From the NCBI GenBank assembly GCA_011087955.1, contig JAALKR010000019.1:1-40711 (forward strand): a stretch of DNA of 40,711 nt, written 5' to 3'. Shown one piece after another: positions 1 to 40,711 of this stretch (position 1 is its first letter; every line of letters starts with the position of its first letter). Below the pieces are notes generated by a model that was given only the letters and a program-made list of their open reading frames with translations, was not told where the DNA came from and made no database searches. Made by a program: the position numbers and the translations under genes. The DNA comes from Oligoflexia bacterium (lineage in GTDB: Bacteria; Bdellovibrionota; UBA1018; CAIPTA01; JAALKR01).

Positions 1-228
1 TCGCATCAACTCCTTCTTCGAGTAGTCGCAGCGCAGTATCCTGACGGCCTGCCTCTAGCCCTGCCTCCAGGCCTTCCTCACGGCCTTTCTTAATGCCTGC
101 CTCTAAGCCTGTCTTGTGACCTGCCTCTCGCTCCTTATCCAAAGAATATTGTAATGCTGGCATAATTCTGTACTCCTCTTCTACAACCTCTTTTTCAATT
201 CTAACAATCCGAGCTGTAACTTTTGGGT
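1..228 (-). pseudogene. C-terminal part of Rpn/YhgA-type (PD-(D/E)XK transposase-like) protein; enters from outside the window, 5' end lost at the BspA junction
   Basis: Minus-strand translation ...NPSDPKVTARIVRIEKEVVEEEYRIMPALQYSLDKEREAGHKTGLEAGIKKGREEGLEAGLEAGRQDTALRLLEEGVDA; the (E)GxEAGxxxG tail followed by ALRLLEEG is typical of Rpn-family C-termini. Upstream (>~228) sequence belongs to the plus-strand BspA fragment. Confidence 0.5.
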
Positions 229-729
229 CTGATGGGTTGGAAAAATTTAGAAGCTGCATTTTATGGTTGTTCTAACCTAACCACCTTTAAAGGCGGAGAT
301 GTTTCTCAAGTCACAGACATGAGGCATATGTTTTCTGGTGCTAGCTCGCTAGAGCAGCTCGATACGAGTAATTGGGATGTCAGCTCCGTAGAGAATATGG
401 CCCTTATGTTTATTTTTGCTAGCAAGCTAGAGCAGCTCGATCTGAGTAATTGGGACTTCGGCAGCGTAGCTAGTATGAGGAATATGTTTGTGGACGCTAG
501 TGGACTAACCACGGAGAGCTACTCAGATATGCTCATGCGAATTGTTGATACTTCTATTAAAGATTCTATCCCTCTCGGCGGGGGGCTAGCCAAGTATAAC
601 GACTGCGGCGCCAAAGCGAGGGCCATACTTATTACAGCCCCTAGAAACTGGGATATCACCGACGGAGGGGCGCAGGACGGCGGAGTCGATATAGATAGAT
701 GCACCAAGTGGAGTCCTAGTCCTCCTTGA
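223..729 (+). pseudogene. BspA-like (DUF285) leucine-rich-repeat surface protein, N-terminally truncated fragment
   Basis: Repeats DVSQVTDMRHMFSGASSLEQLDTSNWDVSSVENMALMF...LDLSNWDFGSVASMRNMF and C-terminal APRNWDITDGG; no signal peptide or N-terminal domain present. Confidence 0.7.
340..495 (+). repeat. two 78-bp (26-aa) BspA repeat units
   Basis: gctagctcgctagagcagctcgat at 340 and gctagcaagctagagcagctcgat at 418, period 78 bp. Confidence 0.6.
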
Positions 730-906
730 TGAGGTGGGTTTGTTGGCATAGCTGAAGAGCGGTTCCGTTTATGTCGGCGATTTATAGGCCAAGCCACCCC
801 AGGTAAAGCCAGCACCAAAAGCCAAGAATAGTAACGTAGCCTTGGGTGGAACAAGCCCCATCTCCTTTGCCTCGTCTAGAGCTAAGGGGATTGAGGCTAC
901 CGTGGT
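637..906. repeat. left arm of an inverted repeat (partner 40531-40711)
   Basis: Reverse complement shares long near-identical blocks with 40531-40711, e.g. CTTTAGCTCTAGACGAGGCAAAGGAGA, GGGGCTTGTTCCACCCAAGGCTACGTTACTA, AGCTATGCCAACAAACCCACCTCA, GACTCC, CTCCGCCGTCCTGCGCCCCTCCGTC. Confidence 0.9.
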
Positions 907-1130
907 ATTGCCATACTTTCAATATTATTAAAAATTTTATTGTCAGGAATCTCTAACTGCTTTTGCACCATCTGGTTTATGCGCAAGTTAGCTTGGTGAG
1001 GAATGACTAAATCAATATCGTCGACTGTTAGTCTCGCCATCTCCATAATTTTTTGCAGCTTCCGGCATTCGTCGTATTGCGTGCTTAAAAATTGCCTTTC
1101 CCTCGTTATTTCGACCGTAAAGCTCGAACG
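769..1130 (-). pseudogene. fabH: 3-oxoacyl-ACP synthase III (FabH) C-terminal remnant with frameshifts
   Basis: Minus-strand pieces: YGRNNEGKAIFKHAIRRMPEAAK / [45 protein letters not shown] / [48 protein letters not shown], in different frames (breaks near 1050 and 918). Confidence 0.8.
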
Positions 1131-1304
1131 CTAAAAATCCAAAAGGGCACTGAGGCGAAACGAAAATTTTTGGATGATAGTTTTTCGGAACTTGATTTTA
1201 TTTATTCGGCTAAAACCACGAAAGTGAAGGAAAAGAAATTTCTGGAGCTTTTGGTTTTTACGGTTTGTGAGGGCACTAAAAAATGGCAGACGCAAATCAA
1301 ATAG
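1092..1304 (+). pseudogene. uncharacterised lysine-rich ORF, probably a decayed gene fragment
   Basis: Open frame, but no start context or recognisable domain; a second short open piece (VLGIDQKICEFNKAWENPVPVDYALPKTEILVTGTGKVFYTFSHHVEN*) follows and ends at 1498. Confidence 0.25.
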
Positions 1305-1498
1305 GTTGTCTTTGAGGGAGCGGACGACACTTTTCAAAAAAGAGTACACAAGTTTTAGGGATTGATCAAAAAATTTGTGAGTTTAATAAGGCCTGGGAAA
1401 ATCCAGTTCCGGTCGATTATGCGTTGCCTAAAACTGAAATTTTGGTGACAGGTACAGGCAAGGTATTTTATACCTTTAGCCACCATGTGGAGAACTAA

Positions 1499-2194
1499 AT
1501 GATGAGCCCAGTGCGTAGACATATAATCACCCTAGCAATACTCCTCCCGATTATTTTCATCATACGGGCATCGATAGTTGAGCCCTACCGCATTCCATCG
1601 GGTTCGATGATACCGACGCTGCTGATTGGGGACCATATATTCGTCAATAAAATGTCCTACGGATTGCGCGTGCCATTTACAGATATTTTTTTGACGGGGC
1701 AGAGTGTGCCTGACCGTGGAGATGTTCTCGTATTTCGATATCCGAAAGATGAGTCGATTAACTATATCAAGCGAGTTGTTGCGCTGCCTGGAGAGACAGT
1801 TGAGGTCCGCAATCGGGTCGTTTTAGTGGACGGAAAAGAGATCAGCCACATCCTTGTGGACGAGCCCGTTCATACGGAATCGATGGTAGCCCCAAAAGAT
1901 CTGCGGAATATTAAGCCGTATAAAATCAAGATAGGCGAATACGATGCGGTTGTTTTGCATGATATTTATCAGGAATGGACAAGGAATTGGGGACCGAGAA
2001 AAGTTCCTGAAGGGCATGTGTTTGTCATGGGGGACAATCGAGATCGTAGTTCCGATTCGCGAATGTGGGGGCCAGTGCCTTTGCAGAACATAAAAGGCAG
2101 GGCCATGTTTATTTGGCTCAATATAATGTTAGGGCTCTCAGATGAGGAGCAATTTCAATTTCGTGCAAGTCGAATCTTCGAGTCTGTACACTAA
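1499..2194 (+). CDS. lepB: signal peptidase I
   Basis: EPYRIPSGSMIPTL (catalytic Ser), INYIKRVVALPGE (catalytic Lys), VFVMGDNRDRSSDSRMWGPVP. Confidence 0.95.
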   Translation: MMSPVRRHIITLAILLPIIFIIRASIVEPYRIPSGSMIPTLLIGDHIFVNKMSYGLRVPFTDIFLTGQSVPDRGDVLVFRYPKDESINYIKRVVALPGETVEVRNRVVLVDGKEISHILVDEPVHTESMVAPKDLRNIKPYKIKIGEYDAVVLHDIYQEWTRNWGPRKVPEGHVFVMGDNRDRSSDSRMWGPVPLQNIKGRAMFIWLNIMLGLSDEEQFQFRASRIFESVH

Positions 2195-2212
2195 GGTCAG
2201 TAAAGATGCAGC

Positions 2213-3121
2213 CTATTCCACCGTGATCATCTTCATCAGTTCGTCATAGCGAGTCGCGATGTCATTTTCCGTTACTTCTTTGAGTCGATTAATGCTGAAG
2301 TCCTGCACGGTATAGCTTGACATTACCGTTCCATAGAGCAAGGCTTTTTTCATCGTTGGGAAGTCAAGACCGGCATTATTTTTCGCCATATATCCTATAA
2401 CGCCACCAGCAAATGTATCACCTGCACCCGTTGGGTCGACTAGCTTTCTCAATGGTAGTGCCGGAGTTGCAAAGAAATTACCCTCCATCATAATGAAAGA
2501 GCCGTATTCGCCTTGCTTAATCACTAGGGCTTTTGGACCCATTTGGGCGATCTTTTCGATAGCAGCGATTAAGTTCTTGTCGTCACCAAGTAGGCGTGCT
2601 TCCCCATCATTAATAATCAGAATATCAATTTTAGGAAGTGCCTGAAGTAACTTCTCTCGCGCTCCTGTGATCCAAAAGTTCATCGAGTCCAGAGCAATGA
2701 TTTTTGGACTGCGAATTTGCTCTAGGACATGTATTTGCAGTTCTGGATCAATATTTCCTAGGAACAAGTATTCTGCGCCTAAGTAAGACTCGGGGAGCTT
2801 TGGGTCAAAATGCTCAAATACATTTAATTCTGTATTGTGGGTAATGGCTTGATTCATGTCATCTTTGTATTCACCCTGCCAGTGGAAAGTTTTGCCTTCG
2901 GCCCACTGCACGCCACTAGTGTCAATACCGCGAGATTTTAAATACTCAATATGGTCCTTCGGAAAATCTTGTCCAACCACGCCGACGACTTTGGTTGGGG
3001 CGAAGTTTGAGGCTGAAATAGAAAAGTAATTCGCAGACCCTCCTAAGGCCTGGTCTACCTTGCCTGCAGGAGTTTGGATGGAATCAAATGCTAGTGAGCC
3101 AACGGTGACGATAGCGCCCAT
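2213..3121 (-). CDS. PfkB-family sugar/nucleoside kinase
   Basis: GGSANYFSISAS near the N-terminus and DPTGAGDTFAGG signature. Confidence 0.9.
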   Translation of the reverse strand: MGAIVTVGSLAFDSIQTPAGKVDQALGGSANYFSISASNFAPTKVVGVVGQDFPKDHIEYLKSRGIDTSGVQWAEGKTFHWQGEYKDDMNQAITHNTELNVFEHFDPKLPESYLGAEYLFLGNIDPELQIHVLEQIRSPKIIALDSMNFWITGAREKLLQALPKIDILIINDGEARLLGDDKNLIAAIEKIAQMGPKALVIKQGEYGSFIMMEGNFFATPALPLRKLVDPTGAGDTFAGGVIGYMAKNNAGLDFPTMKKALLYGTVMSSYTVQDFSINRLKEVTENDIATRYDELMKMITVE

Positions 3122-3265
3122 AAAAATAGTTTCCTTCTATGTTACTACATTGCTCTTTCATTAGTAGCGTCGTTAGGGAAAGGTGTCAAACGTAGGCGTT
3201 CTGCATTAGGTTGTGGAATTGATCTTTACTCTCGGCCAAGACTAAGCGATAGTAAGTGCCAGGAT

Positions 3266-4750
3266 ATGTGCGGCATTATCGGCATCACGGGCGTAGAACA
3301 AGCGGCCAAAGAAGTATTCGTCGGGCTTTTTACTCTACAGCACCGAGGACAGGATGCGGCTGGGATTCTATCTTATGATGACGGGTCTGAAAATCCAGAA
3401 CAGTTAGGTTTTCATATTTGGAAAGACACTGGTCTCGTCGACAACGTATTTAACGAGCATATTATTGAGCGTTTATCGGGGACGGTTGCAATTGGCCATA
3501 CTCGCTATTCCACTGTCGGGTCGAGTGAAGATAAAAGTGATGTGCAGCCTTTCGCGCTGAACTACCCTTACGGCATAGGAATCGCTTTTAATGGTAATAT
3601 TGTTAACTATGGAGAAATCTCTGAAAAGCTACGAAAAGAGCACCGAAGGCATTTTCTGAGCACTAGTGACCTGGAAGTGATCCAAAACCTTTTCGCGGAC
3701 CGCTTGGCACAGGTAACAAATGGCAATGATGTGACGATGGATCACCTTTCGCAGGCTGTGCAAGCGGTCTATGATGAAGCAATTGGTGGCTATTCGGTAG
3801 TTACTTTAATTGCAGACCACGGGCTCGTTGCCTTCCGTGATCCGAAAGGCATTCGGCCGATGATCTTGGGGCGTAAACAACTCGCAAACGGAAAATATTC
3901 TTATTGTGTGGCTTCTGAGGCGATTGTCTTTTCATTCCTTGGCTATGAAGCAATGAGAGATGTGGAGGCGGGTGAACTAATTTTTATTGATCGAGACGGC
4001 AATCTCCACAGTCGTGTTCTTGAACAGACAAATCAACGAGCTCATTGCATGTTCGAGTGGGTCTATTTTTCCGGGGTAGAGTCCATTTTAGAGGGGTTGC
4101 CTGTGTATGAGGCACGACTTAAACTCGGTAAGGGCTTAGCGAAGATGATTCAAAAAGCGATAGATAGCAACGAGATGAGGCCTGATATTGTGGTGCCAGT
4201 GCCAGAGACTGCTCGAATTGCCTCTATTGCGCTCGCGGAGGAAATAAATGTTCCATACCGCGAAGTTTTGATTAAGAACCGCTACATCCATCGTAGTTTT
4301 ATCCTCGGCACGCAAAATAAACGGGCTAAGGCCGTGGATTTGAAATTAAATCCGGTGCGCACGGAAATTAAAGGTAAAAATGTTCTCCTCGTCGATGATA
4401 GTATTGTCCGAGGAACGACCTCTTCACGATTAATTAATTTAGTTCGCAGTGCAGGTGCGAAGGAAGTCTATTTCGCTTCTACCTGCTCACCGATTCGTCA
4501 GCCTTGCTATTACGGAATTGATTTCCCGAATGAGAAAGAGCTACTAGCAACGGGACGGTCGGAGGCGGAAATTGCTGAAAAGCTCAATGCCGATAAGGTG
4601 GTCTATTTGGAGCAGAGTTCCTTGCGTAAAGCGATTGGCCACAATGAGCTGTGTATGGCTTGCTTAGATGGGAAGTACCCGACGGATGTGAGTTCGGGGA
4701 AAAAATTTTCACAACAGCGTCAGCGTCAACGTTCACGCGTCTGGCCCTAG
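3266..4750 (+). CDS. purF: amidophosphoribosyltransferase
   Basis: MCGIIGI Cys nucleophile, LQHRGQDAAG, VLLVDDSIVRGTTSSRL PRPP motif; Cys positions (AHCMFEW, QPCYYGIDFP, CMACLDG) consistent with the [4Fe-4S] type. Confidence 0.97.
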   Translation: MCGIIGITGVEQAAKEVFVGLFTLQHRGQDAAGILSYDDGSENPEQLGFHIWKDTGLVDNVFNEHIIERLSGTVAIGHTRYSTVGSSEDKSDVQPFALNYPYGIGIAFNGNIVNYGEISEKLRKEHRRHFLSTSDLEVIQNLFADRLAQVTNGNDVTMDHLSQAVQAVYDEAIGGYSVVTLIADHGLVAFRDPKGIRPMILGRKQLANGKYSYCVASEAIVFSFLGYEAMRDVEAGELIFIDRDGNLHSRVLEQTNQRAHCMFEWVYFSGVESILEGLPVYEARLKLGKGLAKMIQKAIDSNEMRPDIVVPVPETARIASIALAEEINVPYREVLIKNRYIHRSFILGTQNKRAKAVDLKLNPVRTEIKGKNVLLVDDSIVRGTTSSRLINLVRSAGAKEVYFASTCSPIRQPCYYGIDFPNEKELLATGRSEAEIAEKLNADKVVYLEQSSLRKAIGHNELCMACLDGKYPTDVSSGKKFSQQRQRQRSRVWP

Positions 4751-4791
4751 TAGATGTCCCGTTGTTTGCGTAAAAGAAGGGATATAACCAT

Positions 4792-5610
4792 ATGGATGTA
4801 TTAGTTCTGTTTGGTTCCAAATCAGACGCTTATATCTATGAGCCCCTAAAATCAGCTTTGATTGCAGAGGGGTATAACGTTAATTTTCGTATATTTTCCG
4901 TACACCGTAGGCCAGATGCTTTAAGCCAGGAGTTAGAGCAGGTAAGTGAGAATATTGTTGTGGCGGGTGCAGGCTTGGCGGCTCATTTGCCTGGGGTGGT
5001 GGCCTCAAAGGTTTTGATGCCAGTAATTGGTATTCCCTTCACTTCAGCCCTTGGCGGAATGGATGCTTTGCTGGCGATGATCCAAATGCCATTTGGTATT
5101 CCTGTTTTGTGTACGGCGCCGGATAATTTTAAGGCAGCAATTGGGTTTTTGGACAATGTGAATAAACTGAGCCTGTGCTACAGCGGTGCTCCGTTGTATG
5201 TAGTGATCGAGCGGAATAAGGAGTCTCTCCCATATGTCACGCATATTTTGAAGCGTCTAGAGCAATTGGCACAGAAAGCAGAAGCGGAGTGGAAGCTAGT
5301 CTATGAACCAGTTGTTGGGGCAGTAAATATTTGCCTCAACCCGGTGGATCTACGAGATGCGGCTGCACCACCTCCGTTTGTGGCTCCAATGGAACCTTCG
5401 ATTTTAATCCATGTACCATTAGTAGAAGAGAATGCTTATTGTGATCCTCAAACAGGCTTAGCCTTATTGCAGAAATTACGGCACGGCGGGGTTTGGGTCG
5501 GATTGAATAATGTCGGCAATGGATTTCTGGCGGCCTTACAGATGGCAAACCAGAACGGGCGTTTCTCGCCAGTGCTGACGAATGTGAAGAAGGGCTATAT
5601 TCATGGCTAA
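4792..5610 (+). CDS. purE: PurE-like 5-(carboxyamino)imidazole ribonucleotide mutase with atypical C-terminal half
   Basis: FGSKSDAYIYEPLKSAL, FSVHRRP, GAGLAAHLPGVVASKVLMPVIGIPF...GGMDALLAMIQMPFGIPV; located between purF and purC; 272 aa. Confidence 0.85.
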   Translation: MDVLVLFGSKSDAYIYEPLKSALIAEGYNVNFRIFSVHRRPDALSQELEQVSENIVVAGAGLAAHLPGVVASKVLMPVIGIPFTSALGGMDALLAMIQMPFGIPVLCTAPDNFKAAIGFLDNVNKLSLCYSGAPLYVVIERNKESLPYVTHILKRLEQLAQKAEAEWKLVYEPVVGAVNICLNPVDLRDAAAPPPFVAPMEPSILIHVPLVEENAYCDPQTGLALLQKLRHGGVWVGLNNVGNGFLAALQMANQNGRFSPVLTNVKKGYIHG

Positions 5611-6712
5611 CTCAGAAAAGCCTGGCTCTGATTGGCCTGACTTAGCCTATAGTGGATCGGTGAAAGATATTTATGGCCCAGACCAAGAGGGTTATCTCTA
5701 TTTTCGTTTTTCTGACCGCTACTCCATTTTTGATTGGGGGGAAATGCCGGATCAGCTTCCGGATAAGGGAAACGCGCTGGCCGTAATGGGGGACCTATTC
5801 TTCCGAGTCTTGAAAGAGCAGGGGATTCATTCCCATTGTGAAGGACTCTTAAGTGACGATCGTAAGCGCCTAATGCCTGGATCGGTCACGAAAAATCTCA
5901 TGGTGCGAGCTGTTCCGGTAACGAGGCCAGAAGAGCAGTCTGTTAAGGGAAAACTAAGTTATGACTATAGCTTCTATGAGAGTCGGCCGGAGGATGGCTT
6001 GGTGCCCTTAGAAGTAATTTTTCGATTTGGCGTGCCTCAAGGATCATCTTTATTGAAGCGACTCTCAGAGAGTTCGAGTTATGCTGCAACGGCGGACCTA
6101 AAAGCTGGCGATTGGTTACCAGAGCCGATTGTCGAGTTCTCCACTAAATTAGAGCCTTCGGACCGAATCCTTTCTGCGTCAGAAGCGATGGCGATGGCTG
6201 GGTTGAATGAGGTGGAGTTTGAAAGTTTGAAGACGCAAGCCCTAGATGGGGCAAAAGTACTGGCGCTGATCTTTCGTGAGATGAATTTGGAACTATGGGA
6301 TGGCAAACTCGAGTTTGCTTTCCAGGCAGGACGAACAAAAGAAGCTCGCGACTTTCTCCTTGTGGATTCTATCGGTCCCGATGAACTGCGATTGCTCAAC
6401 AACGGAATCCAGATATCGAAGGAATATCTACGGCAAGTCTATACAGGATCGCCTTGGGAACTAGCCCTACGCGAAGCAAAGAAACTAGCGGCAGAAAGGG
6501 GTGTAGCCGATTGGAAACAGATTTGTCAAGAGGAGTTGGGGCAAAGCCCAGAACCACTACCAAAGGAAGTTGTCGATGCCATGGCAGATATGTATCGGGC
6601 GATGGCCAATGAATTAGCCATTGTTGCGGACTCGGAACGGCCCTTTCCTAATACACAGAGTCTTGAATTCATGATAAAGGCACTCAAGCAACTAAAGGAG
6701 TCCAACCCATGA
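5603..6712 (+). CDS. purC: phosphoribosylaminoimidazole-succinocarboxamide synthase
   Basis: YSGSVKDIYG...YLYFRFSDRYSIFDWGEMPDQLPDKG; overlaps purE 3' end; purine operon context. Confidence 0.9.
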   Translation: MANSEKPGSDWPDLAYSGSVKDIYGPDQEGYLYFRFSDRYSIFDWGEMPDQLPDKGNALAVMGDLFFRVLKEQGIHSHCEGLLSDDRKRLMPGSVTKNLMVRAVPVTRPEEQSVKGKLSYDYSFYESRPEDGLVPLEVIFRFGVPQGSSLLKRLSESSSYAATADLKAGDWLPEPIVEFSTKLEPSDRILSASEAMAMAGLNEVEFESLKTQALDGAKVLALIFREMNLELWDGKLEFAFQAGRTKEARDFLLVDSIGPDELRLLNNGIQISKEYLRQVYTGSPWELALREAKKLAAERGVADWKQICQEELGQSPEPLPKEVVDAMADMYRAMANELAIVADSERPFPNTQSLEFMIKALKQLKESNP

Positions 6713-8049
6713 AAGTTCTAGTTGTCGGAAGTGGTGGCCGTGAACATGCTCTTGCTTGGAAACTCAGCCAATCGCTAAAAATTACTGAGTTAATTCTGGC
6801 CCCTGGAAACGATGGTGCGGCCTTGGAGCCGAATATTCGCCGCGAGAAGGTCTCCCTTGGCAATGACTACGCAGATCTATTGGAGTTTGCTAAAGCGGAA
6901 AAAGTTGATTTTGCCGTAATTGGACCGGACCAGGCCTTAGCGGATGGGCTTGTCGATAAATTTGCTGCGATTGATATTCCTAGCTTTGGCCCCTCTGCAG
7001 CCGCTGCCAGAATCGAAAGTTCAAAAGCCTTCTCCAAGTCCTTAATGGAGAAAGCAAATATCCCAACGGCTCGCTTTGTGGTTTTTGAAGATGTGAAAAA
7101 AGCGCGGGATTTCGTGGAAAATTGTGAGTGGTCGGATGGTATTGTGATCAAGGCCGATGGGCTTGCTCTGGGCAAGGGGGTTATCGTAGCTGAATCGAAA
7201 GCAGAAGCGCTAAAGGCGGTCGATAAATTTATGTTGGATGGCTCTATGGGCGATGCGGGCAAAAAAATTGTTGTTGAAGAGCGATTGCTCGGCCGTGAAG
7301 TGTCCGCTTTTTATATTTGCGATGGAGATTCTGGACGATTGCTTAGCCTCGCTTGCGACTATAAACAGATCTATGACGGGGGCAAGGGGCCAAACACCGG
7401 TGGAATGGGTGCTTTTGCACCGACAGGTTGGTTGCCAGAAGATTATGACTCGACTTTGCAGTCCAGAGTAGTTACTCCACTCTTACAAGCAATGGATGCG
7501 GAAGGTTGTCCTTTCAAGGGGGTTCTCTTTGTCGGAATTATGCACACCGGATCCGGACCGAAAATTTTGGAGTTCAATGCACGTTTTGGTGATCCCGAGA
7601 CGCAAGCGATTATGCCGCTTATGGATTCCGATTTATTTCCAATTTTGTACGCATCTATGGAGGGTAGTTTAGCAAAATTGCCTCCGACAGCTATTCGTTT
7701 AAAACCGGGGGCAGCGGTTCATGTAGTGATGGCAGCGCATGGATATCCTGGGACTCAGGAGGGTGTTAGTGTTCGTAAGGAGGATGCGATCACAATCGAA
7801 GCTTCCCTTCTACCAAGCTCCGAATCGAGCTCTCAAGAGAAATTATTTCAAGAAAAGCTATTTCAAGAAAAACTATTTTTTGCTGGTGTTCAGTCTACAG
7901 AGGAAGGCGAATTAGAAACGAGCGGCGGTCGTGTATTAGGTTTGACAGTCCTTGCGGCAGATTTGGAAAGTGCGCGTAGTGGAGTGTACTCGAAAATTCG
8001 TGAAATTCATTTTGCAGGCGCGCAAATACGCACAGATATTGGGTTGTAA
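6709..8049 (+). CDS. purD: phosphoribosylamine-glycine ligase
   Basis: MKVLVVGSGGREHALAWKL, GPNTGGMGAFAPT, LEFNARFGDPETQ; ATGA overlap with purC. Confidence 0.96.
   Translation: MKVLVVGSGGREHALAWKLSQSLKITELILAPGNDGAALEPNIRREKVSLGNDYADLLEFAKAEKVDFAVIGPDQALADGLVDKFAAIDIPSFGPSAAAARIESSKAFSKSLMEKANIPTARFVVFEDVKKARDFVENCEWSDGIVIKADGLALGKGVIVAESKAEALKAVDKFMLDGSMGDAGKKIVVEERLLGREVSAFYICDGDSGRLLSLACDYKQIYDGGKGPNTGGMGAFAPTGWLPEDYDSTLQSRVVTPLLQAMDAEGCPFKGVLFVGIMHTGSGPKILEFNARFGDPETQAIMPLMDSDLFPILYASMEGSLAKLPPTAIRLKPGAAVHVVMAAHGYPGTQEGVSVRKEDAITIEASLLPSSESSSQEKLFQEKLFQEKLFFAGVQSTEEGELETSGGRVLGLTVLAADLESARSGVYSKIREIHFAGAQIRTDIGL
7834..7878 (+). repeat. 3 x 15-bp in-frame tandem repeat inside purD
   Basis: caagagaaattattt / caagaaaagctattt / caagaaaaactattt, encoding QEKLF x3. 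Confidence 0.9.
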
Positions 8050-8050
8050 T

Positions 8051-8662
8051 TTGTCAACAAAGGTAGCAATTTTAGCATCTGGCACTGGGACTAATGCAGA
8101 AGCGGTTCTTGAGTATGCAGAGGCTCATCCAGAGTTTTATCAGGTTGTTGGAGTGATTTCAAATAAGAGAGATGCTGCGGTTTTAGCCAAAGCGGAAAAA
8201 TATTCCATGCCAGCTATACATATTCCCCACCGTGACCAGAGTGAACAGATTCAGCAACTAGAGGCCTGGAGTGCACAATGGGCTTGCTTGGCAGGCTATA
8301 TGAGAATCGTTACTTCAGATTTTTTACGTTTCTTTTTTGATGAGGAGCGTGGCTATGCAAGAGTGATAAATATTCACCCTTCACTTTTACCTAGGTTTCC
8401 TGGCTTGGACGCTTACGGACAGGCATTTGCCTCTGGTGAATCGGAGTCTGGAATCACAGTGCATTTAGTGGATGAAAAAATGGATCATGGCCCGATTCTA
8501 TTACAAAAATCTTTTCCTCGAAATGAGGATGATGATTTAGAGGCTTTTATGGCGCGTGGACGCGCGATTGAAAATTCTTTGTATGTGGAAGCCTTGGTTG
8601 GCTTATTAAAGGGTGAAATTCAACCTCGAGCGCAAGGAAAAACGGTTGCAAGGAAAAACTGA
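8051..8662 (+). CDS. purN: phosphoribosylglycinamide formyltransferase
   Basis: VAILASGTGTNAEAVLEYA, VINIHPSLLPRFPGLDAYGQAFASGESESGITVHLVDEKMDHGPIL; TTG start at 8051, just after purD stop, fits the domain start better than the tracked upstream ATG. Confidence 0.92.
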   Translation: MSTKVAILASGTGTNAEAVLEYAEAHPEFYQVVGVISNKRDAAVLAKAEKYSMPAIHIPHRDQSEQIQQLEAWSAQWACLAGYMRIVTSDFLRFFFDEERGYARVINIHPSLLPRFPGLDAYGQAFASGESESGITVHLVDEKMDHGPILLQKSFPRNEDDDLEAFMARGRAIENSLYVEALVGLLKGEIQPRAQGKTVARKN

Positions 8663-11600
8663 TGACGATGTCAAACATTGCTAGAATTGAAGTTAGATCT
8701 TTGTCCGGTCAGCGTCGAGATCACCGCATTGCTCATCATGCACGGCAATTTTTGGATATCCCGGTAGCGGCTGCAGAATCCATAGCGGTTTATTGGATTC
8801 AATCTCGAAGTGGAAAGGCTTTGCATGAGGATGAATTAAACGATTGGGTGCATACGGTTCTTGTCGATCCAGTTATTCAGGCTCCGATTCACGAAGCAAG
8901 TGATTTGGACTTCTCTGGTGGCGAGCGCGAAGAACCAGCCTTTGGCATAGAGGTTCGATTTCGTCCCGGCGTTACAGACAATGCTGGACGAAGTGCTACG
9001 GAAGCAATTCACTTAGTTTCAGGCTTTGCTCGTGAAAACGACGTTCAAGTGTATAGCGGAAAAATGGAATTACTTTATGGCAAAGTAAGCCTTGCCCATG
9101 CAAATCGAGTGGGCTCTGAGCTCCTGGGTAATGAGCTAATTGAGGAAATTCGCTCTTACAACCTGAATGAGTTGAGAGATAACTCTCGCTTTATCGATGC
9201 GAATGTTCCAGAAGTTAAGTTAGGTGAAAGCCCGCAAGCAGAAGAGATTAATATTTTTGTTGCGGATGAACATCTAGAAAGAATGAGTCATAAAAATTGC
9301 TGGGCTCTCACGCTTGAGGAGTTACATGCGATCCAAAATTATTATAAACAACCAGGCATTTTAGAATTCCGAAAGAAAGAAGGGTTAAGCAAAGATCCAA
9401 CTGATGTGGAAATGGAGGTGCTAGCTCAAACTTGGAGTGAGCACTGCAAACATAAAATTTTTGCAGCCAATATTGATTATGAAGAAGAGAGTGGTGACTA
9501 CTCAGGTTTCTATCCGAAGCTAGGTAAAGTTCGTATTGAGTCTCTCTACAAGACAGACATTAAGGGCGTGACGAAAGCTGTGGAAGAAAAGCGGAATCTG
9601 AAATGGCTTATTTCCGTTTTCTCCGATAATGCTGGAATTGTCCGCTTTGATTCGAATATGGACCTTTGTATGAAGGTTGAAACACATAATAGCCCTTCTG
9701 CTTTGGACCCCTATGGTGGATCACTTACTGGAATCGTAGGGGTAAATCGAGACATTCTTGGCTGCGGATTAGGAGCCAGGCCCATTGCGAATACGGATGT
9801 ATTTTGTTTTGCTCCTCCGAACTGGCCAGGCAAAGGCGAAGAAAAACAATTGCCGAAAGGTTTAAAACACCCACATCGCATCTTAGAAGGTGTGCATCGT
9901 GGTGTGGAGCATGGTGGAAATAAAAGCGGGATTCCGACGGTAAATGGTGCTTTTGTTTTTCATCATCGCTATGCCGGTAAGCCATTAGTCTATTGTGGAA
10001 CGATTGGCATTATGCCTCAAAAAATTATGTCACAAAAGACGAAGAGTGGTACCGATACTTTTGTTAAAGGACAAGCGCCTGGACACCATATAATCATGGC
10101 CGGTGGTCGCATTGGTAAGGATGGCATTCATGGTGCAACTTTCTCCTCAATGGAGCTAGATGAGACTGCACCAGCAACCGCAGTGCAGATTGGCGATCCG
10201 ATTACGCAAAAGCGTCTGGCAGATTTTTTGATTGAGGCTAGAGATAGAGAGTTATTTTCTTCTATAACGGATAATGGTGCCGGTGGGTTAAGTTCTTCCG
10301 TGGGTGAAATGGCAGAGCTTACAAATGGAGCGACTATTCATATCGATCGTGCTCCAGTAAAATACCCAGGGTTGTCGCCGTTTGAGTTAACGGTAAGTGA
10401 GAGTCAAGAGCGGATGACTTTTGCTGTGCCGGAGGAAAGATTAGACGAGTTTATGGAGCTTGCAAAGACTCGTGGCGTGGAAGCGACAGATCTAGGAGCC
10501 TTTACAAAGGATGGTTATTTTCGCGTTTGCTATGGAGAGAAGACGGTTGCCTTGCTTGATTTGGATTTTCTTCACAATGGCCACCCAAGGATGAGTTTGC
10601 GGGCAAAATGGCAGGGGCCGGAGCGAGAGAAAATCTGGTTTAAAACTCCAGGGCTTCCAAAGATTGATTCGAAATCGGTCGAAACTAGAGGTTTTTACGA
10701 ACAGGCAATGTTTACACTATTGTCGCGATGGAATATTTGTTCCAAAGAGAATTTAGTCCGGCGTTATGACCACGAGGTTCAAGCAGCCACCGTTGTGAAA
10801 CCGTTTGTTGGCCAAGCAAAAGATGGCCCAGGCGATTCGAGTGTTATTTGGTTAGCTCCTCATGGAGGAGAAGAATTTAACGGCGTGGCAGTCGGTTGTG
10901 GTATTCAGCCGCGAATGTCTCGGCTAGATACCTATTTAATGGCGCAAAGTTCATTGGATGAAGCAGTTCGTAATTGTGTGGCTGCGGGTGGAGACCCAGG
11001 TCAAGTCGCTCTTTGTGATAATTTTTGTTGGCCGGACCCATTGCCAAGCAAAAAAAATCCGGATGCTGAGCATAAACTGGCGCAGCTCGTTCGGGCTTGT
11101 CGTGGGCTTTATGACTTAGCTCGACTTTATGGCACGCCTTTCGTGTCTGGCAAAGACTCTATGAAGAACGATTTCATTGGCAAGTTATCCAATGGAAAGT
11201 CGGTCAAGATATCAGTTCCACCAACACTCTTAGTAACCGCAATGGCACGCGTTCCAGACGTTCGATTTGCTATGACGTCAGACTTCAAAGCAGGTGGTGA
11301 TAAAATTTATCTAATTGGCCAGTCATCGCCTAACATGGGAGGTTCAGAGCTAGCCGAGTGCTTTGACCTGCCTGATTCAATGAATGCGCAATTGCCCCCA
11401 AAGTTTAACGCCCATGAAAATCTAGAAGTCTATCGAACTTTACATAAAGCAATCATGTCAGGGTTGATCCAATCCTGCCACGATATATCTGATGGTGGTC
11501 TGTTAGTGGCACTAGCTGAATCTGCGATTGGTGGCCGTAAAGGGGTTAGTATTGATCTGGATAATTGCCATAATGAAGTGGTAGCGATGCATGGCTCTCA

Positions 11601-11817
11601 CTCCGCATTCTTATTCAATGAAACGTGTGGGCGATTTATTATTTCAGTGAAGCCAGAAGAAGAAGAGAATTTTAAAAATTTTTTCGAGAGCGTCTCATTT
11701 GCGTATCTTGGTGAGGTGAAAATAGATCCTATTTTACGTGTTCAAGATGTCGGTCTTGTGATCGTAGACGCCTCTCTCTCTGAGCTTAAAAAAGCATGGA
11801 AGGGAGAGGAGATCTAA
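8662..11817 (+). CDS. purL: phosphoribosylformylglycinamidine synthase, large (PurS-like region fused to PurL) form
   Basis: N-terminal PurS-like segment (FGIEVRFRPGVTDNAGRSATEAIHLV), then VLAQTWSEHCKHK, VETHNSPSALDPYGGSLTGIVGVNRD; 1051 aa; separate PurQ follows. Confidence 0.93.
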   Translation: MTMSNIARIEVRSLSGQRRDHRIAHHARQFLDIPVAAAESIAVYWIQSRSGKALHEDELNDWVHTVLVDPVIQAPIHEASDLDFSGGEREEPAFGIEVRFRPGVTDNAGRSATEAIHLVSGFARENDVQVYSGKMELLYGKVSLAHANRVGSELLGNELIEEIRSYNLNELRDNSRFIDANVPEVKLGESPQAEEINIFVADEHLERMSHKNCWALTLEELHAIQNYYKQPGILEFRKKEGLSKDPTDVEMEVLAQTWSEHCKHKIFAANIDYEEESGDYSGFYPKLGKVRIESLYKTDIKGVTKAVEEKRNLKWLISVFSDNAGIVRFDSNMDLCMKVETHNSPSALDPYGGSLTGIVGVNRDILGCGLGARPIANTDVFCFAPPNWPGKGEEKQLPKGLKHPHRILEGVHRGVEHGGNKSGIPTVNGAFVFHHRYAGKPLVYCGTIGIMPQKIMSQKTKSGTDTFVKGQAPGHHIIMAGGRIGKDGIHGATFSSMELDETAPATAVQIGDPITQKRLADFLIEARDRELFSSITDNGAGGLSSSVGEMAELTNGATIHIDRAPVKYPGLSPFELTVSESQERMTFAVPEERLDEFMELAKTRGVEATDLGAFTKDGYFRVCYGEKTVALLDLDFLHNGHPRMSLRAKWQGPEREKIWFKTPGLPKIDSKSVETRGFYEQAMFTLLSRWNICSKENLVRRYDHEVQAATVVKPFVGQAKDGPGDSSVIWLAPHGGEEFNGVAVGCGIQPRMSRLDTYLMAQSSLDEAVRNCVAAGGDPGQVALCDNFCWPDPLPSKKNPDAEHKLAQLVRACRGLYDLARLYGTPFVSGKDSMKNDFIGKLSNGKSVKISVPPTLLVTAMARVPDVRFAMTSDFKAGGDKIYLIGQSSPNMGGSELAECFDLPDSMNAQLPPKFNAHENLEVYRTLHKAIMSGLIQSCHDISDGGLLVALAESAIGGRKGVSIDLDNCHNEVVAMHGSHSAFLFNETCGRFIISVKPEEEENFKNFFESVSFAYLGEVKIDPILRVQDVGLVIVDASLSELKKAWKGEEI

Positions 11818-12602
11818 TGCAGCCAAAATTTTTGGTATTAACTGGGGACGGAATTAACTGTGAAAGAGAAACCGCACGGGCGTTTCAATTGGCAGGCGCT
11901 CAAGCGGATATTGTTCATATCAATGATTTGTTGGCAGGTGGATCTATCTTGGAAACCTATCAAGGCTTGGCGTTTCCCGGTGGATTTTCTTTCGGCGATG
12001 ATTTGGGTTCCGGACAGGTCTTGGCTGTAAAGCTCCGTCATGGCTTGGGCGAAAAATTACAACGTTTTGTTGAAAGTGGTGCGCCGATCATAGGAATTTG
12101 CAACGGCTTCCAAACGCTGGTCAAACTGGGACTATTGCCATTACCGTTTAAAGATCGAGTTATGGCATTGGCAGAAAATCGCCAAACTCACTTTATTGAT
12201 CAGTGGGTTGACCTAGAAGTATGTACTAATTCTCCCTGTGTATGGACAAAGGGTCTGATTGATCTTGAGGAAAAGATCCAGCTTCCGATCCGTCACGGGG
12301 AAGGTCGGGTTGTACTTCTGAACGAACAGGAAGAGTCTTTACATAGCCAGTTTGTCTCCGCAGGACAATTCCCTCTTCGTTATAAGCAGGACGTGAATGG
12401 CTCTTACGCAAGAATTGCTGGAGTCTGTGATCCGAAGGGCTTTATTTTTGGTTTAATGCCTCATCCCGAAGCAGCGGTTTCGAAATTGCTTTACCCGAAT
12501 ATTGATGAAATATCGAATCGAAGAGATCCAAGTGATAGAAGTGATATCGGTGTGGGGTTACGAATTTTTGAATCTTGTGTAAATTATTTGAAGGAAAAAT
12601 AG
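11817..12602 (+). CDS. purQ: phosphoribosylformylglycinamidine synthase glutaminase subunit
   Basis: KFLVLTGDGINCERETARAF, FPGGFSFGDDLGSG, GICNGFQTLVKLGLLP, LMPHPEAA; ATG in TAATG overlap with purL stop. Confidence 0.95.
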   Translation: MQPKFLVLTGDGINCERETARAFQLAGAQADIVHINDLLAGGSILETYQGLAFPGGFSFGDDLGSGQVLAVKLRHGLGEKLQRFVESGAPIIGICNGFQTLVKLGLLPLPFKDRVMALAENRQTHFIDQWVDLEVCTNSPCVWTKGLIDLEEKIQLPIRHGEGRVVLLNEQEESLHSQFVSAGQFPLRYKQDVNGSYARIAGVCDPKGFIFGLMPHPEAAVSKLLYPNIDEISNRRDPSDRSDIGVGLRIFESCVNYLKEK

Positions 12603-12603
12603 A

Positions 12604-14211
12604 ATGTACTCGGAGAAAATTAAAATTAGACGCGCACTCCTTTCCGTTTCAGATAAGACTGGGATCAAAGGCGTAGCAAAATTTTTACATGAACAGGGTG
12701 TGGAAATTATATCGACTGGTGGGACAGCGAAGGCAATCGGAAATTCCGGAATCCCTTATACGAATATCGAATCAGTTACTGGAAATCCGGAAGCATTCGG
12801 TGGTCGAATGAAGACGATTTCCTTTCCTGTGGCTAGCGCTTTGCTGTACCGGCGTGGTCATACGGAAGATGAATCCCAGGCTAAGGATTTGGGTATAGTA
12901 GCGATCGACTTGATTATTTGTAATTTATATCATTTTGCGGAGGCGATAGCAGCTGGTGCGGATGAATCCGATTTGATAGAGAAAATCGATATTGGCGGAC
13001 CGACGATGGTTCGCGCTGCAGCTAAAAATTATTCTGGCGTAACGGTATTGACCAACCCGGAACAATACGTCGAATTTATGGAACTCTTGAAGACTAACTC
13101 TGGAGAGATTGATTTTGAAAGTCGTAGAAAATTTGCAGTTGCTGCCTTTCAACATACTGCTGAATATGAAACGATGATCGCTCAGGAGTTAACGGATCGG
13201 TTTTCAGAGAACTCCTTGCAGTGGCTACAGTTAAAAGATGGGCGAGAGTTGCGCTACGGAGAAAATCCACACCAATCCGCGAAATATTATCGATCTCCGA
13301 AGCAAATAAAGAGCGAGGTAGCGGCCATCGCAGGCGCGAACATTATTCAGGGCAAACCACTTTCTTATAACAATATTATGGATGCGGATGCAGCCCATCG
13401 CTCTGCTTCCGATGCATGGGTTGCAAACTCCACGGCTGGAGTTTCATGTGCTGTGATTAAGCATATGAACCCTTGTGGATTAGCCGTGGCGGATACAGCT
13501 CTCCGAGCATTAGAGCTTGCGTGGGAAGGTGATTCCGTTTCTGCATTCGGTGGAGTCCTTTGCTTTAGTGGTGAAGTTGGCGAAGAAGTAGCAGAATGGC
13601 TGCGAGACAAGTTTATTGAAGTGTTGATTGTTCCATATCTAAGGCCAGAGGCGATAAAAATTTTCGCAAAGAAAAAGAATCTACGTATTTTACTTTGCCC
13701 ACCAAGAGACAAAATCATGAGTGAGCAGATGCTGAAGTCCGTGTCCGGTGGGATTTTGATCCAAGAGGAGGATGAAGGTCTGGATCCGGAACTTCAATCG
13801 GTTACAAAAGTAGAGTTTCCGGAAGAGAAGCGCCGCTTAGCTCATTTTGGTGTGATGGCTGCCAAGCATTTGAGGTCAAATGCAGTTGCGTTAGTAAAAT
13901 TGAGAAAGAATGGTGAACTACAGTTGGTAGGTGCGGGTATGGGGCAACCGAACCGAGTTGATTCCATTCGAAGACTTGCTGGGCCCAGAGCAAAAGAAAA
14001 AATCGAAAAAGAAAAAAATGCAATGGATGATTTGATTCTGATTTCCGATGCTTTCTTTCCCTTTGCGGACAATATCGAAGAGGCATTTGATTTGGGCATT
14101 AAGTTTATTATTCAACCAGGTGGTAGTATTCGAGATGAGGAAGTAATCCGGGCTTGTGATGAGCTAGGAGTAGCCATGGCCTTTACCGGTCGTCGGCATT
14201 TCCGGCATTAA
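12604..14211 (+). CDS. purH: bifunctional AICAR formyltransferase/IMP cyclohydrolase
   Basis: RRALLSVSDKTGI, GTAKAIGNSGIPYTNIESVTGNPEAFGGRMKT, LRYGENPHQSA, CAVIKHMNPCG, full length 535 aa. Confidence 0.97.
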   Translation: MYSEKIKIRRALLSVSDKTGIKGVAKFLHEQGVEIISTGGTAKAIGNSGIPYTNIESVTGNPEAFGGRMKTISFPVASALLYRRGHTEDESQAKDLGIVAIDLIICNLYHFAEAIAAGADESDLIEKIDIGGPTMVRAAAKNYSGVTVLTNPEQYVEFMELLKTNSGEIDFESRRKFAVAAFQHTAEYETMIAQELTDRFSENSLQWLQLKDGRELRYGENPHQSAKYYRSPKQIKSEVAAIAGANIIQGKPLSYNNIMDADAAHRSASDAWVANSTAGVSCAVIKHMNPCGLAVADTALRALELAWEGDSVSAFGGVLCFSGEVGEEVAEWLRDKFIEVLIVPYLRPEAIKIFAKKKNLRILLCPPRDKIMSEQMLKSVSGGILIQEEDEGLDPELQSVTKVEFPEEKRRLAHFGVMAAKHLRSNAVALVKLRKNGELQLVGAGMGQPNRVDSIRRLAGPRAKEKIEKEKNAMDDLILISDAFFPFADNIEEAFDLGIKFIIQPGGSIRDEEVIRACDELGVAMAFTGRRHFRH

Positions 14212-14224
14212 TGGAGAGAAGATT

Positions 14225-15226
14225 ATGGCAATATCTTATAAAGACGCAGGGGTTGATTGGCAAAAAGGTGATGCCTTTGTCCAAAAAATTAATGAATTGG
14301 TGCGAAGCACCTATACGGATGCGGTGGAGACGGGAGTTGGTTCCTACGCTGGTCTTTATAATATTGGAAATGAGCAATACTTAGCTTCCTCGACCGACGG
14401 TGTGGGAACAAAATTAAAATTAGCGCAATATATTGGTAAGCATGACACGATCGGGATCGATTTGGTGGCCATGTGTGCGAATGATCTAATTTGCGTTGGT
14501 GCCACGCCGCTATTTTTTTTGGACTATATTGTTTGTGAATCCTTGGATGTTGATGTCTCTGTAGCGATTATCGAAGGAATATCCCAGGGGTGCCGAAAAA
14601 CAGGTATGGCTTTGATTGGTGGAGAAACAGCAGAGCACCCAGGTTGTTTTCCAGAAAATGAATACGACCTTTCAGGTTTTTGCGTTGGCTTGGTTCATAA
14701 GGGCGATATTTTGAAGTGTGAAAATATTCAGCCCGGAGACGACTTAGTTTGCTTGCCATCTAGCGGGGTGCATTCCAACGGGTTTTCTTTGCTTCGGAAG
14801 TTAATTTCAATGGAAGAGAAAGAGTTGATTGAACAATGCCTGACCCCGACTCGATTATATGTCGATCCTTTTCTAAAAGTGAGAAGGAAAGCAGAAATTA
14901 AGGGAATGGCCCACGTTACAGGCTCCGCATTTAATAAGATTATACGCCTAAATAAGAATCTTGGCTTTGAGTTTACAGAATTGCCAACAGAGCCTGTAAT
15001 TTTTGATGAGTTAGCAAAGCGCTCTGGCCTTTCTGCTGCCGAACTATATTCGACGTTTAATATGGGAGTAGGGATGGTGATTGTGACCAGCGAGGGAGAG
15101 TCATTAGTAAACGCGTTTGCGGATATTGGGGAAAAGGCAGTGCTTGCAGGAAAAGTCACTGACCGTAAAGGTGTGGTTGAGATGAAGACTAGTCGTGGGG
15201 ACTTTGAGTTAAAGCCCGAAGTCTAG
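14225..15226 (+). CDS. purM: phosphoribosylformylglycinamidine cyclo-ligase
   Basis: ISYKDAGVDWQKGDAFV, STDGVGTKLKLA, ALIGGETAEHPG, GVHSNGFSLLRKL. Confidence 0.96.
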   Translation: MAISYKDAGVDWQKGDAFVQKINELVRSTYTDAVETGVGSYAGLYNIGNEQYLASSTDGVGTKLKLAQYIGKHDTIGIDLVAMCANDLICVGATPLFFLDYIVCESLDVDVSVAIIEGISQGCRKTGMALIGGETAEHPGCFPENEYDLSGFCVGLVHKGDILKCENIQPGDDLVCLPSSGVHSNGFSLLRKLISMEEKELIEQCLTPTRLYVDPFLKVRRKAEIKGMAHVTGSAFNKIIRLNKNLGFEFTELPTEPVIFDELAKRSGLSAAELYSTFNMGVGMVIVTSEGESLVNAFADIGEKAVLAGKVTDRKGVVEMKTSRGDFELKPEV

Positions 15227-15240
15227 ATAAATCTAAAGAG

Positions 15241-15275
15241 GGTTCTATGGAAGTTCTACGGGAGGTCCTATGGGG
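15241..15275 (+). repeat. about 3 x 12-bp imperfect tandem repeat over the folA start region
   Basis: ggttctatgga / agttctacggga / ggtcctatgggga; the last unit contains the folA ATG (15270). Confidence 0.6.
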
Positions 15276-15764
15276 ATTTCATTGATTGCCGCAGTGGCAA
15301 AAAATCGAGTTATTGGTAAGGACAATAAGATGCCATGGCATATTCCGAGTGAACTAAAACGATTTAAGGCTACGACTTTAGGTGGAACACTCATTATGGG
15401 GCGCCGGACGTTTGAGTCTATTGGACAGCCATTGCCGGGACGAGATATGATTGTGATATCTCGGAATCCAGGCTACCAGCTAGGGAATTGTGGCTACAAA
15501 CTAGAGAGTTGTTTGCTGGCGCAGTCATTGAAAGAGGCTTTGGGGAAAGCAGATCCGGAAAAAGAAATTTTTATAGCTGGTGGATCACAAATATACGAGC
15601 TTGCCTGGCCCCATGTCGATACGTTTTATTTGACGCAAATAGAATTGGACGTGGATGGGGACGCTTATCTGCCAGACTTTGACTTGAGTAAATTTCAAGA
15701 AGTCGCTACGGATCGAATCGAGGGCGACCCAACCTATACTTGCTATACCTATAAAAAATCTTAA
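15270..15764 (+). CDS. folA: dihydrofolate reductase
   Basis: ISLIAAVAKNRVIGKDNKMPWHIPSELKRFKATT, MGRRTFESIGQPLPGRDMIVISRN. Confidence 0.96.
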   Translation: MGISLIAAVAKNRVIGKDNKMPWHIPSELKRFKATTLGGTLIMGRRTFESIGQPLPGRDMIVISRNPGYQLGNCGYKLESCLLAQSLKEALGKADPEKEIFIAGGSQIYELAWPHVDTFYLTQIELDVDGDAYLPDFDLSKFQEVATDRIEGDPTYTCYTYKKS

Positions 15765-15802
15765 TTTAGTTGCAAAAAATGCATGATATTTGGTTGTAAA
15801 AG

Positions 15803-18800
15803 ATGCTCGATTTCAATAGTAGAGCAGAGTCTGGTTTAACACTTTTTTCCGCTGGTAGAGCACGCCAAGTAGCATTTCGAGCAGCGGTAGAGTTTATTCG
15901 TAGTGCTGAGTTTTTGGCAAAAGAAATTCAGATTGATTCCTGTATTGTGTTAGGAGAGAAAATTTCTGCGTATGCACAGAATTGGTTAGAAAGATCAATG
16001 CTAGAAGAGGGGGAAGCATTTTCCGGTAAGAGAGTTTTTACTTGGAAAGAATGGATTGCATCTTGCGCGCGCAAACAGGCGATCCAAGAAGGACGAATTT
16101 TTCGAGAGGCGTCGGATCTGGAAGAAAGGGAATTTTTACGTCGACTGCTGAGTAGTTTAGAAGCGAAGGATATGCTTAGGGAGTATCGTGGGCTTTGGCA
16201 AGAGGAAAAATTTTTTGCCGAATTGCTACGATCGATTCGAGAGTTTCGCCGAAAAGGCTTTTCCACTCCTTCGGCGATTGAAAATTTACGAGAATCATTG
16301 ATGGCCAGAGGAGAGGAAGGAGAGACATTAGTCAAACATGACCTCTGGACTATTCTCACGACATGGCAAATTACGCGTGAGCTAGAGTTGGATTCATTTT
16401 TGGACCAAGGTTCGCAAATAAATCGTCTTTTGAAGATTGAATATCTGGGCCCCCAATCCGTTTTCTTGCTAGGAGTGGAAGACTTAGGTGCAGCGGAGAT
16501 TGATTGGTTGCACCATGTGTCTCATAAGGCGTCTTTATATTGGCCTGTGGCGATGGATTCAAGAGAGCTAGCAAGGATATTTGGTAGTCAAAGAACTGAA
16601 GTGAGTATTGAGCATGATGATTCCATGCCCAGCGCTGAACATAATGAGTCTGTTTCCGCCCAAACAATTAAGCTTTTACAAAGCACGTTTTCGCAGGCGA
16701 ATGTGTTGGTTGCTAGTTTGTCTGCGACTGAGTCTTTGAAGGAGTCAAAAAATTCTACTCGCATTATCCCTTTGATTAAAGCCCATACTATAGTTGAAGA
16801 GACTAGGAGTGCTAGCGCACTTTTAGCTGAAATCCTCGATCAGGAGCCTAATACGCACGTACAGATCATTGCACCGAAATCAATTTTGCAAAAAGTAGTT
16901 GTGAGAGAGGCTTGGACAGAATTCTTGCCAGACATTACGACAGGGCTCTTTCCGGCTCGATCCGTAATGGACCAAGGCTATATTTCCCTCTTTTTAAACA
17001 CACTGGATTTAATTCCGACCAATTCAAAGGCAGCCCCCGGTATTGATCTACTATTGGCTCTCTTTGAAGACCAAAAAAATGAGGTAGAAATTTTTGTTAA
17101 AGAGTTATGGGAAAGAGGTTGCACGAAGGGCTTAGGAGGATGGCGAGAGATTGCCGAAGCCAGTAAGACAAGTGTAGCTAAAGAATTTATGACGTTGATA
17201 GGCGAGTTACAATCTATTTTCCCAGCGAACGCGAACTGTGTTGAATTTGCTGAAGCGATGGAGACTGCGCTTATGCGCACAAAGCTCTTCGAGTTGGTTC
17301 GCCATGCTACAACGGCGAAAAATGATAGAGATGCACATGCAGCAATTTCTCTTTTACAAAAAGGAGGGGCTCGCTTAGCGGTTGATTATGTTGATAAGTA
17401 TGAATTTACTGATTGGTTACAGGAGCTTTGGATTCTATTGTCGAGTACTCCGCTTGAAAGCGTTGTAATCCAGGATCGAAGGATTTCGGTTTATACCCCT
17501 GGAGAGTGGATCCCTCCAGCTCAAAATTCAAATTCACTTCTTCGAATTGTAATGTATCTCTCGAAAGCTTATGATTCGAGTTCGACCTCCCCTTATTTTA
17601 CAAAGGAGACAGATCGGCAGCTGCTTTCGGACTGGGGTATTAAGACGAGCAGTCAGGTTGAAGGTTCACTATACAATTGGTATAAGGATTCAATATTGCA
17701 AACCGATCGTTTGCTTGTTTCAACTGCTAGGTTCGATGCGAAAGGGGCAGATCTCAGTGAATCCTTTTTGCACCATTGCGCCGATTATAAACAAAGTTTT
17801 TGGCCAGATATTTCGTCCAATTTGAAGGTTAAAGACTATATTTTGCCACAGCTGGAGTTATCTCATTCCACAGGAGCTTTCCCTCATTATTCGGCAAGTT
17901 CATTAGACCGTTATTATCGATGTCCGTTTTTATTTTTAGTGGAAAAAATATTTGAAGGAGAAGATGCTCAGGCAGAGCTTGCATTAGATTGGAGTCGCCT
18001 AGAAGAAGGCAATGTATCGCATAAGGTATTGGAACATTTTTTTAAAGCAAGAGATGTGTGGGCATCATTAGATCGATTGAAAGATCGATTGGAGATTAGA
18101 AAAATTTTTGACAACTGTTTTGCCCAAGTTTGTAAGGAAATGGACCATGCCTACTATTTAGGAGGCCCGGGGTTAGATCGATATGCAGAAGCTCGTTTAT
18201 CACGGAAGCTTTGGGAATTTATTGAATCGGAGCTGGATTATCTTCAAGATTATCCCTTATTGTCTCATTCTAAAACTGAGGAAAGATTCGAGCTGACATT
18301 ACCGTCAGGTAGGAATTTAAAGGGCTCTATTGACCGAATAGATTTCGATGAGAAGAATAAACGATTTTTAGTTTGGGATTATAAATCTACATCTACACCT
18401 TCGAATAAAGAGATTCACGATGGTGAGAGCTTGCAATTACCGTTATATATTTGGGCAAGTAATGAACTTGGCTTTGGTAAGCCTGCAGGTGGTGCATTTG
18501 TTTCAATGCAGATGAAACGTCGAAGTGAAGGTGTATTTATAAAAGAGTTTTGTCGCGCCAAAAAGAATGTGGATGAGGTTTATTATGAAAGTTCGTCTCG
18601 CAAGAAGCTCAGCTTAGAGGAAGTACCAGATTATTTGGAATCGATTTTACAAGAATCTGATCGTCGAATTAAAAGCATTGAGAATGGAGTTTTTTCCGTT
18701 CAACCAAAGAAATCGGAAGACTGTAAGCGATGTGGCGTCCGGCCTGCTTGTCGGATCCGAGAATCTAAATTTCGATGGAGTGCATTGCCAGCGCCGGCAA

Positions 18801-21800
18801 ATTTTGTACAAATCCGAGAGTTGAGTAACTCTCCAGACTTTTCAAAGACATCGGGAGTAAAAGAAAAGGAAGCAAAAGAAAAGGAAACAAAAGAAAAGGA
18901 AATTATTTTTTCTCCAGAACAAGAAATAGCCTTAACGATTCGGGGAAAGCTTGTATTTCTAGAGGCTTCAGCAGGATCCGGTAAAACTACGATTTTGGTG
19001 GAAAAGTACCGTCGGGAGATTCAATTTTTAACTTCGACTAAGCCTAAGGGATTGGGGTTAAGTCCAGAACAAGCCGTGGATTCGGTCTTGGCAGTTAGCT
19101 TTACTGAAAAATCTGCCTCAGAGATTAAGGGAAGGCTGATGCACTTGCTCCTAAAGGACTATGGACCAGGAATAGCTTTGCGAGGGGTGAAGAATGTTTC
19201 GACAATTCATGGACTCAATCAACGCATGATTCGAGAGTACGCACACTTATTGGGTGTGGACCCGATGTTTGAGATTCTGGATGAGATACAGGGCAAAGAG
19301 TTTCACGAAGAGTGTCAGTATAGATTTTTCACAGAAGTACTAGATACGGCCGATGGAGATTTGGCGAAAGCCTTTGAAACGGTGTTTCAGCATTATTCCC
19401 GTGGAGATATGAGTGACATTCTTCAATTATTGAGTGAGAAACGAGGATTTTGGGGAGGTGATTCAGAACTTCAAGAGTATTTGCAAACGAGCCAAGGCGG
19501 AGGGAAGAAAAATGAAAATGAGGAGGAGCAAATTTACCCCGAGGCGGCGCAACGAGAATTGTTGTTGAGTATTAACTACCTCTTTCAGCGATTTCTCAAG
19601 CTTTATGATCTCGCAAAAAGAGCACGAGGAGTACTTGATTTTAATGATTTAGAGTTAATCGCACTTCAGGCAAAAGAGCACGATGAAATTCTTCAAGACA
19701 TGCAAAAACGGTTTTCTTTGATTCTGGTAGATGAATTTCAAGATACGAATTCTTTGCAACGATCCATGATTGAGGCAATTTCTCGAAAAGATACACAAGA
19801 CAGAGGAATGCAAAATGTATTCATTGTCGGGGACGCGAAGCAGTCAATCTATCGATTCCGATCTGCAGATGTATCGGTCTTTCAAAGACTTAAGCAAGAA
19901 GCTCAACAGTTTGGCCTAGTCCGTAGCTTGGATAAAAACTACCGTAGCCAAGGTGCAATTGTGAAGTTTGCAAATGCAGTTTCGGAGAAAATATTCCCAG
20001 GAAAGGAAGAGCGAACCAAAGACTTTGAGGCGGAGCTTGCCATCGCCGACGCACATCGGGAGCCAGAAGCGTTGCCAGAGCTTTGGCGGTTTACCTTGCC
20101 TGAGGGTGAAACCGGTATAGACGCTATTCGGAAATGGGAAGCAAAGAATGTAGTCGAAGCCATTCGTAAGCTAGTTGATGAAGGTGAAGAGTACCCAAAT
20201 ATAGCCCTCCTGTTTGCAAAATTGACGAACGTTGAGACCTATATTGCAGCCCTACAGGCTGCTGGTATTCCGTATGTTATAGAGTCTAAGCGTGGATTCT
20301 ATACCCAGTCAGTGGTTTTGGACGGCGTCGCACTGTTGCGCTCCATTTATCTTAAAGAAAATCGACTAGCTCGATTAGCATTGCTGAGATCCTCTTGGTT
20401 CCGAATTGATATAAGCAATATACAAGAAAGATTGGACTCAGATTCTCTATTGCATGAGCATGCCTGGTTTAAGAGATTACAGTCATCTCGTGTAGAGCTT
20501 CGCCCTTCAATTGTTCTAGCTAAGGCCTATAAGGAGCACCCGTTGTATGCTCAAGCCTCTCAACGCGTGCAGATGGATAAGTTCATTTACTTAGTGGAAG
20601 AGCTAGAATCAGGACTTAAGTCTTGGGGCGAGTTAGTGGAACAAATCTCTGATTTAACTGGCTGGGCAGGGGAAAAGGGCGCCGCTAATTCCTCGATAGT
20701 GCCTGACCCAGACTCTGGTAATGCAGTTAAGTTAATGACTATCCATGCGTCTAAAGGACTCGAGTTTTCTTCGGTTCTCTTGCTTGATTTGGATGGTTCA
20801 GTTAGAAAAAATTCCGATATCATTCGTTATGATCAGAATATCGGTTGCACAATTAAGTGGCGGCAAAATAACGGTGACTTTACTTTTGGAGCATCCTATG
20901 AGTCCATGACGAGTTCGATTCGTGAAAGGGAAGAAGCAGAGTCGGCCCGCCTCTTTTATGTCGCGGTGACGCGAGCAAAGAATAATCTAGTATTATTCCA
21001 GCATGCAGCCTCGCCGAAGAAAAATGGTAAGGCATTCTCTTGGGGGAAAGTGTTGCATGAAAATGAGTGGGGAGAGTCATTACGGATTGTAGAAAGGCCC
21101 GCACAAGTTGTAGAAGAGCCTGCCTCTGAATTTGGCATTGAACATTCAATTACCAAGGAAGCTCATGAAAAGTCTATACGGACTCAAAAATTTGAGTTCA
21201 TAGATTCAATTCAAAACAAAGATCTTGTGAATTTATCTGTCACTGAACTCTCCTCCTATGTTTACTGCCCGGAATTTCATCGATTGAAGTTTGTGCAACG
21301 CTGGGAAGATACGGTTGTTGATAATTGGGATGTCCAGTCTGTACGTCGTCCATTCACAAAGCAGTCGGAGGCCTCACGCCTATTGAAAAAGATGGGGCTG
21401 TCCAATAAAGAGCGCGGAATCACTGTACATCGAGTATTGGAAAATTTAGATGCCTCGACGGATAACCTCGAGCTTTGGCAGAAAATTTTGTACGAGTCCT
21501 ATACAGCACAAGGCGCTCCCAAGGACTCTGGAGCTTTATCTAAGCTAATTAAATTAGACATTGATTTGGTTCGCACCTTTATCGCAAGTCCAGTGGGCCA
21601 GGAGTTGTTTTATTCCATTATGGAATCTCATGCAGAACTCCCGATTTCTTTGGCCGCCGGCGGGATTCGACTGTCGGGGGCTATCGACCGCGTAGTTCGT
21701 AAAGAAGATGGCCGTTGGCTTGTAGTGGATTACAAAACTGCGAGTATGGACGGCGCTATCGAGCGTTACACGGTACAGGTGCAGGTGTATATGAATGGGT

Positions 21801-22072
21801 TGAAAAGTATTTTGCTCTCGCGTGGGGAGACAGATATTCGTATTGAAGGTCGGATCATTGATTTATTCAGCGGTGAAGGGAGGTCGATAGACCCATTTGT
21901 CGATGGAGTGATTGATCAACTGGTTTTAAAATTGAAAGAAGCTTATCAAAACCGCGAGCAGCATTTTACGGAAGGTATTTCTGGGTGCCAAGGGTCGAAG
22001 GCTTGCTTGGTTTGCCCGTACACGTCTGTGTGTAGCATGGGTCGTGACTTTATTCTAAATCATACAAACTAG
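15803..22072 (+). CDS. single-chain AddB-like/AddA-like fusion: degenerate helicase + RecB-type nuclease 1 (Cys cluster), linker, UvrD/AddA helicase + RecB-type nuclease 2 (Cys cluster)
   Basis: 2089-codon uninterrupted ORF. Nuclease 1: YYRCPFLF, SHKVLEHFF, GSIDRID, LVWDYKS, QLPLY, CKRCGVRPAC. Helicase: LEASAGSGKTT, ILVDEFQDTNSLQ, VGDAKQSIYRFR, KNYRSQ, LMTIHASKGLEF, LFYVAVTRAKNNL. Nuclease 2: YVYCPEFHRL, GITVHRVLENL, SGAIDRV, VVDYKTA, QVQVY, CLVCPYTSVC. Confidence 0.9.
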   Translation: MLDFNSRAESGLTLFSAGRARQVAFRAAVEFIRSAEFLAKEIQIDSCIVLGEKISAYAQNWLERSMLEEGEAFSGKRVFTWKEWIASCARKQAIQEGRIFREASDLEEREFLRRLLSSLEAKDMLREYRGLWQEEKFFAELLRSIREFRRKGFSTPSAIENLRESLMARGEEGETLVKHDLWTILTTWQITRELELDSFLDQGSQINRLLKIEYLGPQSVFLLGVEDLGAAEIDWLHHVSHKASLYWPVAMDSRELARIFGSQRTEVSIEHDDSMPSAEHNESVSAQTIKLLQSTFSQANVLVASLSATESLKESKNSTRIIPLIKAHTIVEETRSASALLAEILDQEPNTHVQIIAPKSILQKVVVREAWTEFLPDITTGLFPARSVMDQGYISLFLNTLDLIPTNSKAAPGIDLLLALFEDQKNEVEIFVKELWERGCTKGLGGWREIAEASKTSVAKEFMTLIGELQSIFPANANCVEFAEAMETALMRTKLFELVRHATTAKNDRDAHAAISLLQKGGARLAVDYVDKYEFTDWLQELWILLSSTPLESVVIQDRRISVYTPGEWIPPAQNSNSLLRIVMYLSKAYDSSSTSPYFTKETDRQLLSDWGIKTSSQVEGSLYNWYKDSILQTDRLLVSTARFDAKGADLSESFLHHCADYKQSFWPDISSNLKVKDYILPQLELSHSTGAFPHYSASSLDRYYRCPFLFLVEKIFEGEDAQAELALDWSRLEEGNVSHKVLEHFFKARDVWASLDRLKDRLEIRKIFDNCFAQVCKEMDHAYYLGGPGLDRYAEARLSRKLWEFIESELDYLQDYPLLSHSKTEERFELTLPSGRNLKGSIDRIDFDEKNKRFLVWDYKSTSTPSNKEIHDGESLQLPLYIWASNELGFGKPAGGAFVSMQMKRRSEGVFIKEFCRAKKNVDEVYYESSSRKKLSLEEVPDYLESILQESDRRIKSIENGVFSVQPKKSEDCKRCGVRPACRIRESKFRWSALPAPANFVQIRELSNSPDFSKTSGVKEKEAKEKETKEKEIIFSPEQEIALTIRGKLVFLEASAGSGKTTILVEKYRREIQFLTSTKPKGLGLSPEQAVDSVLAVSFTEKSASEIKGRLMHLLLKDYGPGIALRGVKNVSTIHGLNQRMIREYAHLLGVDPMFEILDEIQGKEFHEECQYRFFTEVLDTADGDLAKAFETVFQHYSRGDMSDILQLLSEKRGFWGGDSELQEYLQTSQGGGKKNENEEEQIYPEAAQRELLLSINYLFQRFLKLYDLAKRARGVLDFNDLELIALQAKEHDEILQDMQKRFSLILVDEFQDTNSLQRSMIEAISRKDTQDRGMQNVFIVGDAKQSIYRFRSADVSVFQRLKQEAQQFGLVRSLDKNYRSQGAIVKFANAVSEKIFPGKEERTKDFEAELAIADAHREPEALPELWRFTLPEGETGIDAIRKWEAKNVVEAIRKLVDEGEEYPNIALLFAKLTNVETYIAALQAAGIPYVIESKRGFYTQSVVLDGVALLRSIYLKENRLARLALLRSSWFRIDISNIQERLDSDSLLHEHAWFKRLQSSRVELRPSIVLAKAYKEHPLYAQASQRVQMDKFIYLVEELESGLKSWGELVEQISDLTGWAGEKGAANSSIVPDPDSGNAVKLMTIHASKGLEFSSVLLLDLDGSVRKNSDIIRYDQNIGCTIKWRQNNGDFTFGASYESMTSSIREREEAESARLFYVAVTRAKNNLVLFQHAASPKKNGKAFSWGKVLHENEWGESLRIVERPAQVVEEPASEFGIEHSITKEAHEKSIRTQKFEFIDSIQNKDLVNLSVTELSSYVYCPEFHRLKFVQRWEDTVVDNWDVQSVRRPFTKQSEASRLLKKMGLSNKERGITVHRVLENLDASTDNLELWQKILYESYTAQGAPKDSGALSKLIKLDIDLVRTFIASPVGQELFYSIMESHAELPISLAAGGIRLSGAIDRVVRKEDGRWLVVDYKTASMDGAIERYTVQVQVYMNGLKSILLSRGETDIRIEGRIIDLFSGEGRSIDPFVDGVIDQLVLKLKEAYQNREQHFTEGISGCQGSKACLVCPYTSVCSMGRDFILNHTN
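18857..18901 (+). repeat. 3 x 15-bp in-frame tandem repeat encoding the charged linker (VKEKE-AKEKE-TKEKE)
   Basis: gtaaaagaaaaggaa / gcaaaagaaaaggaa / acaaaagaaaaggaa. Confidence 0.9.
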
Positions 22073-22210
22073 CCTCACACGCCAGCGTTAGTAATATCTA
22101 TTTCTTTTTTATGCTCCAATCTCTCTCTTCGCTATGCTCCAAATAATGGTAGTAGTTATGGTAAACTTATTTCAAATCATTAGAGTTTCCACCGCGTATT
22201 GGGGTGTTGA

Positions 22211-22981
22211 ATGTCGAAAAAAAATATTGTTTTGCCAGGCCGCGTACTCAGTGCATTATTGCATGTTGCTTCTGTACTCATGCTAGCATTAGCATTATCT
22301 ACTACTTCGAAGGCTTATGCCCAGTTGAAGGATAACCCCAATGAGTATGAAGAGGATTACGATTTTTCTTGGTTAGATCCAGATAAAAAGATCTATGTGA
22401 TTCAAAACCGGAAATATTCGAAAGAGCGTCGAATAGAATTAATGCTTTCCCTTGGCTTAAGTCTAAAAGGGCCATATTCAGATGGTTCGACGCTCATGGG
22501 ACGAGGAGCATACTATTTCAATGATCAATGGGGCGCGTCCGTTGTTGGGATGGCTCAGAGTAATTCCAAAAGTGATACGCTGAGGGAGTTACAGTCTGTA
22601 TCCACCGCATTCCCAGGAATCCGCAACGTAATCTCTTTTTTTGGTGGCTCAGTAATTTGGGTTCCGTCCTACGGAAAAATGAACTTATTCAATAACATTC
22701 TTTATATCGATTGGCCAATTGAACTAGGTATTGCTTCTGTATCGACAGAGACAGATCTAAATACAAGTGTTGGAAGACCCGCGAAAATTACAAATACAAC
22801 ACATACAGGTTTATATTTGAGCACTGGCCTTAAATTCTTTGTGAGCCGGCAATTTGCAGTTCGCTTAGATGCACTAGGTTTGTACTATAGTGCTCCTGAA
22901 ATTTTTAAAGGTGATATTTCTGATGAAACCAAGGTCTACGATAATTATTGTTTATCTTTAGGCTTGAGCATGCATCTCTGA
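22211..22981 (+). CDS. outer-membrane beta-barrel protein (OMP of the myxo/delta type)
   Basis: Signal-peptide-like N-terminus (LLHVASVLMLALALSTTSKAYAQ), alternating beta-barrel-like segments, precedes TPR genes. Confidence 0.65.
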   Translation: MSKKNIVLPGRVLSALLHVASVLMLALALSTTSKAYAQLKDNPNEYEEDYDFSWLDPDKKIYVIQNRKYSKERRIELMLSLGLSLKGPYSDGSTLMGRGAYYFNDQWGASVVGMAQSNSKSDTLRELQSVSTAFPGIRNVISFFGGSVIWVPSYGKMNLFNNILYIDWPIELGIASVSTETDLNTSVGRPAKITNTTHTGLYLSTGLKFFVSRQFAVRLDALGLYYSAPEIFKGDISDETKVYDNYCLSLGLSMHL

Positions 22982-23010
22982 ACTGATGAGCAACGACCAC
23001 GGAGGGTCAG

Positions 23011-24588
23011 ATGAAGTTGCGTTTATGGACTGTTGTATTGCTTGCTCTACTCGCAAGTGTAGAGGGACTAGCGCAGACAGAGTTCCGACAATCTTTGTAT
23101 GGATATCGAGCTTATACGCGTGAAGGAGTCTATCTTTATAAGCGCGGGAGGTTCTATGAAGCCGCCCGTTATTTTTTTCAGGCAGCACTGCGGAGAGTGT
23201 CGGCAGAGCAAAAAGCAGTCGCTTACGCACGAACTGCGAATGCTTTAACTGCTCAAGGTATGTTTGAGTCAGCATCCTACTTTTATTTAAAAGCAATTGG
23301 TTCAGGATTTGAGCAAGCAACCTCAATTGCTTTGAAATCTACAGAAGCTCTGTTCAAGAACCTTGGCGGAGGACTATTTAAAAAGTACCTATTGAAGTAT
23401 ACACGTGTCGACCAGTATCCACGGGATCAAAAAAATTATTACCTATACTTTTCAGCACTTGATCATATATTGAATAATCGCGCGACTGGCGCATTAAAAG
23501 CCATTTCAAAGATCAGCGAGAACTTTGCGTATTACCCACAGGTTTTATTCCTCCAAGGAACTACTCGCTTACTATTGAACCAAGTGCAAGCTGGAGCAAA
23601 GGATTTTATTCGTTGTGCAGAAGAGATAAAGAATCGCAAGTATCGATACTATCATGGCCCAAAATCGACAGAATATGAAAAGACCGACTTAGAAAATCGC
23701 TGCCATGCGGGTGCTGCTCGTGCGTTCTATCAAGCAAGAAAGCATTCAGAAGCGGACAAATGGTATGCAAAAATCGATGTCCGTTCAGTGGTTTGGCCAC
23801 AAGTCCTGTATGAACGCGGATGGAATTATGTTGCACAAGGGAAATACAACCGAGCTTTAGGTAAACTAATTACGTACAAAGCACCAGTATTGGATTGGTT
23901 CTATAATTCTGAAGTTGAGCTGCTTCGAGCGATCTCTTACTTACAACTATGCTTGTATAGTGATGTGAATAATGAAGTGAACTATTTCGTTAAGCGTTAT
24001 GCTAAATTGGGCTTAGAGCTTAAGAAGCTATTGAAGAGCACAGAAGATGGTACGCAAGCGGATTTCAATAAACTCTTTGCAATTGGTATTAACTCTCTTC
24101 GACGAGGATCTTTCTCTAAGCATAGATTGACGCAGTTTATGAATCGCTTTATTCGATCTCCTTATTTTGCTAGAATCGCACAAGTGGACGTAAATGTTGA
24201 ACGAGAGCTGGAGTATTTACGTGATCAAAAAAATTCGAACAAGCGCGGACTGGGCGGATTCTTAGTTGAAGTTTTGGCTTGGAAGAAGCTAGTGGCACGG
24301 AAATTAGGAGGCGCATTTATTCGTCAGCGTTTGGATACGGAGTATGCAGCATTACTGAAGAACGTAGAAACTATCGACATCGTTAAGCTCGAAATGCTTC
24401 GAAGAGCAAAACGTAAAATTGAAAATAATTTCATTAATGAATCCACCGATGAATTCGGCAATCCAAAGCGTGGTTCTTTGGGTATGCCAAGAGTTCGAAA
24501 CGACCAATACTTCTGGTCATTTAGTGAGGAGTTTTGGATTGATGAACTGGGAGACTATGTATTCGCACTTCGTCCAGAGTGTAGCTAA
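23011..24588 (+). CDS. exported TPR-type protein, AglT/GltE-like candidate
   Basis: Signal peptide MKLRLWTVVLLALLASVEGLA; TPR-like helices (GRFYEAARYFFQAAL, GMFESASYFYLKAI, GKYNRALGKLI); C-terminus YFWSFSEEFWIDELGDYVFALRPEC. Confidence 0.6.
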   Translation: MKLRLWTVVLLALLASVEGLAQTEFRQSLYGYRAYTREGVYLYKRGRFYEAARYFFQAALRRVSAEQKAVAYARTANALTAQGMFESASYFYLKAIGSGFEQATSIALKSTEALFKNLGGGLFKKYLLKYTRVDQYPRDQKNYYLYFSALDHILNNRATGALKAISKISENFAYYPQVLFLQGTTRLLLNQVQAGAKDFIRCAEEIKNRKYRYYHGPKSTEYEKTDLENRCHAGAARAFYQARKHSEADKWYAKIDVRSVVWPQVLYERGWNYVAQGKYNRALGKLITYKAPVLDWFYNSEVELLRAISYLQLCLYSDVNNEVNYFVKRYAKLGLELKKLLKSTEDGTQADFNKLFAIGINSLRRGSFSKHRLTQFMNRFIRSPYFARIAQVDVNVERELEYLRDQKNSNKRGLGGFLVEVLAWKKLVARKLGGAFIRQRLDTEYAALLKNVETIDIVKLEMLRRAKRKIENNFINESTDEFGNPKRGSLGMPRVRNDQYFWSFSEEFWIDELGDYVFALRPECS

Positions 24589-27500
24589 TCTACGCAAACG
24601 TAAGAGCATAACATACGCTTTGAGTATTGCCGGTTTGCTGTCAGTTGCATTGCAATCGACGGATCTGAACGCAAACTATTCCGATGAAGAGTTCAGTGTG
24701 GTGATCACGCCGGCTGAGAAGCAATTGGATGGTATTCGGAATCAAGAGATTAAGCAAATAAAGATGGTCCTGAGTCGAAACGATAATAAGGCGAAAAGAG
24801 TAGATCTTTTACTTCGTCTGGGGCAAGTTTATACAGAAAAATTCAAATTCTACTTTTTCAAAGAAAATGAAATTTGGAACAAAAAAATTGATGCCTATAT
24901 AGCTTTGGACGATAAACAGCGGAAAGGCAAGCGGCGTCCTAGAATTGATGCGGGGGAATCAAAAAAATTCGTACAAATGGCGATCAATGAGCTGGAAAAG
25001 GCACTTAAGTCTGTACGTAACTACAATAAATTAGATGAACTTTATTATTATTTGGCATTTAATTATTGGGAGCTCGGTAAGAGGAGGCGAGCGGCTAGAT
25101 ATTTTACAATGATCGCTCGAAAATATCCAAAATCTCCGTATGCTTCGGAGTCTTACCGTCATCTTGCGGACGATGCATTTGAAAGACAAAAGTTTAAATC
25201 TGCACGAGTCTATTTCAAGAAAGCAGCCAAGGATACCAAGACTCCAACCTATCCTAGAGTATTGTATGGGTTGGCATGGTCAGAGTTTAAAAATGGTCGT
25301 AGTCGTACGGCATTAAATACAATGCTAACAGCAATCAAGAGATCCAAAGTAGGTAGTGAGTTAGAGGCCAGGAGGCATGGAATCGCCCTGCAGAATGATG
25401 CCTACGATGCAATTGTTCTTTTCTATTCAGAGGCGGGTAAACCAGAACGAGCGGGAGAGTTCTTTGAGAAGGAACTTGGTAAACAAGTTGTTCCAGAGTT
25501 ATTAACGAAGCTTTTAAAGACCTATCAACGTCAAGGAAGATATGGTCTGGCGGTAAAGGTTTCAGAGCAAATGAGAAAAATGGATATTGTCTCGGAAGCA
25601 GAGAGCGACCATAATCGTTTTGAAATTTTGCTATCGGCTTTCAAGTTGGCTCAGCAAAAGCAGCAACGTTCAAAAGAAATGAAGTTCATTAAGCAATTGG
25701 TTTCTGAGTTTGGGCATTCGAAGAGTGATGAAGTGCGCATTAAAGTGAAGGATTTGGTAGCCAACTCCGCTCGCGTTTCCCATAAAATATCTATGAAATC
25801 TTACAAGAAACATCGCAAGCAGAAGCATGCCCTAGAACTTTACAATCTATATTTAGCTACTTGGGCGACCGATATGTCTACGAGTGCGTATTATCAGACT
25901 CGCTTTTACATGGCTGATTTGTATTTTGCTATAGGGAAGTATCGTCAGGCGGCGAACGAGTATAGACTCTTAGTTACAGCGGCGACTGAGGATCCTGATA
26001 ATTCTACAATTAAAAAATTAAAGCATGGATCGATCAAAGGCTTAATTTACTCACTGGATTTTTATTTTAAGAAACGAAAGCGTAAGCGTAAAGCTGGGCG
26101 GTCAGAACTGGACGAATTGCTATCGGCTATTGATGCATTTGTGGCTGTTTATCCGAGTGATAAAGAAACCCCAAAATTTTTAGCTAGGGCCGCCGGTCTT
26201 CTTAAAGACAATAAGGAGCGCAAGCAAGAGTTTGAGGAGCGCTTACAATCCATGATTGTTCAATATCCACATACAAATCAAGCCTTAGAGTCTGCGGTCA
26301 TTCTAGTGAAAGAGGCTGAGAAAGCGCAAGAGTGGGGAAAACTACAATCCCTAATTAGGGGCTTCTTAAAAAATAAGGCGTTATCAACGCAGGATCGCAA
26401 GGGCAAGTTTAAGAAAGAATTGATTGCAATTCGTGACGGCGCAAAATTCAAGGTCGTTCGCGGAATAGAAAAAGAAAAGAATTTTGAAGAAGCAGCGGAA
26501 CGATATGAAAAGCTAGCTAAAGAAACACGCGACGGAGAAGTGCGATTTAAGTCTCTCAATAACGCTGCTGTTTCTTGGGCGAAAGCTGGAGAGTTCGAGG
26601 ATGAATTACGAGTTTTAAAGAAGGTTGCTCGGCGCTATCCAGAGCGCTCGGATGCTTCTCAACGAATCCTAGATTTAGTCAATGAGAGCTTTTTCCAAGG
26701 TGAATATGAAACTGCAGCGAAGAAGTATGAAGAATTCTATACCTTGCATGAGAGTCGGATTCATACGAGGTCGAAGAGAATTCAAAACTTAGCTATTAAT
26801 GCCCTTGAAACAGCGGCTTTTCTACGGAACGCTTTAGAGCAGGATAAAAAAGCTGCTGAAAATATTCGAAAAATCATCAATGCATCGAGCCGTAAAATTA
26901 GAATTGCGCGTACTGCGGCGGAAGAAATTGTTTATGATTTTGCTTCTCGTTATCGCCGTCAAGGCAGGAAAGGGCGTGCTATTAATGTATATAAGAGATA
27001 TTTGCGCGCCTTTCCGCATGGTCGTTATGCAATAGAATCGGCACTATTTATTGGTGTTCTCTATATGGACCTGCGCGAAGCTGAAAAGGCGCAATCCTAT
27101 TTTTCGGATGCTCAGAAAATCTATGGACGAAAAAAGGGACGAAGCATTGCGCGGTCGGAACTCTCTTATGCGGCGCAAGCTCGCTTGCTGCTTCTGAGTG
27201 GACTGGAAGAGACCTACTATGATGCGAAAGTCTCACTTCCGGAGAGTCAATTAAAGCGAGATGTGCAATCAAAACTTAAGCGAATGGAGCGATTGAACAA
27301 GGGATATCTACAAGTAATCGAATATGGAGATGGCAAATGGGCGCTAGAGGCGCTCTACAAAATGAGCCTTGCCTATCAAGAGTTTGCAAACGCATTAGGG
27401 CGGATTCCGGCACCAGACAGCTATTCAGATAAAGATAAGGCGAAATTTCGTGCCCAATTAAGACAGATTGCAAAACCGGTGCGGACTAAGGTGGTAGAGA

Positions 27501-28246
27501 CTTTGAAGTCTGCACTAAAAAAAGGTGAGTTACTACGAATTGGTGGCAATGCCATGATGAAAATAGCAATTGCCTACGCGCTCTTTTTGCCTGAACAACA
27601 ACGATTACCTTTAGCCTATAAAGTTGATTGGTCTCAACCTAAGAACTGGATTATGGGCAAAACTGAGGATGTTGATGAGGCCAGGTCTATGCTGCTGAAA
27701 AATCCCAAACATCTTCGGTCTTTAGTTCAGCTCGGTAATTATCACCTAATGCGCGAAGAGGCTCGCTTTGCACAAATGTTTTATACTCGAGCGTTTAAGA
27801 TCGATAAGAATCATGTTCCAGCACTAAACAATCTAGCCTATCTCGAAGGTATGGGCGGTGACTTCCGTGCGGCTATGGCTGGCTTCCGAGATGCTCTTAA
27901 GGCTCGGGAGTTTGAACTTATCCCGAAGCGCAATTTATCGCGTCTCTATATGGGGTCCGGCCTTTGGGAGTATGCTGCTCAATCTTACCAACAATTAGAA
28001 GTTCGAATGCCACAGGATAAGGAAGTAGTTCAAGGGTTAGGGCTTTCTCACTTGGCATTAGGTGAGAAGAATCGAGCTCGTACAAAATTAAAAGGCAACT
28101 TGCCAGATGGTGAGAATGGAAAATTTGCTCGCGCTATGTTGGAACTTGCGGCTGGCGACCAAGAAGATGCTTTGGATGAGTTGCGAGATATCGATGGTGA
28201 GAATGAGTTTGCGCTAATGATTACAGACTTTTGGAGAAAGAAGTAA
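24557..28246 (+). CDS. large TPR-repeat protein, AgmU/GltD-like candidate
   Basis: Multiple TPR-like units (YYYLAFNYWELGKRRRAARYFTMIARKYPKSPYA, GDFRAAMAGFRDALKAREFE, GLWEYAAQSYQQLEVRMP). Start taken at ATG 24557 (MYSHFVQSVANLRKRKSITYALSIAGLLSVA), overlapping the previous gene by 32 nt. Confidence 0.65.
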   Translation: MYSHFVQSVANLRKRKSITYALSIAGLLSVALQSTDLNANYSDEEFSVVITPAEKQLDGIRNQEIKQIKMVLSRNDNKAKRVDLLLRLGQVYTEKFKFYFFKENEIWNKKIDAYIALDDKQRKGKRRPRIDAGESKKFVQMAINELEKALKSVRNYNKLDELYYYLAFNYWELGKRRRAARYFTMIARKYPKSPYASESYRHLADDAFERQKFKSARVYFKKAAKDTKTPTYPRVLYGLAWSEFKNGRSRTALNTMLTAIKRSKVGSELEARRHGIALQNDAYDAIVLFYSEAGKPERAGEFFEKELGKQVVPELLTKLLKTYQRQGRYGLAVKVSEQMRKMDIVSEAESDHNRFEILLSAFKLAQQKQQRSKEMKFIKQLVSEFGHSKSDEVRIKVKDLVANSARVSHKISMKSYKKHRKQKHALELYNLYLATWATDMSTSAYYQTRFYMADLYFAIGKYRQAANEYRLLVTAATEDPDNSTIKKLKHGSIKGLIYSLDFYFKKRKRKRKAGRSELDELLSAIDAFVAVYPSDKETPKFLARAAGLLKDNKERKQEFEERLQSMIVQYPHTNQALESAVILVKEAEKAQEWGKLQSLIRGFLKNKALSTQDRKGKFKKELIAIRDGAKFKVVRGIEKEKNFEEAAERYEKLAKETRDGEVRFKSLNNAAVSWAKAGEFEDELRVLKKVARRYPERSDASQRILDLVNESFFQGEYETAAKKYEEFYTLHESRIHTRSKRIQNLAINALETAAFLRNALEQDKKAAENIRKIINASSRKIRIARTAAEEIVYDFASRYRRQGRKGRAINVYKRYLRAFPHGRYAIESALFIGVLYMDLREAEKAQSYFSDAQKIYGRKKGRSIARSELSYAAQARLLLLSGLEETYYDAKVSLPESQLKRDVQSKLKRMERLNKGYLQVIEYGDGKWALEALYKMSLAYQEFANALGRIPAPDSYSDKDKAKFRAQLRQIAKPVRTKVVETLKSALKKGELLRIGGNAMMKIAIAYALFLPEQQRLPLAYKVDWSQPKNWIMGKTEDVDEARSMLLKNPKHLRSLVQLGNYHLMREEARFAQMFYTRAFKIDKNHVPALNNLAYLEGMGGDFRAAMAGFRDALKAREFELIPKRNLSRLYMGSGLWEYAAQSYQQLEVRMPQDKEVVQGLGLSHLALGEKNRARTKLKGNLPDGENGKFARAMLELAAGDQEDALDELRDIDGENEFALMITDFWRKK

Positions 28247-28276
28247 GTCTGCTACACTGATAGAGAGGAGAATCGA

Positions 28277-28549
28277 ATGCGAAATTCAGTCCGCTTAGTC
28301 TTTTTTTTGCTGGCGTTATCGATAATGCTAATTGATAGCTCTCCGGTCTATGCACAGAACACGCGCAAGAAAATCATTTATCGTAAAAAGACTAAAGTGG
28401 ATTTTAGTGATGCGGTTGTTGAGGGTAAGGGGAATAATCCTGAAGGCCTCTATGTTGTAATACCAAAAAAAAAGAAATTCAAAGGCTTACTGCGACTGCG
28501 TAGAAATTTCCATAAGGAACTGATTCGCGACACGCTCTTGTTGAAGTAG
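28277..28549 (+). CDS. small exported basic protein of the envelope cluster
   Basis: Signal-peptide-like MRNSVRLVFFLLALSIMLIDSSPVYAQ, then KKTKVDFSDAVVEGKGNNPEGLYVVIPKKKKF; lies between TPR and FHA genes. Confidence 0.6.
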   Translation: MRNSVRLVFFLLALSIMLIDSSPVYAQNTRKKIIYRKKTKVDFSDAVVEGKGNNPEGLYVVIPKKKKFKGLLRLRRNFHKELIRDTLLLK

Positions 28550-28558
28550 GGACGGAAA

Positions 28559-30598
28559 ATGAACGACGATTCAAAGAATGGCTCGCAGCTACAAACTGGA
28601 ATCACTAAAGCCGATCACGTCGCTGCTAATGCAGGCAAGAATGTCATTCGCTTGAATGTAGCGGCAGGGCAAGGCACTACGAGTGCTCAAAAGCGCTATC
28701 GTTTTCATAAGAAGCGCATCATAATTGGATCGGCGCATTCGTCAGACATTCGACTGCAGCAGCAAAATGTTTCCAATGTACATGCCATCATCGAGATGGA
28801 TATAGAATCAAAAGCTTATATCTATGATATGGCGTCTGGTTCTGGTGTTTTCATTAATGGCGAGAAAACGACTTCTCAGAGGCTGAAGACCGGCGATATT
28901 ATTAAGGTTGGTATTACTAATATCGAGTTTGATATTGAGCAGCTGCAGGAAGAGATAACGAAGTCCATTAAGCTTCCGCAGTCCATGCGTAATAGCGGGC
29001 CGCAGAGACTCTATTTTAATGACGAAGAAGATTTTTCGCCGCTGATCATTGAGGATGAGAGGGAAGTAATTAATATTATCGACTATCCAGAAGATGTCTA
29101 TGCTCTGCAGGTAGCGGTCTATTGGGGTGAGACGATCCTTGATATTCAACACCATGTGGATAAAGAAGCAGTTTGGATGGGGCAGGATCCCGGCGTTGAT
29201 TTGCTTGTACCTGAGATTTCTGCCGCATTTCCGTTTATCACTATGGAGAATAATGTCTATGTGCTGCACTTTACGGAGAATATGTCTGGAGTCATTCGTG
29301 CGGGCTCGGATGTTGAACACGTAGATGAAATTAAGGATCGTTTGCGATCTTCTCCAAGCGGAATGCATCGATCGATCAGAGGTAATGACCTCATTAAGCT
29401 TCAGATTGATGAGATCACTATTTTTATTAGCTACACACCGGCTCCGCCGCATGTTCGTCATCGTAAGTTTTTTGAAAAAGATGCGTTGTTCTTTAAATTT
29501 TTCCTACTCTCTTTAGTGCTATCTGTGAGTACAATCCTACTAGCATTATCTGTTGAGAAACCAGATAAGCTGGATGTGGATGAGTTGCCAGAGCGAGTGG
29601 TCGTCACGATCTTTAAACCTCCCCGTAAGGTAGAGCCGCCTAAAATTATTCAAAAGAAATTACAGCGAAAACTGCCAAGTATGGTGAAGCCGAAACCAAT
29701 GCTAAGTCCGGCACCAAAGCCGATGATAAAGCCAACTATGCGAGTACGACCGAATGGAGGAGGAATGCCGAGTACTCCCAGGTCTATGAATCAGGCAAGG
29801 TCTATGAATCAGGCAAGGTCTATGAATCAGGCAAGATCTATGAGTCGGGCAAGGTCCATGAGTCGGGCAAGATCTATGAGTCGGGCAAGGTCCATGAGTC
29901 GTACGATGCCTCAAGGATCGAGGAGCCGCCGCGGCGGTGGTAATGCTCGCAATCGTGGCGCTGGTGAGACTGGGGCCATCGAAACGCTTACAAAAGATCT
30001 TGGTGGCGCGATTTCTGAAGCTCTATCCGGAAGTGCAAAGGGAGTCCACTCAGCCGGTAGTCGAATCAAAGGCTACGGTGGTTTTCAGGCGAAGGGAGCT
30101 AGTGGATTTGGTGAAGCCGGTACTGGTAAAAAGAATAGTGGTGGTACCTCCGTGGATATCGCTAGCCGTGGTGATCGCAGTAGAGGCCTGGGCAAATATG
30201 GTAAAGGTAAGGGTGCGATCGGTCGCGGTGGTAATTTGGCCGGCGGTAGGGCTCGTCCACAAATTGAGATGGATGGCTCGGTGGAAACAGTTATCCTTGG
30301 CGGTCTTGATAAGGACGTGATCGAGACCTACATTAAGCGCTACTTAAGACAGATCCGCGCTTGTTATGAGCGGGAGTTGACGCGTGGAAACTCCAAACTT
30401 CGCGGCCGAGTTATGACTCGATTCGTGATTTCTTCTTCCGGTCGAGTGTCTCGGGCGGCAGTCGCGGCAACAAGTCTGAATTCGGCACGGGTCGAGACTT
30501 GCCTGACAGGGGTCCTGAAACGGATCAAATTCCCGGAGCCTCTCGGCGGTGGTGTGGTAGAAGTATCCTATCCATTCATATTCTCGCCTTCAAAGTAG
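28559..30598 (+). CDS. FHA-domain, single-TM protein with AgmX/PglI-type C-terminal domain (GltG/GltJ-like candidate)
   Basis: FHA core (RIIIGSAHSSDIRLQQQNVSNVHAIIE...GSGVFINGEKTTSQRLKTGDIIKVG), TM FFKFFLLSLVLSVSTILLALSV, Pro/Lys-rich periplasmic stretch, C-terminal IETYIKRYLRQIRACYERELTRGNSKLRGRVMTRFVISSSGRVSRAAV...CLTGVLKRIKFPEPLGGGVVEVSYPFIF. Confidence 0.8.
   Translation: MNDDSKNGSQLQTGITKADHVAANAGKNVIRLNVAAGQGTTSAQKRYRFHKKRIIIGSAHSSDIRLQQQNVSNVHAIIEMDIESKAYIYDMASGSGVFINGEKTTSQRLKTGDIIKVGITNIEFDIEQLQEEITKSIKLPQSMRNSGPQRLYFNDEEDFSPLIIEDEREVINIIDYPEDVYALQVAVYWGETILDIQHHVDKEAVWMGQDPGVDLLVPEISAAFPFITMENNVYVLHFTENMSGVIRAGSDVEHVDEIKDRLRSSPSGMHRSIRGNDLIKLQIDEITIFISYTPAPPHVRHRKFFEKDALFFKFFLLSLVLSVSTILLALSVEKPDKLDVDELPERVVVTIFKPPRKVEPPKIIQKKLQRKLPSMVKPKPMLSPAPKPMIKPTMRVRPNGGGMPSTPRSMNQARSMNQARSMNQARSMSRARSMSRARSMSRARSMSRTMPQGSRSRRGGGNARNRGAGETGAIETLTKDLGGAISEALSGSAKGVHSAGSRIKGYGGFQAKGASGFGEAGTGKKNSGGTSVDIASRGDRSRGLGKYGKGKGAIGRGGNLAGGRARPQIEMDGSVETVILGGLDKDVIETYIKRYLRQIRACYERELTRGNSKLRGRVMTRFVISSSGRVSRAAVAATSLNSARVETCLTGVLKRIKFPEPLGGGVVEVSYPFIFSPSK
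29780..29902 (+). repeat. about 7 x 18-bp tandem repeat encoding ARSMNQ/ARSMSR
   Basis: aggtctatgaatcaggca x3 then a(g/t)(g/a)tc(t/c)atgagtcgggca variants x3 plus a partial unit; in frame within the FHA gene. Confidence 0.95.
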
Positions 30599-30629
30599 CT
30601 CTTTGGGGGTGACGTAAGGGAGAGTACTC

Positions 30630-31070
30630 ATGCTGAAGTCACCTAACTTTATATATTTTCACCGTTTTTTGAGTCTTTTTTGCCTTCTGGCGCTACTCCT
30701 GCCATTTGCAGCCTGCACGAAAAAGGGGGAGAGTCGTAGTATTGAGCCCACGGAAGCCTTCGGAATGCTCCGTAATCGCTTCGCGATTTTACTCGATGTC
30801 CGTGAAAAAGAAGAACTAACGGATGGAATGGCCGAAGGTGCAGTTTGGATGCCGATGTCTATGATCAGAAAAGCAGGCAATGAGTGGTCAGAGTTTGTTC
30901 AAAACAAGCTCACCAAGGACAAAACAATAATTATTTATTGCGCTGTTGGTGGCAGAGCAGGGGAGGTCGCGGAGATCCTAAACGAAAAAGGCTTCAAGAC
31001 TGGAAATATGGGCGGGTTCAAGGACTGGGTAGCAGCAAAATTGCCAACGCAACCATCGGTTGCCCAATAG
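30630..31070 (+). CDS. rhodanese-domain lipoprotein
   Basis: Lipobox-like LLPFAAC after hydrophobic segment; rhodanese active-site loop IIYCAVGGRAGEVAEIL and GGFKDWV. Confidence 0.85.
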   Translation: MLKSPNFIYFHRFLSLFCLLALLLPFAACTKKGESRSIEPTEAFGMLRNRFAILLDVREKEELTDGMAEGAVWMPMSMIRKAGNEWSEFVQNKLTKDKTIIIYCAVGGRAGEVAEILNEKGFKTGNMGGFKDWVAAKLPTQPSVAQ

Positions 31071-31180
31071 CGGAAATGTAATTCTATCTCGACGGGGCAA
31101 GCGCTGTAAATTCGCGTTGCGACTTGCTGCGCTGTGGGCTATAACCTTACCATCTTCCCATATCCGCCAAGGAGCCATGT

Positions 31181-33385
31181 ATGCCGAATGCCAGCCAAAA
31201 TCGTAGCCAAGCCGTTCGCGATTCCATCAGTCATAAACCAAAGAAAATGCAAGTTCCGATGGATGATCTGGGACGAGTTCTGCCCGTCACAGATTATTTT
31301 GGAGTGAATCGTCTTTCTGCGGCTGATATTGCCAAAGAGCTGGAGCGAGAGGATGCGGACAAGCTTTTAGACTTAACTGCCCAAGGCAAGGGCTTAATGG
31401 ACAAAGACTTTGCCGATAAAGTGGCCAAAGTTGTAAGGAGCTGGGCAATCGAGAGGGGGATTACCCATTACTCTCACTGGTTTCAGCCAATGACCGGTGC
31501 GACGGCGGAAAAGCACGACGCCTTCCTTTCTTTCAATGAAAAGGGTGAAACGGTAGAGACTTTCACTGGGTCTCAATTGCTTCAGTCAGAGCCGGACGCT
31601 TCTTCATTCCCGTCTGGCGGCATGCGAGCTACATTTGAAGCCCGTGGCTACACAGCTTGGGATCTATCCAGCCCAATTTTCATCATGGAGGGAACAAACG
31701 GAAAGACCCTCTGTGTCCCCTCCGTCTTTGTTTCTTATCATGGGAACTCGCAAGATGAGAAACTGCCGCTACTTCGATCTGTACGAATAATCAATGAAGC
31801 TGCTTTAAAGGCACTTCACCTATTAGGTGAGTCAAACGTTAAGTGCGTAAAGGTCACTTTGGGAGCTGAGCAAGAGTATTTCCTAGTCGATAGAAGCTAT
31901 TTTTCCATTCGTCCTGATCTTATGATGACTGGTAGAACTCTGGTGGGCTCGCGTCCACCGAAAGGTCAGGAACTGGAAGATCATTATTTCGGCGCTATTC
32001 CTGCTCGTGTGACAGCTTTTATGCAGGAAGTGGAGTTAGAGCTCTATAAGCTGGGAATTCCAGCTAAGACTCGTCACAATGAAGTGGCACCAAACCAGTT
32101 CGAGATTGCAGCGATTTTTGAGGATGTGAACGTAGCTGTGGATCACAACCAGTTAATTATGGAAACGTTGAAGATAGTAGCGGACCGTCATAATTTTAAA
32201 GCGCTGCTGCATGAGAAACCATTCGCGGGTGTAAATGGTAGTGGGAAGCATAATAACTGGGCCATCGCAACAGACACGAGGGAAAATTTGCTTGAGCCGG
32301 GCGCTACTCCTCAGCAAAATTTACGCTTCCTTTATTTCCTTAGTGCTGTTCTTAAGGGTGTGCATCGCCATAATGGCTTAATGCGTGCCAGTATCGCGAA
32401 TCTAGGGAACGACCATCGTCTTGGTGGGAATGAAGCTCCTCCAGCGGTTGTCTCCACATTTTTAGGTGCGGAACTGACAGAGGTTCTCGATAAGATCAAA
32501 TCGGGCGAAAAGATGGAGAACGCAGAAAAGGCAATGATTGATTTTGGCATTTCACAAATTGCCCAAATTCGCCAAGACAAGACAGATAGAAATCGTACTT
32601 CTCCATTCGCATTCACCGGCAACAAGTTTGAATATCGTGCGGTTGGCTCTTCTGCTTCCTGTGCCTGGCCAATGACTTGCCTTAACGCGGCAGTGGCGGA
32701 AGCGCTAACGGAAATGAATACTGAATTAGAAAAGCGTTTTGCAGATACTAACGACAAAGAACAAGTGCTTCTCGAGTTGATTCGTGAGACAGTGGTCGAA
32801 TCCGCCCCGGTTTGTTTTGAAGGAGATAACTACTCTGAAAAGTGGTTAGCAGAAGCTGAAAAGCGTGGCCTCGACCACCTCCGTGGCACGCCACAAGCTC
32901 TTGCGGCCTATCACTACAAAAATACCGTTGATTTATTTAAAGGACAGCGCATCCTCAACGAAGAAGAAATGGAAGCTCGATTCAATGTATTTTACGAGCG
33001 CTATATCAAAAAAATTGAAATTGAAGCTGAAGCAATGCTTATGCTGTTAGATGTCTACATCCAACCTTCCGTTTCTTCCTACATCGGTGCACTTGCCCAG
33101 CAAGCTGCTGCTAGCAAAGCAGTCACCGGCTCCGCAGATTTCCAAGAGAGCCAAGTCAAAAAACTTCAAACCCTTCTCGATCAGCTCCATAAAAAACGAC
33201 TACAGTTAGAATCAGCTATTAAAGCGGCTTCCAAAGGCAATGAAAAAAATCGAGTTAAAATCCTAGGTGAAAAAGTGCTACCGGCGATCGAGTCAGCTCG
33301 CGAAATCAGCGATAAGTTGGAATGCATTGTTGGTGATTCGTATTGGCCGCTGCCGAAGTATCGTGAAATGCTCTTTATGAACTAA
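31181..33385 (+). CDS. glnA: glutamine synthetase type III
   Basis: 734 aa; GAEQEYFLVDRSYF, KTRHNEVAPNQFEIA, VNGSGKHNNWAIAT, NRTSPFAFTGNKFEYRAVGSSAS are GSIII (GlnN) signatures. Confidence 0.95.
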   Translation: MPNASQNRSQAVRDSISHKPKKMQVPMDDLGRVLPVTDYFGVNRLSAADIAKELEREDADKLLDLTAQGKGLMDKDFADKVAKVVRSWAIERGITHYSHWFQPMTGATAEKHDAFLSFNEKGETVETFTGSQLLQSEPDASSFPSGGMRATFEARGYTAWDLSSPIFIMEGTNGKTLCVPSVFVSYHGNSQDEKLPLLRSVRIINEAALKALHLLGESNVKCVKVTLGAEQEYFLVDRSYFSIRPDLMMTGRTLVGSRPPKGQELEDHYFGAIPARVTAFMQEVELELYKLGIPAKTRHNEVAPNQFEIAAIFEDVNVAVDHNQLIMETLKIVADRHNFKALLHEKPFAGVNGSGKHNNWAIATDTRENLLEPGATPQQNLRFLYFLSAVLKGVHRHNGLMRASIANLGNDHRLGGNEAPPAVVSTFLGAELTEVLDKIKSGEKMENAEKAMIDFGISQIAQIRQDKTDRNRTSPFAFTGNKFEYRAVGSSASCAWPMTCLNAAVAEALTEMNTELEKRFADTNDKEQVLLELIRETVVESAPVCFEGDNYSEKWLAEAEKRGLDHLRGTPQALAAYHYKNTVDLFKGQRILNEEEMEARFNVFYERYIKKIEIEAEAMLMLLDVYIQPSVSSYIGALAQQAAASKAVTGSADFQESQVKKLQTLLDQLHKKRLQLESAIKAASKGNEKNRVKILGEKVLPAIESAREISDKLECIVGDSYWPLPKYREMLFMN

Positions 33386-33387
33386 CA

Positions 33388-34218
33388 CTAGTCGGCTTCC
33401 TTTGTGATGCCATTCTGGCAACGTCGATAGGAATAGTCGTTCAATAATTCAAAATATTTTTCTTTGTGAGTCTTTGTTGGCTCTCGGCGCTTGTGGAATA
33501 AATGATATTGGATGGCATAGGACTTCATACCTTTTATTGTGGCGCCAGAGTTTCGAACACGTACAAATAAGTCCCCATCTTCGCCCCAATAGCTTTGATA
33601 ATCCTCATCGTATCCATTCACTTCAAACATTAGATCAGTGCTAATCGAATAATTAGAGCCAAGTAGGTCCATAACTTTATGCCGCTTGAAGAGCTTTTGT
33701 ATCAACGTATTCTGCATACGAAAGGCGCGGCTGAGGTTTTTTGTTTCCCCGCCCATAATGGATTGGAGTAATTTCCAGGTGGGTCTTTGATTAAAGCTTA
33801 AAACATTTTCTTCCGTTATGGTGCTGGTGATGTTAGGGCCTAAATCAATTCTGCGCCCCATAAAAAGCAGGCGGTTGTGCTTGGCGTGCATTCGTAAATG
33901 GTCTTCAACAAAGTTATGGTGTTGAAAGGTGTCGCCATCGACACAAATGATCACCGCGTATTTGTCTAAATCACGAAAAACATCGTTGTTGATTTTTGCT
34001 TTACGGTAGCCTTTATCTGGATGTGAGGCGTGGTGGAGGCGGCCAGGGAAAAAATCGAGAGATTGAGTGATCTTCTGCGCAATCTCAGGGTCTTCCCCAT
34101 CTTCTGCTATAAATATATCAAAATCTTCACAAGTTTGGTTTGTAAAGGAGCGTAGGCAAATGCCTAGCTCTCGTGCGCTTTTATAGGTGGTGATTACGAT
34201 CGCCGCTTGGGTCGACAT
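33388..34218 (-). CDS. glycosyltransferase family 2
   Basis: AAIVITTYKSARELGICLRSFTNQTCEDFDIFIAEDGEDPE, VICVDGDTF, WGEDGDLFVRVRNSG. Confidence 0.85.
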   Translation of the reverse strand: MSTQAAIVITTYKSARELGICLRSFTNQTCEDFDIFIAEDGEDPEIAQKITQSLDFFPGRLHHASHPDKGYRKAKINNDVFRDLDKYAVIICVDGDTFQHHNFVEDHLRMHAKHNRLLFMGRRIDLGPNITSTITEENVLSFNQRPTWKLLQSIMGGETKNLSRAFRMQNTLIQKLFKRHKVMDLLGSNYSISTDLMFEVNGYDEDYQSYWGEDGDLFVRVRNSGATIKGMKSYAIQYHLFHKRREPTKTHKEKYFELLNDYSYRRCQNGITKEAD

Positions 34219-35883
34219 TTAGAAGCTCTCCTGCAAAGAAAGTGCGTAGGCGTAGGCCCCGTCTTTGTGTAATAGCTCTTGGTGACTACCAACTTCCACA
34301 ATCTCACCGTTGTCAATGACGACAATTCGATCCGCCTTACGGATAGTGCTTAAACGGTGAGCAACTACAATAGAAGTTCTACCCTTTAACAAGTTATCGA
34401 GAGCAAATTGAACTAAGCGTTCATTCTCTGCATCTAAAGCAGACGTCGCTTCGTCTAGCAAAAGAATCGGCGAATCTTTTAGTAAGGCACGGGCGATGGA
34501 AATTCGTTGCCGTTCGCCACCAGAAAGTTTCTGTCCACGATCTCCCACAACTGTATTGAGTTCATTCGGCATCTGTTCAATAAATTTCCAAGCCTGTGCT
34601 GCCTTAGCTGCATCAATGATCGCTTCTTCCGAAGGTTGAAAATTCCCTGCTCGAATGTTGGCGCGCAAAGAATCGTGGAAAAGAAAAACTTCTTGAGTCA
34701 CTAATCCAATTTGTTCTCGCATAGAGCGAATGCGGAAATTACGAATATCCTCGCCATCGATTAATACGGAACCGGCATTTGGATCATAAAAACGGGAAAG
34801 GAGACCAAGGACTGTAGACTTTCCTGCACCACTTGGGCCGACCAAAGCGATCATTTCACCTTTGCGAATTTTTAAGGAAAAGTTTGTTAGCACTGGTCTT
34901 GTCGCATCTTCGTATTGGAAGGTTAAGTTCCGAAACTCAATGCGCTCTCGAAACCGTGGCATTTCTTTAGCGTCGGAGGCGTCCATAATGTCTGGAGTTT
35001 CATCCATCATTGAGAATATTCTTGTTGCGGCCGCCACACATTGATTATATTTGATATTCATGTCACCAAAGGTTCGAACTGTGTTCACCATCATAATTAG
35101 AGCAGTAAAGAAGGCCATCAATTGCCCTGGTGTCATCGAACCGGAGATGACTTCATGGCCTCCCATATAGATCACACCCGCAACAGCAATACCCGTAATC
35201 AGTTCCATGCTGGGGCGGACTAATTCTTCCACTCGCACTGACTTCAAAAGTGCTCTTGCCAAATCACGGTTGCGGACCATGTATTGGCCTTTCATAAAGT
35301 TTTCTAAATTAAATCCTTTAATGACTCGCATTCCGGTGAAGGTCTCTGATAACACTGCGGATACGTCTGCAGTTTTTTCCTGAATCCGATGGGTATAGCG
35401 CTTAGCATGTTTCCCCGTGTTAGCCAGTAAGAGCGCCACTAGCGGTGCTACCAAAATTGCCAGAGCTGCCAATTTCCAATTGAGCAGGAACATATAAACA
35501 AGGAGCCCAATGAAAAATATTGGCTCGCGTACAAATTGATTAATGCTCGCCACACCTATGATCATTTGGTTCGTATCGTGTACTACTCGCGAAACTAAGG
35601 AGCCGCCAGATTTTTTTGAATAGTAAGTAAGGGATAACTTTAGAAGGTGCTGGTATAAATCATTGCGGAGCTTTTGCACCACGCGAGTGGCGGTGGCGCG
35701 AATAATATAGAAATGAAAAAAGCGAACGCCAAAATTAACGATCAAAAGGGTTAGTAACGCAATTGGAAGCAGTGCTAAAGCATCCGCATCGCGGTTTACT
35801 AAAATTTCATCCGTTAAGTATTCCACACCTTTTGCTAAAATGCCTTTAATGCCTGCCATCGGAAAGGCGAGTAAGATCACCAC
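34219..35883 (-). CDS. MsbA-like ABC transporter (TMD-NBD); true start uncertain and probably further upstream
   Basis: ALVGPSGAGKSTVLGLL Walker A, QKLSGGERQRISIARALLKDSPILLLDEATSALD, VVAHRLSTIRKADRI. Tracked start is a GTG inside TM1; in-frame coding-like sequence (QQKKNQLLRISPYLKPYVPAII) lies upstream. Confidence 0.9.
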   Translation of the reverse strand: MVILLAFPMAGIKGILAKGVEYLTDEILVNRDADALALLPIALLTLLIVNFGVRFFHFYIIRATATRVVQKLRNDLYQHLLKLSLTYYSKKSGGSLVSRVVHDTNQMIIGVASINQFVREPIFFIGLLVYMFLLNWKLAALAILVAPLVALLLANTGKHAKRYTHRIQEKTADVSAVLSETFTGMRVIKGFNLENFMKGQYMVRNRDLARALLKSVRVEELVRPSMELITGIAVAGVIYMGGHEVISGSMTPGQLMAFFTALIMMVNTVRTFGDMNIKYNQCVAAATRIFSMMDETPDIMDASDAKEMPRFRERIEFRNLTFQYEDATRPVLTNFSLKIRKGEMIALVGPSGAGKSTVLGLLSRFYDPNAGSVLIDGEDIRNFRIRSMREQIGLVTQEVFLFHDSLRANIRAGNFQPSEEAIIDAAKAAQAWKFIEQMPNELNTVVGDRGQKLSGGERQRISIARALLKDSPILLLDEATSALDAENERLVQFALDNLLKGRTSIVVAHRLSTIRKADRIVVIDNGEIVEVGSHQELLHKDGAYAYALSLQESF

Positions 35884-36046
35884 AATAATGGCTGGAACAT
35901 AAGGCTTTAGGTAAGGCGATATGCGCAGTAATTGATTCTTCTTTTGCTGTGAAGTGCTCAGTTCAGTTCTCCGACCAGGTTAAGGGCTTGTCCCCTTATA
36001 GTATTTCACCTGCTCAGCCATACTATGCTATTTTGTCGGGAAAATG

Positions 36047-36310
36047 CTATGGGATTGTCGGCCCCATTCCATTTTGTTTTCTAGTGCAATGTTCATTGGA
36101 TAGTGTATTTGACGTCAGCTTAAACTGCCGGTCACCTGGACTGTCGAAGACATCGAAGCCGAAAATGCTTTGGCCGATTGCGCGAAACAGGGCCTTGGCC
36201 AGACGGGCAGTACTGGCGATCCTGAGAAAGTCCTTGTCGATCTTGATTCTCCTGTATCTAGTAGTGGTGCCGTCGTCAGCGGTAGTAGTCTCCCACTCCC
36301 TAATTACCAT
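36047..36310 (-). CDS. hypothetical small protein between the L,D-transpeptidase and ABC transporter genes
   Basis: 87-aa ORF with ATG, same strand as flanking genes; no recognised domain. Confidence 0.3.
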   Translation of the reverse strand: MVIREWETTTADDGTTTRYRRIKIDKDFLRIASTARLAKALFRAIGQSIFGFDVFDSPGDRQFKLTSNTLSNEHCTRKQNGMGPTIP

Positions 36311-36366
36311 TACTTTCTGTCCGATAGAACTAGCTATTCCAGAAAGTTGTGAATGGACGAAAATGG

Positions 36367-37272
36367 CTATTTGATCGAAAGTTCCACCAAAATTTTATAC
36401 TGATCGTTTCTTTCTTGTACGTAGAGCTCTTTCTTAGCTTCCAAAAAATAGCCCTTTTTACCGCCAGGCAAGGTTGACTCATAGGTCTGGTCAAAACGAA
36501 TGACATCGTATTTTTCATGGAAGAAAAACTCTATGTTTTCTGCTTTGACTGAAATTGTTTCATAAATTTTATTTAGGTGGCCCTTATACTTTCCATAGGC
36601 AAGTCGATCCATTTTGTCGTACGTAAATTCATAGGCATAAGAATCAACATACTTATCAATATCCTTTGAAGACCAAGCGGTAAGCCATTCATCTAGAAAT
36701 TTTTGCGCTTTTGCCCGCCGACTTGGGTTACGTTGAGCTTCAAAGTCTCGCGTAATGATCAATTTTGTCTCTTTTAGGCGCACATAAGGCCAAAGTTCTT
36801 CAATCTGTTCGTTTAAAACAATCACACACCCTAGGGAGTCATATTTCTTTTCCAAACGAGACGGATCGTTTGTTCCATGAATCAGAATATCAAAACCAGT
36901 CTTTCTGCCTTTGCGGTCCAACACATTTGGGTAGCTCACATACAGCGCCATGGAACCAAATTTTGGCTTTAACCCGTTGCTTGGTAGAGAGCGAAACTGA
37001 AACTGATAAATACCTTCCGGTGTTTTGCGATCACCTTCAATATTCTTATCCCCGATCACCTGTCCTAAAGTGGCATCAAATGTTTTAAATACTTCGAGGC
37101 CAGTTGCCTTATTTTTCGCAAGATAGAGCTTATTTACTTTCTTATCCACTACGATGACTACATCTTCTGAATGTGGCTTTGAAACTACTGCCTCCGCCCT
37201 CGCGTATACGCAGAAAGCTAAAAATAAAAAAACAGTGACCGATACTCGTGAACTTGGAAAAGCAGTGTTCAT
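36367..37272 (-). CDS. L,D-transpeptidase-fold (YkuD) protein with C-terminal NTF2-like region, Csd6-like
   Basis: Signal peptide MNTAFPSSRVSVTVFLFLAFCVYARA; DILIHGTNDPSRLEKKYDSLGCVIV catalytic motif; C-terminal FLDEWLTAWSSKDIDKYVDSYAYEFTYDKM NTF2-like start. ATG at 37272 gives a cleaner signal peptide than 37290. Confidence 0.8.
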   Translation of the reverse strand: MNTAFPSSRVSVTVFLFLAFCVYARAEAVVSKPHSEDVVIVVDKKVNKLYLAKNKATGLEVFKTFDATLGQVIGDKNIEGDRKTPEGIYQFQFRSLPSNGLKPKFGSMALYVSYPNVLDRKGRKTGFDILIHGTNDPSRLEKKYDSLGCVIVLNEQIEELWPYVRLKETKLIITRDFEAQRNPSRRAKAQKFLDEWLTAWSSKDIDKYVDSYAYEFTYDKMDRLAYGKYKGHLNKIYETISVKAENIEFFFHEKYDVIRFDQTYESTLPGGKKGYFLEAKKELYVQERNDQYKILVELSIK

Positions 37273-37365
37273 ATTAAGCGCCCCTGTCATATAATAATTA
37301 TATTAATGAAAACGGTGTGATTTTGTCAACCTAACGTGTAAGCGAAACTACAACTATGAACTCTT

Positions 37366-38490
37366 ATGAAGAAAATCCTGATTTCTAAACTTCGGGGAAT
37401 TGGCGATGCCATTCTTATGAGCCCTGCGCTAGAGGCGATTCACCAACATTACCCCAAAGCGGAAATTACGCTAATCGTGCCCAAAGCCTGCTCTCCGCTC
37501 TTTTTCTGTCACCCCGGTGTGACAGACGTTTGGGAAATAGAGGCAAAACACTCAATTTTTTGGCCCTTTCGGATAACGAGTGAGTTTTTCGACCTCTACT
37601 TAGACCTTAACTCCACTGGGCGTTCCCGGTGGATACAGAAGATTTCAATTGCAAAACAGCGAATAGCAGATGCCCATACACATCTCACCGCCTCGAAGTA
37701 TACCCCGAGGCCCAATGGTGTTGAATGGGACCTCTACTGCGTTCGTGATAAACTACATTTTCCCGTTTCTGATATCGAACAAATGCGCCCTAAAATTTAT
37801 TTATGGGAAGAGGAACTGGCACAAGCTAGGGAATATTGGAAGTCTCGTGGCATTAAGAATGAGCATGCGGTTATTCTGGGGACAGGTTCAACCCGCCCAA
37901 CGAAGCGCTGGCCGGCGCAATATTATGCACAGCTTGCGGACCTAATTCGTACCCGACTGGGAATTTCGGTGGCGTTTTTCGCCGGAACATCCGATGCAGA
38001 CAAGGCATTTATTCAGGAGATGCTGCTCCACCTTAAGAAGGAGGCACATCCAGAAAGTGATAATATCGGAAAGGTCATCGTCGATAAAGTTTCTAATATT
38101 CGCAATTATGCCGCGTTATTAGCAACTTCCTATGCCTACGTAGGAAACGATAGCGGACCAAAGCACCTCGCCATTGCCGTCGGAACACCGACGCTGACGT
38201 TTTTTGGGCCAGAAGATCCCCTCGAATGGCACCCCTATCCACTTGGGGAGCATCCCATAATGTATATTCCGGACCTGAAGTGCCGCACGCAGGACAATGG
38301 ACGCTGGTGTAATCTCTCAGAATGCACGATTGAGCGGCATAAATGCATGCAAGACTTGCAACCGGAAGATGCATTTAAGACTTTTCTTGGCTTACGGCGT
38401 GCCCCTGGGGTACATGAGAAGAGTATTGCCCAGCAAGGCGGCGAAGCAACACGCGTCATTCGAGCGCCGGAGCTTCCAGCCTGGAAGTAA
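37366..38490 (+). CDS. glycosyltransferase family 9 (ADP-heptose:LPS heptosyltransferase-like)
   Basis: KILISKLRGIGDAILMSPALEAIHQHYPKAEITLIVP, YVGNDSGPKHLAIAVGTPTLTFFGPEDPLEWHPY. Confidence 0.9.
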   Translation: MKKILISKLRGIGDAILMSPALEAIHQHYPKAEITLIVPKACSPLFFCHPGVTDVWEIEAKHSIFWPFRITSEFFDLYLDLNSTGRSRWIQKISIAKQRIADAHTHLTASKYTPRPNGVEWDLYCVRDKLHFPVSDIEQMRPKIYLWEEELAQAREYWKSRGIKNEHAVILGTGSTRPTKRWPAQYYAQLADLIRTRLGISVAFFAGTSDADKAFIQEMLLHLKKEAHPESDNIGKVIVDKVSNIRNYAALLATSYAYVGNDSGPKHLAIAVGTPTLTFFGPEDPLEWHPYPLGEHPIMYIPDLKCRTQDNGRWCNLSECTIERHKCMQDLQPEDAFKTFLGLRRAPGVHEKSIAQQGGEATRVIRAPELPAWK

Positions 38491-38505
38491 AAGCCAAACT
38501 CTAGT

Positions 38506-38545
38506 GAGGACTATCTCTTGGAAACAGAGGACTATCTCTTGGAAA
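38506..38545 (+). repeat. 21-bp-period tandem duplication over the start of the downstream GT2 gene
   Basis: gaggactatctcttggaaa at 38506-38524 and again at 38527-38545. Confidence 0.95.
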
Positions 38546-39408
38546 TGTCGGAAAGCTTGCCCCTTTCGGTTTTGTTAATTGCACGCAATGAAGCGAATTA
38601 TATTGAGCGTGCCCTAAAAACAGTTCAGTTTGCCGATGAAGTTATCGTGGTCGACGGTGGGTCTTCGGACCAAACCAGAGAGATTGCTGCCGAGCTCGGA
38701 GCAACAGTGCTCGAACGGGAGTGGACTGGTTTCCGTGATCAACGTAATTTTGCGATGGAACAGGCCAAGCATGACTGGATATTTTTTGTCGACGCGGATG
38801 AAGCCGTTACTCCGGAGTTGGAATCTTGGCTCCGTAAATTTTTTCAAGGCGACTATACTCATGTAGTGACCAATGGCTTTAAAATACGGCGCGTGGAATA
38901 TTTCTTGGGTAAAGAGATTAAAGGCGCTTGCTGGAATCCATCCTTCCAAGATCGTCTACTTCGAAGAGCAAAAGCAAAGTTTGTCGGGGAGATTCACGAA
39001 TACCCGGAAGTAGCAGGCGGCCTTGTGCGGGCTCCGAGAATTGCTTCCTTACTGCATAACCCGAAGGTCACCGTCGAATCCTTCTTAGAAAAAATGAATC
39101 GCTATACAACCGTAGAGGCCTGGGACCGCTATAGCTTGGGAGAACGCACTAATCTAGTTCATCTATTTGTTACTTTTTTCTCCACCTGGGCGAAAAATTA
39201 TTTCTACTATAAGGGTTATAAAGACGGGGCTCATGGATTTGTGATTGCTACTATGGAAGCAGTTTCTCGTACTGTTCGGCATATAAAGCTTTGGCAGATT
39301 CAACGCATGAAATCGGAAGAGCGGGAAGATTTACTCCTGTATCCCGAAGAAGCACTACGAGCGGGAGCTTTGATCCATCGTGGGTTAGAATCTAAGGGAA
39401 CCAAGTAG
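38545..39408 (+). CDS. glycosyltransferase family 2 (WaaE/KdtX-like)
   Basis: PLSVLLIARNEANYIERALKTVQFADEVIVVDGGSSDQTREIAAELGATV, WIFFVDADEAVTPEL. In-frame ATG at 38545 preferred over upstream TTG at 38518. Confidence 0.88.
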   Translation: MSESLPLSVLLIARNEANYIERALKTVQFADEVIVVDGGSSDQTREIAAELGATVLEREWTGFRDQRNFAMEQAKHDWIFFVDADEAVTPELESWLRKFFQGDYTHVVTNGFKIRRVEYFLGKEIKGACWNPSFQDRLLRRAKAKFVGEIHEYPEVAGGLVRAPRIASLLHNPKVTVESFLEKMNRYTTVEAWDRYSLGERTNLVHLFVTFFSTWAKNYFYYKGYKDGAHGFVIATMEAVSRTVRHIKLWQIQRMKSEEREDLLLYPEEALRAGALIHRGLESKGTK

Positions 39409-40389
39409 ATGGACCGAGATTCACTTCGCGATTCCAGACCAAAACAGGACATGAGCTTTACCGAATCAGTACAAAATGCCTTTGCTCGTGACTTTCGAAT
39501 CTCTGGTTTTACTTTCATTCGTAATGGTGTGAAGTTTGGCTATCCGTTTAGAGAAAGCATTCTATCTGCGCTTCCCTCTGTCGATGAACTGATTGTTAAT
39601 GTTGGCAAAGGGGATGACTCCACATTAGCGGAGGTACAGGCATTATCCGAAGAGCATTCGAAGATTAAAGTTATTGAATCTATTTGGGATGACTCGGTAT
39701 GCGAGGGGGGAAGAGTGCTCGCCCAACAAACGGACATTGCAATCAAAGCCTGTACTGGTGACTGGGGACTCTACCTGCAAGCGGACGAAGTGCTCCATGA
39801 AGATGATTATATGTGGATACTAGACGCTTTCAAGGCTGCCCATCGGCAACCGGAAGTGGAAGGCATTCTTTTTGATTATCTCCATTTTTATGGAGATTTT
39901 CGTGTTATCAACTGGCATCCGTCGGCATATCGTCATGAAGTGCGGGGTATACGCTTGAATCGCGGCGTACGTTCTTACGGGGACGCCCAGGGATTTCGCA
40001 TTGATTGCCGCAAGTTAAAAGTCATCCATTCCAATTCTAGAGTCTATCATTATGGTTGGGTGCGCCCTCCTGAAGTCATGCAAGCAAAGACTGTGGAAAT
40101 GGATACTTTCTATCATCCGGATGGAGAAAATACCGGTGACAATTATAAGTATAAGCGCATAATTGGACTCGAAAAATTCACTGGTACGCATCCAATGGTA
40201 ATGATAGGCAGAATCGCGGCGCAAGAAGATTGGTCTGATCGACTACTCAAAAATAAACTACATTTCGAAATGAAAGATTTGCTGCGGCTATTTTATCGTT
40301 GCTGTGAAAAAATCACTGGCTCTCGCCCATTTGAGTATCGAAACTACGAGCTTATCTCAACTACGAATTTGCCCCGACCAGGCCGATGA
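39409..40389 (+). CDS. glycosyltransferase (GT2-like, divergent)
   Basis: FTFIRNGVKFGYPFRESILSALPSVDELIVNVGKGDDSTLAEVQAL, GDWGLYLQADEVLHEDD; follows two glycosyltransferases with no gap. Confidence 0.75.
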   Translation: MDRDSLRDSRPKQDMSFTESVQNAFARDFRISGFTFIRNGVKFGYPFRESILSALPSVDELIVNVGKGDDSTLAEVQALSEEHSKIKVIESIWDDSVCEGGRVLAQQTDIAIKACTGDWGLYLQADEVLHEDDYMWILDAFKAAHRQPEVEGILFDYLHFYGDFRVINWHPSAYRHEVRGIRLNRGVRSYGDAQGFRIDCRKLKVIHSNSRVYHYGWVRPPEVMQAKTVEMDTFYHPDGENTGDNYKYKRIIGLEKFTGTHPMVMIGRIAAQEDWSDRLLKNKLHFEMKDLLRLFYRCCEKITGSRPFEYRNYELISTTNLPRPGR

Positions 40390-40392
40390 CAT

Positions 40393-40530
40393 GATCTGTG
40401 TCGTGATCATAGTTGAATTTGGAACTGCCACGACTCGCGATAATCTTCATGTCGCCATCACATAAACATTCGACTTGCAATTCGCTTTGGAAGAACATTT
40501 TGTTGTTCTTCCGCCAATTAGCGCGCTTAC
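40393..40530 (-). pseudogene. uncharacterised fragment at the right edge
   Basis: Minus-strand reading ...ANWRKNNKMFFQSELQVECLCDGDMKIIASRGSSKFNYDHDTDHVIGLVG; composition looks protein-coding but truncated; no family recognised. Confidence 0.2.
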
Positions 40531-40611
40531 ACCACGGCAGCCTCAATCCCTTTAGCTCTAGACGAGGCAAAGGAGACGGGGCTTGTTCCACCCAAGGCTA
40601 CGTTACTATAG
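40531..40611 (+). pseudogene. fabH: second FabH C-terminal remnant (inverted relative to the left copy)
   Basis: [26 protein letters not shown]; near-identical DNA to the reverse complement of about 840-906. Confidence 0.8.
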
Positions 40612-40630
40612 CTATGCCAACAAACCCACC

Positions 40631-40711
40631 TCAAGGACTCCATTCGCAGTTAGCTACATCGGCTCCGCCGTCCTGCGCCCCTCCGTCATTGATAGTCCAG
40701 TTTCTAGGAGC
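40631..40711 (-). CDS. C-terminus of a second BspA-like protein, entering from outside the window
   Basis: Minus-strand APRNWTINDGGAQDGGADVANCEWSP*, matching the left BspA C-terminus APRNWDITDGGAQDGGVDIDRCTKWSP. Confidence 0.75.
   Translation of the reverse strand, partial: APRNWTINDGGAQDGGADVANCEWSP

Follow-up and report, generated by a model that had tools for sequence, protein, structure and literature searches.

The helicase-nuclease AddAB (RexAB) resects double-strand DNA breaks using a single motor in AddA and one nuclease per strand, with AddB acting as a second arm. RecBCD, which serves the same pathway with a RecB-like motor-nuclease, has three subunits; the nuclease-like domain of RecC is inactive and RecD is a second motor. 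The mycobacterial AdnAB consists of two chains, with a helicase domain in both subunits. For the B. subtilis enzyme, scanning for Chi by the inactivated helicase of AddB has been described, together with Chi recognition and an ionic latch (PMC4824097). No published fusion of AddA and AddB was found in the open-access literature, which is weak evidence given that most subscription papers fall outside that scope.

Here we describe a gene of an Oligoflexia bacterium in which the two AddAB subunits appear to be joined in one chain, AddB first. We estimate at roughly 85% the probability that it encodes a single-chain AddAB helicase-nuclease that arose once, in the ancestor of the order, by loss of a stop codon, and that most likely works as AddAB. 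The window, that is, the whole stretch of DNA analysed (40,711 nucleotides, contig JAALKR010000019.1), comes from an incomplete draft genome of 45 contigs (88% complete; G000 below). Its largest open reading frame starts with ATG and runs for 2089 codons with no internal stop. The features of this gene are as follows.

15803..22072, + strand: addBA fusion gene, one open reading frame of 2089 aa, the sole AddA/AddB copy found in the genome
15803..18859, + strand: AddB-like half, residues 1-1019 (hhalign, Foldseek, Walker A absent)
17888..18754, + strand: first RecB-type nuclease (PDDEXK_1), residues 696-984 (Pfam PF12705)
17921..17923, + strand: C707, cysteine 1 of the AddB four-cysteine (Fe-S) motif, invariant
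18722..18751, + strand: C974, C977 and C983, the other cysteines of that motif, invariant, within CKRCGVRPAC
18860..18901, + strand: junction stretch KEKEAKEKETKEKE, residues 1020-1033, 15-bp repeats (TRF), absent in the G001 fusion
18902..22069, + strand: AddA half, residues 1034-2089 (NCBIfam addA_Gpos, 1.4e-75, under the curated cut-off)
18911..20998, + strand: UvrD-type SF1 helicase motor, residues 1037-1732 (PF00580, PF13361; motifs I-VI)
21233..22033, + strand: second RecB-type nuclease (PDDEXK_1), residues 1811-2077 (Pfam PF12705)
22004..22033, + strand: C2068, C2071 and C2077 (with C1822), AddA-side four-cysteine motif, invariant across 17 AddA sequences

The original prediction of an uninterrupted 2089-codon AddB-AddA frame was confirmed, in that a single open reading frame shows full-length homology to both proteins. 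A Pfam and NCBIfam HMM search of the protein matched PF12705 twice, PF00580 and PF13361. No second copy of AddA or AddB was found in the source genome, the sole other match being a UvrD-type helicase frame.

The first half consists of a helicase-like region devoid of motor motifs, followed by a nuclease of the RecB type and an Fe-S motif of four cysteines. Motif scanning found neither a Walker A nor a DExx box in this half, while its nuclease matches PDDEXK_1 with an E value of 8.9e-31 when the half is searched alone, as anticipated from the letters of the sequence (a complete RecB-like nuclease behind a region with no Walker A). The nuclease motif residues H740, D844, D859, K861, Q878 and Y882 are invariant across 13 AddB sequences. 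The four cysteines (C707, C974, C977 and C983) reproduce a hallmark of AddAB, and the Fe-S cluster that they would hold is predicted. Because the NCBIfam AddB models match this half only weakly, it was examined by profile comparison. In hhalign, the two fused N-terminal halves matched a reference set of seven aligned AddB proteins, most of them from Firmicutes, with an E value of 1.1e-37; the match spans 867 columns and covers residues 60-994. Adding eleven split AddBs from the class to the fused halves brought the E value to 1.1e-51. An AlphaFold2 model of the AddB half, built from the alignment with split AddBs, reached a mean pLDDT of 68.5 and a pTM of 0.52, and its best five PDB matches in Foldseek (4cej_B, 4ceh_B, 3u44_B, 4cei_B and 3u4q_B) were all AddB chains of B. 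subtilis (E 2.4e-25 to 8.5e-24), ranking above AdnA and RecC. These structures share 13-15% identity with the modelled half, and the global TM-score against B. subtilis AddB is 0.34, so that the domain arrangement of the model is not trustworthy. By profile and predicted structure, the first half of the fusion is judged to be a full-length AddB.

The second half opens with the motor, whose Walker A motif (ASAGSGKT) lies at 18965-18988. UvrD-helicase (PF00580) covers residues 1037-1367 (E 5.9e-51), UvrD_C reaches residue 1732 (E 2e-24 in the whole protein, 4.2e-25 in the second half alone), and helicase motifs I, Ia, II, III, IV, V and VI are all present by motif scan. The second PDDEXK_1 domain spans about residues 1811-2077 (E 2.4e-15, second half alone); the full UvrD/AddA motif set and second RecB-like nuclease expected here are thus both in place. 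Its residues H1876, D1962, D1976, K1978, Q1992 and Y1996 are invariant in 17 AddA sequences. Both nucleases carry the motifs GxxxH, GxIDR and QxxxY, with DYK seen directly, and each is followed by C-x2-C-x5-C. The AddA half aligns over its full length with 15 split AddAs of the same class and of Tumebacillus, and from this alignment and the addA_Gpos match the second half is taken to be a full-length AddA.

Set against the known systems, the locus comes closest to AddAB of the B. subtilis type (3u44, 3u4q, 4ceh, 4cei, 4cej), with which it shares the domains of both halves, the four cysteines of AddB and the order AddB before AddA. AddA pairs a UvrD-type SF1 motor with a C-terminal RecB-type nuclease, and AddB a motor-dead helicase-like N-terminal region with a C-terminal nuclease. 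What differs is that AddA and AddB are here not separate polypeptides but one frame, in two genomes, and that the AddA half has four cysteines too; since these are also invariant in the split AddAs aligned here, they are a feature of these AddAs whether fused or split. AdnAB (6ppj, 6ppr, 6ppu) likewise has a helicase and a nuclease in each half, but it is a weaker structural match (5.8e-16) and has motor motifs in both subunits, whereas the first half here has none. RecBCD resembles the fusion in pathway and in its RecB-like motor-nuclease, but the fused chain has one motor only and nothing corresponding to the three-subunit arrangement with a RecD-type second motor. The single-chain form is a variant of AddAB, and no new reaction is implied.

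The fusion is rare. In its phylum, the AddA half has a match at E<=1e-22 in 119 of 369 genomes; among these, frames longer than 1160 codons occur only in G000 (2090) and in G001 (1998), the latter from a different family of the order. Frame lengths in the class survey were read through stops, and two further candidates, the apparent open frames of G050 (1889) and G048 (1555), were rejected on reading the DNA, where in each case two in-frame genes are separated by a stop codon. The expectation that addA and addB are normally separate, adjacent genes holds in the close relatives: the split relatives of the class that were read in detail all have two genes, arranged in several families as purM-addB-addA and abutting or overlapping by a few bases. 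Split loci of the class (L043/G050, L049/G014 and L057/G022) have the gene order and catalytic residues of the fusion, and differ in being two genes with a few-base overlap or one stop codon between them. The pair of nucleases and the AddB lacking Walker A, being ordinary for AddAB and common to these split relatives, are not peculiar to the fusion. In G050 (L043, 6474-6477) the TAG that ends addB directly precedes the ATG of addA, with no change of frame; this arrangement would be one codon away from a fusion and suggests a plausible path to the fused gene.

Elsewhere, the pair takes other forms. Within the phylum, three loci of family f23 (L089 at 7721-9844, L065 and L083) have an AddA of about 665-707 aa, apparently lacking the C-terminal nuclease. 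Two families of the class, f4 and f5 (L055 and L054; G008 and G007), do not have AddB adjoining AddA, and in G008 an AddB-like match lies about 10 kb from AddA. The addB and addA genes have thus been separated in some lineages.

The G001 gene starts with GTG and encodes an intact fusion of 1995 aa that retains the catalytic residues and cysteines and is 30% identical to the G000 protein over the whole length. It sits at the matching place, after purH and purM. From the third genome of the order (G002) only the last 685 codons are available, as the contig ends inside the AddA part. A maximum-likelihood tree built on the AddA parts groups G000, G001 and the truncated G002 together in a clade supported at 100/99.

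Comparison of the two fusions also bears on the junction. In G000 it contains a 15-bp unit repeated 2.9 times (TRF, 18859-18902, score 81), as had been noticed beforehand, although the KEKE linker that it encodes is 14 residues long and not 15. Short tandem arrays are common in the window (11 TRF rows), which makes the repeat unremarkable in itself, and the G001 fusion has no KEKE repeat. The distance from the last AddB cysteine to the Walker A region of AddA is 71 residues in G000 and 55 in G001, while AddB tail and AddA head add up to 39-58 in six split pairs. The G001 junction therefore looks like a plain stop loss, its length matching two normal tails added together, while in G000 the 14-residue KEKE stretch comes on top of the plain joint. 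The idea that the fusion is tied to a short expandable spacer did not survive this comparison, and the KEKE repeat was rejected as its cause or condition.

The strongest alternative is that the fused frame is real but gives rise to two polypeptides, through either internal initiation or proteolysis at the junction (for instance in KEKE), and so an ordinary two-subunit AddAB. In G000, two in-frame TTG codons (residues 995 and 1007) fall in the stretch that runs from the AddB cysteines to Walker A, and residues 986-1033 form a low-pLDDT tail in the AddB-half model that looks flexible. (A structure prediction of the junction fragment, residues 691-1890, made with no alignment, gave a mean pLDDT of 33 and was discarded.) Against this, neither TTG is preceded by a clear Shine-Dalgarno sequence, and ATG and GTG are absent from that stretch. 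In G001 no in-frame ATG, GTG or TTG occurs between residue 910 (the AddB Fe-S region) and residue 997 (past Walker A), so a separate start of AddA is unlikely there. The frame has also stayed open through a deep split, which suggests selection for the fused chain, or an absence of cost. On balance we regard a two-polypeptide product as improbable.

Gene content around the fusion is relevant to a second alternative, a diverged helicase-nuclease with another role, either in phage defence or as a UvrD-Cas4-like or AdnAB-like enzyme. Two neighbouring genes stand directly upstream.

14225..15226, + strand: purM-type (AIR synthase) gene (Pfam), a conserved addB-addA neighbour in the class
15270..15764, + strand: dihydrofolate reductase gene (Pfam), between purM and the fusion, not in G001 (L045 gene order)

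The fusion protein does score below family cut-offs: it passes none of the NCBIfam thresholds TIGR02785, TIGR02773 and TIGR02786, reaching 249.9 bits for addA_Gpos against a cut-off of 707.65 bits, and UvrD combined with a Cas4-like nuclease occurs in other contexts (PMC5704561). The addA_Gpos cut-off is, for its part, passed by 0 of the 369 genomes of the phylum. Another role is hard to reconcile with the housekeeping purM neighbourhood, which is common to split addB-addA (shown for L043, L049, L052, L056 and L060), with a first half that, unlike AdnAB, has no motor motifs, and with the standing of this gene as the sole AddAB candidate found in the genome; we consider it very unlikely. No relatives of the fusion turned up among the viral contigs searched, and a plasmid search returned no record covering 80% of the query.

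The surroundings of the gene hold further points of note. Positions 3266-15764 form a near-complete same-direction run of purine-synthesis genes (purF, purE, purC, purD, purN, purL, purQ, purH and the purM-type gene), ended by the dihydrofolate reductase gene directly before the fusion. Downstream, 24419-28246 encodes a TPR-repeat protein of 1275 aa, with a 1214-aa open reading frame at the matching place in G001. An FHA-domain protein gene at 28559-30598, with a C-terminal region that looks AgmX/TonB-like by eye, contains 6.8 tandem copies of an 18-bp repeat (29780-29901) that code for SMNQAR/SMSRAR units.

Least probable of all is an assembly or sequencing error that erased a stop or shifted the frame between two separate genes, for which the draft state of the genome and the repeat at the junction might speak, but which we reject because an independent second genome carries so divergent a fusion with no repeat, making such an error unnecessary as an explanation, and because a miscounted 15-bp unit leaves the frame intact. 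The prospect that all close relatives would prove split, with an assembly error here, is likewise set aside by the fused gene of G001. Judging from these sequences, the AddB-AddA fusion is real and old.

The reading that we prefer is that a stop codon between tightly coupled addB and addA genes, in a purM-addB-addA arrangement, would have been lost once, in the ancestor of the order. The AddA half would bind a duplex DNA end and translocate 3'-5' on ATP. Of the two nucleases, that of AddA would cut the 3'-ended strand and that of AddB the 5'-ended one, while the helicase-like region of AddB would serve as second arm and possibly as Chi scanner. The product would be a 3' overhang for RecA. Fusion would fix a 1:1 ratio and make assembly intramolecular. 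We infer expression as one chain, all of the biochemistry and Chi recognition from sequence and by analogy with AddAB; the most likely function is ordinary AddAB resection of double-strand breaks from one chain.

Scanning the GTDB genome collection gave 80 loci, among them one (L160) with a frame of the opposite order. In Candidatus Neomarinimicrobiota BH26 (JAERTG010000095.1, 6468-12671), an AddA-then-AddB frame of 2067 aa has Pfam matches to UvrD (9-460) and PDDEXK_1 (1759-2061), and its C-terminal part matches AddB in hhalign (2.9e-24). Like the fusion described here, it appears to combine one motor and two nuclease stretches in a single-chain AddAB; it differs from those of G000 and G001 in placing AddA first. 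Known here from one MAG, it is a separate event from the AddB-AddA fusion. We lean towards the view that single-chain AddABs arose at least twice in opposite orders, that a working machine tolerates either joint and that the fused chain is a real cellular enzyme. Having both subunits in one natural chain, at a fixed 1:1 ratio, would make such an AddAB convenient for single-molecule and structural work on DNA-break resection, and the two fusion orders, if both fold and work, constrain the possible placement of the subunits.
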